Source: Heliocybe sulcata
Taxonomy: Eukaryota > Basidiomycota > Agaricomycetes > Gloeophyllales > Gloeophyllaceae
Direction of reading: 5' to 3'
NCBI GenBank assembly: GCA_004369045.1
Contig: ML213506.1
Coordinates: 1,180,264 to 1,244,263 of the forward strand
DNA length: 64,000 nucleotides
Shown here piece by piece: positions 1 to 64,000 of this stretch (position 1 is its first letter; the number at the start of each line of letters is the position of its first letter). The position numbers were made by a program, and so were the translations under genes. The notes below the pieces were generated by a model, which saw nothing but the letters and a program-made list of their open reading frames with translations, ran no database searches and was not told the origin of the DNA.

Positions 1-1376
1 TGACCCATTCCGGTGCTATATACATATCTACCTCCGTCTACGTGAACCGTATTGACTGTAGCTCATAGCACGCTTGCCACGTCAATATTGTAAGTTCTCC
101 AACTCTTCCGTGGAGCTGACGACGAGTTAACGAGCATCCCGCTTTGCGTAGAGGTCAGCAAATTTCGTGGCTAGCTGCCAGGTCCATAACATGGCGGTTC
201 ATCCGACTATTCGATTCCTCCTTGCCTGAGAAGCCGGCAGATTACTCAACGTGAGACACTTGTTCCTCGCTGCTTGAGCCAACTGGATGACAGTCTCAAT
301 CTAGTGCAATGAAAGCAGACAGCTTCTTTCCATCTGCTGCCCAAGTTGCGAAGACTGACCTTGCCACTTTGCGCACGGCAGGCCTGAGCCAGCGAAAGGC
401 TGAATATGGTATCCGATGACCTCCCTCTATGAAGACGAATTGAGAGTGCTCACGTTCCATCCCAGTACAGGACCTGGCATCAAGGTTCGCTGACGGGCGC
501 TTGACAACGCAAAAGCTACTCGAAGCAGATGACGAAGAGCTATATGAGCTCTTGACTGCTGTCCGAGGCATTGGTCGAGTAAGCTGTTGTTTTTATCTGT
601 CTGGTGCTTCCTTCCACTGACCGGTCTTACTTAGTGGACAGGTAGGTCAACGACGAAACCGCCTTCACAGACTATACTGAACCTCTGAAGTCGACATGTT
701 CGCGATATTCTCTCTCCGTCGACCCGACATCTTACCCGTCGGTGACCTGGGCGTCCAACGCGGCCTAGCTCGATGGTTCCTCTCCCTCCACTCGCCCTCC
801 CACAAGATCGACATTATCCCTGAAAAGCTACCAAAAGGTACCGGCGACGATGCTGAAGCGGACGGGCGCAGCGGTACTCTCGACCCTACCAAGGCTCCAT
901 CCGGACCTGCGGATGATGCATCCTCCCTGCCACCTGCACCGACTCTTCCGCAGACACCTAAGAAAAAGGGTACTCGTTCCAAGAAAGTGGAGCATGAGGA
1001 GGAGGAGGACGACCTGGGCCCTCTCCCGCCTCCCTTCACGCCCTCGATCAACCGAACTCTCAACGCCCCAGTCTCTGAAGACGTCCGCCAGCTCGAGCCG
1101 CTTCCTGAAGGTTTGACTGTGGCCATCTTGAAAAGCCGGCTGGATGGCAAGAAAAAGATCAAGTGAGTCATGACGCCTCCTGCACCGGCAGATCGACGCT
1201 CAATCTCGTGCTTTGCTAGGGGAGCCTTATTGACACCGAAGGAGATGGAGGACTTGACAAATAGCTGGCGACCGTATCGGAGTCTCGGTGAGTGTGCCTG
1301 CTATGGCTCTGTTGCACGGTAGGGAGCTAAACGTTAAGCAGGGGTGTATTACATGTGGTCCCTTGCGTCGGTATGA
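1..1376 (+). CDS. DNA-3-methyladenine glycosylase (AlkA/Mag family), 5' end outside window
   Basis: Base-excision-repair glycosylase of the helix-hairpin-helix GPD superfamily, expected to remove alkylated purines in the nucleus. Splicing gives exons at about 1-12, 69-89, 152-250, 305-408, 466-578, 635-641, 691-1162, 1220-1287 and 1342-1376. The chain then reads [33 protein letters not shown] (the HhH hairpin) and [12 protein letters not shown], whose Asp is the family's catalytic residue. It ends in [19 protein letters not shown] and YYMWSLASV, the usual family C-terminus. An acidic and Lys-rich insert of roughly 70 residues sits between the catalytic Asp and the last helices, longer than in bacterial AlkA. 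One exon is only 7 nt. The stop at 1374-1376 assumes no further intron; the 5' exons lie before base 1. The family call is secure; substrate preference is inferred. Confidence 0.88.
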
Positions 1377-1709
1377 ACGAGATCTAGAGTCACTGCACGA
1401 AACCATCAATAAGATGTTGGCGCATTGGCGCCACTACGACCACAATGCTTCAAACGTGCAACGTTCAATGCTTATATTCACCATTCGATGTCAGCGATCC
1501 AGAGTTATACACATTGCTGAGGCGTTTCTCGAGTATCAATTATACCTAGAAGCCCCGTTGTAAGCGATCGTTCCAGGCGAGATATCGATTTGATGTCGTG
1601 CAACAAAATATGCATTTGTCTCGTGTCATGTGCATCGGGTTAGCCTGATCCAATAACACTAGCAATCCTCGTAGCAAGTATATCAAATCAAATGCCAAAC
1701 CCTGGGAGG
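1377..1709. other. intergenic, 3' flank of the glycosylase gene
   Basis: No coding signal or RNA gene was seen. This is probably the 3' untranslated region and spacer, running into the purine-rich minisatellite. Confidence 0.5.
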
Positions 1710-2125
1710 GGATATGAGATGAGAGGGTGACGAGGGACAGCGGTGCAGACGGGACAGAAGGTGAGCAGGAGAGGGGAGGTTATGCAGAGCGAAATGGAGA
1801 GGAAGACAGACGGCAAGAGGAGAGGGAGGGAGAAGCGGGCTAAAGGAAGAGGGACAACTGGATAGAGGGAGGGCGGGATATAGGGTGAACAGAATAAGAG
1901 ATAGGCGAGAAGCGGGTTAGAGGGTTAGCAGGGGGGGCAAGGTATGAGCGTGGTAAAGGGATAGAATGAGGGCGAGATAGAGGTAATGGAGAGAGAAATG
2001 GGAGAAGAAGTACGATGAGAGCGGGTCAAAGGGATATGGGGGGAGCGGTGTAGAGGACTCATTGGCCAGCAGGATATCGGAGAGAGAGGGAGAGCGTAGA
2101 GAGAGCGAAAGCGGAGAGAGGGAGA
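1710..2125. repeat. purine-rich degenerate minisatellite, copy 1
   Basis: About 415 bp made almost only of A and G on the + strand. Imperfect units of about 25-33 bp recur around cores such as AGCGGGTTAGAGGG, GGTAAAGGGATAG and GCGGGATATAGGG. The same core recurs at 8150-8690. Both tracts lie on the downstream side of a copy of the promoter-bearing repeat. No reading frame is credible here. Confidence 0.7.
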
Positions 2126-2164
2126 CTTACATCAACAGAGTAGCGAGAACTGGATGAAGGGCGA

Positions 2165-2815
2165 GCAGCTTGAATCTTTGATGATCGTCACAGAACCTAA
2201 CATAATGCAAGTGTCAGCCACTGAGTTTCTGACCACCTGTCCCCGACCCTCGCTCCTGAAACGGCTTATGCGATGAATCACGAGGTCTTGAGGCCTTCTT
2301 GACGTAACAGGACGCTAGCCCACGCAACCGAAGGGGTACACACAGGGATGGTTTCGCAAGATCATCGTTCAGGAGGACTGCACTTGCCTTAGTCTCAACC
2401 CTAGACTTCACCCTAGACTTTGCCTTGAACCGTCCGAGGAGTACCAAGTGGATTCGCGGCGCGATGAAGAGAGTCGAAAGAAGAGGGAGTAGAATAAGAG
2501 AAGGAGGGAAGAGGGTGGTGAGGATGAACGGCGCAGAGCAGGGGGTTTATATCGCTCTGGGACGGTGGCTGTGGGTGGCTGACAGCGGAGTTCGAACACG
2601 TCGGCGGAGGCGGCGGACGCGTCGATCACGGGACCGCGACTTCGGCGACTGACAGGGAAGCGTCAAGGTGCTTCGAAAATCGTTGAACGTCAATCCTCCA
2701 GGACTTCGATGTCAAGCATCGTCGATTCGCTTGAGCACGGACCAGCTCTCTTTGTATGGTCGTGCGACCTCGCTGTGGTCGTAGCGGGTCCTTAGATCGG
2801 AGCATTTATGCCACT
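2165..2815 (-). repeat. promoter-bearing dispersed repeat, copy 1
   Basis: About 650 bp closely matching 9385-10110 (same strand) and 24570-25295 (opposite strand). In the - direction it holds a TATA motif (ATATAAAC), a CT-rich stretch as in basidiomycete start regions, then a conserved block with a possible intron ending CATTATGTTAG. Similarity fades just after that acceptor. The frames inside it cannot be joined into a recognisable protein. It may be the duplicated 5' end of a gene or the end of an unclassified mobile element. Confidence 0.75.
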
Positions 2816-3212
2816 GCCTGGCCTCCAGCAACATTGCGTCCAGGAGCCCCGGACGTTAAGCTGTAAGTGCTGTGATAGACGTCCTAGTTTCCCCTCAGTG
2901 TGCATTATATCTGCTTTATGCTAGCCGAGGCCGGCTGGATTGTATATGAGAGTCATTAATCCCAATTATAATCTACAACGTTAATGTAGTGTATGATAAA
3001 CGTGAATCGCGTGAATTCGAATCGTGGAACAGTTCGTGAAGGGGGACAGGTATGGCGGATACGTCTTTTTGAAATCGAAAGCGGAGTGGAAAAGCAAAGG
3101 ATAATGGCTACAACCAAGGGTGGGTGATCTTACAAGGCGAACAAGAGAGCATATAAGGTTACAGAGTTCAGACATTTCAGGCAAGAAAAATAGGACTCCA
3201 GCCGCCATTCGT
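2816..3212. other. intergenic spacer
   Basis: No gene was seen. The right part is probably the 3' untranslated region of the convergent membrane-protein gene. Confidence 0.4.
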
Positions 3213-3905
3213 TTAATAGGCAGCGGGACGCCTCCTGTAGTGACCGAAGACGCCACATGCAGCGAGGATGAAGCCTATGAACAGCGAGACAAGGGCACCC
3301 AGGGTGAGCCACAAAGCGTTGCCCCAGTGGACGTCGACGCCGGCCTCGCGGAAGCGGTGGTGCGCGATGCCGAAAAGGACCATGTCGAGGACCCACGCGA
3401 CGAGGGTCGTGAGCATAGCGAGGGCGGCGAGGAGGGACATGAACACTGTGCCGGCGCGGTGATAACCGGCGCCGCAGAGGCCGAACAGGAACGCGATTCC
3501 TGCTAAGCCGGCAGCAATGGGGTGGAGGATGAGGGTCTCGGTAAGGTTGTGGTAGATGCGATCATTCATACTGTTCGGAACGCTATAATAGGAGTTTGGT
3601 AAGAACCTGTCCGTGACTAGCACAGGCAAATTGTACGTACGCAGTGCCAATGATGCTTGGGTTAAAGTAGTAGCCGACATGGGTAGCCGTGCCCGTGTAC
3701 CCGAAGACACCAAAGTGAGTTGTGTGACCGGCCCCGGACACGGACAGGAATCGGATCGCCTCCCATTTTGGTGCTGAGACAGAGACCTGGGTGCGACGTC
3801 AGGTCGTGGGACAGACCTTAGATCGGATGAAGTACTCACGAAAATCAGCAACACCATGGCGGCGAAGCAGAAGAACAGGCCAGGGAGAGCAGCGCCGGCA
3901 GCCAT
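3213..3905 (-). CDS. SUR7/PalI-family four-helix membrane protein
   Basis: Small integral membrane protein of the SUR7/PalI (Rim9) type. Known members act in eisosomes, cell-wall stress or ambient-pH signalling at the plasma membrane; the role of this one is inferred only from fold and order. Exons 3840-3905, 3641-3786 and 3213-3582 encode 193 residues. The start MAAGAALPGLFFC opens the first membrane helix, which is split by intron 1. A loop of about 75 residues follows with HFGVFGYTGTATHVGYY, like the conserved FGxxGYC segment of the family. Three further helices lie at about residues 100-180 (AAGLAGIAFLFGLCGAG, VFMSLLAALAMLTTLVAWV, ALWLTLGALVSLFIGFIL), then a short basic tail. Only the assembled frame is open across all three exons. 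Assignment to Rim9 proper rather than another PalI-domain protein is not possible. Confidence 0.78.
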   Translation of the reverse strand: MAAGAALPGLFFCFAAMVLLIFVSTSSDLRSVPRPDVAPRSLSQHQNGRRSDSCPCPGPVTQLTLVSSGTRARLPMSATTLTQASLALRTYNLPVLVTDRFLPNSYYSVPNSMNDRIYHNLTETLILHPIAAGLAGIAFLFGLCGAGYHRAGTVFMSLLAALAMLTTLVAWVLDMVLFGIAHHRFREAGVDVHWGNALWLTLGALVSLFIGFILAACGVFGHYRRRPAAY

Positions 3906-5509
3906 GATTGCTTTCGTGAAAATGGGCTGTGAACCACCGGGTAAGTAGGTGTTCGTTGGATGTAACGACGAGGACGAACCTAATGCTAAGGGGAAGGGCG
4001 ACGGAGCGGATGAAAACTGCGGATGGCGGAAGAGCAGGAAGAGCAGTTTATAAGTGGCTGAGGGCAGTGACGTGAGGTGGAGAGTCGGATAATACGTCAC
4101 CTTCCCTATTGGGCAAGTGTGTTAGCCACGAGGGAAAGGCGATTTTGCGTGCAGCGCAGAGTGCGTCGTTATCGGCTCCGCAAACACCACCATCCTACAT
4201 AAGCCCTGTCGTACACACCACTCACGTACCTGTGACCATCGCTGAACGTGCCCTTCGTGTTCCGTGGCCGGGTCTAGGTGTTGGTTGGACGTAACCTCAT
4301 GGAATGGAAAGACGAGGTCATTTGCACCCGATGAATATATTACACTTGAGCTAGACTTGCTGGCGGACGTCTCCTCCGTGAATATTTGAATCCTAGTAGT
4401 GAGCAACGGGTTAAGCCTGGTTCCGATGGTGAACGGTGACCAGTGACTCGTGACCTCGGCCGGTGTGTCTGAGATTTTAACGTTTACCAGCGGCACACGA
4501 TCAAAGAAAGCGCCGTTCTCTTGCGTAAATGTAAGCGGTAGGTAGTCCTGAATGCGGACGAGAACAGGGCGAAAGGCAAGCAGAGCTCGCTGGGTCGGAA
4601 GCTAAGGCCTAACTTCCTGAAGGAGCACAGGTGCCGACTGCATGGTCGCGACACTCGGATGATGCACAAGTAACTTAAGTATTTCACAGCTGAAGAACTC
4701 CATCAATGCTGAGCAGAAGCGCTCGAGACCTAGAATAAGCCATGAGGTGTCCAGGAGTAATGCTCCTTGTCTGACACGATCAGAACAAATGACTTGACAT
4801 GTAGCCCGAACTCTAAGGTCCGTTACACTGCCCATACGTTATTGGTAGCCGTCTATAGGAGGCAGTACGCCACCAGAGAGCTAACAGCATACACGGACAG
4901 CTTCCAAAAGCCGTACATGAGCTGCAATGGAGCTGACCGTCTCTAGCAGAAGCCGGAGCAACGGAGTGGGCAGTGGTCAGTCAACCGACCTCGGACTCTA
5001 GGACGTTTCTATCACACCGGACAAATTCACTTGAGGCGTGCAGCCCGGCTATTGCAACATCGATGAAAGAACTGAAACGTTCATAGCGTCTCTAGAGTCA
5101 AGGTAAAACTCGTGGCACATACCTTCAAAGGTCGTCCGATCCATTGATGCCTATGCAGGACAAAGCCCGCCATGCGTCAACGCTTTGGTCTATGTGGCCC
5201 GCGATGGTCCTTGGCGCTGGTAGTAAAGGTCATCCATTATGGGTCAAAGGGCCGTCAGCCCTCCTGGACCTAGGAAACTAACTCATTGATATCGATAGCT
5301 ACGAGCACGTCCAAGACCAACGGACGCTTCTGGTGCGCACCATAATATGCAGTTTTGATCACCCACGGAATAGCTGACGAGATCAGCACGCTTTCTGAGG
5401 ACTCGTCGGTGTCAAAAGAAGAAGCTCCCGTTGTGGCAAAGCGCAGCAAAGTGCAACTTGCCACACCAGGGCCGTTATGTGGCGTCGTGTGGCACGGCTT
5501 GGCTGGAGA
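3906..5509. other. intergenic, about 1.6 kb, no gene recognised
   Basis: This stretch separates the divergently transcribed membrane-protein gene and the gene at 5687. Short open frames show no domain, codon pattern or splice logic. The left edge should hold the membrane-protein promoter and the right edge the upstream region of the next gene. Confidence 0.4.
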
Positions 5510-5515
5510 TATAAG
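5510..5515 (+). promoter_or_regulatory. probable TATA element of the gene at 5687
   Basis: TATAAG lies about 170 bp before the start codon and is followed by a CT-rich stretch (CCGTCTCTTTCTTTTCTCC), the usual layout of a basidiomycete core promoter and leader. The transcription start itself is not visible. Confidence 0.35.
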
Positions 5516-5686
5516 AGGCGCTGCCTCTGTGTGGCTGAACCGCCCGTCTCTTTCTTTTCTCCATTGGGATCCTTGTCTCTGTGCGACTGACGACGGGTTC
5601 CTGCATCTCAAACCCGACCTTGTCGCTCCGACTACCTCCCTCTGGAATAAATTGACCTTATCCTCTTCTCATCCTCGTTTAAACTC

Positions 5687-7554
5687 ATGGCTCCAGGATA
5701 TTCCTTTGGCCACCTGCCGCCTCGTCCTCGCAAGCTATCGGATGATTTTCTCAAGTTTGTTGGCATCAGGTGAGTTCTTCCACGTATCTCACAAATCGAC
5801 GCAGACTGAGGTACCTGTATAGGAAGGAGGAACCTTCCTGCATCCCGAAGGCCACGCCCGAATCCATGATACAGGATGCTGAACAAGGTTTGCAGCGTAT
5901 CAAGGCTCAAATAAGAGACCTCATTGCGAAGGATCCCAAGCTCGGCGAGCCTAAAAAGCCTCTGGAATACTATGACGATCCGGTCAAGAAAGGCGAAATA
6001 GAACAGCTTAAGAAGTTGCAACGCTTGGAATGTGCGACAATACTCTGGATCGGAGATATGAAGAGGCTTCATCCTCCTCCGTCGGATCGAGAAGTTCGGC
6101 CCAAATTGTTCGGCCTCTTGCCTCGGCCTCTCAGACGTCGCGCTAATTCGGAAACTTCACGTCCCGCGCCTGCGCCTCCTCCAAAGGACGTATCTCGGGC
6201 TTCTAATGCTAATTCGACGAGGCCTGGCCACCGGCGTTCCGTGTCTGATGATCTCGTGTCTCCGCCGGCCTATAGTGCCGAATGTCCTGGCGATTCCCGT
6301 GGCCTGCCTCTTGAACGCCCTTGTCTCGGTTCTGCCACTCCTCTCATAGACCGCTCTGTCAAGGATAAATGGAGGAAGCCTCCCTCATACACGTATCCAC
6401 GTGTTCGGGCGAATAGTGCTGGTCCAACGTACCGCAACACCCTAACCACTGTTGTGGGCCCGGACATTGGACAGGGCAAGGCGTCTGACTACGATGCCAC
6501 CACTGCACGCGCTCAGGAACAGTCTCAGATACCTTCTGACCGTAACCAGGTTCCTCCTCAGGCCCTTCGCAGGATCAAAGCTCGCGTCGATCCACATGCA
6601 CTCCGTAAGCATACTGACGACCAGTTCTCCTCGTCTGTTTCTGGCTGTATCCACGACCGTCAAGTCTTGACTGCGAGTGCAAAGCCTGCCGCTCCCCCGT
6701 TACCGCCGCCCAAGGATGGGCAGCGTTCTCGCCCATCGAATGCGACTGAACAGGCGAAGATGAGGACTCCTGTTATGTCGACCACTGCGTCTCATGTTAC
6801 TGGCAGTCATTCTCATACACGGCACGGCACAAGCTCTACTCAATACATGGCGTCCACTGCACGCTCGGCTCGCGTGGAGGGATCCGGTAAACACGTCTGC
6901 ACTACTCAAAGCGCTGGGATCATGTCAAGCGGTAGCCAACGAAGACGGCATGATGCTGTTCCCGGTACAGCTCATATGCATGACCCCTTGCACTCGGCCG
7001 TTGAGTACGTTCGAGCCACCATACCTACACCTGCCCCGTCCAGAGACGTCAGGGCTGATCCGGATAAGACGCACAAGTATCGCGCTCGTCAACAACAAGC
7101 TAGCCCCTCGGACGTTCCCTTTCCTCATTCGGCCTCTGGCAGACCTTCTGTCCCCATTCACGACAGCCATCAGATGGACGAGATAGATGTGGACAGGATC
7201 GCCCGGACCAATGCGAGATGCGCCCGTTGGGCTGCTGAGAACGCCACATATAGCTCAGAGCAGCTCAGGGACTCTGTGGTGGCCCATAACTGGATGCGAG
7301 AGGACTTATTCAACATCCTCGAACAGAACGGTATCATGGACACTGTTCCAGATAATCATATCCGAGTTCCTCCTGGAGATGTGCATGGCAGAGCAGAGCC
7401 CTCAAGTTTGCAGGCTCGTGATATTGCAAATAGCAGTGGGAGGCAGCCCTACTCCCAACAATCCTCAAGCTCTAGGGTTTACACAGGGCCCGACGTACAA
7501 TACTCCAAAGGCGGATTCTATCTGTCCAAGAACTCAAGGTCTCATAGGCACTAA
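5687..7554 (+). CDS. Ser/Pro-rich protein of unknown function, paralogue A
   Basis: Exons 5687-5769 and 5823-7554 encode 604 residues starting MAPGYSFGHLPPRPRKL. The first exon ends GIR and joins directly to KEEP after a 53 bp intron. The N-terminal 110 residues are mostly helical and charged (ESMIQDAEQGLQRIKAQIRD). The rest is low-complexity, rich in Ser, Pro, Arg and His. Near the C-terminus stand two motifs, DRIARTNARCARWAAENATY and SSSSRVYTGPDVQYSKGG, and the end RSHRH. Both motifs recur in weaker form in the gene at 15135-16800, so the two look like diverged paralogues. No catalytic or binding domain is recognised. Coding status rests on the uninterrupted 1.7 kb frame and a clean intron. 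Confidence 0.7.
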
Positions 7555-8149
7555 TCGGCGTCCTTCGGTAAACATCTTAACATCCACAAACAGAATCTCT
7601 CTCGACTCTTCAACGTCAAGCTCGAGCACTCTCCTTAGTCCCAAACGACCCAGTCGATGTTGCACATCGATTGATATCCTTATCCTTGTGCCTGTATTTC
7701 TATGTGCTCTGAACTCCTGCTCATGCCGTCTTCCGTCGCCGCGTGCCTTCTTCCTGTCAATCTATTCATCAAGTTTGTCGTATAGCATCAATAGGCTCAT
7801 CCAATGCCCGTCACGGTCCTTATATTCCAGCCTTCCGTCTCATAGGCCACCAAGTTATCGCTCCTTGTCTATATCATTATCATTTCTCACTCAGTGTCCT
7901 TGCAGCTCGAACGTGTCAACACTTTATCACGAGGGTTTCGTATATGTGACCATTATTAACGTCGTATAAGAATTTATCAAGCATTTGAATACAGATACAC
8001 ATGATGAACAAGGGCCTATTTACAAGTAAATCGCGCTTCTTGCACCTCTGAGCGTCACAAAGAGGCAACTCGCAATGCATTGTCTCAATGTCTTCAACAT
8101 ATCTTTGACACGTGGCAGGACAAAAGTAGTGAGGCAAAGCAGGTAACGA
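7555..8149. other. 3' flank, no gene recognised
   Basis: Probably the 3' untranslated region of the preceding gene followed by spacer. An alternative frame running from 7187 past the stop is a shadow of the gene. Confidence 0.4.
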
Positions 8150-8690
8150 GAGAGTGGCGGGTCAAATGTGGGGAAGAGCGGGATAGAGGGATAGATGGAC
8201 AGCGGGATAGAATGATAGAGAGGAAGCGGATAGAAGGAGGGAAGGTTGAGGAGAGAGGGATACGAGGAGAACGGGCGCAAGGAGCAGGGAGTGTGAAGGA
8301 GCGAGGACGACGACGGTGAGCGGTATAAGGGAAGGGAGAGGAGAAGAACGCAAAGCGCATCAAGAGAGGGCGGAATAAGAGATAGATGGGAAGTGGGTTA
8401 GAGGGGTGAAAGGAGGGGAAGGTAAAGGGATAGGCGAGAGGCAGGTTAAAGGGAGGGTGGGGTAACGAGATAGATGGGATGGTGCAGGGAAAGGGGATTC
8501 GAAGAACAGGAGGGCGGGGTAAAGGACGGACGTGAAACGGGTTAAAGGGATAGGGGAGAGCGGGTTAGAGAAATATGGGGAGGGCCAGTAAAGGTGTAGA
8601 TGAGAGGCGAGTCAGAGGGATAGATAAGAAGAAGGGCAGCGGGTTAGATGGATACGAGGAAAGCTGGTTTGGAGGATGAAGATCACGAAG
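8150..8690. repeat. purine-rich degenerate minisatellite, copy 2
   Basis: About 540 bp, nearly all A and G on the + strand. It has irregular 25-33 bp units with cores such as GCGGGTTAGAGAAATAGG and ACGGGTTAAAGGGATAGG, shared with 1710-2125. It lies downstream of repeat copy 2 in the orientation seen for copy 1, but about 0.7 kb away from it. Confidence 0.7.
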
Positions 8691-9384
8691 TGATCTGAGA
8701 CCGGAGAGATACGGAATACTCGAGGCCAGCTTGCACGCCGGCCTCAAGTATCTTGTATCTCTACAATCCCCAACAAAGGGCCTGCACGGAGTATAAAGCG
8801 GTCAGCATACGAACACAGAAACAACATAAGCTGCACGTGCCCTCATCATCTTCACAAACCCCAACGGCGCCAGAAAATGTTTGCTTCTACGAACAGAGAA
8901 GTAGCTGTGGTTTATGCGTTGGATTTCTATCGTTAGGATGTCGGTACCTGACAAGAAGCAAGTGTCAGCTTTTGACAGTCCGTCTGCATATCAGTCCATG
9001 GCTCATGCAACTGCGACGTGTATGGTATCGTACGATGGGTACCGTAGGTAACATGGGAGACCGCCTGCTCTGGAAAACGAGTGATCAGCCCGCCCAGCCA
9101 GGCGACGTCTTAAACAACCACCTATGAAGAAGAGCCCGGGCTACTAGGCCATCTGCAAAGATCGATGTCTTACCCCAAGCTTAGATCCATACAAGCCAGC
9201 TTGCACCCAGAGAATCCGCGAGTCCTTTGGAAACGGGATCCTCCTTCGGGACACGGGATGCCCGCCCGGCCCAGGCGCCAACTCAGCCCCTACCACAGTG
9301 CACCAGAAACGAACCAATATGAAGCTGCACTTGCCTTGAATACTCCCACGCTCTGATAAATCCATATCTATGCGGCCCCGATTG
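8691..9384. other. spacer between minisatellite and repeat copy 2
   Basis: No gene recognised. On the - strand it continues the unit that starts at repeat copy 2 and may be the downstream part of a decayed transcription unit. Confidence 0.35.
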
Positions 9385-10110
9385 AAAGCCCTACGAGTTA
9401 GCATCTGAATGATGAATCAGGGACTTGCCTTCGCCACGTTCACAACCCACTCCTCCGAATGATGCACGCGTTGGACGACTGCCACAGAACCTAACATAAT
9501 GCAAGTGTCAGCCACTGAAGTTCTGACCACCTGTCCCCGACCCTCGCTCCTGAAACGGCTTATGCGATGAATCACGAGGTCTTGCGGCCTTCTTGACGTA
9601 ACAGGACGCTAGCCCACGCAACCGAAGGGGTACACACAGGGATGGTTTCGCAAGATCATAGTTCAGGAGGACTGCACTTGCCTTGGTCTTAACTATAGGC
9701 GTCACCCGCGACTTCGCCTGGAACCGTCCGAGGAGTACCAAGCGCCATGAAGATAGTAGAGAGGAGAGGGAGTAGAGCAAGAGAAGGACGGAGAGAGAGA
9801 AGAGGATGGTGAGGATGAACGGCGCAGAGCAGGGGGTTTATATCGCTCTGGGACGGTGGCTGTGGGTGGCTGACAGCGGAGTTCGAACACGTCGGCGGAG
9901 GCGGCGGACGCGTCGATCACGGGACTGCGACTTCGGCGACTGACAGGGAAGCGTCAAGCTGCTTCGAAAATCGTTGAACGTCAATCCTCCAGGACTTCGA
10001 TGTCAAAGGATCGACGATCTGCTTGCGCACGGACCAGCTCTGTTTGTATGGTCGTGTAGCCATACCGCAAACGTAGCGAGCCCTTGGATGGGAGTATTCA
10101 AGGGAGGCTG
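9385..10110 (-). repeat. promoter-bearing dispersed repeat, copy 2
   Basis: About 725 bp. It shares with copy 3 (24570-25295) an extra 3' block after the CATTATGTTAG acceptor, reading VVQR.H..EEWVVN.AK in both, followed by a donor (GCAAGT here, GTAAGT in copy 3). Conservation of amino acids together with splice sites suggests the repeat contains real exons. The TATA motif and CT-rich leader are kept. It is on the same strand as copy 1, 7 kb away. Confidence 0.75.
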
Positions 10111-11387
10111 TATTGTAGCCCATAATGCTTGCAAGCTGCGTGCGCCGTGTAGCTGAGGCGGGAGGTTACACGCATCCAACCGAGCGGCGTACCCATCAAG
10201 TAAAGCGAGCAGGCAAGGTCGTGCTCCTCGAGAGCAGAGAGAAAACGGAAGCGAAAGAAACAAATGAACCACACTCGTAACCGAGCACTCGCATAAGGGT
10301 GACGCCCCACGATTACTGGCCACTCCGAAGCAGGATTCACCCTCGGAAGGGCAAGACACGAGCGGGAAATGAGTGAAGATGACCAAAGTGCCGTGCGCCA
10401 CATGCCGCCAAGGCCCCAGCATCTAGAGGGTACTGATGAGAGTCCTGGATCACTATCAAGAAACCTCCGCATCCCGTGCTGTTGACATCCGTCACACAGG
10501 AGCATCTGCCGTCCGCGATAGCGCAGGGAGCGAGAAATCGCGACAAGGAAAATGACCGAGATACCGAGCTTGAAGGCGCAGCACTATTGGCCAGTGATTA
10601 GCACGATGAAGCGAATGTACCTAGCATCTTCCCCGAACGGCTTCGTTCTGTAGGCCAGTGGAAGTGGAAGGAACAAGCGCCTACTACAAGAACTAGTCAA
10701 TGCCGCGAGGACTTGCAACGAGCGGTCAGGCTTCAAGGTTCGGCACCAGACACAGATTTTCCTGTGAGGAAGGAGATATCGTCCATCAGAACTAGAGAAA
10801 GGGCACGCAGAAGACAACAGTCCAACTATTGACCAGGGAAACAAGGATCACTCCAGAGCTACTCGTCGACTCACCTGACCCAATAGAGAACAAATAGAGC
10901 AGAAGTCCTTTCCCATCCGAGCGCGAGTTAAATGCAGGAGTGCGCCTTCTATCACCATCAGAACGGGGGAAAGCAGTCTGTCCGCGTAGAAAGGACGGTT
11001 TCATTTCGGCTGGTTATCCAACCCTTTCGGAGGTCAACTCGTCGACGAGAGCATGAGAGGCCCTCTCCTGAAGCAAAAAGAGTGTGAGCAAATTACACAA
11101 GACCAGCGCAGTACCCTTTCACAAGCGCTCGATCCAGCAGCTCGCCCCAGTTACTCTCCCTTTATCACGGGCGGTCGCCGAAATCTCCCATGATGACAAC
11201 TTCCGTGGAGGAAACGTCCCACAGCAAGTCTAGCGTGTCCCGGAGATTGGACATAAACACAGCGGACTGGGATATATAGTAAACTTTGCAAAGACGCGTG
11301 CGACACCAATATATCGCAGGCGACCCCGATGCAGCGAGACTCCAGGCACCGGGTTGATCGGCGGGAAACCTTAACCACAAAGTCATT
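10111..11387. other. intergenic, about 1.3 kb, no gene supported
   Basis: Several short frames exist on the - strand but none continues or shows a domain. One, at 11165-11401, ends in STEVVIMGDFGDRP, which faintly recalls the GDFN motif of LINE endonucleases. The right edge holds the upstream region of the TAPT1 homologue. Confidence 0.4.
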
Positions 11388-14300
11388 ATGCCGAGCAGCA
11401 CCCAACCACGACGTCGCCTGCCTCGGCGGTCCTCTACATCCGGCCCGCCGAGACAGTTCGACTACTCGACAGTCTCAGCATCGTCGTCCTCGTCCACTCT
11501 TCACAATGAACCAGGAGCCAATGGCATAGCCAAACCGAACCCACGGCGGTTCGCGTCCAGCCCAAGCATGCGCAGGAGGAGCCGGCCCGCCTTGCGCGAG
11601 CTGTTTGTCAACACGGGCGGTGGCGACGACATGGAGGAGGAGGTTTGGAGCGACGACCATGCCTCCGAGTGGGAGCCTTACTCGGCGGCGGCAACACCGA
11701 CCTCGACGTCCCTTTCCGCTCTCCTACCCGGCCACTCCGGATCCAGCCAGCGTCTGACCTACTCCTCCTTGCCACCAACGCCGCTGTCTTCATCTCCTCC
11801 CCCTCCAGAGACACGCTATCCTGCTCATACAGTCGACCTTGACTCGCCCGCAGAACCCACTCACCCAGCAGACCCCCAGCCGCAACAGCATGCCCAGCCA
11901 TTCTCGCTATGGGACTACCTCCGCGAGGAGCTCGTTGCAAACGACTTTGACGAGCACCAGGAAATGAAATGGGAGCGGGTCGTTAACTTCCTGTCTATAC
12001 CTGTTGCAATGGAAAAGGTATGTTTCGTCGTACCTTACTCTGCTTACCGACCGGCTCAATCAGCCCACCAGATAATAGGCTTTGGCTTCTTCCTCTGCCT
12101 AGACTCCTTCCTTTACACATTCACAATCCTCCCCATCCGCTTCCTTCTTGCCCTTTTGGCTCTCTTTCGCTCCCCTTCCTCCCTCCCGTCCTCCCAGAAA
12201 GCCGACATTCTCCGCGCTCTCCTCCTCGTCGTCTCCCTCGCTATCCTGGTCCCGCTCACGGATGCATCGAAGATATACCACTCTATCCGAGGTCAAGACA
12301 CAATCAAGCTCTACGTAATCTTCAATGCCTTGGAGGTAGGGTTCCATATTCTACTCTGCAGGAAATGCGGCCTCATTTATATCAGATTGCGGACCGTTTG
12401 TTGGCGTCGATAGGACAGGACATCCTCGACTGCCTCTTCTCTCGCCCAACTCTCGCCCCTACCTCGCGCAAGGCAAAGACGTTCCGACCCATCTCGTTTT
12501 TCCTCTTCGCAGTACTCTACACTGGTGAGTTCAATTTCTGCGCCATGTGCTGCCTGTTTGCTTCGTGCCTTGTTCCCTCCCGCCGCTTGGTCTTGCATCC
12601 GTATCAGTCACTCATTCTTTTCGCAGTCTTCCACACCCTCACCCTCCTCTACCAAACCATCGCGCTTAACGTCGCCGTCAACTCGTACGATTACTCCCTT
12701 CTTACTCTCCTGGTCTCGAATCAGTTCGTCGAGATCAAAGGAAGTGTGTTTAAGAAGTTCGAGAAGGACAATTTGTTCCAAATTACATGTGCCGGTGAGC
12801 TTGGTATCTCCTTTCACGCGTGCCGTTCCACTCAGCTATCGTTTGACTTGCTCTCATCGTCATCAACCCAACCATGATCATTGGGACCCTGCTCAAATAT
12901 CTCTTTTCTGTGTCAATCGGGCGTATAGACATCGTGGAACGCTTTACACTCTCGCTCATGCTCGTTATTGTCGCGTTCCGCAATCTGATCGAGCTCTCGG
13001 GTTCGGCGATGGACTGGAGCGGGGAGGAAGGTGCATACGTCTCTTTATTACCCCCTCACATACTCGCTAACTCTCGTGCACGCCTGCAGGCATCCCGATC
13101 CCGAAGTCCTTCCTCCTCCCGAAGCGGTTCTCAGGGTGGCTCCCTTGGGCGTGGCCTGGTATACGTGGGTCAGTGGTGGGAACGATATCCTATGTGCGTG
13201 CCTCATCTTATCTCGTATACTCCGTTCTCTCTTCCGTCCCCAAGGTCTCCGTAACACCTTCTGATCTTTATTGGCCTCTCGTGTTCGCGCTATGTGTCAT
13301 ATCTTCTCTTCCAGTCCTTGCGCTACCGCCTCCCCACTCACCAGCTAACCCGTCTCCCCTGCCGTTGTAGCCCGTCTTGAGCGTCCTCGCCTCCGAAACG
13401 CTCGTCGACTGGCTCAAGCACGCGTTCATCACCAAGTTCAACCACATCCGCCCCTCTGTGTATGAGCGGTACACGGACGTGCTGTGCGGGGATCTGAAAG
13501 GCGGGTGGGTGAGGCCGGGTCAGAAGGTGTGCTTGTTATCTATCCAATTTCGTCAGCAGTTTCCTGACGTGGGTGTTCAGCACTCGTATGTGGACCAGTC
13601 CCCGCTGGTCGCCCGCCGACTTGGGTTTGCGGCGTTGCCGCTCGCGAACCTGGCCATCATTATCGGGTCGCAGTGTTTTTTTCTCCTCCTGGCTCAGTTC
13701 CAGTCCACCTCTGCTGCGTCCTCCTCGCTCGAGACGCCGTTCCCATCTCAGACGATCACGCCTGATGTATCACCTCGATCGGGCCTTGCAAGGTGGGTAG
13801 GGTGGATTGGAATGACGGAGACGAAGGAGCTGGTGAGGGTGGGCAAGTGGGTCGTGCTGGGGGCGTTGTTCTGGGCGTGGTAAGTGCTTCTTTATTTTTC
13901 TATCTTTTGTGACCCTCATGTATGCTGCCGCTCGACTTCAGCACCGTCCTCATCAAGGTCATCATTGGGATCAACTTGCTCAGCTATGCGTCTAAGCGGC
14001 AGGCGGGCGTTGCAGGGAGGGAGGCAGAGGATGCGGTGAATGATTGGGGGCGAGATCCGATTGGGGAGGATGAGGAGGAGAAGGTGGGTTGCTTTCAATA
14101 TCTTTGCTTGCCCTGGTGGTGTTGGTCTTCTGGGATTTTCTTCTGCTTATGTGACTCTGTGTTCGCGGAAGTGGCGACAGTGGGCCGTGTGTAACTACTC
14201 CTTCGTCGTTTGCAAACCGTTGTGCTGGCACGGCCCCACTGTGGACGTGGACAAACCTAGCTTCTCCTTTGCTTCGTTGTCGAGGCACTGGTGGTGGGCA

Positions 14301-14555
14301 TGGCTCCCAGTCCGTCTTCTCCCATATTCCTACACGTCTTCTTGTAACATCTACATTCATCACTGACTCCCACTAAACCAGAAATACAACCGCGAGCTGA
14401 AGAAGTTCCTCGACAACAAGAAGGACGACGCGTCGCCCACGGCCGAGATTGGCGAGCGCAGACCCGGGAAGGAGGAGGGAGGGAAGGGAGGAGGGAAGAA
14501 GAAGTTGCCGTTGGAGGAGATTACGAGGTTTACGATGGTTAAGAGGATTTGGTAG
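11388..14555 (+). CDS. TAPT1/Emp65-family (DUF747) multi-pass membrane protein
   Basis: Homologue of vertebrate TAPT1 and yeast Emp65, multi-pass proteins of the ER, linked in animals to cilia and in yeast to the SUN-protein partner Slp1. Ten exons (11388-12017, 12072-12335, 12386-12524, 12627-12794, 12929-13030, 13090-13193, 13371-13526, 13581-13879, 13942-14083, 14382-14555) give 725 residues. The first 170 are a disordered Ser/Pro/Arg segment. The conserved core begins FSLWDYLREELVANDFDEHQ and includes SKIYHSIRGQDTIKLYVIFN, IADRLLASIGQDILDCLF, NSYDYSLLTLLVSNQFVEIK, FEKDNLFQI, DIVERFTLSLMLVIVAFRN and DWLKHAFITKFNHI, all in family order. At least six membrane helices are visible. The tail is basic and Gly/Lys-rich. 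The last intron (about 300 bp) is long for this genome. Confidence 0.93.
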
Positions 14556-15134
14556 GTGCATGGGAGTGAGTGAAGGGAGTTTGTATGCCACCATGTACGT
14601 CGGATAGAATTCACATCGGATTTGTCGATGGGTTGCGATGGAGGTTGAATCATGGTCTTTGGAAAGAGCACCCAACGTCCGAAGCGAGGAAGACTGTTCT
14701 CGTCACCGGCCCAGGCTGCAGCACGGTCATTGAAGAGCGTGTTTATGGTCAATATAAATTCCGTTCCACGGATATATAACGCTTTCGCTACGAAAGCAAG
14801 GTATACAGTATGCATCTGCAATTCCGAACCGCATGCAACAAATATCCACTGTTGGACGACACCTACAAATACAGCAAGCCGTAAAGAGCGTGGCGATCAT
14901 TGATAGACGATACAAAGAAACGGCTCGCCGATGGGCAGAGAAAACCAGTATCAGGAACCCAGGATACCAAGAACGAACATAGTTAGGAATAAGTATACAC
15001 AAATATGGAAAGACGAATAGGTGCAGACGTGAGCTGGGTCATGATATAAAGTTTGTCGTCGAAGTCGTCAAGATTCTTAAACAAACGTGTGGTATCGTTG
15101 CGTTTATGTTGATATCATGAAAAGAGGACTCCGA
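14556..15134. other. convergent 3' flanks
   Basis: Spacer between the TAPT1 homologue (+) and the Ser/Pro-rich gene (-), which converge. It holds their 3' untranslated regions; no other gene is seen. Confidence 0.45.
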
Positions 15135-16800
15135 TCAGTGCCTGCCGGACCGGTAGTCTTTCTGGACGGCGTAATCGCCCCTGACGTATTGGCCGTGCGC
15201 CCGAGAACTCGAGACCTGCTGGGACTGGAGGTGCACGCCGCCGACATGAATCAGCGCAGGAGCGGCGACGCGGGGGGCGTCCGGATGCCGCGAAGGAGAA
15301 TAGATATGCGCCTCAGCGCGGGGAGCCTGGAGAAGTTGTGCCTGCTGCTGCTGTTGCTGCTGCTGCTCGTATGCCTGGTTCTTTGCTATCCAGCTTGTGC
15401 ATTTATCCTGCGCTTTCGCGATCCTTCTCGATGAGCCTTTGTGCTTGCTCTCCGGCTCGTTCTCGTAGTTGCGAGCGGGTTTCAGGGGCTCGACAGGGAA
15501 TGGCTTGGAAGATGGGGAGTGAGCTGGACGGGCTTCAGGATGATGGGAGTAATTCTCAGGATCCTTGCGCCGCGTGGAAGGAGCGGGTGCGGTAGCCATA
15601 GACTGGGCATGTGCGGACGCCGACTGGATCGGCATGGAAGCAGAGGAGGCATTGTCCCGACGGCGCCGCTTCTGAACAGGGGTGGGGCTGCTCCGAGTCG
15701 AACTCTGAGCAGCGTAGGCAGAATCGCTCGCCTTCCGCACGAGATTGGGACGTTCCATGGACTGAGATACGCTACTCGGAGGCAGATAGGTGGTATGGCT
15801 GGAGCCGAGCTTCGTGTGCGCACTACCACCAGAGGCATGCGCTGTTGTAGTCGAAGTGCTAGCTGTGCCCACCTTTGCCGATCGAGGAGGGCTCGGGATC
15901 GGCGGAGCGACGGGCTCCGTATAGCCTATCTCAGGGTAATGAGACTGCGGCCTGGCAGCGGAAGCTCCCACCAGGTGCACGTTATGAGCATTGTTAACCT
16001 CGCCCACGTATCGGACATGCGTCGGGCGATCGTCCAGTTGGGAGCCGTTGATTGTGCCGGTGGTGATATTGGGATACGTCTCCTGGGCAGGGACCGCAGA
16101 GACTGCATCTCGGCCCATTGGGCGATTGCTCCTCTGCCACTCCTGGGAAGGAGCCCGCTTGTGATTTGAAAGTTGAGAACGATGGACCTGGCTCCCAGTC
16201 GCGACCCCGCTGGCGTACTGCGAGGTCTGTTGACCCGGTCGGGCATTGTCTCCTCGACAGCGTAGGTACGGCTCCGCTGACATTTGACGAGAGATGGCTC
16301 TACCGCGTTCAGTAGGACGACCACGAGCGTCGGCGCGGGAGCCGGAACGATGATTGGGTGTATTATCCTCAGAAGCACGACGTGGGGGTTGCGAGTCACC
16401 TGATAGCGTAGGAATAGTGACGTGAAGATCATTATTTGAGACTGTCCTTTGACGCGTGGTGGAGGCAAGGGCGCTGCCGTCGCTGCCAGCTTCCACTCAG
16501 TGATGCATTCTCAGACTAAATCTGCGGTGGCTTACCTGGTAGCACTATCCTGTCTCTGCACCTCCCTTCCACTGGAAGTCCGGGTAAGGGAAAGCTGGCG
16601 ATGCACAAGTGGCTTTCGCGTCGCCGTTGCCAGCTCTGCGTTGCGACGATTGCGTTCTGCCGCCCACTGCTCTCTTCGTGTCGCAGCATCAGCATCTAGC
16701 TCGTACTCCACGGTCTTCTCCCTGGAATATGATTAGCCTATCACATGCGTAGGAAAGACGAGACTGCTAACTTGAAATAATCGGCGACAGGATTGGACAT
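15135..16800 (-). CDS. Ser/Pro-rich protein of unknown function, paralogue B
   Basis: Exons 16772-16800, 16536-16721 and 15135-16482 give 520 residues starting MSNPVADYFKEKTVEYELDA. Residues 10-60 are charged and helical (REQWAAERNRRNAEL). The middle is low-complexity Ser/Pro/Arg. Near the C-terminus stand SRRIAKAQDKCTSWIAKNQA, a run of nine Gln residues, SSSRAHGQYVRGDYAVQ and the end RSGRH. The RxIAxxxxxCxxWxAxNxxY block and the terminal SSSR...SxRH block match the protein at 5687-7554, so the pair probably arose by duplication and inversion around the TAPT1 homologue. Function unknown. The third-exon acceptor was chosen at 16483 because only it keeps the frame. Confidence 0.68.
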
Positions 16801-19800
16801 TTTGCGGGTGCGACGACCAATGCCGAATATTGTCATGATGGAGATGTGAGACGAAACGAGAATGAAAAGGGAATAGGGCTAATAAGCCAGCAAGATACTC
16901 GCTTGGTCTCAGACCTAACAAGCCAGCCGTCGATCGCAGATCGACAGAGGAGACTCTTCTCAATGTCGTGGGTCGGGTGGAGGGGGTCGCTTCAGGCTGG
17001 CTTTTGGCATACCTCTTATAGCTGAAACGATACGAAGCTCGCACCATCCCAAACACGGCCCTGAATGGCATTGCGACGTCGCCAGAACCGGATCTTCTTT
17101 TCCGCTGCCGACGCGCCTGCAGGCAGATGAATGGCTTCGCAAGCGTTGACATTGTTTCCTAAAATGGTAAAGACGGTATTGTGCGCCCTGATCCGGATAA
17201 AAACCTTCTGCTCATGAAAAACGCAATGGAACTATCGATAGCCGAAGTCCTTGAGTCCAGCCAGACCCCTATAAGTTTTGAAGGGCGCCTTCGTCTCGAC
17301 GACCGGGACGTACCACTTTCGCTAGAACGCTCGCTTGTTACATTTCAGCTGTTGACACATGGCGGATTTTGCAAGCGGATTGGAATATGAAGGCAGCATT
17401 GGAAACGGGAAACGGGAAAAATATCTGTGGTATGTTTTCGGGCACGCAATTCCGTGAACGATATCGATATCCGGATGGTAAGTGTATCATGAAAATTCTG
17501 GTCATGTTCGTGGACGTCGCATGAACCGGGCGTGGACGTTAAGGAGATCTGCCTCATGTGGCGGAGATCAGTAACGCACATATGATCCATGACTCTCTGC
17601 TTACAGTATGGTGCTAAAGCCTGCAGCCGATACCTAGAAAGTCCGCTGGCTCTTCCTCGACGGCGACTCTACCGTTATTGGAAGCACACGGCCCGCCTAC
17701 CACGACGTTCAGGTGAACGCCGGAATTCCATCACGACGTGCATGTATGCTCTCGAGTCTTCAGCAAATTCGGCTGTACGGTGTTCAGTCAGGCAGGCGAG
17801 GCGGGCGAGGTTCGAAGACAGACTCGGAGACGCGCTCCGGAATAGCCGGTACCCACGATTAATTTACATTATTAGCGGCAACTCAACGGCAACTCTTTCT
17901 AACTGCCTTAATCATGCTCGCTCCTGTTCTGAAGGCTTCTCTCGCTCGCTTGCGCGCATACTCGATGACGATACCCCTCTTTCGATGTGATAGGCTCTCC
18001 ATGCTTCCTCGCCTCCTCCAAGTTCTCGTCGTCATACGGTCTCTACACTCCCGTCGCGTAAAGCCGGAAGGCAACAAAACCCGACCAGCACCTGGTCGGG
18101 TTCTGTTATGCGTGTCCACCTATCCAACTGCTTCGGAATTTACGCGTTGGAGATCTCGTCTAAAGCCCATGACGCCAGCAAGCCTGCGGCCACAAGCTTG
18201 CTATGACGATACCAATGAGATGTGCACTGTTTGTCGTCTTGGAAGAATACCCCACCTAGATGAGACGTGGAAGCGCGAGTGCTCCTTCCAACAGTCCTTG
18301 CTGTTGGAAGTCCCATTCTTATGTACGAAGGAGACGGACAAGGTATGTCCTCCGGACAGGCTATGCGCGTGACGGCACACTTTACCGCTCGGTGGTGCAG
18401 TCTTCACTGTCGTTATCTTCGGCGCTACGAGCGCCGACGGAGTGATCCGCTTCAGGTCTGTCCTGAATTTCGTCCGTCATATTAACAAATGACGGCTGTT
18501 CTTTTGCATACATGATGTGTGCCTTTCGTCGCAGGAAGGGTGTGCGCGAGTGCCTCAGGGGTTCCTATTGCCTATATGCTAATAACCCGGTTGATCTTCA
18601 CGACCGGTGGTTTGACTGACGTTCAGCTATCCATGGTTCATAAATACCTCCTTGAAATCACGGAACAGCGCAGTACCGTGTTCCACCATTCGAAATAATT
18701 GATGCGACTACTTACGCAGGCCAAGCATACGGGATGGACGTTTTTTTCAATCGTCGGGCTGTTCGTTGCGGTTGTAAGTCGCCAATCTGGTGCATCTTCC
18801 ATCAGCTCTTGGCAGAATGAAAGCTGACGTCCTGACAGCAACAGAACTCTATCTTCAATGCTTGTCTCTTCGACTGCACACTGACTGAGCGCATGAGCAA
18901 TGATTTATCTTGCATGTCAGCACATCTTTAACCTTTCTGCATGCATGGACGAAGTGCATGCCAGACTGTGTAGCGCAGGTGGCAGCGCAACTCAGCGACC
19001 CATCTGACAGGCCCAACAGAACAGGTCACAAGGAGATGAAATGTGCATAGCACATGTGGAGGAGTGCAGTATGCCATGGAATTTTCAGTCAATCATGGGA
19101 ACGCGGATACAGTGCAAAATGTAAATATGTGGCTTCAGCCACATCACGTGTATGGTCACGTGCTCTTTGCCTTCGCTGCACTCAGGTGAGGTTTTCTTTG
19201 AAGTCTGTACCACCCACCGGTAGCTTACTGCTGCAGAGGCTAAGCATTTCAGACTTGCACATGTGGGTGAAAGGGATCTAACGGGGATATCTCCCTACCT
19301 CCTGCAGTCGGCTGGAATATGTGGATTTGGGACCGCTCGTTCCAAGGACTTTCAAGCTGCCTGCAGATTGGCGGGATGGTTGTGCGGGGGATCGCTTTCC
19401 CTTACTTCACGAAGGGCTTCGAAAGTGTTGCTCGCATACTCGCCATCACGCGTTCGAGCATCTTTTCAGTCGAAGCCTAGGTCGAGTTGCGGATATCGCG
19501 CCGGCGGTCAGTTCACGGGAGAGATCGAGTCGCCTATGCTATGGTCTACGTATAGTTCATGTCTCCGTTCTTGTCAGTGCCGGCTCACTCTCTCAGGGCA
19601 GCCGCCTCAGGGCATGAGTACTACTGCTATCACTGATCCGAGAAGCCTCTCTTCTTTCATATCTCGTTCATCGATCCACGTTTCGAGCCTTCTAGCTTCA
19701 TATTATTTCTCCTGTACGCGCACCAGCCCTTCACCGTCACCGTATCTTTACAAAATTGTAGTCAGTGAACAACGCACGAGAACGCACGTCGTCGATGCTT

Positions 19801-19989
19801 GTGCAAAGGATTCATCGATGTGGGGAAGATTGTTCGATGATCAGCGAAAGAATAGCAGGATCTGGGCTGCACGTGGGAGGGACGTCATCTCGCGTTGGTA
19901 ATTTCAGTCGACGCGTCGCGTTCGTCTTCTGTGCGGGGTAGACCACTTCCCCTCCCTGGCCCTCCCTTCCCTTCTCTTCCTTGAGCAGG
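16801..19989. other. intergenic, about 3.2 kb, no gene supported
   Basis: The largest gene-poor stretch of the window outside the LINE. Frames of up to about 210 codons occur (for example 19263-19901) but lack introns that fit, domains or conserved motifs. It should hold the divergent promoters of the gene at 16800 (-) and the GH63 gene at 19990 (+). A perfect short hairpin lies at 18073-18107. Confidence 0.4.
18073..18107. other. short perfect hairpin
   Basis: AACCCGACCAG is followed by CAC and then CTGGTCGGGTT, an 11 bp perfect stem with a 3 nt loop. The stem extends outward with one mismatch. No gene adjoins it, so a terminator role is not supported; it could be the remnant of an inverted repeat. 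Confidence 0.4.
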
Positions 19990-22900
19990 ATGTCGAAAGC
20001 CCAACGCGTCCAAGCCAAACTCTTCGGCGGGCAAGCCCAACAGCAGCAGAACGGCGATGGCGATGGCGCCCAGGCCAAAGACAGCAACCCTCTGACCATC
20101 GAGATACCCAGGGTTGAGTCTGCCCCGGCGCTCAAGCTGCCTAAGTTGGAGAACAACGCGTCGGAGAGCTCTCCGAAGAGTGGTGATGCCGGCGTCAATG
20201 TTGAGAGGCAGGAGAAGCCTTACAAGGCACGTTTGCTTGAAAAGTTGGGCGCAGAGTACACGGGTGTCGAGAGGTACAGGCTCGAGCAGGATGGAAGGAA
20301 GGAAAAGCACTGGAAGAAGTGGGGCCCGTATCTGAGTGATAGACAATGGGTAAGTGTCTGGTTTCTTTCCAGTTTGATGCCTCTGCTGTGACGGTTCTGT
20401 GGTGTTCTGACCGCTGACTTTGGCTTTACAGGCGACTGTTCGCGAAGATTACTCCGCGAACGGTGATGCCTGGAGCCACTTCCCTCACGAGCATGCTCGT
20501 TCCCGCGCATATAGGTGGGGTGAAGATGGGATCGCGGGTATCTCGGACAACCACCAGCGCCTCTGCTTTTCCCTTGCCCTGTGGAATGGTAAGGACCGCA
20601 TCCTCAAGGAACGCTTGTTCGGTGTTACGGGCCACCAAGGAAACCACGGTGAAGATGTCAAGGAACTATACTACTATCTTGACTCCAGTCCCACTCACAC
20701 CTACATGAAATTCCTGTACAAGTATCCTCAGAAGGAGTACCCGTATGAGGAGCTTGTCAAGGAGAATGTGAGCCGCGATCGGGAAGTCAGCGAGTTTGAG
20801 ATCCTAGATACAGACGCATTCGACGAGGACCGGTACTGGGATGTGTTTGTTGAGGTGCATGCCCTGTTCTCCTTTTGAGCGAGACTACTAACACATACTT
20901 TTGTACAGTACGCAAAGGATGAGGATGATCCTCTCAACGTTTACATTCGTATTGCGGCGTACAATCGCGGTCCCGAGCCTGCCACGCTCCATATCATTCC
21001 CCAGCTCTTCTTCCCGAATACTTGGTCGTGGGACAACGAGCACCCTCCCAAGCCTGTCCTCCATGCCAAGGATGAGGCCACTATCCAGGCTCAGCACCCT
21101 ACTCTCGGCAAGTACCACTTATACTGCCTCTCCTCTCCTCCGCCTGTCGGTCCGAACGGCGAGATGCTGGAGGGGGAGGTTGACGGCGAGGAGCAGTCGG
21201 TGGAGCCGGAACTGATCTTCACTGAGAACAACACGAACTTCTTCAGGCTGTACGGCGGTAAGAACGAGACGCCGTATGTGAAGGACGCGTTCCACGATCA
21301 TATAATCCCCAGTCACAGGCCTGCGATGGACAGCGAGGACGCATACTTCCAGAACAAGATCCACACGCGCAGCGCTTCTGGTGATACAAGCGCAAACGGC
21401 GTCGAGGAGTCTGAGGAGGAAGAGCAGGGCCCGCGGACGCCTTTCCCGGCCACTGCTTCCTTCGTCAACCCTGAGAAGAAAGGCACTAAGGCTGGCGCGC
21501 ACTACGTATTCGAGGACGTCCCGCCCAAGGGTGGCTGCGCTGTTGTGCGACTGAAGCTCACGCCGCTGACGCCAGCCAAAGACCCTAGTATCGAAGATGA
21601 GGGTCTGTTCGACGATACTATCGAGGAGAGGAGGGAGGAGACGAACGAGTTCTACAATGCACTCGTGCTGGGACCGATCACGGACGATTTGAGGTCAATC
21701 ATGCGTCAGGCGTTCTCCGGGATGCTGTGGACGAAGCAGTATTATCAGTTCATCCAGAAGGCGTGGATCGAGGGCGATTCGGCCCAGCCTCCCCCGCCGC
21801 ACGAGAGGAAGTACGTGAGGAATAGAGACTGGAAGCATCTGTATATTGCCGATATTCTGTCCATGCCGGATAAGTAAGTGTTAATCCTCGATCCCGCATG
21901 CGGCCGTAGTTTCTGACCCGTTTTTCAAGGTGGGAGTACCCCTTCTTCGCGGCTTGGGACACCGCCTTCCACTGTATTCCTCTGGCTGTCGTTGATCCCG
22001 CATTTGCGAAGAAGCAGCTTGACTTGCTCACCCGTGAGTGGTACATGAAGCCGGACGGACAGATCCCTGCATACGAATGGAACTTCTCTGACGTCAATCC
22101 GCCCGTCCACGCCTGGTGAGTGACCATGTTTCTTGTCGTTACTGTGTCTGGTTAACCTCTGCTATGTCAGGGCTACCTTCCGCGTGTTCAAGATCGAGCG
22201 CAAATTGTACGGCAGAGAGGATGTGAACTTCCTGGAGCGAGTCTTCCAGAAGCTCCTAATCAACTTTACCTGGTGGGTGAACCGGAAGGATTCTGGCGGG
22301 AACAATGTCTTCGAGGGTGGATTCCTCGGTCTAGACAATATTGGTGTGTTCAACCGGTCAGAGCCTCTCCCGACGGGCGGGACTCTCCGACAGGCCGATG
22401 GAACCGCATGGATGGCATTCTACTGCCTGAATATGTGAGTCGTATAGGCGAAATCGAGGGTCACACGTAACATGACGCTTCTAGGTTGAATATGGCGCTT
22501 GAGCTGGCGAAGCATAACCCTGTGTACGAGGATATTGCGTCCAAGTTCTTTGAGGTACAGCTACCCCTCTTCCCGACCGGATCATTGCGCTGACGCACGT
22601 TACCTACAGCACTTCATCTTTATTGCAGACGCCATGACCTTCCGCTCCGGTGATAGTCAGTTGAGCCTCTGGAATGAGCAGGACGGACTGTACTATGATG
22701 CGATCCAATTCGACGAGCACAACTCGATGCAGCTTCCTGTTCACAGTCTTGTTGGGCTGATCCCGTTGTATGCGACGCTGGTCCTGGAGCCGAGCCAGAT
22801 TAATCGGTTCCCTGGATTCAAGAAGCGATTGGAGTGGTTCATGGATAACAGACCGGAGGCAGAGCGGAATATGGCGAACATGAAAGGTGCGTAGTCGTGA

Positions 22901-24018
22901 ATTCGGTTGTGACGTTGCTGTGCTCAATGGTTTTCTCGTGTAGTGAGAGGGAGAGGGGAGCGGCGGTTGTTGGCGCTGTGCAGCAAAGATCGTCTTGTCA
23001 GGATCTTGGAGAAAATGCTGGACGAGGATGAATTCCTCAGTGAACATGGTATTCGCTCGTGCGTATTCTCATGGTTGACTGTCCCGGCTGGTTCTGACTC
23101 TGGCTTGATTAGATTATCCAAGGTCCACAAGGAACATCCGTGGGGAATGGATGTTCACGGACAGCGTCATGAGGTCAATTATTGGCCTGGTGACTCCAAG
23201 TCTGGGATGTTTGGCGGCAACTCCAACTGGAGAGGACCAATTTGTGCGCGTCGTCCTTTGCTCGAAAAGTATCCGCATTCTAATGCTTTATTCTGTCAGG
23301 GCTGGCTGTCAACTTCCTCTTGATCGAGAGTCTCCAGAGGTTCTATCAGTACTACGGCGACGAGGTCCAGGTTGGGAGGATTTAATTACATGCAGTCGAG
23401 GTATCTGACTCTCTTTCAGGTTGAGTGTCCGACAGGAAGTGGAGACTATACGAACCTCGTCGGTGTCGCTGAGGAGATCCAGCACCGTATCATCCACATC
23501 TTCGGTCGTGATATGGAGGGCAGGCGTGCGACGAACGGGGGCAATCCTAAACTTGATCGGGATCCTCATTTCCGTGACTATGTCTGGTTCTACGAGGTAC
23601 ATTCTGCTTGCTTGGCCGTTTCGTGCCATCGCTGACGTTCGTTTCAGTTCTTCCATGCGGACGATGGACGTGGTCTTGGCGCGTCTCATCAGACCGGATG
23701 GTGAGCCTGTGATCTCTCGGAATTCGTGTCCCTGATTACTCACCTTCGTCTTACAGGTCTGGTTTAGTAGCCTACCATATTCTGCAGAGTGGCGCGAGCT
23801 GCCGGCTACCCAAGACTCCTAAAAGTGAGTCACGCAGTTACTGTGGTTGAAATCGACTAATCTCATCGACTGCAGCGCCACGGAGTCTCGCTCACCATTA
23901 CTTCGACGAAACCATCGACACTCAGTCGGCTTACGATGACGACACGCGTTCTCTCTACAGTGCGCGGAGTGTCGCCGACCTCACGACGTTAGGTGACATA
24001 TCACCGGATGCCCTGTAA
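19990..24018 (+). CDS. glycoside hydrolase family 63, bacterial-type glucosidase
   Basis: Fourteen exons (first 19990-20349, last 23876-24018) encode 1100 residues. After an N-terminal extension the protein reads [53 protein letters not shown] and [16 protein letters not shown], the pattern of the GH63 branch common in bacteria rather than ER processing glucosidase I. There is no signal peptide or membrane anchor, so it should be cytosolic. [19 protein letters not shown] at about residue 583 contains the Asp expected to be the general acid. [18 protein letters not shown] ends the catalytic barrel. An acidic insert (EESEEEEQG) splits the first domain, and the last 60 residues are non-conserved. 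Substrate unknown. All thirteen introns are small and in frame, so the gene is well adapted to this genome. Confidence 0.9.
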
Positions 24019-24569
24019 AACTAAAAGCCATTGTGTGAGATGGTGTAGGTGTTAACGTTCATGGACTATGCGGGTGTAGTCTAGAGTCCGTTGTTGTAGA
24101 CCGTTGTTTCCTAGAATTTACTATGTAGCCTAGACACATGCAATAGGGCCCTATGCATCAAGAGTATACATGTCTTCCTCCATCTGGTCTTGCAGCACAC
24201 CATTAATGTTGCTATTATAAAGTCCAACGTTCGTCCATAGCTTCATCATGTTTGGTTTTCGCAGGAGCATAATCCGTCACAGCGGATCCTCCAATTGCAG
24301 AGCCACAAAATGTTCGAGGCATCTCCCTTCCCCTAGTTGCTTACACCATCGGGATTCGGGATATCGTAAGAAGGAATTCTAAATACCCCGGCTGGCTTCG
24401 AGTCTACGATATGGGTCCAGAGGGCACTCTCATTGGCGCCCTGGGGATACATGCGAGGTCCTTGGCCGCATGCTGTGGGCCGAATTTTGTTTATCTTCAG
24501 TACTTAAGTACTTACCCACTGTGCGTGTCTTGCCAGTATCGTGGGGCGGCACCCTTACATGGCTCCCGT
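24019..24569. other. 3' flank of GH63 gene and spacer
   Basis: No gene is seen. It ends where the third promoter-bearing repeat begins. Confidence 0.4.
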
Positions 24570-25295
24570 TAATGCTCCGATGCTACGACGGCGGCGAGGT
24601 CATATGGCCATACAAACAGAGCTGGTCCGTGCGCAAGCAGATCGTCGATCTTTGACATCGAAGTTCTGGAGGATTGACGTTCAACGATTTTCGAAGCACC
24701 TTGACGCTTCCCTGTCAGTCGCCGAAGTCGCGGTCCCGTGATCGACGCGTCCGCCGCCTCCGCCGACGTGTTGGAAGTCCGCTGTCAGCCATCCACAGCC
24801 ACCGTCCCAGAGTAATATAAACCTCTCGCTCTGCGCCGTTCATCCTCACCACCCTCTTCCCTCTCTTACTCTCTTCCTCTACTCCCTTGTCTCTACTCTC
24901 TTCACCGCGTCTTGATGCCTAGTGCACTGAAATCCACTTGGTGCTCCCCGGACAGTCCCAGGCGAAGTCGCGGGCGACGCCTATGGTTGAGAGCAAGGCA
25001 AGTGCAGTCCTCCTGAACTATGATCTTGCGAAACCATCCCTGTGTGTACCCCTTCGGTTGCGTGGGCTAGCGTCCTGTTACGTCAAGAAGGCCGCAAGAC
25101 CTCGTGATTCATCGCATAAGCCGTTTCAGGAGCGAGGGTCGGGGACAGGTGGTCAGAAACTCAGTGGCTGACACTTGCATTATGTTAGGTTCCGCGACAG
25201 TCGTCCAGCGCACGCATCGTCCGGAGGAGTGGGTTGTGAACGCGGCGAAGGTAAGTTCCTGATTCATCGTTCAGCTGCTAACTCGTACGGCTTTT
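24570..25295 (+). repeat. promoter-bearing dispersed repeat, copy 3
   Basis: About 725 bp matching copies 1 and 2 but in the opposite orientation. It carries a weakened TATA-like motif (AATATAAACC), a long CT-rich block (CTCTTACTCTCTTCCTCTAC) and the conserved exon-like blocks, ending with the donor GTAAGTTCC. There is no minisatellite downstream of this copy. No complete protein can be derived. Confidence 0.75.
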
Positions 25296-25545
25296 GAAAC
25301 TATCCGAGCGTGCAAGATTGACCTCGAGAGTTAGCTGACGTTTCTCGCCGGGGAGTTCTCGTTTTTCCTCAACAGCAGGCGCTACCGAAGGTTGGTACAG
25401 GTAGGTAGCGTGTATAATGAGACAGGTAACATCATTTTTTGTCTGGGTCAATGCCGAGATACCATTACATACAGAGAAACGAATGTTGATATGTAAAGAA
25501 CGAGGGCAATATTTACTTCTGTGGAACTCGCAGTCTCATGAAACA

Positions 25546-27541
25546 CTATTGGCTGAAGTTCTTGATACCGCTGAAGTTGGTGATCGGGCCTGCTTTGCCT
25601 CCCGACACTTTCAAGGCAGACCAGTCCCAGGTGCCTGTGATTACGAGTATCAAACGTTAAACGTTAACACCAGATTATGGGTGACAGAAAGAGCAAACAG
25701 ACCAGTACAGCTTCCTTTCCCGCAATTCACGGCAACACGCTGAGCGCTACTGCCAACGCTGATGGAGTTGGTGGATCCGACGAAGTTGACGTCCTAGCGC
25801 ACACTACTCAGAAACAGGGAACCGAGGGAGCATTGGCGGTACTCACGGATATCTTCACGCCCGTACCAGGAGTACCCAAAGTGTCGGGATAGCTCTGCAT
25901 TGAATGGGTCAGTGATAACTCATCATTAACGCAAAGAGGGCAAAACAGACTTGATCGATAATGACCCCAAAGCGCTTGCAACCAGTGGCGGTGTTACCCT
26001 AGGGGACGCGTGAGCGGGCTGACCATGGAGAGAGGAAATGGGCCGAACCGAGTAGGTGACATCGGATACGGAGCTGCCAGTCGCCGTGTTGTAGGTTTTG
26101 ATGCGCAAAGCCTGGTCGCTGGATGAATAAACAGGTCAGGCGTCAGGGCGACTGGACCAGAAATAGCTAACGTGCGTACTTGTTCGTGATGGTATTGCCC
26201 GAGATGGTGATCCCGGAGACGGTGGCATCGTCTTTCACCGAACCCTAGGGTGGGCATGAGCACGGGGAAGAGGAGATACGGGGTTTGGATACTCGCAATG
26301 GAGATGCCGTGGCCGCCGGAGCAGGTGTTGCCTTTGAAGACGATGTTGGAGCCTTTGTTGATGGCGATGCAGTCGTCCTAGAAGTAAGGAAGGGGCTATA
26401 GCAGTGTGCGAGGATCATTCGACGATGTGACTGACTTGGTTGCGGATGGTGCTGGCAAAATGCATAAGTGAGTGCCTCGTGTGTACATCCGATATAGAGG
26501 CTCACGAGTTCTCAATGGTAAGATCTGTAGTACTGACGTCGAAACCGTCGGTGTTGTGGCCTACGCGATATATCAGCTCCGCTTAGAATGGGAGATCTGG
26601 TTATTCGCGCACCAGCGGGGTTTCCGTCGCTCTGGGAGTTTGCCTTGTCTCCTTGAGCTGGAAGGCAGGTGGTGTGAGACAAAGGCTGCGTGAAATGCCA
26701 ACTGGACGTACAGTTGTCGATGGTGATCTTCGAGATGGTCAAGGCTGCGGGGTTGGAGACGGAGAATGTTTGTGCGGGAGAGTTGACGACTTTTACGTTC
26801 TGTTGCGATGAGAGCGATGATTAGTATTGCCAACGATAGACTGTTGGACGGAATCTCACGTCGAACGTTCCAGATATCTTGATTCTGCGCATGTTAGACG
26901 GGCTGTTAGCACAACCGCGAAGAACTCCGTGGGCATCCTTACTTCATCATAGGGCGCGGTTTGGTGGTGCCACCGTTCGAGCCTTGGCCGTCCTGTAAAG
27001 CGGGTGGTAAGGAATATCTCGGCATGTCGAGACCAACGGAGGTCTCACTCACCCAGTAGAAAGGTCCTCCACCGTCGAATTTGTGGCCATTACCATTGAC
27101 TGCACGATACACGATCAACATCCACTCTCGTAAGCATAGGCCTTTACTCACAGGTGATGTCCTTGCCACTGTGCATATACTCAGTACGTATAGTACGCCT
27201 GTAAGACTGGAAGGTCTCACCTGATAGTGAACAATGGTCCGGCCCAGCTCTTATTGCCGAATAACACGTCTCCATCTACGGAGGACTTCATTCAGCGCAA
27301 TTCAGGTAAAATTTGAAGAGCACGCACTGAGATTTACCGTCGCGCCGTCGACCAAAGACAGGGTGAAGCCCGAGCCACCAGGGACGGTGAACCCGTTGAT
27401 GTTCACAGTCGCACATTTCTGCGCGGAAGAGACATCACTCAAGGAGGATATCGTGCCCGTGCAAGAGCTGGCGCGGGGGACGTGGGCAGCGATAGCCGAA
27501 GCGGCCGCTCCGACGAAGACAAGCTGGGATAGGGAGAACAT
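25546..27541 (-). CDS. endopolygalacturonase, GH28 (paralogue 1)
   Basis: Secreted pectinase that hydrolyses alpha-1,4-galacturonan in plant cell walls. Seventeen exons assemble to 367 residues with no frame break. A signal peptide ([18 protein letters not shown]) is followed by a short propeptide and the mature start [15 protein letters not shown]28 signatures appear in order: GHNTDGFDV (catalytic Asp), QDDCIAI (two catalytic Asp), [10 protein letters not shown] (His) and ALRIKTY (Arg-Lys substrate binding). The C-terminus [16 protein letters not shown] is typical. Several exons are very short (16, 17 and 25 nt). The intron interrupting HGISI/GSV uses a GC donor. It is a close paralogue of the gene at 38102-40137, separated from it by the LINE. 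Confidence 0.93.
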
Positions 27542-27575
27542 CGCGTACGATACTGCCTCGCCATTCCTAAAGCCA

Positions 27576-27582
27576 GTTTATA
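27576..27582 (-). promoter_or_regulatory. TATA element of polygalacturonase 1
   Basis: TATAAAC on the - strand about 35 bp before the start codon, giving a very short leader. Confidence 0.5.
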
Positions 27583-27943
27583 TCGTAGCTACCGGAAAAT
27601 CATGAACCTTGGTTACAACGGTGACTATGGCGGATACGGGTTCTGCCAATCTGCGTGCGATGGACCGGGAGAGAATCGAATACCATGGCCATGCAGGTCG
27701 GTCACTGGACTGGCCTCGCCATCTGAACGTCCATGCAGTCGAAAGTCTTCCTTCAGGTACTCTTCCGCGATGATGGCTTCCACCAAGCTAACAAGGCGGC
27801 CTGCGGTCTTTTGCGGCCCGGTACGGCCAGCTTCATGATGTGCCCACAAGTTCTAACCTCCTTCTTGCAATCATCACGCAGAGGTATCGGTACCTGGGTC
27901 GGTCCCGAGCGGCAACCGCCGGCCGGGCGGTCAGACGGAATTC

Positions 27944-27946
<3 letters not shown>
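27583..27946. other. upstream region of polygalacturonase 1 up to the LINE poly(A)
   Basis: No gene is seen. The last bases, CGGAATTCGAC, form the left copy of the LINE target-site duplication. Confidence 0.5.
27937..27946. repeat. left copy of LINE target-site duplication
   Basis: GGAATTCGAC lies directly beside the poly(A) tail. The identical word stands at 38041-38050, and one more base (C) matches on the outer side. Confidence 0.75.
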
Positions 27947-27975
<29 letters not shown>

Positions 27976-28030
27976 NNNNNNNNNNNNNNNNNNNNNNNNN
28001 NNNNNNNNNNNNNNNNNNNNNNNNNNNNNN
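27976..28030. other. assembly gap (55 N)
   Basis: A run of N directly after the poly(T) tract. The exact length of the poly(A) tail and the last bases of the LINE 3' untranslated region are therefore unknown. Confidence 0.95.
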
Positions 28031-28125
28031 AAGCTTATATGCGCACTAGCAACTGACTACGTACAGCCCTAGGTCGCAGCTATAGCAAGTGGCATACCCT
28101 CCACTTGGTCCGGAGAGGAAACCCT

Positions 28126-31100
28126 TTATGGGCTCCCGTATTCCGGGAAGTGACGGACTCCCTCCAACGCCCGGACTCTCTGTTGAATAAGAAAGCCAGG
28201 CGGTCGGATACCGTCTAAAACCTCTTCTTGCGGGGCCTCGGGGGGGCCATTCGGGTGGTACGTCTTGAGGACGAGTGCCCACGTTCGGAAGACGGAGCGA
28301 AGGGCACGTTTCGTGCGGCAAATTTTGGTGGCCGTAATGTAGTCGATACGAAGGTGACAGTTTATGGCATTTGTCCAGCGGCTAAGGACAGAGTTCACAT
28401 TGTGGGATTTACCTTGGATTACGCGTTCACAGCGCAGGGCCCAGATAAGGTATGCGGACTCAGAGACAAGTATACGGAGTAGGCGGGAGGCGCCTGGATT
28501 GGGGCGCATTGTCGCCGTAGTGCCACGGGTTGTCCGAGGGTCCGGAGCACGCCTGCGAGGGGGGGTGACAGTCAGTTTTCCAGCAGCGATCATGGCGCCG
28601 TAGGTGAGGGCGGGCCATGGGCCATAGGCGGAGGGCCACAGGTCGCGGGCAAGGGACCATATCAGGTCTCGGTCTGGTATGGCACAGTCTTCAAGGATAT
28701 GATCGAGGTTGTCATGAAGATTGGGGCATATTGGGCAGGGTGCCCGGTCTTTGTAGCCTGGGATGTGTGCCCAGTGGTCACCAACGCGATACGCACCATG
28801 CGTAGCTTTGAAGTTGAATTGTTGAACAACAGGGCGGATAGCCGAGTTCCGTAAGGCCAGCCACAGGTTGGCTTCGTGTTCCAGAGTCTGTGTGGAGGCT
28901 AGGAGACCATCCTGTATACGCGACAGGTTTTGCGCAGATCGCGTACGCAGCGGAAGGTCTTTGGTCTTTAATTCACGGACAGCTTGGTATGCGAGTGACT
29001 GCGTGAGAGAGGAGAGTTTGACTCCCGGTAGCCGGAAGGGTGGAGGGACTGATAGCGTAATATCAGCGGGGGTGTCCTTGAGGGCGCCTTCCCTGGCTAG
29101 GAGGTCGGCAGCTTCGTTTCCAGGGTCATTGTTGTGCCCTTTGACCCATTTGAAGGATGTGGTCGCGGAGCAGCAGCGTAGGTGGTAGGCAGCAGCTTGA
29201 AAGAGCAGGCTGTTGGAGATGCCTACCCAGCCGCGATCTTCCCAAGCACCCAGGTGTTCAGTAAGGCTGTGGATTACATACATGGAGTCTGTGACGAAGG
29301 TGATGGGGGCAAAGGTCGGGACAATCTGGAGGGCCACTACAACAGCGAGTAGCTCGCCAGCTTGGTTGGATTGATCCTCACCTGGAACACGGAGGGCTTG
29401 GTTGTACAGGTGCCCTGGGGTGACAAAGACGCCGCTGCCTGCACGGGCGGTGCCTTTGCCATTATCGAGGCAGGAGCCATCTGTGTAGATCGTCAGGTGC
29501 TCGTGGGCTAGGTTCAGGCCCGGGGCTGGGTGTCGCAGTCTATAAGCTGGTTCGTGTGGGACTTCATCAGGTCGGACAAAGACACGGAAGCACTCAGCAA
29601 GAGAGGTCTTGGCCGTGAGGGAGGGGTCAAACACTATTGTTCCCCGAGAGTGAAGAGCTTGCCGATTTTTCTCCTGGCGGCGATGCATAAGGGATAGATC
29701 GTCCGTGGCAGGGAGGTGGAAGGGGTTGAGCTTGGAGGAGAGAGAAGTAAGGATGTGTTGCGCTTGAAGTACACATCAATGTGGGTTCGCGCATCCATGG
29801 TGTCGGTCAGAGGTACAGTCCGAGCATGCACAGTTACGACGAGGGTGGTGGGTGCCAAACCTGGGGGGGTCACGAAGGCGGTTCGAGACTCGGAGGAGGT
29901 CATGGATGGTCTTAGCAGCATGTTCGTGGATGAGGCAATCGATTTTCGGGGCAATGTAGGTATGGGGTGGGGCACCTAGTAGGTAGAAGGCGGGGAGTTG
30001 CCGCTTGAGCGCACTGGACAGCTTCCGGGGTGCAAAAGCCACACCATAGCAGCGTGCAGTTCGTAGCATGAGGAGGACGTCCTGGGGGAGGCGGGCCGCG
30101 CGGTGGCCGGCAAGTGGGACGTCCCATTTCTGGAGGAAGGTGTTGAACAGGGCGGCTTCGGCAATGCCGTCTGGGGCAAGCACATTTAGGAGGAGGTCGG
30201 TGACAAAGGCCCAGGTGGGGCGGTGGGGGGAGAGGTCGAGGTAGGCTCTCAACCAGGTCAGTTCTATAGCGTCATTACGTGCTTTGAGGTCGAGTAGGGA
30301 AAGTCCTCCTTTGGTAGCTGGCTTGTATAGATGGTCCAGCGCAATAGGCGGGTTGGAGGAGTTTTCTTCCCAGATAAAGCGGCGTGTTATTTTTACCAGA
30401 GCATCTTCCACTGGGGGGGGCATACCTTGTACTTTGGTTAAGTATTGAGTCATACCACCGACAGTCGCCTGGATCAGATGTGTTTTTTCAAAAAGGGTAG
30501 GGTGACCCCGCAGAAATCTTGTTAGAGTGTGGTTAACTTTGTCCAACGTGGCCTCCCATGGGGCAGAGTTGTCAACATTATTGCCAATCCAGGCACCTAA
30601 GGAGCGTACGGCTTCGCCATCTTGTGCAATGTGGATAGAGGCCGGGAGAGGGGTGTCATCGGGGTGTAGGCATCGTGTCGTGAGAACCCGGGAGCGGTGG
30701 GAGGCTGAGCCAACAGGTATGATCTCAGTTTTTTCACTGTTGAAGCGCGCACCTGAGGCGCGACACCATGTCTCGAGACATAGGATAAGGTCGGCATACC
30801 GATCAGCTTTGCGGAGGTAAACGGTGGTGTCATCAGCAAAGAGTGTTACAAGGACGTTGTCTAAGATACCCGGGACTTGGAATCCGTGGATGGTTGGTGA
30901 AGCCTGTAACATGCAGGCTAGAGGTTCAATTGCCAGATCGAATAGGAGGCAGGAGAGGGGGTCACCTTGCCTCACCCCACGGGTGACATGGAAGGGGGAG
31001 CTAAGGGTTCCGTTTATGGCTACCCGTGTAAAGGCAGTGTCATACAGGGAACGTACCGTATCAATAAACAGGGCTGGGAGCCCGAACTTGTGCAGGGTGG

Positions 31101-33228
31101 CCCAAAGGTAGTCATGTTCAACTTTGTCATAGGCTTTCTCTTGGTCTAAGGTGATGATGACGCCATCCTCCTCCATGGCTTCAGCATAGTGGATCATGGC
31201 GTGGGATAGCCGTACTTGGTCAAAGATGGATCGGCCTGGGATAAAGCCTGCCTGATTCCGGTGGATGAGCGACGATGCGTGGGCAGAGAGTAGTATGGCA
31301 AGTGCTTTAGTGAGCAATTTGTAATCGGTGTTGAGGAGGGTGATAGGGCGGTAGTTAGCGATGTCGGTCCTATCTTTCTTCTTGAAGATCGGGCACATCC
31401 AGCCGAGCGTGAAAGATGTGGTGGGGTCGACAGCATGTAATTGGATGTTGCAGAAGACCTGGGTAAGTGCACCGATAATATTGAATGAGGGTGACTGCGG
31501 GTGCTGTTTGAGGGAGAGTTTGTGACGCTCGTGGAGGGTTTTCCAGAGTTCATAAGGCAGGCCATCCATACCAGTGGCTGTCCCATTTTTGGAGGCACGG
31601 AGGGACTCAGTGATCTGTTCTTCAGTCAGGAGGTCTCGAAGGTGGGAGGCTGCAGCATGGGGAAGGGTCTGGTTCATAGGTACAGCAGAGGTAGCTGCTG
31701 ATATATCAGCCTGTCGGACACCTGGTGCATGGGGGAGGCGTCCGTCCTCTTGCAGGTGATGGTGGTGGTTTCGTGCAAGCTCCGCCATCTCATCGGAGCG
31801 AGTAATATATTGGATGGGACAGGTTCCTGGAACTGCAAGACGGTGGAGAAGGTCATGGGGTTTTTTGTCTCGGTGGACAGTTGCAGCAAACTTGGTTGGT
31901 CGGCCCCCTTTGTCTGCCCACTGAGCTTGGCCATAAAGTTGGGTGTTCGAGAAGCGTTTTTTCTGGAGGTGGGCCAGTTCGCCCTCCAGGGCAGCAGAGT
32001 GTGCACGTGCCTCGTCAGACATGTCCATGCTGGGATCGTTTAAAGAGCGAGTCAGGTCGCGTTCTAGAGCAGTAATTTTGTTATTTATTTTAGCAAGGGT
32101 CACTTTGGCATGTTGTCTACAGAGAGTGCGGACACGTTCTTTCCAGTGGGCCCAGAGGCGTTGTGCATTTGCTTCCGGTGAGCGAGCACTTGCAAGGTTA
32201 GCCAGGTCTTTCTCCAGTTGGAGACCAAGGTCGACAATTGCAGATAGAAGTTTGTCGTCGTGGAGGAGTCCCATAGGCCACGTCCATCGTCCTGTACCGA
32301 TAAAGGGGGCAGTGAGGGGTGAATACTTCACCGTCGTCAGGTTATGATCAGTTGGAACAATGCTAGGTCCTATAGACCACTCATACAGGTAGGGCAGGGT
32401 CCTGTATTTGGTATAGATGCGGTCGATACGGGAAAAGGTGTTGCCGCTGGTTCAAAAGGTGTAGCTGCGATCAGATGGTCGATCTGCCCGCCAGGCGTCA
32501 ACGAGGTTGAGAGAGAGACGTAAGTCCCGTAGGGCTGCAGAAGGGGCCTGGGGATCCAGCCGAGGTGGGGAATGGTCTATAGGGTCCTCAACCAGATTGA
32601 AGTCGCCCATCATAAAGTCTGGTTTTGGTAGAGTGTGCGTAGACCAGTAGTCTTCTAGTGTTTCCCAGAAGGCGGCCTGTTGATGGTAGTCATTTGGTGC
32701 ATAGACATTGAGTACGGAGAGTGAGGTGGAGTTGTGCCAGGAAGTGGTGAGGAGGAGCGCGTGTCCGGGGATTATTTCGCGGATCTGCAGGTCGGAAATA
32801 GAGGTGACTTCCCGGTTCAGAACGAAAGCTACACCTGCGGACGAGGTAGGATTGGTAGGATTGGGTGAGTTGATGACCAGGAGTCGGCGTCCAAAGAGAT
32901 TGTGGATGTCATCTACCAGAGGTGGGGTAAGGTGGGTTTCCTGCAAGGCAAGAATGCCTATCCGCTTATTGCGTACCAAGGCGTGAATAGTTGTCCATTT
33001 TGACGATGCTGCGTGGCCTGGTGAGACAGACAGGCGTCCACGCATGTTGAGCATTCCAAGTGTAATGTTTGCGTGGGTGTTTTTTCCTCGCGGTAGATTG
33101 GGGTGGTGTGGTAAAGATGCTCCTTGCGGAGGGTCCCCTTCAGGCGGGACCTGAGTGTCTGTGGTATTAGCCACTCCGCCACCGAGCTCCCCATCAGCTT
33201 CATCACAGGTGGTTCGGGCGGCAATCAT
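28126..33228 (-). pseudogene. LINE ORF2: APE endonuclease, reverse transcriptase, RNase H
   Basis: One frame of about 1700 codons from ATG at 33228, interrupted by TGA at 32452-32454 and 29776-29778. The endonuclease (33228 to about 32350) shows LGMLNMRG, ILALQETHL, FMMGDFN and VPTDHNL. The reverse transcriptase (about 31600-30600) shows GFIPGRSIFDQVRLSHAMI, ITLDQEKAYDKVEHDYLW, TRGVRQGDPLSCLLFDL and the catalytic FADD in LVTLFADDTTVYLRKA. After a Cys-rich segment (NCACSDCTSDRHHGC), the RNase H domain (about 29500-29080) has LTIYTDGSCLDNGKGTA, NQAGELLAVVVALQ, ITFVTDSMYVIHSL and NDPGNEAADLLARE. Every catalytic motif is kept. Apart from the two TGA codons the reading frame is intact, so the insertion is young. 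Confidence 0.9.
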
Positions 33229-33858
33229 ACCGCCCGCTTGGCTGAGAGGGAGGGACGAACCAAAACCGAGAACAGAACCAGGCCTTATAATAGCTGAGGA
33301 GGAGTGGGTTGGAGTCGCTCTACTTATCCTACCTTACGACAGTGGGGTAGGACAGGGTGGGCATATACCGGCCCTCGCAGCGAACTATGCTAGAGGGTTC
33401 ACTAGGGTCATACCCCCGACGGAGACCCTAGGTACTGCCTGTCGCTTCAGTCTCTCGACACGGCTCGTTCAAACCTGAATAGGTTTCCGTAGGCACACTG
33501 CCAGGTGTTTCGAGAGGTTAGACTTAACTGCTTTCCTGTCCCGCATACGGTCAGTATATTTGGGCAGCCAGTGTTGATGGCGCAGATGCACTCCCGGGGC
33601 ACCCGCGTCTTTTTCGTGGGGGGGGCTCTACCAAGTTGGATCGGGCGAAGTAGGTCCCCCTCTTGTGGGTAGCGATATAGGTCTGTATGTAGGATATATT
33701 GCATGGTAGGCATACAGACAGTATTATATAGCATATGACTAAGTACTGTAGGGCTAGAGCATTTTTACGAGAGTGGGGATTTTGCGCGGGGCAGATGTGG
33801 AACTCAGAAGAAATTCGGGCAAAAAAAGATTTCATACAAGGGGGGGGTGTGCGAGAGG
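33229..33858 (-). other. LINE spacer between ORF1 and ORF2
   Basis: About 630 bp without a continued frame. It is longer than usual for linked LINE ORFs and may serve reinitiation or an internal start for ORF2. Confidence 0.5.
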
Positions 33859-35787
33859 CTAGTGCTGACGTCCTTGTCCGCGCCCCCTGCCGCGGCCCCT
33901 ACCGCGACCTGGCGCTTGGTACGGGCCACGCCCTGCAACAGTCGGTATGAAGGAGGCGATGGTGTCGAAGTATTTGCCGGTGTGGGGCTCAGGGTTAGCA
34001 CGGGTGAGGCCGAAACTGTCATTGTCCGGGCCCTTCCAGCCGGCAATGGAGGGGAGAGAGCACAGGCCACGGGTATGGGTGGCGCAGGTACATATGGTGC
34101 ACGAGAGGGGTGTGGTGAGTCGACCGGTACCAAAGAGCACGGTAGGGTATGCCTGATGGAGGAGGATATTACGAAACTTAATCCATGCCTCAAGCGTCGT
34201 GAAGGGGCTCCAGCGAAGAAAGATGTTGAAGACAGGGGTCTCGAGACCGCCGCGTGCTTTGCGGTCGAGTTTGATGGCATCGAGGCTCGGTAGGAGGTCG
34301 GACAGGATCGCGATCGCGTATAGGTCGTCTTCCAGGTCGAGGTCATCGGTAAGTACTTTGATCATGTCGGAGGATGCCGGGTCGTCGTTCAGTGCCGATC
34401 GTATGGCGCCGAGCACCACGTCTGCCGAGTCAGTCGTGAAGCCCTCCGTTTGTCCAATGAACTCAGGTGGTTTGATGTCGGCTAGCGTGAGGAAGGGCTC
34501 AACGTAGAAAGTGATGTTGTCGGCGCTCCACCAGCCCTGTTCCAGCAGGTGGTCAGCGAGAGCTTCGGGGAAGTTGTATCCCAGGAACGAGGTGGGCGGC
34601 GGTTGATCAGGCTGCATGACAGTCGGTGGGGCAATGTGGTAGTCTGTCGGCGAGGGGGTGGGTGTCTTAGCGTTTATGCGGCCAACCTCTCGCATGAGCG
34701 CCGCGGTGATGACCGTGTCTGTGAGCTTGGGATCACGGTCGCAGCAGTTTGCGGGAGTGATGAGGAGCTTCCGGCCGTCACACTGCAGGGCGATCCACTC
34801 GCCCACCGTGGAGGTTGTAATGTTAGAGAAGCGTTGGCCCGGCCGCGAGACAATCGGGGCAGGGAAGCCGCCCAGAGGAGGTAAGGTATAGTCGCAGGGC
34901 GGGGCCGGGGCGGGTGCAGGATTCAACAGGTCTGTGGGTTCACCGCCCGAGGCCATGAGGCCAAGCGCGTTGATGTGCCGCGCGTCCTCGGCTGCCTGCA
35001 TGACAGCATGATGGTAGGCAATGGGGGAGACCGGGTCCTCGACCATGCGTTCCGGATCCGGCGAGAGGGCAGAATGTCGAGGCGGCGGGGTATGTGGAGT
35101 GGGCATTCCGGGTGTGGGTGAGCGCGTGTCGTTGAGGGTGAGGCGGCCCGCGTGGTTAGAGTGCGGGCGGGCTCGAGCGGGCGTAAGTGGTGGTATGGCA
35201 TGGGGTATTCCCTGCAGATGCTCAGCAATAACGCGAGCCCGTTGCGCAATGCGGGCGTTGGCTTCAGCACGTAAGACTAGAGTGTCTCGGGGAGTCGCGC
35301 GTGGGGCTGCGGTGCCGCGCGTCATACCATTGCGTAGCAGAGTGGTTGGGTCATTTACACGGATCGTCGTCTCAGGGCGTACCTCGTGGTCCGGGTCCAC
35401 TAGCATGCCCGTGTGCTCGGCCAGAGCCCCAGGGGAGCTAACTGGCGAGGGGGAGGGTGATAGGTCATCGCCCATGGCGCCGTCTTCCAGTGCGTCCCGG
35501 GCGTCGGTAAGATCTGGTTTGGTTTTGTTGGGGACGGGAATGGTGAGGGTAAGGACAGGTGGGTCGCGAGCAGGCGCGTGGATGGAGGCGGCTGTCCCGT
35601 GATCAGACTTCGGTGGGGCTGCCGCGGCTGCCTTCGCGTATGTGGGTGGAGGTGGCGGCACGGGTGCTGTAGGGGATGGGGGTTGTTCACCCAGCTCGGG
35701 CGTCAGAGCTAGGGGAGTGTCAGACTTTGGGCCGGACGGAGGGGAGGTTCTGCGTACTGGGGGCCCAAATGGTGATACTACTCTCAT
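33859..35787 (-). CDS. LINE ORF1, gag-like RNA-binding protein
   Basis: The open frame gives 642 residues from the first ATG (MRVVSPFGPP); the frame itself is open to 35847. The N-terminal half is a Pro/Ala-rich disordered region. The middle has folded-looking sequence (FLGYNFPEALADHLLEQGWW, FLTLADIKPPEFIGQTEGF). A Cys/His segment, CTICTCATHTRGLCSLPSIA, resembles the CHxCLSxDHxTGLCPFPxIPGW motif of fungal LINE ORF1 products. The C-terminus is an Arg/Gly repeat (GRGRGRGRGRGQGRQH) suited to RNA binding. A second frame just upstream (from about 35929, MPSDPSGKQIRDATLKANTK) also looks coding, so the true N-terminus may lie there with a frame change near 35790. Confidence 0.8.
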   Translation of the reverse strand: MRVVSPFGPPVRRTSPPSGPKSDTPLALTPELGEQPPSPTAPVPPPPPTYAKAAAAAPPKSDHGTAASIHAPARDPPVLTLTIPVPNKTKPDLTDARDALEDGAMGDDLSPSPSPVSSPGALAEHTGMLVDPDHEVRPETTIRVNDPTTLLRNGMTRGTAAPRATPRDTLVLRAEANARIAQRARVIAEHLQGIPHAIPPLTPARARPHSNHAGRLTLNDTRSPTPGMPTPHTPPPRHSALSPDPERMVEDPVSPIAYHHAVMQAAEDARHINALGLMASGGEPTDLLNPAPAPAPPCDYTLPPLGGFPAPIVSRPGQRFSNITTSTVGEWIALQCDGRKLLITPANCCDRDPKLTDTVITAALMREVGRINAKTPTPSPTDYHIAPPTVMQPDQPPPTSFLGYNFPEALADHLLEQGWWSADNITFYVEPFLTLADIKPPEFIGQTEGFTTDSADVVLGAIRSALNDDPASSDMIKVLTDDLDLEDDLYAIAILSDLLPSLDAIKLDRKARGGLETPVFNIFLRWSPFTTLEAWIKFRNILLHQAYPTVLFGTGRLTTPLSCTICTCATHTRGLCSLPSIAGWKGPDNDSFGLTRANPEPHTGKYFDTIASFIPTVAGRGPYQAPGRGRGRGRGRGQGRQH

Positions 35788-36416
35788 CTCGCACCGGGAC
35801 CGTTTGGGGTGGCACCGGCGGCATGTCGCGCTCGTCGGCAGCACCACTATTCCTCGTCCTACGTTTGGTTTTGGTATTCGCCTTGAGCGTGGCGTCGCGT
35901 ATCTGCTTCCCGCTGGGGTCGCTCGGCATCTTGGCTAGGTAGTGGAGGGCGGTAAGCCAGAGCAGTGTCGAGCTGTGGTGGGCCGGGTGGGTAGGGAGCT
36001 GGGCGATTGCATCGCGCGCGGCCGCTTTTATACGTCTGTCGGTCCATGGGTGCAAGGGCGTCGCGGGACCAAGTCAGAATGGTGGAGGCCAGGGGGGGCC
36101 AGAGTTGGCAACGCGTCAACAGCCGGTGGCGTTCGTCTGCGACGTTGGTATCGCTAGTCTTGCGAAGTTGAAGTTGGCATTGTAAGGCTTCGGAGGAGTG
36201 CGTCGGTTCTGCTGCGCGTGGGCGGCCGGTGGCGCAATGTTTGTGTCTGTGTGGTGCGTATGTCGTGCGTGTGTGTTGCAGATCTGGGGACCCGGAGCAC
36301 TCGGTGGAAGCATATCACGAGGTAAAGGCATACCATTGGCAGTCGAGTGAAGGGTATTTTGTTGCTCTAGGAGGAGTGGGGGTTGCATTAGATTGTAAGT
36401 AGTAAGGAGAGGGATT
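35788..36416 (-). other. LINE region between the MYND gene and ORF1
   Basis: It holds the possible out-of-frame N-terminal part of ORF1 (35929-35788) and, at about 36028-36034, TATAAAAG in the sense strand, which could act as an internal promoter. No further complete frame is supported. Confidence 0.4.
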
Positions 36417-37234
36417 TTAGAGGTTAGGTACAGGTGCGGGATTGTAATGGATATAGAGGAGGTAGTTTAGTGCGAAATAAACGTCCTCTGCAGTTACGAC
36501 AAGGTTATCTTCGACGATCTCCGGGCCGCTTTCCCAGCACCCTATGAGAACTAGGCCTCGCATTCTGAGGCCTCCGTCGGTGAGTCGAAGAATAGATTCA
36601 TTGTGAGGCAGGAGGTCGTGACCGGCTTGAGCGAAAGCCAGTTCTTCGAACCAGACTGTGATGGGGCGGTGAAGGTGGTGCCCGTCTGGAGAGTGTGGGA
36701 TGTTGAAGGAGCAGAAGGGCCGGCCTTCGAACAAGGTGTTAAGGACGCGCATGGTTCCGGGAGTGGGTCCACGTGACGGAAAGTAATGCAGCTCAGGGCG
36801 GCCTGTATATGGGATCTGGGTCAGCGGGGGATGTGAGTGGGATGGGTGGGCATACTCGGTCGGAACCAGAAGATCATAGCTGTGGCTGCATAGGTGGCTT
36901 GGTGGGGAGGGGGGTGCGCATCCATGTAGGCTGGGAGGATAGTGGTACACTGGAAGCGGGTCCGCAGGATGCAGACGCACAGGGGAATATGGGAAGGTAG
37001 GCGGTGGAGGGACTGCACAGCATGCAGTCTGGCACAGTAGAGAAGGGTCAGACAGGATTGGCATATTAGCTGCGCCCGTGTAGGGCAGCCGTCCATAAGG
37101 CAAGGGCGGTCTGCTATGAGCTGGGGCATGATGTCTGGGGAGGTGGGCATGGTTCCACCGCTTTTATGGGGTGTTAAGAGGTAACGTAATGGGGTTGGTT
37201 TGCGGCACATATGTTGGGGCTGGTAGGTTTCCAT
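36417..37234 (-). CDS. MYND-type zinc-finger protein encoded near the LINE 5' end
   Basis: Two exons, 36856-37234 and 36417-36802, give 254 residues. The 53 bp intron has a GTATGC donor, a CTGAC branch site about 18 nt before the acceptor and an ATACAG acceptor. Splicing joins two frames that otherwise stop. Residues 45-86 hold C45, C50, C58, C61, YC67, H71, H77, H82 and C86, the MYND spacing apart from a four-residue first gap. MYND domains bind short peptides such as PxLxP and usually mediate repression or scaffolding. The second exon encodes a compact unknown domain (FCSFNIPHSPDGHHLHRPIT, PHNESILRLTDGGLRMRGLV). It lies inside the LINE boundaries and shares its strand and base bias. Either it is an extra ORF of the element or a host gene captured by it. 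Confidence 0.65.
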
Positions 37235-38040
37235 GTTTTAGATATCAAGTGTACGTACATAGGATATTAGGGTGGGAGGAGGTTCCTGGGCTATTGTGAA
37301 TGGGGGGGGCTAGAATGGGATGGATGACTGCGGGATACATAAGTATGTGTTCCATGTCAGGTATCCAGGATATGGTCTGGGCATGCGCGAGTGGTAGGAG
37401 GGGGTCGTGGGGGCTGGTGTTTGGGTCGCAGTGTTATCCCCACGGTGTATTGGTTCTGCAGGGGCTCAACTAATTGGGAGGGGGGGTTGCCCGGCCAGTT
37501 CATGGTGTTCGGGCATGGGTGGGAAGGTAACAGAATTGCCATAACGGTAGGGTTCAATTTTGATAATCATTCAGTAAGGTTTCGGCTCCCCGGGGGGCTC
37601 GCCGGGGTCCCGGTGGGCGGGGGGCGTGGGGCGGCGTTTGGGTGCCTGCGGTCGCACCTGCTAGCAGGGCGGGTGGTGCGCGTACAGGTGTCGTTGGGGA
37701 CGATGTGAGTCTAGTAGGGTGCGATGGCTTTCACTCGTGGGGGGTGATCTCGTACGCTGTGTGTTTGTTTGGGAGGATCAGTAGCTACAGGGTAGGTCTC
37801 GGAGGTGTCATTAGTAGGAGTTCGCATTGGCGAGGTTGGCGGGATTGCGGCGAGCGCGCAGAGTTCGTACGTCAGTTGTGGTATCGGGTATATCTCTCAT
37901 CGTCCGTAACGAGCAGAGTGCAGTCGAGGTGCATTTTATGGGAGCAGACCTCGCGGTTGGGGCTCGACGACCCCTCCTTGCCCTGGCTTGCGCGTGGGAA
38001 ATCCAGAACCAGGTGGTGGTTCAGGATCAAGGAGCTCTCC
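37235..38040 (-). other. LINE 5' leader
   Basis: About 800 bp, strongly C/A-rich on the transcribed strand, with short frames only. It begins immediately inside the right target-site duplication. Confidence 0.6.
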
Positions 38041-38050
38041 GGAATTCGAC
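38041..38050. repeat. right copy of LINE target-site duplication
   Basis: GGAATTCGAC, identical to 27937-27946. It lies about 50 bp beyond the stop codon of polygalacturonase 2, so the LINE entered that gene's 3' flank without harming its coding sequence. Confidence 0.75.
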
Positions 38051-38101
38051 TTGCACATTTCCCAGGCACTGCCCAGTGCCGAAGACTACAGTGACGGACT
38101 A

Positions 38102-40137
38102 CTACTGCGTGAACCCATCAATGCCTGTAAAGTTATTGATAGGTCCAGCTTTTCCTCCCGATACTTTCAGGCTCGACCAGTCCCACGTTCCTGTTGGTCC
38201 AGCATCGACATCAGCAGTCGTCTCTACCGAAACAGTTGGCTTCCTCACCAAGACAGCCTCCCACTGCACAGTTCACAGCGACGCGGTCCGCACCACTAGC
38301 CACGGATATACTCGACTCGGCGCCGATGAAATTGATGTCCTTAAAAGGTCAGGTCAGTAGATCTACGAACATCGCCGAGCGGAACTGCAAACTGTAACTT
38401 ACCGAGATCAAGACGCCGGCACCGGGAACGCCAAGCGTGCTAGGATAACTCTATAGATTCAGGTCATTACATGCGACTCTAGTTCAATCCGGCCCGTGGC
38501 AGAGAAGGCAAAGCTCACCTGATCTATCAAGACACCGAACTTGGTGAGATTCGTCGCAGTGTTTCCCTGCCAGTACAGGTGCGCACATCAGCACATGGTA
38601 CTATGATGGAGGATACTTCTCAGAAGACGCACAATATAAGTGATGTTGGAGACAGTGCTGTTGGACGCTACTGCGTCCGTTTTGATGCGGATGGCCTGCT
38701 GCCTGTCCCGGGAAACCATGTTACTACTGGCCCCAATTGATATATGTCAAATAGGCGCACTCGTTCATGATATGATTATTGGAGATCACTACTCCGGACA
38801 CGGAGTGGTCGGACGTAATGGAGCCCTGGTCACAGTGGTCGGCATGAGACCGTTACGAATGTAAACTTGAAGAACGCACGATGGAAATGCCATGCCCGCC
38901 TGAGCAGACGTTGTTGGTAAATACTATATTGGAGCCTTCGTTGATGGCGATACAGTCATCCTGAGGAAAGGTCATTCTTCAAATCATGGAGTAGGATAGC
39001 TGTACAAAATGGTCGTATACCTGGTTCTTGACGGTACTGCATGAAAGAAGACAATAAGAATAGGCTGTTGCAGCTAGTGAGTGAGACTACTATACCTATT
39101 TTCAATGACCAGGTCTGTGGTGCTGACGTCAAATCCGTCGGTGTTGTGACCTGAATGGCGATACTCCCATGAATGGTACAGTTACCTGCCATGGCACTAA
39201 CACTTACCAGCCGCGAGGCCGTTGCTCTGGGAGTTGGGATAATTGCCCTGTGCTGCGAAATGTTCCTTAGGTTAGTGCATGAGAGAGAGTTAGGGCGCAA
39301 TACGTACAGTCGTCAACCGTCACGGACGAAATAACAAGCGGCCCGGGATTCGAGACGGAGAACGTCTGTGCCGGTGAGTTCACCACGTACAGGTTCTGGG
39401 AATCCCAAAGGGAATGGCGTGAGGGATTGTACAATATGACATGAGCCGAGCACAAACGGATAATTTCCCAGACATCTTGATCCTAATGAGCGATGCATAA
39501 ACATCAAATCGACAGGCTAGTAGAGCTGGAGTTACTTTAGCATGGGGCGTGGCTTTGTTATGCCTCCATTAGATCCAAGACCGTCCTGCGAGATTTAATT
39601 GTACGTCAATGTGATATATATTTCCAGCTCAGCTTTACACTAACCCAGTAGAATGGGCCTCCGCCATCGAACCTGTATCCATTTCCATTGACTTGTGACA
39701 ATGTCAGGGCTAAAGGTTTCGAGCTTCGGAACGAAACTCACAGGTAATGTCGTTCCCGCTGTTGCGACGGCATGTGAGAACAGAGAACGATAATTAAACA
39801 TGATGGGATATGCACCTAATAGTAAACAGCGGCCCCGCCCAGCTCAGGTTGCCAAACAAGACGTCACCCCCTAAACAGACATGGTCTCAACTAAATAGTA
39901 AGAATAAGAGCAGGCGCAATACTGACGTAAATTGACGGTTGCGCCGTCTACGAGGGACAGCGTAAAACCTTCGCCGGCGGGCACCGTGAACCCCTCAATG
40001 TTAACAGTCGAGCACTCCTGCGCGGACGCGACATCGCTCAAGGAGGCGATGGTCCCTACACAGTCGGCACTCCGAGTCGTAACCCCGGAGACAACAGCAG
40101 AGACGAACAGCCCAGCGACCAACAGTTTTGCCAGCAT
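38102..40137 (-). CDS. endopolygalacturonase, GH28 (paralogue 2)
   Basis: Secreted pectinase, the same family and intron layout as the gene at 25546-27541. The start [18 protein letters not shown] is a signal peptide, then [20 protein letters not shown]28 motifs follow in order: [23 protein letters not shown] and AIRIKT. The C-terminus is [20 protein letters not shown], ending GFTQ. Exon joins checked across the length keep the frame, and the length is about 368 residues. The intron after HGISI uses a normal GT donor, unlike paralogue 1. The two genes were probably adjacent tandem copies before the LINE inserted between them. Endo rather than exo activity is inferred from motif resemblance. 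Confidence 0.92.
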
Positions 40138-40208
40138 TATGAGAAACAAGAGGAGCGTCTAGCGCAAAGCACAGAAAGCTGTCTTCCCATTCTACCATGG
40201 CCGTTGCT

Positions 40209-40214
40209 CTTATA
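40209..40214 (-). promoter_or_regulatory. TATA element of polygalacturonase 2
   Basis: TATAAG on the - strand about 70 bp before the start codon. Confidence 0.4.
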
Positions 40215-41207
40215 TCCCTTTGCCAGCTATTTTTGCGACTTACCAGCGTGCTCCTACGCGCCACGGCGGCCCGCTCCTTACGTGAGGCATCACTGAGCGA
40301 TAGGTTGCGAGCACTGTGCGTCGACGTCAGTAACATCGTTTCTGGGAAAATTGTGTAGAGTCTGAAGGGAGAAGTACCGAGGTCGTCGCACGAGAACATG
40401 GGAACACATCAGTTGTAACTTCATGCACCGGCCCTTGGCGGCCCGCCGGGAGTTAACGAGGAAGTGGAACTGATTAGACCGTTATATTGTGGCAGTCATG
40501 ATCAGAGGGGGCACGGAAGTACGAGACGAGAAGGAGTTTATACATCTGTCGAGTATTCACGGCAGTGGCACACACCTTTACGCGTTACGATTGGATGGCA
40601 AAGACCAGCAAGAATGCAGACAAGCAGGCAGCGGCCGCAGCAATATCTAAGAGTCGAGGGCTGGAACATAACAGGAGGCGGCATTGCATTTATTGCTATT
40701 AACTTGGGCGCCCCTCAAGCGGCGCGGAGACCGGATTGTAGACAAGGAAAGAGTCTGGAGCTCAGAGGGAATAGAGCCAGAAAAACCTGCACCAAAAGTC
40801 CCGACAGGTATATCAGAAGGTGGAAAGTCCACTGTCCCATAGTCTTGCTGGTATCCCGAGGAGCACCCAGGGCAATGCATAGCATGACGAAGCGCCTATG
40901 CCGCATGTCAAAACTCTCTGAGCATGAATCAGGGAGGCTGTAATGCATAGCCATGACTATGACACTCGCTGTAGCAGGAGACATGTCACCTGACTCAACG
41001 ATCCTGGGACCGCAGGGCTGTGGCACTGACAGCGCGCAGCAAGGCCAGAGTATAAATGCCTGTTCGACTAAGGAATTGCTCAGCTTTCAACTGTCCCCTC
41101 CGAGATAACTCCTCGCGAAGAGGTAAGTCCTAGCACCCAGTAACGCATAGACGGACTTGACAGGTATAGGTATACAGGAGCAAGATAGCTCCTCGCTCAA
41201 GACCGAG
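40215..41207. other. upstream region of polygalacturonase 2 and of the small gene at 41208
   Basis: No complete gene is seen. A strong donor/acceptor pair (donor at 41122, acceptor near 41162) suggests the small gene downstream has a leader intron. TATAAATG at 41051-41058 could be its promoter. Confidence 0.4.
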
Positions 41208-41639
41208 ATGTCCCCTGCTCGAAGAATTGCCGCCAAGCAAGAAGAGGAGGAGGCATACAGGAGACCAGCACAGTATCCGTACACAGAGGCTGGATCGAGC
41301 AGTTCGTCGCAGTCGCTCCTAGCGGCGCTCCTCGCAGTCTATGTATTTGACGAGATATCCAACGCAGAGGACTTTGCAGGCATGGAAGATTACATTCGTT
41401 ACAAGGGCAGGGCAGGCCCGAATGGCGAAAGGACGACAGACTCTTTTGCGTTCTGGCTTTATCCGACGGGCTTGCATGGACCGTGGCAGGACCTGGGCTC
41501 GGGTGAAGTCATAAAGCACGGGGAGCTGATTACGGTTGAGAGAGGCGTGGACATACAATACGCGCTGAGGCGAGTTAAAGAGGTTCTCAGAGAGGACGGA
41601 ATCGGGCATACACACATTGCGCCTGAAACAAAGGAATAG
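41208..41639 (+). CDS. small hypothetical protein
   Basis: A frame of 143 codons from MSPARRIAAKQEEEEAYRRP to the stop. It contains an acidic/Gln-rich start, a Ser run, and a compact C-terminal part (FDEISNAEDFAGMEDYIRYK, SFAFWLYPTGLHGPWQDLGS) that looks folded. An upstream exon beginning at 41056 would splice in frame through the intron 41122-41162, adding about 50 residues, so the start is uncertain. No family is recognised. The adjoining DNA element begins 25 bp after the stop. Confidence 0.45.
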   Translation: MSPARRIAAKQEEEEAYRRPAQYPYTEAGSSSSSQSLLAALLAVYVFDEISNAEDFAGMEDYIRYKGRAGPNGERTTDSFAFWLYPTGLHGPWQDLGSGEVIKHGELITVERGVDIQYALRRVKEVLREDGIGHTHIAPETKE

Positions 41640-41989
41640 GTGGTGGAGGACAGAGTAACTACGTATGTCGGAAAAGTACGAAAAGCCTGACCAGGCATAA
41701 TGAAGCCTGACGGCCCAATCAGGCCTGATCAGGTTATGTTTCGAGGGTGGCCAGGTACTGATCAGGCCGAGTCAGGCATGATCATTCATGGGTCCTATAT
41801 ATACATCTCAGCTTTTTTTTTTGTACCTACTATTGTGTCTTAAATTATAGCCAACAGCCTGGATACAAACATATTGACACCTGCGAGACAATTTAAGCTT
41901 TTCTTCGGCTGCCCAAAGACCGCCTAGATCTGCTAGTGAAACGGCCCAGTGATGGTGGCATATATAACTTACTCGCACAACAGATGCTT

Positions 41990-42075
41990 AGTTCTACCAT
42001 AGTCTAATGGCAATGCGAGGTGGCGAACGCGCAGAAGCCCGGCGTTCGATTCCGGCTTGTGCCGCAGTAACATTA
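41990..42075 (+). other. tRNA-like segment, probably degenerate
   Basis: It has an A-box-like stretch (ATAGTCTAATGG) and a good B box (GTTCGATTCC) at roughly tRNA spacing. The T stem does not pair well and no acceptor stem could be drawn. It could be a tRNA relic or the head of a tRNA-derived SINE lying inside the DNA element. Confidence 0.25.
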
Positions 42076-42110
42076 GTATTAGACGAGTCTGTGATCCATA
42101 GCATGAAGCA

Positions 42111-42320
42111 CGCTCCTACCCAGCGTTCGTTCCGAGGCGGCGCGAATCCGAGGGCAGGTGAAGCGGTCAGGATAGTCAGACCTAAGCGCAGTGGCCATGT
42201 GCTATCCACGCGAATCTTATGTAAGGAACTATGAACCTTATTTTTGCTTGCCTCTCCACGACCGCTGGCGGAAAACATATACAAACACTCGCCACCGTTA
42301 CGGGTGACAGCCCGTTCAGG
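42111..42320 (+). repeat. inner inverted repeat, left arm
   Basis: 210 bp. The reverse complement matches 42930-43140 nearly perfectly; the few differences noticed are all transitions. The arm ends with GGTGACAGCCCGTTCAGG. Confidence 0.9.
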
Positions 42321-42416
42321 AATCCTCTACTGGCTTATGTAAACCGACGCGTCGCGTCAGACGCATCTTTGCCCGCACGATAGTTTCTCTCGTGCAGCCT
42401 GCTCCATTACAGATGT

Positions 42417-42590
42417 TAACCGCTATGCCTGACCAAAATACTGCTCCCTCCGTGGGCGAGATTAGACAGTGTGTTTTTGAGAAGTTAGGACACCGGCCGT
42501 GTCTATGGCAGGTACATGTCGCACAAGCCATCCTCCGCCGCGACAAGGATGTTGTCTGCGCAAGGTTTTCAGCCACATCTTCAATACAAA
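42417..42590 (+). pseudogene. RecQ/DEAD-box helicase N-terminal fragment
   Basis: The frame from MLTAMPDQNTAPSVGEIRQC continues LGHRPCLWQVHVAQAILRRD and KDVVC, which matches the segment before Walker A in the expanded RecQ-like helicases of Agaricomycetes. The expected GTGSGKT never appears; the frame runs into unrelated sequence and soon stops. It sits in the loop between the two inner inverted arms, so it is a captured gene piece. Confidence 0.5.
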
Positions 42591-42929
42591 AATTTTCCAG
42601 CTTCTTGGACAATGCATGCAGTGCTCCGAGATGCCAGCTGTTATCTGAGTCAACAAGCTGTTTGATCGCTTATGCATGATCTTCCCGGCTGACTTTGTGT
42701 GCCCATGACATTAATACGGAATATGGGAGACTGGTATGTCCATGTTGTAGACGACAGACCGGTTAGGAGCACTGACAAGAATTCAAACACAGGAATATCA
42801 TGGTTAGTGAGCCCTGTCAATGTCTCATTGCATTCCACGCGCAAAGACATCGCGGATGAACAAACTTTCTTCTCTGATTCGTGTTGATTAGTCGCGTCTG
42901 TGGCGCGCACCTATACCTGACATAAGCAT

Positions 42930-43140
42930 CCTGAACGGGCTGTCACCCGTAACGGTGGCGAGTGTTTGTATATGTTTTCCGCCAGCGGTCGTGGAGAGGC
43001 AAGCAAAAATAAGGTTCATAGTTCCTTACATAAGATTCGCGTGGATAGCACATGGCTACCGCGCTTAGGTCTGACTATCCCGACCACTTCACCTGCCCTC
43101 GGATTCGCGCCGCCTCGGAACGAACGCTGGGTAGGAGCGT
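42930..43140 (-). repeat. inner inverted repeat, right arm
   Basis: Reverse complement of 42111-42320, beginning CCTGAACGGGCTGTCACC. A transcript through both arms would fold into a stem of about 210 bp with a loop of about 610 nt. Confidence 0.9.
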
Positions 43141-43368
43141 GAGCATGAAGTGGTATAAAGAGTAAGCAACAGTATGTATGCAGGAGTAAGTAACAAGGAT
43201 GTCCGAGTATAGTAGAGTAATACTTCTTTCATAGTCTTTGGTCCCTACCCTGATCAGGGGATATAATGCATTTTTGAATCTGATCAGGGTGTCTCCGACC
43301 TGACGGCCTGACCAGGCCTGATCACGGCGAGTCATGCCAGGTAAGGTATTTATGATTTTTCCGACATA

Positions 43369-44336
43369 GTACTGCGACGACCACCGTAGTCGCTGCCTGC
43401 GCTCCGGTACCTCCTCCCGCTTCATGAGGAGCCACTACACACCGTCTTACAATCCTCGACCCGGAACGCAAGTAACGCCCGACGCGTCTCATTCGAGGAG
43501 ACGCGCCCGCAAGTCTACCCGCCGCCGCTGGCGAAGCCAAATTTCAACCCTTGCAGCCTGCGCGGTAATTTGAGTTTTGTTCCCAACTACGTACCTCTAG
43601 ATGGGATGGCAGCCTGTCCATAACTATGCCATAGATATGAACGGCAATATGGATTGTGGCTTGGTTTGCGTCCTCTCAGCTCCGCTTTGATCGCATATAT
43701 CTGCACGAAGTTGCTACAAAACCTCGCGCTGTCGTCTCGTACTCGCCACAAGTGGTGGCAAGGGTCTACTGAGGCTCATAGATGATTGCAGAGTGACCAG
43801 CCGAGCGAGGAAGAGACGAAAGGTGGTATGCTTACCGTAGCTAAAGCTAAAGCACAACCTTCAGGTCCCAAAAGCCAGCTCATCTCCAGGGTTGCAGAAA
43901 CTCCGAAGTGTAGCATCTCATGCATGACTCTAATAATAAATGTTACATATGGATATGACCACGCTGAGCCCCTATCGAACATAATCTCCAGACAAAAGAT
44001 CCAGACCAATAATAAGCTAAGAGCCGAAGGAGTGAGGGGGATGCGCGATCAAAGAGCGAACAGGAGTCCTTGTCGGCCCACACGGAGGAAGGCACGGCGT
44101 AAAAGAAACCGAATATTAGCAAAGCGCAGTGCTGAGAGGGTCGACAGTACAGAAGAGATGGAAACAATGTACACAATAGTGGAGATCCCAAGTGTATCAA
44201 TACGAGAACGAGAAGAAATGCAGTGCAGACTGATGATGGTTTCCGAAGAGAAGCTGGACGATGCTATGGGTCAGATGCAGCAGAGGGTACTAAAGAGGCA
44301 CAGAGCAAGGCAGACAGGGAGTTCGGTATCGCAGAC
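43369..44336. other. spacer and 3' flank of Cdc24
   Basis: No gene is supported. A + strand frame of 187 codons (43786-44349) is rich in Arg/Lys/Glu but lies over the 3' flank of the opposite gene, shows no domain and is probably chance. Confidence 0.4.
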
Positions 44337-47300
44337 TCATGTCACGTAGAGAGTCACCTGGTTGCCAGGTCGGTATGACTCGAAAGCCATCTGTACATCC
44401 TCCGTGGAGCCGAGAGACACCATGTCACCGTCCTCGTCCCTGTACTTGACGCGTAAAGGACCGTCATCTCGCCGGGGACCGCATAGACGGATCTTGCGAC
44501 CGACGCGCTCGACGAGCTCGACGTACTCGGTGGATTTTGGCACTTGGATCACAAAGATATCTTCGTGGAAGTGCACCTTCACTTTCACCTGCGGGGCCAA
44601 CTTGGAGGAAGGGTTCCCGTAGTTGTCGAAGTTTTGAGATCGTGAAGGTCGAAGCGCACCGCCTATCGAAGAGTCACTCGAGCCATACGGTGTAATCGGC
44701 GAGGTTGTTTGCGGCGAGTAATCAGAGCTTTCACCCGTCGACTGGCTGGAACCGCTCCCCCGCTTGTTGGAACCGGCCTGGGCACGGGTCTGATCCACCC
44801 AGGGCATCGACGTAGGCAATGGGGGAGGCACCTGCCGCGGGACGAAAGTACTAGGCTGGCTCGCACTTCTCGTTCGCATCGACGGCATAGAGTTGTGCGG
44901 AGCAGCACCATTCGGACGACCCTCCCCGACCTCGTACGAAGCCTTCAGTCGCGTCGAGCTAAACTGACTTCGTAGCTTGGGTTTAACACCGGTGCCGAAA
45001 CTGGCGTCAGACGCGTGGCTCGCTACACTTGCAGTTGAGGATAGGCGCGTCGTAGGGGGCCGATTAGACATAGGCGCAGAAGGCAAGCCGGGAGCGGGGG
45101 GATGGGATAGGGATTGGCTTGCCAGCCTGACGAGAGGCGGTGCAGTCTCGTAACCTTCTCGATCCACCGAGCTTGGCACATTGGACCTGCGACCGTTCAC
45201 TGGTGTTCCGCGCCCGGAAGGCGGCCGACTGACCGCAGACGGATAGTCCTCGTATTCATCCTCCGGATCGAGGTCGAATCCGCCTTCATACGGGGGGTAT
45301 CCATATGGACCAACACCATTCACGCTGGCGTAGCCGTTGTGGATCTGCTCCTGGCTGCTGTAAGGGCTCGGGTGGTGGCTCGCTGTACCATTCGCTGGAC
45401 CAGGATACGGTGGTAGCGTCCCGTAGCTAGTTTGCGACGTCGTGGAATACGTCTTCTCATGGTTGTAGGGCATCCCGGGGCGCACTTGAGGCGCCGGACT
45501 GGTGCTGTTGCTCATCTGAGACACGAACTTTGACGTGTTCTTCTCGGACATCCTGCGCGAAGCGACCTCGTTGATTAAACGATTGATAGCAGCCTCCCAC
45601 TGTTTCAGTTGCTCGTCTGTCCGGCACCGCAGAGTGAAGTGCTCGAGGTCGTCTTCTCCCTTCCACCATACAGCAAGCGAATAACCTATAAGAAAGCATT
45701 TAAGCCGGGTAACAGTCCGCGAGACGGGGACACTAACCAGATTTGGTGCTGGGCGCCGCTTGAGTCACATTATTCAGGAAAATGCGACCTTTCAACAAGA
45801 GTGGAGTAGTCTTTTTCTTCGGGGGTCCGACACCGCCAGGAAGCGGCGTGGCGGGTCCGTTAGGTGGCTTCTTCAATAGCGAGTTGCTCTTATTGACCTT
45901 CTTGCCATTGACCATGGACAGAGACGCCTCCTTGCAGCAAAGAATTATCTTTTCGAACAAGAAAACGTGATACTCGCGATCGACGTCAGATTTCGTCACC
46001 ACGAAGATGTCGTCCAACAACAGGTCGCCGAAATTGGAGAGATGATGGCCCTTCCAATCCTCTACGCGGGACTCCAAGTTCTTGACGGTCTGCTTATTCT
46101 CAGCTCTCCGTTGCGCTTCATTGATTCTATCGGTTATTCGTTTGGCTGAGGCGCAACCCTTGACAAGTTCATCGTAATGCGGATACTCGCTAGCAGGGGA
46201 CGCCTTGATAAGCGACTATGACGGTAAAAACGTCGGTTAGATGCTCAAATAGCGCGGCCGGACGTTCAAGCTCACATCCAGTAGTAGAGGGTACTTGCAG
46301 ATACGCTGCACAGGCTTAATTAGGAAGGCGGGCAACTCGGATTTGACATTGATCAGATTGTTGTGGCTCTGTTGTGAAGTGTTTGTCAGCAAAGACGGAA
46401 AGCGCCGGAGCGCCCGCATGTTACCAGGCCAACAGGACCACGATGCCCGGTTGCAATGTCGCACTCACCATAAGGTTCTGTTCCTCCGCCAACATAATTT
46501 CTTGTGCAGTATTGTAGTTGGCACAGTAAGGTTCGTAGACTGCAAACTCTTCTTCCTATTGTTTTCGAGCGGGGATAGTGGGGAATGGAGGCGGGCATGA
46601 TCCGACGAAATGAATACAATGGGAGTTCCAAAGTCAGCACAAAAAGGCGTATCAATATCCATCACTGAGCAAAGCAACGTACGCATTCGATGAAATGGCA
46701 GCCCCATCGCTGATCCTTCCACGACATCTCAGCCGTCCCTTCAAACCGAATGAGAAATTTGCGCTGGAAGTTGAGCAGCTTGTTCAGATTAGGGAATAGC
46801 AGGTGAATAGTATCTTGGTCTATGGTATTGCTCTGGGATAGCGCCATGGAGTAATTCTTTGGTCCATGTGAGTCCATCGCTCACACAATAAGATGAATAA
46901 GGCCAGGCACACCTGCATCACTTCCAAGTCCTGTACGTATTTGCGTTCCGTCTCCACCATCTCCCGTATAATATTCATCCGCGCCGCCTCCTGTGCGTTT
47001 GCGGGTGTCGAGAAATGAGCGGTAACTTCAGAGGGCGCTAAGGACTCAGATGATTCGTGGGCCGGGAATACTGAAGGAGGGGACGAAGGCAAGGCCTCCA
47101 TGAACACGTCTTCGGGTAATCGATCAACAAGCATAGTCACAGTCTTGACAGCCTGCGGGGCGTTATAGATGCATATAACGGGAACAAGAAGCGCTATACT
47201 CACCTTGACGAGCCCATCGTTAGAGTGCCTCTCCCACAAATCCGTCACCGTGAACTGTTCGCACTCGGGGACCTGTCTCAGCTGCATGGCAAAGAGAGCA

Positions 47301-47671
47301 ATTGCACGCTTCTTGGTGCGCTCGTTGTTGGCATCGACTGAGGCGGGGTTCGTGTCGATCGCTATGGGCGTGATCGGCGGGGGTAAGAGGTTGAATATGT
47401 AGCAGAGGGGAAAGCCGAGCGCAAAACAGTCCCATAACTGCGTGACAGGATCCGTGGACTGGCGCGACAAGTCTCGGGGAGATGAGATGGCAAAATAATC
47501 AGGAAAAGACGGTAGTCGCATTAGACGAGCGCGTAGGGCGGAACATTGCTGATACAGGGAGGTGGAAGAGGAGGCGGCCTTATTGAGTAAAGTATTGTGG
47601 GCGACAGGTGTTTCAATCTGAAAGCCAGCGTTGGAGACGATGGACTTTTTGCGACCAGCGACTGAAGTCAT
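44337..47671 (-). CDS. cdc24: Cdc24-type Rho guanine nucleotide exchange factor
   Basis: Activates Cdc42 at sites of polarised growth. Seven exons (47204-47671, 46913-47152, 46683-46856, 46469-46555, 46276-46368, 45738-46215, 44337-45685) give 962 residues. The order of domains is that of Cdc24: a calponin-like N-terminus (LYQQCSALRARLMRLPSFPD, DPVTQLWDCFALGFPLCYIF); a DH domain at about 218-400 (IREMVETERKYVQDLEVMQ, LPAFLIKPVQRICKYPLLLD); a PH domain at about 400-560 (VFLFEKIILCCKEA, RIFLNNVTQAAP, EQLKQWEAAINRLI); a Ser/Pro-rich linker; and a C-terminal PB1 domain at about 880-962 (VKVKVHFHEDIFVIQVPKS, VKYRDEDGDMVSLGSTEDVQ), which binds the Bem1-type scaffold. The start at MTSVAGRKK is the only ATG that keeps the frame near the domain. 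Nothing is missing. Confidence 0.93.
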
Positions 47672-50023
47672 GTCGAGGGGCGTGAAGGAGGTCGGCGTGC
47701 CGAGGGACTGTAGGGAGGAAGATGAGTAGCGATGCTGATTCGTCCCACGTTTCAATCTCCGCCTACGACCACGGCACAAACAGCGACAAACTCCATCACG
47801 CCTCTGCTTCGCGTAGCCGTAACAGAACTCTCTCTCCCGCGACAAACTCTAATTCTACAATGTTTTATCCATGCTCTCCTCCCAGTACATGGCCAAGCTT
47901 TGCTTTCGATGATTCCTAGAACCTGCGCTGGAGCAACCTCCCGCCTACTTCCCGTTCTGGCCCCTCCTCTTCTCAGTCGAACGGATCCGGACCAATCATC
48001 ACTCTGCGCCCGTGTGTCTCGCCTCTGCTGTGCTGATGGCGCTCTAGGCGACATTCGCTCTTGGAGCTAGCAACTTGCCCCCCAGTTCAGCCGATATTGC
48101 CATCCTCTATGACGCCATCTACCTTCCATGACATTTGTACAGCGACAGATGGGTGAGAATAACATCCAGGATGGTTTTGAAATACCACCTTATCATCGCC
48201 ACCGGTCAGACGGCTTGTGGGTGCCAACGTCAGGACAGAAATACTTCCGCTCCGCTCTCACGACCCATGCTGTAAATTGCTGTAAGAAGGAACCCTCTTC
48301 TCTCGATACAAATGTTTTCTTCCTCGTTACTGCGTCACTGTGCTATTTGAGCGCCGCTATACCACGGTTATCGTTACATACACACTGAGGAACTCATAGC
48401 CAATGCTTGAAATAAGCGTGTCGTGCTTCCGTTCACATCGACATGCTATAACTTTAAGACGCATTCACCTGCTCACCCTCGGTCTTGAACTTTAAGGCCT
48501 GGCTTCCTCAGAGGAGAAGCAGGACTTGCGGAGCGTACGCAAAGCCTGGCCTACAGTTAATGCGATGCAGGTCAGTACGCCTGACATGGATTTGCGGAAC
48601 TCTTGTAGAGCCCAAGAGAGCCCCCGCCGCCCTCCCGAGTTGCAGCCAAGGATCTTGGAGATTAACAGATTGCCTTAGGCATCATCATTCTCCAAGCCTT
48701 GTCCTTTAGCGAGTCCGGCAGCTGTAGTTAGTTGATTGATTGTAACAGAAGGTGTACCTTCTACTATAGCGCGACCTGTCATGATGACTGAGGTCCATGA
48801 TGACTGAGGTCCGATGACTCTGGCACATCATGATGATCCAACTCTTTCCCTGATGGCGGAGGACTGCGAGGATTTCCGTCATCTTATCGGGACGGAAGAG
48901 TGATGGTTAGTGCGCAAAGCCAAGATAAAATATGAATTACCAAATCTGCAAAAACCTTGCAAGAGCTGTCCAGAAAACACTGGCAGCACTGACAGCGCAG
49001 ATGGCGAACAAAATCCGTTACCGGCGGCAATGTCAAAATCTGTGGAGGTCCCAGAAGTGAAGCATGCAGACTAACACGAGTTGAAGCGAACATGAACCTG
49101 CAGACAAATCCTTACGACCGGGTCTGCTGCCTTGCCCCCGATCTCCAACAGCACCATCCTCCATCCGGCACAATAGTGAGGCACGCACTGCAAAGGGGCT
49201 TGGAGGCCTTGAAACGTCCTTCATCGGTAAGGCTGCGCAGGCATACTTGACGTACAACATCGACCTAAGAAATTTGACTGCAATAGTGAGGCATCCAACC
49301 AAACCTTGGAAGACATCGGATGAGCTGAACCCGCGATGACCCCATTATAGTCACCGTGATATTGAGGAAGACTGAGCCAATAGGCGATATAGGACAGGAA
49401 CTTTCCGATTACCATTCCATGAAAAATTCAATGGCAATGAATGCCAACATGGCGGAATCGCGAGCACCGAGATAGGCCATATACGCGCGACCGAGCTACG
49501 TCCGTACCGGTGCGATGGCCTCTATGTCCAGCTATATATGAAAAGGGAGGTGCTGTGTAGGTTTTCCGAGAGGCTATGCGGACACCATATCCCTCACCCG
49601 GGAGTAATGAAATCCTTGGCGAAGATTGGTCGGACACGGTCGCATAACGCCAGGGCAAAAGACGCGTGTAGTATCCATCTGTCCAAATGAACTGGAAGAT
49701 GAATGATGAAACCTGCGCTATAGAACGCATTATCTCGAGCGCTCTGCGAGGTCCCTGGGGCCATCGAGCATCCCGAGACAACCGGGCATTCCGTTGGCGT
49801 GCGACGGGAGGAGGATTCCGCAGAAAAACGGTAACAGCGTACGACCAGCATTATATATGCAAGAAATCAGTTCGTTCAAGAGACTGAAATATTGACTTTG
49901 CGTATTTCTTGAACGCCCTAATTAGAGTTGGAACTCCGCCGCAAAACAAACGCCCGGACCTGATTCGCTGACGCGCTTGGGACTCCAACCACCACTGGCA
50001 CCTATACCTTCTGGCCAAGACCC
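47672..50023. other. intergenic, about 2.35 kb, divergent promoters
   Basis: It lies between the divergent cdc24 (-) and rap1-like (+) genes. Short frames show no domain. A CT/CA-rich stretch before the cdc24 start looks like its leader. Confidence 0.45.
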
Positions 50024-52793
50024 ATGGCACCCACCCGAAGCAATAACCGTCGCGGTCAACGCGCAAGGGAGAATGAGCGCGCCCAAGGAGTCGAAGGAGA
50101 TGGCGAGTCTACGGGCGAGCTGTTCTTGGAGCCGATGATGGGCACGCCCCTGCCGTTATACATCGAGAAAGATGTCGAGGACAGAGATGAACTTGTCGAA
50201 CTTGTGGTGGTACGTTCATCTTGTAATTATAGGATCATCAGAAGCTAGTGTACGTTACTGCTCGAATCGATCCAGCCTTGTCGTGCTCGATGGAATGCGA
50301 TGAAACAAGGGGGCGTAACGCGCTGAAACGGTGGCACGTGAGACTTCAAGAGACTGACATCTGTCCGTCCATTAGGCAAATGGAGGCATTGTGGCGCCTA
50401 GTTACAGTGCGGTTCCTTATATTATCGGTATGTCGGATCTATATCTTGTCGTTCCCTAGTGAGAAGCTTAACACAAAACCGCTGACTTCTGCTCAAATAG
50501 TTGATCCGCATAAGGAATCCGGCCAAAACCTGTATCGCCAATATGTTGGCAAGAAAGGCAAGATGGTCCTGGACGCCAGGTGGATCCGAGAGTGCGTCAA
50601 GGCAGGCGCTCTTCAGACATACCAGACGAACTTCGCAGGATGTAAAGTGAACGGTAATGAGCAGTAAGCACTGCCCGTTGTCGCATACGAAAGTCCCGTT
50701 ATGAAGTCATGTTTAGAGTCGGACAACCTGAAGTCCAGTCCCTTGCTCCCACTACGGCGGTGAACACATCTCCGAGGCGAAGCACGCGACAGCAGACCCA
50801 GACTACTCAAGCTCAGGTTCAGGCCCATCCTCAAGGGCAACCGATGCAAGTCCAAGCTCAGGTTCCAGTGCAAGCCCAGATGCAAGTGCAGCCACAACCT
50901 CCCGCTCATGAGATGACTATGCAGACCGGTCAAGTCGCTCAAGATCAAGCCGCGCAACCGCAACCACCCCCGCACATGATTGCGCCCCAGCCTGTACCTG
51001 CTCAGGGTGCACCATATCCCCACGCTCCCTTTTACCCGTACCCAGTTATGCATCCTCATCCTGGCGTCATTCATCCTGCCGCTGCAGCCCCCCCGCAGTC
51101 ATGGCAAGCGGCGAATGGGATCGCACCTCAGCAGACGCATATGTATGACCAGGCAAGATGGGATGAATATCACCGTCATATGCCTCCGCCCAACGCTATG
51201 ATCGCGCCGCAGCCAGGGTACGATTACAGGTACAGAGATGACCAGGCTCAGGCTTGGGGCGTCAGCGGGGTTGGAGGCACCAACGAATATTATCAGCAGC
51301 CGGTAAGGAAAGTCCCACATGGGCAGGTTTTATAGGTTAATGAATATATTCAGCAGTACGAGCAAACGTACGAGCAACCGCAGCCGTATGCTAGCGAACC
51401 TCAGGCCGGCCCTTCTACGTCCAACGATATTGCTATGGCGGATGACTCGGAGAGGACAAGAGGACGCAAGAAAAACCGTCCTCCGGTACGTTTTCGCCAC
51501 ACTGGTAGCTTATTTATACCTCACGTCATTGCAGCATGCACAGCCTGCTCCTCCCGCATCGTCTCTGGTCGTTAAACCCCGGAACCCAGCGCCACGATCA
51601 CCGACTCCTCCGACTAGAGTGATCAAGAGTACATACGGAGGGAACTTATTCACCGCCGACGATATTGATTACCTCAAGAAATACATTGACTACTGCCAGG
51701 AGCAAGGACTGGTTCTGAGGTCATTAATTCCAAAGCGCTGTGTCTAGTGCTTCTCTAACTGATGTTTCAATAGTCTTCGCGAGATTTGCGAGCGTATTGC
51801 TGTCAAAGTGAGTTCCATGTTCTGAGCCGACTGTCGAATATCAAACTGACTTGCAATCGTATAGGCTCCCCACCACACGTGTGTATCCAGTACATCAGTG
51901 ATTGCGTCCAATTGAGAGCCAATCGACTTGCCAGATTCTATTCCTGGCGCCGTTATTGCAACAAGCACCAGATCCGACTTGGCGGATATGCTATGGACGT
52001 CGATAGGTCCCCGTCACCTGGAGGCGAAGGCGATGAGGACCCAGTCATGGAGGAACCCACCCGCCACGGAGTCGGGGCAGCAGCAATTCGGGCCGCTCGT
52101 CAGCGTGCACAGCAAGAAGCTCTTGCATCTCGGACTCGCTCCCCAACGCCACCACGGTCCCTGTATAGGAGTACCACGGGAAAAGGAGTGGCGTTCACGG
52201 AGGAGGATGTGACTTTCTTGGTTCGCTTCCTGGCATATCGAAAGTGAGACTCCGCGCGTCATACTGGTTTTTGGTATCCAGCTGATATCTGCATAGGTCT
52301 CAAGCCCGCCTTGATATGGTCGTGTTCTGGAAAGATGTCGCTGCCAAGGTTTGCCCTCCTTTTTTCCGTTCATGAGCTGAGACCTGAAAACAGCCGTAGG
52401 CCCCGCATCACTCACGTGCATCTTGGATGAAGTTCTGGCGACGGCACAAACATGAGCTCGAATACTCTGAGGCTACCGGTGATGAGGACCCTCTTCCAGT
52501 ACCGCCAGAGAAGAAGATGCGATACAGTAAGGAAGACGATGTATTGTTGGCCCAGTTCTTTGCGAGTAGTCATGAAGGAACGTCCGATAAGGTCTTTCAG
52601 GACTTCTCCAAACTGGTGAGTTTACATTCGCTATATACATCTGACCAGACAGAAACTTATTGCCCGTGTTGTGCAGCATCCCCACCATCCATGGAAGGGT
52701 TGGCAAGAACACCACCGTATCCACAAGGCAAAGATCGACCATATGATTCGACGCATTCAGAACGGCCAACCCCCTGAGGAGGAGACCGCTTAG
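50024..52793 (+). CDS. rap1: Rap1-like telomere protein: BRCT plus three Rap1-type Myb repeats
   Basis: Shelterin-type telomeric protein. Twelve exons (50024-50209, 50376-50427, 50501-50653, 50707-51302, 51354-51485, 51535-51719, 51774-51807, 51865-51878, 51935-52243, 52297-52348, 52400-52615, 52677-52793) give 681 residues. A BRCT domain at about 37-125 is visible in LPLYIEKDVEDRDELVELVV, NGGIVAPSYS and MVLDARWIRECVKAG. A Gln/Pro-rich linker fills about 135-400. Three Rap1-type Myb modules follow: LFTADDIDYLKKYIDYC with APHHTFYSWRRY (about 411-466), FTEEDVTFLVRFLAYR with APHHSRASWMKFWRRH (about 537-588), and RYSKEDDVLLAQFF with HPHHPWKGWQEHH (about 610-663). No C-terminal RCT domain is seen. 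One exon is 14 nt. Known Rap1 proteins have one or two Myb units. Confidence 0.85.
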
Positions 52794-53121
52794 GTGCCCC
52801 TTCCCTCGAGTATACTCTCCGATTAGTCCTACTCTGCCACGACCCAGCAGGGACTCCTGCTCAGCGCTCAGCGCTCATGCCTTGTATTATCCTCAGCTTA
52901 CTAGTCTATACTATACACATGTCTTCTACAAGAAGTTATACTCGTCATGTCCCGGTATACAACTGTGGCCCATGTCGTCATCAATAGTGTCGTGGGAATG
53001 CTGTATTGACTTTCCCGAAGCGCCTCGGCCGTAAACTTAACGTACTTTTCTAAGTTCGAGCGCCCGACTGCTGGATTGCTTTGCTGTCTCGCATCTCGTC
53101 TGCTACGATTGACTGCTGACC
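52794..53121. other. short spacer
   Basis: 328 bp holding the 3' end of the rap1-like transcript and the promoter of the next gene on the same strand. No other gene. Confidence 0.5.
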
Positions 53122-55168
53122 ATGCCAGAATCAGTCGCTCAACGTATTGTTCCCGGAGCACCCCCGCCAGCACCGCTGTCAAAAACTCAAAAGAAGAAGC
53201 GGAAAGCTGCTAAGAAGCCGGGTGACGCGACCGCTGAATCTCCAGTGGTAGCCATCCCTGACGCGACAGCCGCTGCTCTCACTGAAAAGGCCCCTGAGGA
53301 GTCTGATATTAAGGAAGGGGCAGTCGCTCCTGAGCTTGTGGCGAAGCCTGAGTCGGAGGCTCCGCAAAGCGAGTTCAAACCGGGTCCTTCAGTTGAACTG
53401 ACGCAGAAGAGGTTGAAAGCAGTGGGCAAGAAGATTGTAAGCTATCAGCTTGTACTCCTTTACTACTACGAGTACCACTTCACGAATATGGAGGATGAGG
53501 AACGCTGATGTTACCTATGATTGAATCTCGCACTAGGCCCGAATCCACACTTATTCATCCAAACCTCCTGAAGAGCTCAACGACGACCAGAGGAAGACAC
53601 TGAAAACTCTTCCTGGTCTTGAGGCAGTGCAGAAAGAGCTTGAGGAGATCAAGAAGGCGCTTGAGGTTAGTTCTTTGCATCATCCGTCGCACAGTACAGC
53701 GGCCTTAGATTGGTGCATAGACCCTTGAGCAAGAGACTGCTCAAGACGAAGCCCTGAAAGCTGTGAAGGCAAGACAGGCTGAGGAACAAAGAATAGCCGA
53801 GGCCGTCGCGGAAACTGAGGTATATCCATTGGTCTATGCGTGGCCGCTGCTAACGACAAATAACAGAGAGCCTACGCCGCCAGAACTGCGGAACTTTTGG
53901 CTCTCATTCGCTTACCTTCCCTATTATCAGCTGGGCATCCTTCTACCACGGCTTTGCAGCTAGATGATGCGGAAGGATCGGCAGTGTACTCTGCTACTGA
54001 TGTCCTCCTTGGTGAAGACCACGATGGGAAGCAACACATCATCAGCGGTTTCTTCACGAGTGAAGGCGAATTCAACGGCGTCCACTGTAGGTTCCCTGAC
54101 TAAAGATGGCCCGTGCTTTTACTGAGCATTACTCAGTCTCGCGCCTCCTGGAGATTACCAGGACGCACCTCAACCCGCCTGAGCCTGCATCTAGCGAGCC
54201 CGAGGAGGAAGATGTCAGCCCGGAAGAGCCCATCTCCGAGGCCGCTGTTAATGGACATGCTACGGAGCCTCCTGTCGGTGTCGCTGGGGTGCCCTCATTC
54301 GCGCCTGCTACTGGTGGTTTTCATTTCATGCAAGACAGTGAATTGGAGGGACCTTCCTTTGAGCCTGAGGAGAACGACCAATGGACTGGTGCCCCCGAGG
54401 CTGCTCCTGAAGCTGCGCTCGAGGCTGTGGTAGAAGAAGTCGTCGAGACCGTCGAGACTGTCGAGGTCAACGGCGATGTTGTCGTAGAGGAGTCCATTAC
54501 AGTTGCCATTACTACTGAGGAGCCAGTAAGTGGACCATAATTGATATCTCACATTACTCTAATACCTTGGTCAGGCCGCTCCTGCGGTTGATGAGGGTGT
54601 CAATTGGGCTGATGATGAGGAGGGTGGCCTGCCATCTCTTGCCGGTTTGCATGCCAAGTTCGGTACGTCAGGTACAGGCACTCCTGCTGAGGAATCTGCC
54701 TCGCCTGCGGAGGCGGCGGTGCCGTCCGATGGTCCTCACGGGAACGGAGCACCCCAGCCAGGCGAGGATGGCTTCGTGCCCACGCGAGGCGGGAGGGGTA
54801 GAGGAGGCAGGGGTAGAGGGGGCGACCGTGGTGGATTCAGAGGTAGGGGCGGTGACAGAGGCGGCTTCCGTGGTGGTGAGGGCCGTGGTCGTGGAGGATT
54901 CAGGGGCGCATTCAGAGGTGAAGGCGGTGAGAGGGGTGGCCCTAGGGGAGGTGGGTGTCCTGCGCCAGATTTTCATTTCTTGTCTGATGGTTCTGCACCA
55001 GGTTACCGAGGAAGGGGCAGTGGAGAAGGCGAATGGAGAGGCGGTCGCGGTCGACCTCGCGGTGACCGGGGAGGTTAGTCATGTCCAAGTTTACGTCTCG
55101 CGACACATCTGGAGTGCTGATCCGCTCGTATAGGTTTCCATGAAGCGCGTGGTGCACCGCCGGCATAG
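53122..55168 (+). CDS. Caprin-like coiled-coil RGG-box protein
   Basis: Eight exons (53122-53436, 53537-53665, 53721-53819, 53867-54086, 54137-54525, 54575-54950, 55002-55073, 55134-55168) give 544 residues. The order resembles animal Caprin-1: a Lys-rich start (KTQKKKRKAAKK), a coiled-coil segment (KRLKAVGKKI, LEAVQKELEEIKKALE, EQETAQDEALKAVKARQAEE), an acidic middle with GGFHFMQDSELEGPSF, a Trp motif (EGVNWADDEEGGLPSLAGLH) and a C-terminal Arg/Gly region (GRGGRGRGGDRGGFRGRGGD) expected to bind RNA. Caprin-1 binds mRNA and stress-granule proteins in the cytoplasm; that role is inferred from architecture only. The last two exons are short (72 and 35 nt) and finish the RGG region. It could instead be an unrelated RGG protein. 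Confidence 0.7.
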
Positions 55169-55955
55169 GAGGCTGGCTCCAAAAGGGCATAGTTTGCTCA
55201 TAAAATATTCGGATGTTACCTCCTGCTTTCAGCCTTGCTATCCATCTGCTCGGTCGTGTGTACCGCTTTGACTCGTTTACATAACGCGCTCGTTAGCGGC
55301 TCACTTCTTGGTGTTATGAGTGACGTGCTTACCGTTGGTCAGATTCGTCTCGTTTATCTGAGGAGATCTGATGAACCGGCGGTAAGCTTGCGGTAGACGC
55401 ATGGTGGCGCATCGCCGCAGGCATGAGTACGTGGAGCGCGGACTGACCGGTGTTCATGAACATCCTGCGATTTCGCTCGCATCAAGCAGTGCAGTGATTC
55501 TCCTTGAAATCGGCTGAAGTACAGAACTCTCAGCGACCGCAGCAGCCTTGCGTTAAATGGGACCGTCGTCGGGTAGAACTCCGTTCCTTTCTCATCATTA
55601 GGGTATTGATCGCTCCCGCGCTATACAGTGACCAGTAAATAGCAGATGTGTGGTCTGCAATGAACATTCATCAGGTTCGGGAACAATGCACCCCCCGGCC
55701 AGGCCCTAAATGTGCAGCTGCACAGCCGCCGGGGTGTTCTTTCGGATCGGGCGTCGACCACGTGGACAATATTGCCGTGCGGGGCGCAAAGGCGGGATCC
55801 GGCCCTGTCCATCTCTCTAACAGCGCCGAACAGTAACAGCGCCGAACAGTCTATACCAGCTCCTTAGAGCCACAAGCCAAGATACCTCCTACATAGGCTA
55901 CACCATTCCCTAAACCTCTCCTTTACTTGTCTATGTTACATTTTTATCAGCCATC
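55169..55955. other. intergenic, about 0.8 kb
   Basis: It holds the 3' flank of the RGG gene and the promoter of the carrier gene. No other gene is seen. Confidence 0.45.
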
Positions 55956-57329
55956 ATGACCACTGCATCGAACAGCCAGCCGTCTCAGGAGGCTTCTAAG
56001 GCGACATCTGAAGCTGAAGCTGGTGCCCAACCCAAGACTAAGATACAGTGGCTTAGTCCCCAAGTGACTTCGTACTTCATTGCAGGAGGGTGTGCTGGTG
56101 CCGCCTCGAGAACAGTCGTCAGTCCTCTGGAAAGGTTAAAGATCATCCAGTGAGTCCCGCAATCCGTAATCCACGACTTCGGGCAAAATTTGACAGTGGG
56201 CTTCCATTCCTCAACAACGATTGCTTCAATCGATGCGTGTAGGCAAGTCCAGTCGCAGCATAGCGACAAGCAGTACAAGGGTGTGTGGAGGAGTTTAGTG
56301 CGGATGTGGCAAGAGGAAGGCTTCAAGGGTTTCATGCGGGGCAATGGAATCAACTGTTTGAGGATTGTGCCTTACAGTGCGGTTCAATTCACAACCTATG
56401 AACAGCTGAAGAAGGTAAGCTTCAAAACCTCCGTTGATTGACGTTCGACGTTAAGTTTTCCAGTGGTTCACGCGTAACGGAAGCACTGCTCTGGATACGC
56501 CAAAGCGTCTGGCCAGTGGCGCCTTGGCTGGTATCACCTCTGTTTGTCAGTCATAGCACCCATCAGTCTGTTTAGCCTCACTGAACCCGCCCTTCGCGGA
56601 CCTTCCATGCCTCATAGGCACAACATACCCTCTGGACCTTGTTCGCTCGCGTCTGTCAATCGCCACTGCATCCATTCCCCTTTCCGCATCCGCTCCGCAG
56701 GCCTCGACCTCGGCTGTTAAACCGACCCTGACCTCGGGGTACCATACGTCTTCGGCGCGTTCAGCAGTCAAGATGAGTATGTGGACTATGACGTTACAGA
56801 TCATGCGAGAAGAAGGCGGGGTCCGGGCCCTCTACCGCGGAATGGTTCCGACGGCTATGGGCGTCGCACCGTACGTAGGGATAAATTTTGCATCGTACGA
56901 AGCTCTGCGGGGAGTTATCACACCTCCTGGCAAGACCACCGTAGTGCGAAAGCTGACTTGCGGGGCTTTGGCAGGTGAGCGAAGTCAAGCTATGAGTTCG
57001 AGAAGATCGGTTGCGGATAACGAACCCAGGCTCAATCTCGCAGACTCTGACGTATCCCTTTGATGTGATACGAAGAAAAATGCAGGTCACGGGGATGGCT
57101 TCCGCGACCAAATACAACGGTGCTCTGGACGCTTTTGTGACCATTGGTCGGACCGAAGGGCTACGCGGACTGTACAGAGGGCTTTGGCCTAACCTTCGTG
57201 CGTCAATCGTGATATTTTCTCATGGCAGCATCTGACACGCCTGCTGGGATCACAGTCAAGGTTGCGCCGAGCATCGCAACGTCATTCTTCACCTATGAAC
57301 TCGTCAAGGAGTTTCTCGGTGCAGCATAG
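55956..57329 (+). CDS. mitochondrial carrier (SLC25), closest in pattern to yeast YPR011C
   Basis: Inner-membrane solute carrier with the three-fold repeat. Six exons (55956-56149, 56243-56414, 56464-56545, 56618-56974, 57030-57197, 57256-57329) give 348 residues. Each repeat has its signature: SPLERLKIIQ, YPLDLVRSRL and YPFDVIRRKM. The segments FMRGNGINCLRIVPYSAVQF and YRGMVPTAMGVAPYVGINFA follow repeats 1 and 2. The repeat-1 segment IAGGCAGAASRTVVSPLERL and the RGNG(I/L)NC(L/I)RI motif fit yeast YPR011C, which carries adenylyl sulfate compounds, better than the ATP/ADP or coenzyme A carriers, but substrate assignment from motif alone is weak. The repeat-2 loop is extended by a Ser/Ala-rich insert of about 30 residues. 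Confidence 0.9.
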
Positions 57330-57937
57330 CCTTGTTTCAGAGAACATCATCTCTGAAGTAGGGGTCGGCTGCGACGGTCATAGATGGGAATTGTGCGTAT
57401 AGATGGACATAAGTAGCTGCCTTTCTTTGCGGACGGATATCAAGCTTGTTTTATATTAGCACAGAAGATCCAGTAGTACATAGATCAGGAGCGGAATTCC
57501 AATCTTAAAGGCCATCTGATGGGGTGGTATTCTGAACCGGGGCACATGGGGAATGTGCGAAGTCACCGGCCGGCAAGCGGAAGCCGACCGTTAGGGAATA
57601 ATGAAGCCATCTACCCGAGCGTTGTAGTCCCTTTATCTCTTCTCAACGCCTGCTTGTGCGGCATTTCCTCCTTCTTGCAAGGCATCTGCGGCGAGAGCGC
57701 TCGTATTTCATGCTTGGGCTCTCAGAAAAGCATTTACTCTGGGTTTAGTGGGTCAGTAAGCGTTGTTCCCATCACGTCTGTTCGCTGACCTCGCTGTATC
57801 CGCATTGCTGCGCTGGCGCTCCTACCAACCATCCAGTGCTGCTCTCGGAAATTCCGCCGTCGATATTGCTTTCGACGCTACATATAACGTTGCCTATCAC
57901 GTTCGAGCTGGGTTCGATCTGATTACACGCCCACATC
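57330..57937. other. intergenic, about 0.6 kb
   Basis: 3' flank of the carrier gene and upstream region of the RhoGAP gene. No other gene is seen. Confidence 0.45.
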
Positions 57938-60900
57938 ATGGGCCCAAGCCAGCACCAGACCGCCACGGGCCGCGACGTGCCTACCTCCCAGTCTTCCTCC
58001 TCGCTGTCCTCCTCGTTTTCGTCATCCGCAGCGTCCTCGATGCTAATGCATGCTGCTCCACCCTCGGACTCGAGCCAGTCCGATATCGCGTCGCCAGATA
58101 TCTCCGCTTCCTCCCCTACCTCCTCCAAGAAACGCTTCTTCTCCACTCCAAACATCTTCACTCCCCAGCCGCGCTCTGCATCGCTCGCCGCGATGGGACA
58201 GGCTTTCAGCAAAGGGCCACAAACGCCGCCGAGCGACTCGAACTCGCGGAGCGAGTCGCCGGGCACGCCGACCTCTGCAGGGCAGAAATTGAAGCGGGCT
58301 TTCGCAGGTCGACGCAAGAAAACCGAGGAAGCGTCTCCTGCGTCGAGCAGTCAAAAGCTCTCGGCCAAGGGAAAAGAGCGTGCTGCCGAGCTCAGGTCGC
58401 CTGCCATCTCCGCATCTTCTTCCGATGAAAGCCGACTTTCCTACCGAGGACAGCCACTCCGCTTACCTAGCGGAGCAAAGCAAATGACCTTACAGTTGGC
58501 GACATCGACGTTACAGGTGTTCAGCCACAGAAGAGGACTGCTCTCATCCAAGTCGTCACCGTTGCCGCCGCCGCCGCCACCAAAGCCGCCCGGCATGACC
58601 GCTTCTCGTAGCACTCCGATGAGCAGTCCACCGCCTGTTCCTCCCATAGACATTGCTCCACCTCCTCCCAGTAGTCCTCCCCCTAGCACCTATCCACCGA
58701 CGAAGCAAGATAACAGAGCCTCGGTCATACCCACGAGTCCTAGCATAGCCCCTGCTCTTGATTTCCTGCGTGCCTCAGATAATGAAGCGGCAGAAGCACC
58801 AAGGCCAAGAGAAAGAAGGGATCCGGAGAAAGAGAGCGAGAAGGAGATATGGCGTAGGAGCGACTCCACCATGGCGAGTCACTCTACCATCAGACCTGGG
58901 GCCGGTAGCCGTTCGCCTCGTCCTCTTTCGATTGCGGAATCCTTGCAATCCACGAGCACAGTCATGGGGGTTAATAAGCGCTTGAGCTCTATCATCACCG
59001 ACGCGGACTACGCTACTCCAGAAGAGGACGTATCAGATGATTCAGAACCTCACGCTCCTGCTGCACCTCGTGCAATAACTCCGCCGTCGTCTAACAAGAC
59101 CAGAAACCGCCGATCAGTCTCCTTAAACCTTGGTTCTCCGTTCCAACTGAAGTCGAAGAGCCCTGCTGGTGGTGAGCTTAGTAGGACTCCCGAGTTCGAA
59201 ATCGATGCCCCTGCGTTCTCTAGCCGATCCTTCACCGAACCCAAGTCCATGTCGCATGCGAGGGACACCCCCACTCTCAGCAAGACATCAGCTACCGGCT
59301 TCATCGCTCCTATGCACGACTATGACGCGCCGGCTCCTCCTGATCCCAGCTTTAAAGGTCGTTTGGCTGCTTGGAATGCGCCCCAGTCGCCCTCGTTCGG
59401 ACACGGGCTCAACCCTTCCCCAGAACCATCTGCGGAGAGGCGGACAGCGTCCGATGTTCATGGTTCTTCCCAATCGATCAGGCAGACTGCCATAAGCATG
59501 ACGGGCGGCCTGGCGCCGGCTGCATTCGGTTTTGGTAAGCGCGCCGTCGAGAAGATGGGTCGGGCCTGGGGTGGCCTCACTTCGAGCGCGAGCTCCGGAC
59601 ACTCGTCCTCCTCTTCGAGTATCGCACCTTCATCGTTTTCTGGTGGAAGTCCGCTGGGCCGCGTGCACTCCAACCAGTCGGTATCCAGTCAATCCAACGC
59701 AAGTGGTTCATTCGCTGGCAAGTTCAAGCAGCGGCGAACACCAAACGCACCGTCAGCTACATGGAGCATTAGCTCGTCTGCGACATCGTCATCCGTTTCT
59801 GGTGAAGAGGGGTTCTCAGCGACACCATCGGGCCCTGCCCTTGGCAAGCGCATGCGTGGACCTCTGCGTACAATCAGTGGATCTGGGGCCGCCTCGGGTC
59901 TGGTGTTCGGCAGAGACTTGAAGTCATGCGTGAGGGAGACGGCTGTTAACCCTGGACGATGGGATCTGAGTGATAATGATCTGGGCAGCCCTGGTCATCG
60001 ACGACAGCGGAGTCGTGGACTAGACATGGAGATAGTAGGTGCAAAGGCCCTTGAGGACCGGATGCTGCCAGCCCTTGTCGTACGCTGCGCCCAGCATCTA
60101 TTGCGATGGGGAATCGAAGAGGAAGGATTGTTCCGGTGCGTTTCTATACTATTTCAGGCTTACCTTTCTAACGACGACATCGCTACCAGAATCAGCGGAC
60201 GGTCTTCGCATATCAACAAGTTGAGAGCGGAGTTTGACACGGGTAAGTTTTGTCCTCTATCCCAGGTTCTGTACGTCGTCTGAATGTGTCTTCAGGGGCC
60301 GACTATGATATATCTGAATGTTCTCCCGGGGATCTTGACCCACATGCAGTTGCATCCATCTTCAAGGCGTACCTTCGCGAGCGTAAGTCTACCACAATTT
60401 GTCGTGGTTTTGTTGTTTACGCGGAGTATGACTAGTCCCCGAGCCTATCTTGACGCATGCATTGATACCCTATTTTGACGCTGCCATGACTGCTGAGAAT
60501 AACGCAAGGAGTGCCGAGGATTCGGAAAGGCGCGTGCAGCGCGCCTCCCGAGGGCCGGGATTGCCGACAAATCCCAAGAGCGGCGCCCCTGGCCTCCGAA
60601 AGCCTCCTTCTCTCTCCACGCTTGCGATGCCCAATTTCTCTGGCATGCGCCCTCCATCGCAGCCGCTGTTGAAAGCCATCTCTTCCTTGATCTCTCGGCT
60701 TCCTGTGGAGAACCGTGCTCTTTTGCGAACCGTGACGGAATTGATCAAGGAGACTGCTAAGAGGCATAAGGACACGAAGATGCCATTAAGCAATCTCCTC
60801 CTGGTCTTTTGTCCAAGTCTTAGCATGGGTCCTCCGCTGTTACGTGTACTGTGCGAAGCAGAGGGCATATGGGATGGACCACTCAAGGGCGCCGAAGATC

Positions 60901-62348
60901 CTTATGTTGTCGACGTCAAAGCGGATCCAAGCCCTGTCATAGACATCCGGCGTGTAGAGGAGGAAGATGACGTGGTGCATAGTGACGAAGAGGATCTCAA
61001 TGAATCAAGGGTTGCCGATATCCCGGAGACTAGTGCTGGACCAGAAGTAGTACGAGGAGCGCAGGATGAGGATGAGGAGATCAAGTGGGACGGTGAGGAA
61101 AGGGCCGTCATGGACTTCCCTCCCGTCGCCGAGCGCAGAATCATGCGACCTGCTACTGCGAGTGCGGTGCGAAGCCCTTCGCCTCTGCATGAGAGCAGTC
61201 TTGCACCTTCACAGACTGACTCTGTATATGCTCCGCGTATGGCGCCTTCGGATTCTGCATCTCTCCGTGACGATGCTGCCTCCTATGTCTCAGCCTCCGA
61301 TGTGCCATCGAGTGGTGCAAGCGGGCATCTTTACAATCCCAATTCTCCACCTGCGCTCACATCGTCCACTGATTCCTTGGCAACACCGTCGACGATGTCC
61401 GAAGACCCGTCACTTCCGAGCGCCCTTTCTGTGGATCGTGATATTGCGCAGGGCAAGGCATTCTCCCCTTATAGCCAGCCATCGTCTCCCAAGATCGCCG
61501 ATAACTCCGACCTTCCATTAACTCCATCCCACGAGCGAACTGGCTCTGCGAGTCCTGTTCCTTTCCCTTCAGAACTGGAAAAGGCCGCTCACACATACCT
61601 GGACCGTTCACGGTCAGGGGTGGTCTCGCTCAGCAACGTCGCGCGAGAACGTGAGGACCATACCCGATCTGCCTCTACCTCTACCGTGCCTCTGCCTCGT
61701 GCACCGCGGATGAAGAAGCCGTCTTTGCATCTGCTTTTCACCAAGCGTAAGTCTGGCTCTCCTGTAGCATCGCCATCGTGGCAATCGGATACCCACGGCA
61801 CGTCCCCTTATTTGCACACGGCTGCAACATCGCAATCTTCCATTTCGATGCCTGGCACGGCCGTCACCGCCCCCCAAACGAGCACAATGAGTTTACCTCC
61901 TAAGTTAGACTTGTCTATAGAGTCGTCCCCTATCAAGTTCGATATCGCTGGCTCTGCCGATGTCAACGCTGAAAAGACTCAAGCACCTGGTCTTGTCTCT
62001 CCAGAGTCGTCCGAATCAGCGTCTACAGTCACCCATGCACCTCCCGCTATGCAAGAACGAAGCCTGTCCTCAGTATCTTCATCCACGTATGAGTCCTCTC
62101 GGTCCCATGAGACTCCTATTGCGGATATGTACTGTCAAGGTTCCAATCAGTCGACGCTCTCTGTTCGGGCACCGTCGGTTGCTGACAGTCCGGTCGCCGC
62201 CCCCGAGTTGGCGAGGTTCCCAGCGTCTCCACCGGACGCCAAGAACCAGTACAGCATCTATGTCGACGACGACGATTCTGAGGAGGATTGGGTTGGCAGC
62301 GTCTTGAAGGCTGCTGAAGCCGAGAATGGAGCTACCGAGCCTTCGTGA
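57938..62348 (+). CDS. RhoGAP-domain protein with long disordered flanks
   Basis: GTPase-activating protein for Rho-family GTPases. Four exons (57938-60135, 60190-60242, 60296-60382, 60436-62348) give 1416 residues. The first 660 are disordered, rich in Ser and Pro, with poly-Pro (SPLPPPPPPKPPG) that could bind SH3 or profilin. The RhoGAP domain spans about 690-930: ALVVRCAQHLLRWGIEEEGL, then GLFRISGRSS with the catalytic arginine finger, AVASIFKAYLRELPEPILTH, LISRLPVENRALLRTVTELI and MPLSNLLLVFCPSL, in which the conserved Asn is kept. An insert of about 60 residues lies between the PEPIL helix and the LPxxN helix. The last 480 residues are again disordered, with an acidic end. Three introns fall inside the domain, the first within the arginine-finger motif. 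The exact GTPase is unknown. Confidence 0.9.
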
Positions 62349-62763
62349 TCGCCACGACCGAGGGTTCTTACGCTGCTTCGGGAAGGATCAGCTACGGGTT
62401 TGTTTAAAGACCATCATCGTCGATTCCATGCTGCTTTACTATCTTACGTTGTCACTCTCGTTTTTTGCTCTCATTGGACGGTCGTACTGCATCTCCATCT
62501 CTGCCCTCACAACCACTCTCCATTATCAGGTCCCTCTCCCCATCTAGCCTCATGCGAAACTTCGGATTGCATTTGTTTGGGTATCTACTAATATCATGTC
62601 TTCATTATTCGGTATTCCCTCGTCTATAAGTTAGTCCATGCTCGCTCGATAGTATTAGACAGGCATTCTTCCTAAAACTCGCTGCAATCGAGGGAATGCA
62701 ACCAATTGGAATTCTGAATCTGTACAGTGTATGTAAATAATTGCCAATGTAACGCATCTGTCT
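62349..62763. other. convergent 3' flanks
   Basis: Spacer between the RhoGAP gene (+) and the oxidoreductase gene (-); both 3' untranslated regions fall here. No other gene. Confidence 0.5.
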
Positions 62764-64000
62764 CTACACGTCGATTTTGCGTCCTTCAGCCGCGCTTCTG
62801 CTGATGGCGTCCAACAGTTTATGAATCCTCATCCCATCATCGATAGATGCATAGTTTCCCTCGCCGCCATTAGCGAACTCTGTCCAGGCTGCTACCAGAT
62901 TTCCGACGAAGTTGCCCCCCGGGCCTGGGTATGTACCCACCTGGACAAGCTCTCCGTTCAAGTAGAGCTCCGGGTTGCCCACGTGCAGGAATGCCTGGGG
63001 GAAGTCATGGCCCTCTAGCCTCAAGGTCCCGTCCTCTCCCTCGATCACCCACTCCAGATGCTTCCTGCCAGGAGCACTGGGGAGACCTGCGCGCCAGGTG
63101 ATGCTGGTCAACACGCCGGACTTGAGCAAGCCAGTAACGGCAATGTGGTCGGGAGAGGTCGCAGTGCGGGTCTCGCCCGTAGGTTGATTGTTGTCGTCGA
63201 CGACTGTCGCGGTTGGGTAGACGATCGTAGCGGTAGCAGACAAGGACGCAAAGTCGCTCAGAAGATGGGTCAGAACATCGAGCTGATGGCCTATGGCCAC
63301 TACTGGCAAGGTGACACCTGTATTATAGTATGCGAATTTAGACGCCATCTGCGGATTCCAAAGAGCGTCGACAAGACCTACCTCCGTTAGCGTCGGTATA
63401 TCTTAAGTTATTTTTGGTCACGGGGCCCCAGAAGGCACCCTAGGAGCCAGCGCGGTCTGGCAAGCGCTTTGAGTTATAGGATGGGTGAGGCGACACAGTG
63501 GACGTACTATAGCAGACGATCTGATTGTACCCAATTTCCCGGAGGTGATAATTTCTTTCATCTGAGATCATGGACATGAGTTTATCGTTCTTCACCGTCC
63601 GTGATATGGCAAGCACATATACCGACCTTCTTGGCTATGGGACTGAGCCTCCCCTGCATCCCGACTATACCTCGGACGCCTTGGGACCGTGCGGTCTCGG
63701 CGACCTCCGTCACTTCTTGTAAGTTCATACCGACTGGCCACTCGACGAAGAAATCCTTCTTTGCCTCTATGGCTGGCATAAGGGACTTCTTCATGTAAGG
63801 GACTTTAACAGACACAACCACCAAGTCCACAGCGGGATCATTGGCGATCTTGGAGGTGTCACCGTAGAAGGGCTTCACAGGGTGGCCCGTCAGCTCCGTG
63901 TACTTCTGAGCAGTCTCCACAGCAGAAGACTCGCTGGTGGTGCAGAGTGCCTCAATAGAGTAGTTCTGCTTGAGCGAAGGGTCGAGGAGACTGGGGGCCA
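62764..64000 (-). CDS. Gal80-like NAD(P)-dependent oxidoreductase (GFO/IDH/MocA fold), 5' end outside window
   Basis: Exons 63627-64000 (partial), 63508-63561, 63382-63439 and 62764-63317. The visible chain starts in the Rossmann domain (KIANDPAVDLVVVSVKVPYM, KKDFFVEWPVGMNLQEVTEV). VEWP is typical of the Gal80-like group in place of the EKP of sugar dehydrogenases. It continues through GMQGRLSPIAKK, EIITSGKLGTIRSS, GAFWGPVTKNNLRYTDANGG and VTLPVVAIGHQLDVLTHLLS, then the C-terminal sheet domain (GEDGTLRLEGHDFP, PELYLNGELVQ) and ends EGRKIDV. Yeast Gal80 represses Gal4; in basidiomycetes, which lack the Gal4 circuit, such proteins are more likely dehydrogenases or uncharacterised. The acceptor at 63317 was chosen because it alone keeps the frame. 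The N-terminal glycine-rich loop is beyond the window. Confidence 0.85.

Follow-up and report, generated by a model that had tools for sequence, protein, structure and literature searches.

How an intron-containing gene comes to lie within a LINE is the question raised by a locus in a 64-kb stretch of the Heliocybe sulcata genome (hereafter the window). An initial annotation had proposed that the inserted unit ends not at ORF1 but further upstream, beyond a two-exon MYND zinc-finger gene, and a sense intron is expected to be lost from an element copied from RNA. The 11-bp repeat on which this boundary rested is exact, and its two occurrences in the window, both strands counted, are the two flanks of the element, which occupies the minus strand between them (Table 1). 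A run of N (27976-28030) adjoins the poly(A) tail. The G/C skew said to be common to the gene and the ORFs was also borne out: the C-rich strand bias is continuous through the leader, MYND-like gene, spacer and ORFs and weakens toward both element ends, with one flanking bin outside the LINE (26001-26500) also skewed. A tRNA scan and an Rfam scan at gathering thresholds detected nothing in the window.

The element has the parts of a LINE that had been described. In ORF2, the matches to Exo_endo_phos, RVT_1 and RNase_H all exceed the Pfam cut-offs. ORF1 had no Pfam match; its zinc knuckle, C-x2-C-x4-H-x4-C, was read by eye and is also found in ORF1 of a LINE of another family in the same genome (C2). 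A poly(A) tail and target-site duplications accompany the insertions in the window, at C8 and at C2. The architecture is that of an I-group or Tad-like element, presumably of the Tad1 clade. No relative was found when viral contigs were searched with the reverse transcriptase (RT). The window copy is broken by a frame change in ORF1 and by two in-frame TGA codons in ORF2.

Table 1. Features of the LINE insertion, in positions of the window
Feature	Position	Strand	Remarks
Whole LINE insertion, ~10.1 kb	27947-38039	-	Bounded by duplications; colinear C8 copy has its own duplication
Target-site duplication, 5' side, CGGAATTCGAC on +	38040-38050	.	All 11 bp identical to 27936-27946
Conserved 5' leader, predicted cloverleaf-like RNA fold	37939-38039	-	83% to C8 over first 110 nt; third copy C9
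MYND-like gene exon 1, zinc finger	36856-37150	-	Start codon uncertain: 37234, 37150 or 37129
Spliceosomal-type intron, 53 nt, phase 1, GTATGC...ACAG	36803-36855	-	Same place in C8 and C29/C12
MYND-like gene exon 2, C-terminal domain and stop	36417-36802	-	Profile matches last exon of C34 MYND gene
TATA-like motif TATAAAAG	36025-36032	-	103 nt before ORF1 ATG; consensus match only
ORF1, gag-like, CCHC zinc knuckle CTICTCATHTRGLC, RG-rich end	33859-35929	-	Frame broken between 35720 and 35847
ORF2 endonuclease part	32452-33228	-	Exo_endo_phos 34.2 bits; ends at in-frame TGA
ORF2 reverse transcriptase part	29776-32451	-	RVT_1 130.9 bits; ends at in-frame TGA
ORF2 RNase H part and C-terminus	28126-29775	-	RNase_H 93.6 bits
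Poly(A) tail	27947-27975	-	29 A as assembled, next to a run of N
Target-site duplication, 3' side, directly after poly(A) tail	27936-27946	.	Pairs with 38040-38050

That the gene belongs to the mobile unit, as had been claimed, is borne out by a second, diverged copy in the same genome (C8 69162-80994), colinear with the window LINE. It has the same order of 5' leader, MYND-like gene, ORF1, ORF2 and poly(A), and it is flanked on both sides by a different, 10-bp duplication, ACAATATGCT. Two independent insertions of the LINE have thus brought the gene along. The C8 copy and its own duplication rule out a neighbouring gene engulfed by a wrongly drawn boundary, and the differing flanks and duplications rule out a single duplicated locus. 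Copies of this family that start just upstream of ORF1 and lack the gene, which would have spoken against the claim, were sought in this one genome and none was found; the sole LINE seen to start there is the full-length C2 element, which belongs to another family, has a 15-bp duplication and lacks a MYND gene, its 5' end lying ~650 nt ahead of ORF1. Only two full-length copies of the MYND-carrying LINE are present, in the window and at C8, and both are broken; with no intact copy found in the genome, activity of the LINE is unproven.

Conservation between the two copies is confined to particular parts of the unit. Identity is 83% over the first 110 nt and 44% over the rest of the leader (shuffle mean 43.7%), rises to 60% and 62% in the MYND exons, is again 44% in the spacer between the MYND-like gene and ORF1, and reaches 60% at the start of ORF1; the short stretches immediately preceding the MYND exon and the ORF1 ATG align at 51% with gaps, slightly above shuffle level. 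Estimates of dN/dS, which are rough because dS exceeds 1 for most parts, were 0.30 for exon 1 (bootstrap 0.00-0.55), 0.35 for exon 2 (0.19-0.54), 0.24 for the main part of ORF1, 0.15 for the endonuclease and 0.10 for the RT, and pN/pS was 0.25 for the RNase H part of ORF2. For exon 2, pN/pS was 0.53 in frame versus 0.98 and 1.35 in the other two frames. Differences in the MYND exons fall 67:57:108 on the three codon positions, a third-position excess (p=8e-5).

The two-exon gene is where the initial annotation had placed it upstream of ORF1, intron included. The intron lies at one position in the window (53 nt), in C8 (62 nt) and in a duplicated relative, C29/C12 (68 nt), and its donor is also present in C9. 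Two ways out of the expected intron loss had been offered, namely that the copied RNA is unspliced or that the gene was gained after insertion. The second is ruled out by the shared position in diverged copies, and the first stands, as that shared position points to unspliced templates. Exon 2 of the window is 50% identical to that of C8 and 33% to that of C29. No PDB match was obtained in a profile search with exon 2, and an AlphaFold model of exon 2 alone (mean pLDDT 33) was not used.

The claim that the gene encodes a MYND finger had to be narrowed: the gene is there, and its finger is only MYND-like. Scores against the Pfam MYND profile (PF01753) were 13.0 and 15.2 bits, under the curated cut-off of 22.7, and zf-MYND was matched at all in only one of the five family members scanned. 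A genome-wide Pfam MYND search returned 34 matches, the LINE-borne gene not among them. The ligands in the window and C12, C-x4-C-x7-C-x2-C-x4-Y/F-C-x3-H...H-x3-C, keep the MYND order, with two spacings that we take to differ from the canonical pattern. Finger residues are common to the window and C12/C29, and the first part of the finger is also found in C8 and C9. A loose MYND-type pattern, written after the gene was seen, occurs once in the six frames of the window, at this gene. Profile-profile comparison (hhalign) with five host MYND fingers gave no support (probability 1.6, E 0.03), and at L021-L024, where the host's best canonical fingers lie, the finger profile found nothing better than E 5. 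In a PDB profile search with the finger, the two best of five matches were ZMYND12 chains (E 0.17 and 0.2).

With the finger under the Pfam cut-off and missing from the genome-wide matches, the argument has to come from homology to a host-type gene on C34. At 27.6 bits the MYND finger of this gene model clears the cut-off, and a 50-nt phase-1 intron separates it from a C-terminal domain. The copies of the C34 gene on C29 and C12 give no open model, as their first exon, read from the corresponding start, is not in frame. Against the C34 gene, the profile of the LINE gene's finger matches the finger half and that of its C-terminal domain the C-terminal half, at 18.5 bits in either case; none of 2000 shuffles per half reaches this score, and cross controls with the other half were negative. 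The LINE gene thus belongs to the MYND gene family of this genome by the resemblance of both halves to a member that passes the cut-off. The two genes share the finger, the C-terminal domain and the phase-1 intron between them; they differ in that the C34 finger is canonical and no LINE was seen around the C34 gene, which lies within a 1.5-kb repeated segment. The LINE gene looks captured from this host family, with transfer presumably running from host to element.

The 5' leader is predicted to fold in all three copies (z -2.1 to -2.7). In the consensus fold, 3 of 38 pairs show a compensatory change and 11 of 38 are disrupted or gapped in one or more of the three copies, and the covariation term for these copies is unfavourable. 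An HDV-like self-cleaving ribozyme was rejected for the leader, as Rfam gave three matches in 37000-38200 at E values up to 10, none of them a ribozyme. TATA-like motifs similar to that before ORF1 in the window precede ORF1 in C8 and C2.

We consider it probable that a low-copy Tad-like fungal LINE acquired a host-type MYND gene, intron included, ahead of ORF1 and has since maintained it under selection as a structural gene. One unit is present in two independent insertions, with conserved exons, a retained intron and resemblance of both protein halves to the C34 gene. The copied RNA would start at the folded leader and remain unspliced, and a separate, spliced message would make the MYND-like protein. 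MYND fingers bind corepressors in animals. The putative finger may likewise bind host chromatin or corepressor proteins, much as the initial annotation had suggested, which could either blunt silencing of the LINE or steer the LINE in the genome. A possible variant, to which we lean less, is that the intron itself is kept by selection, for instance if expression needs splicing, or that splicing occurs only in a short message from an internal promoter. In line with this variant, TATA-like motifs precede ORF1 and occur close to the MYND ATG in both copies, but those close to the MYND ATG are at unaligned positions in the window and C8. More doubtful is an extension in which the LINE behaves like a small retrovirus, its unspliced RNA being copied while a spliced message supplies the captured MYND-type protein, which would disarm host chromatin silencing or else recruit it, and broken 5' pieces (C9, C29/C12) re-scatter MYND genes. 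The initial annotation had likewise supposed that some MYND families of mushrooms might trace to such elements.

The gene might instead be a passenger, swept in from the host by 5' read-through and of no use to the LINE. Neither C8 nor C29/C12 has it intact, and its constraint (dN/dS ~0.3) is weaker than that of the RT (0.10). A passenger should, however, decay as fast as the spacer, and the exons are conserved where the spacer is at shuffle level; the third-position excess and the frame control for exon 2 argue in the same direction, and we regard a passenger as improbable. It is also improbable that the leader and MYND gene form a separate element, or a host gene, whose linkage to the LINE at a few loci is fortuitous. 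C9, with the leader and a remnant of the MYND gene, and C29/C12, whose MYND gene lies in a C-rich block, do lack ORF1 and RT matches, as a separate module would, but these loci are decayed or beside other repeats, the window and C8 are joined to ORF1 at the same junction, and it is the whole unit, not the module, that the duplications enclose.

Captured domains are already known in LINEs. A literature search found no report of a LINE with a MYND-type gene, nor of one in which a captured gene has retained a sense spliceosomal intron across two lineages that have diverged. This intron offers a testable case of a LINE separating the RNA that is copied from the RNA that is translated. Through the gene one can ask how fungal LINEs contend with silencing, and whether they carry MYND genes along as they move. 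Tad1-like fungal LINEs, of which C2 is the plain form in this genome, share by architecture the CCHC ORF1, the endonuclease, RT and RNase H, the poly(A) tail and the target-site duplications; the window LINE has ~2 kb extra at its 5' end, comprising the folded leader and the intron-containing MYND-like gene. In the passages of PMC4120745 that describe them, CR1/L2 LINEs carry a PHD finger or an esterase in ORF1, and a role for the PHD finger in targeting the host genome is suggested. These also have a captured zinc finger known from chromatin proteins, but it is a PHD rather than a MYND-type finger and lies within ORF1, a single ORF or the start of ORF2, not in a separate intron-bearing gene. 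TRAS and Jockey LINEs (PMC5563155) likewise keep a captured accessory domain, a viral helicase for which silencing suppression is reported in TRAS; this is a virus-derived enzyme encoded within ORF1 or ORF2. A captured extra ORF is also found in LTR and Penelope-like elements of bdelloid rotifers (PMC5408684), and for the ORF3s of the LTR elements expression from spliced messages is reported; these belong to other element classes and their ORF3 follows gag and pol.

In the LINE of the window, which lies on the contig C4, an intron-containing MYND-like gene stands upstream of ORF1, near the 5´ end, as the initial annotation had proposed. The order of the unit and its two flanking exact 11-mers, the only occurrences of GTCGAATTCCG in the window on either strand, confirm this arrangement. 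On the sense strand of the element (window 28000-38000), C is in excess over G, in the noncoding leader and spacer as well. The 500-nt skews there are mostly -0.2 to -0.4, and this bias marks the limits of the LINE. Flanking reading frames at 11388-12410, 44340-45551 and 60450-62345 encode DUF747, PB1 and RhoGAP domains, and tRNA and Rfam gathering scans of the whole window gave zero matches.

Features of the LINE copy in the window
Feature	Position	Strand or order	Remark
Target-site duplication GTCGAATTCCG, 5´ side	38050-38040	minus-strand order	exact match
5´ leader		minus	between 5´ duplication and MYND-like gene
MYND-like gene, two exons	37150-36417	minus	
ORF1	from 35929	minus	
ORF2	33228-28126	minus	
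Run of N	28030-27976	minus-strand order	before 29 A
Target-site duplication GTCGAATTCCG, 3´ side	27946-27936		directly after 29 A

The initial annotation had suggested looking for further copies with the same order of parts and comparing their ends. A DNA search of the same genome (31.6 Mb, 51 contigs; all counts of matches are lower bounds) with the whole unit gave at least eight matches, namely six colinear pieces on contig C8, one on C2 and one on C9. In the C8 copy, leader, MYND-like gene, ORF1 and ORF2 follow one another as in the window, and the 5´ ends of the two copies are 13 nt apart in a global alignment. The C8 unit begins after ACAATATGCT (from 69152), which recurs after its poly(A) (from 80995), and beyond the ends of the unit BLAST found no likeness to the window unit in the fetched stretch. 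Because the flanks are unlike and the duplications differ, the two copies are separate insertions. Like the window copy, the C8 copy is broken: its MYND-like gene has a frame change and stops, its RT part contains three TGA and one TAG, and its ORF1 is split by a foreign repeat of ~1.9 kb with long inverted arms, partly N (L009, the C8 locus, 5465-7345 = C8 71964-73844). A repeat akin to it occurs in L012, the C9 locus (minus, about 1420 to 590). Among the matches listed for this genome, no LINE copy of the C4/C8 family was intact.

When the window and C8 copies were aligned globally over their 5´-most 2.4 kb, identity was 83% in the first 110 nt and 44% in the remaining leader. It came to 60% in exon 1, 53% in the intron and 62% in exon 2, then 44% in the MYND-ORF1 spacer and 60% where ORF1 starts. 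Two short stretches, 89 nt ahead of the MYND exon and 110 nt ahead of the ORF1 ATG, each stood at 51% with gaps. Compared with shuffled leaders (n=20; mean 43.7%, maximum 46.6%), the MYND exons are therefore a conserved island, with the spacers around them largely saturated. Nei-Gojobori counts, rough since dS exceeds 1 in most parts, put dN/dS at 0.30 in exon 1 (bootstrap 0.00-0.55 over 90 codons) and 0.35 in exon 2 (bootstrap 0.19-0.54 over 124 codons). The main part of ORF1 stood at 0.24, the endonuclease at 0.15 and the RT part at 0.10. The pN/pS of exon 2 was 0.53 in the coding frame as against 0.98 and 1.35 in the other two, and differences in the finger, remaining exon 1 and exon 2 fell 67:57:108 on codon positions 1, 2 and 3 (chi-square p=8e-5).

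Sequence conservation of the leader is firm. Its predicted fold, cloverleaf-like in the window and C8 and with a related form in C9 (z -2.11, -2.69 and -2.17), is suggestive only, coming from three sequences: 3 of the 38 consensus pairs have a compensatory change, 11 are broken or meet a gap in one or more of these sequences, and the covariation term (+1.89) is unfavourable. No Rfam ribozyme match was found in the leader. TATA-like motifs, consensus matches only, precede ORF1 in the window, C8 and C2, and others, likewise consensus matches only and not aligned between the copies, lie near the MYND ATG in the window and C8.

Searching with the spliced protein gave at least eight matches: C4 (the window), C8 and C29 had two apiece, C12 and C9 a single one. 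The C9 match (E 0.02) is a finger remnant accompanied by leader sequence (84% over 67 nt). The matches to the RT query, at least five, were spread over three elements, those on C4, C8 and C2, with none at C9 among those listed. C29 and C12 share a duplicated segment, about 97% identical, with the MYND-like gene in a C-rich block; the matches listed for each part included no leader, ORF1 or RT there. A stop interrupts exon 1 of the C29 gene. In C12, a ~0.9 kb insert with inverted ends ACGAGTCCTGAGG / CCTCAGGACTCGT splits exon 2 (C12 locus, L053:4692-5569).

The initial annotation had remarked on a sense intron in a retrotransposed unit, for which either the copied RNA was unspliced or the gene was gained after insertion. 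The intron has 53 nt in the window (GTATGC...ACAG), 62 nt in C8 (GTACGC...ATAG) and 68 nt in C29 and C12 (GTATGC...CCAG), at an identical position in the protein and, counted by eye, after the first base of the codon. As C29 and C12 are duplicates, these are three separate witnesses rather than four. A donor, GTATGCC, stands at the corresponding place in the C9 remnant, and CTGAC-like branch sites were read by eye in these introns. Gain after insertion does not account for an intron present in two diverged, separately inserted copies. The same sharing indicates that the template RNA was unspliced there, which narrows the riddle to unspliced templates.

Whether the finger is a MYND finger is answered less directly. 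Alone it scored 13.0 to 15.2 bits against a zf-MYND cut-off of 22.7, and a scan matched zf-MYND in the window member only (1 of 5 aligned members). With the Pfam MYND family, at least 34 matches were found in the whole genome, 19 over the cut-off; the window gene and C8 were absent among the matches listed. A PDB profile search placed ZMYND12 chains as the top two of five matches, not significantly (E 0.17 and 0.2), and an hhalign comparison of the LINE finger with five MYND fingers of the host lent no support. Indirect evidence was stronger. In a small set of target loci, many chosen for MYND matches, the finger profile found a further gene on C34, C12 and C29 (E 1.4e-4 to 8.1e-4) and the exon 2 profile found the same gene (E 7.8e-4 to 7e-3); L021-L024, whose fingers are the most canonical, went unmatched by the finger profile. 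The gene thus picked up is a small MYND gene of three exons, with a C-terminal domain related to the one in the LINE gene, and lies within a 1.5-kb repeated segment, 92-98% identical (L055:3547-5051 on C34, L051:5593-7110 on C29, L054:1339-2855 on C12). On C34 it has an open model of 194 residues with a MYND finger above the cut-off (27.6 bits); the same procedure gave no open model for the C29 and C12 copies. The finger and exon 2 profiles of the LINE each scored 18.5 bits on the corresponding half of the C34 protein, a score reached by 0 of 2000 shuffles, and both failed on the opposite half. Between these domains the C34 gene has an intron of 50 nt (or alternatively 44 nt with donor GTCAGA), in phase 1 either way, matching the LINE. 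We take the LINE and C34 genes to be of common ancestry.

The C2 element served as a control. Its RT part is 41-44% identical, placing it in another family (L011/L056, about 1954826-1964795), and it has a 15-bp target-site duplication (AGATATGAGTGACTG, at 1964795 and again at 1954826), a poly(A) tail and a 5´ end ~650 nt ahead of its ORF1 ATG. Across the 16.5-kb region, scanned on both strands, there were zero MYND-type patterns. A plain LINE of this type is therefore present in the same genome, and, judged by this single control, the MYND module is specific to the C4/C8 family. The acquisition of a MYND gene by the LINE, as first put forward, is well supported. Capture from the host is the likelier direction, because the C34 finger is canonical and C2 lacks the gene, though the C34 gene is itself part of the 1.5-kb repeat.

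Most likely, a full-length RNA would start at the leader and, unspliced, would serve as copying template and as source of ORF1 and ORF2, with a putative spliced RNA giving the MYND-like protein. MYND fingers bind corepressors in animals. For the PHD fingers of CR1/L2 LINEs, a part in targeting the host genome was suggested (PMC4120745). On these two analogies, our best guess is that the LINE protein may contact chromatin or corepressor proteins of the host. The MYND passages of PMC3562529 and PMC4469406 do not describe a MYND gene in a LINE. We found no open-access paper joining Tad1, Agaricomycetes and MYND, and a catalogued relative may exist in Repbase or the subscription literature. Some fungal DNA transposons reportedly encode TET/JBP enzymes (PMC12730594). 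The C4/C8 element belongs with those LINEs that have taken up an accessory gene, a known kind of element.
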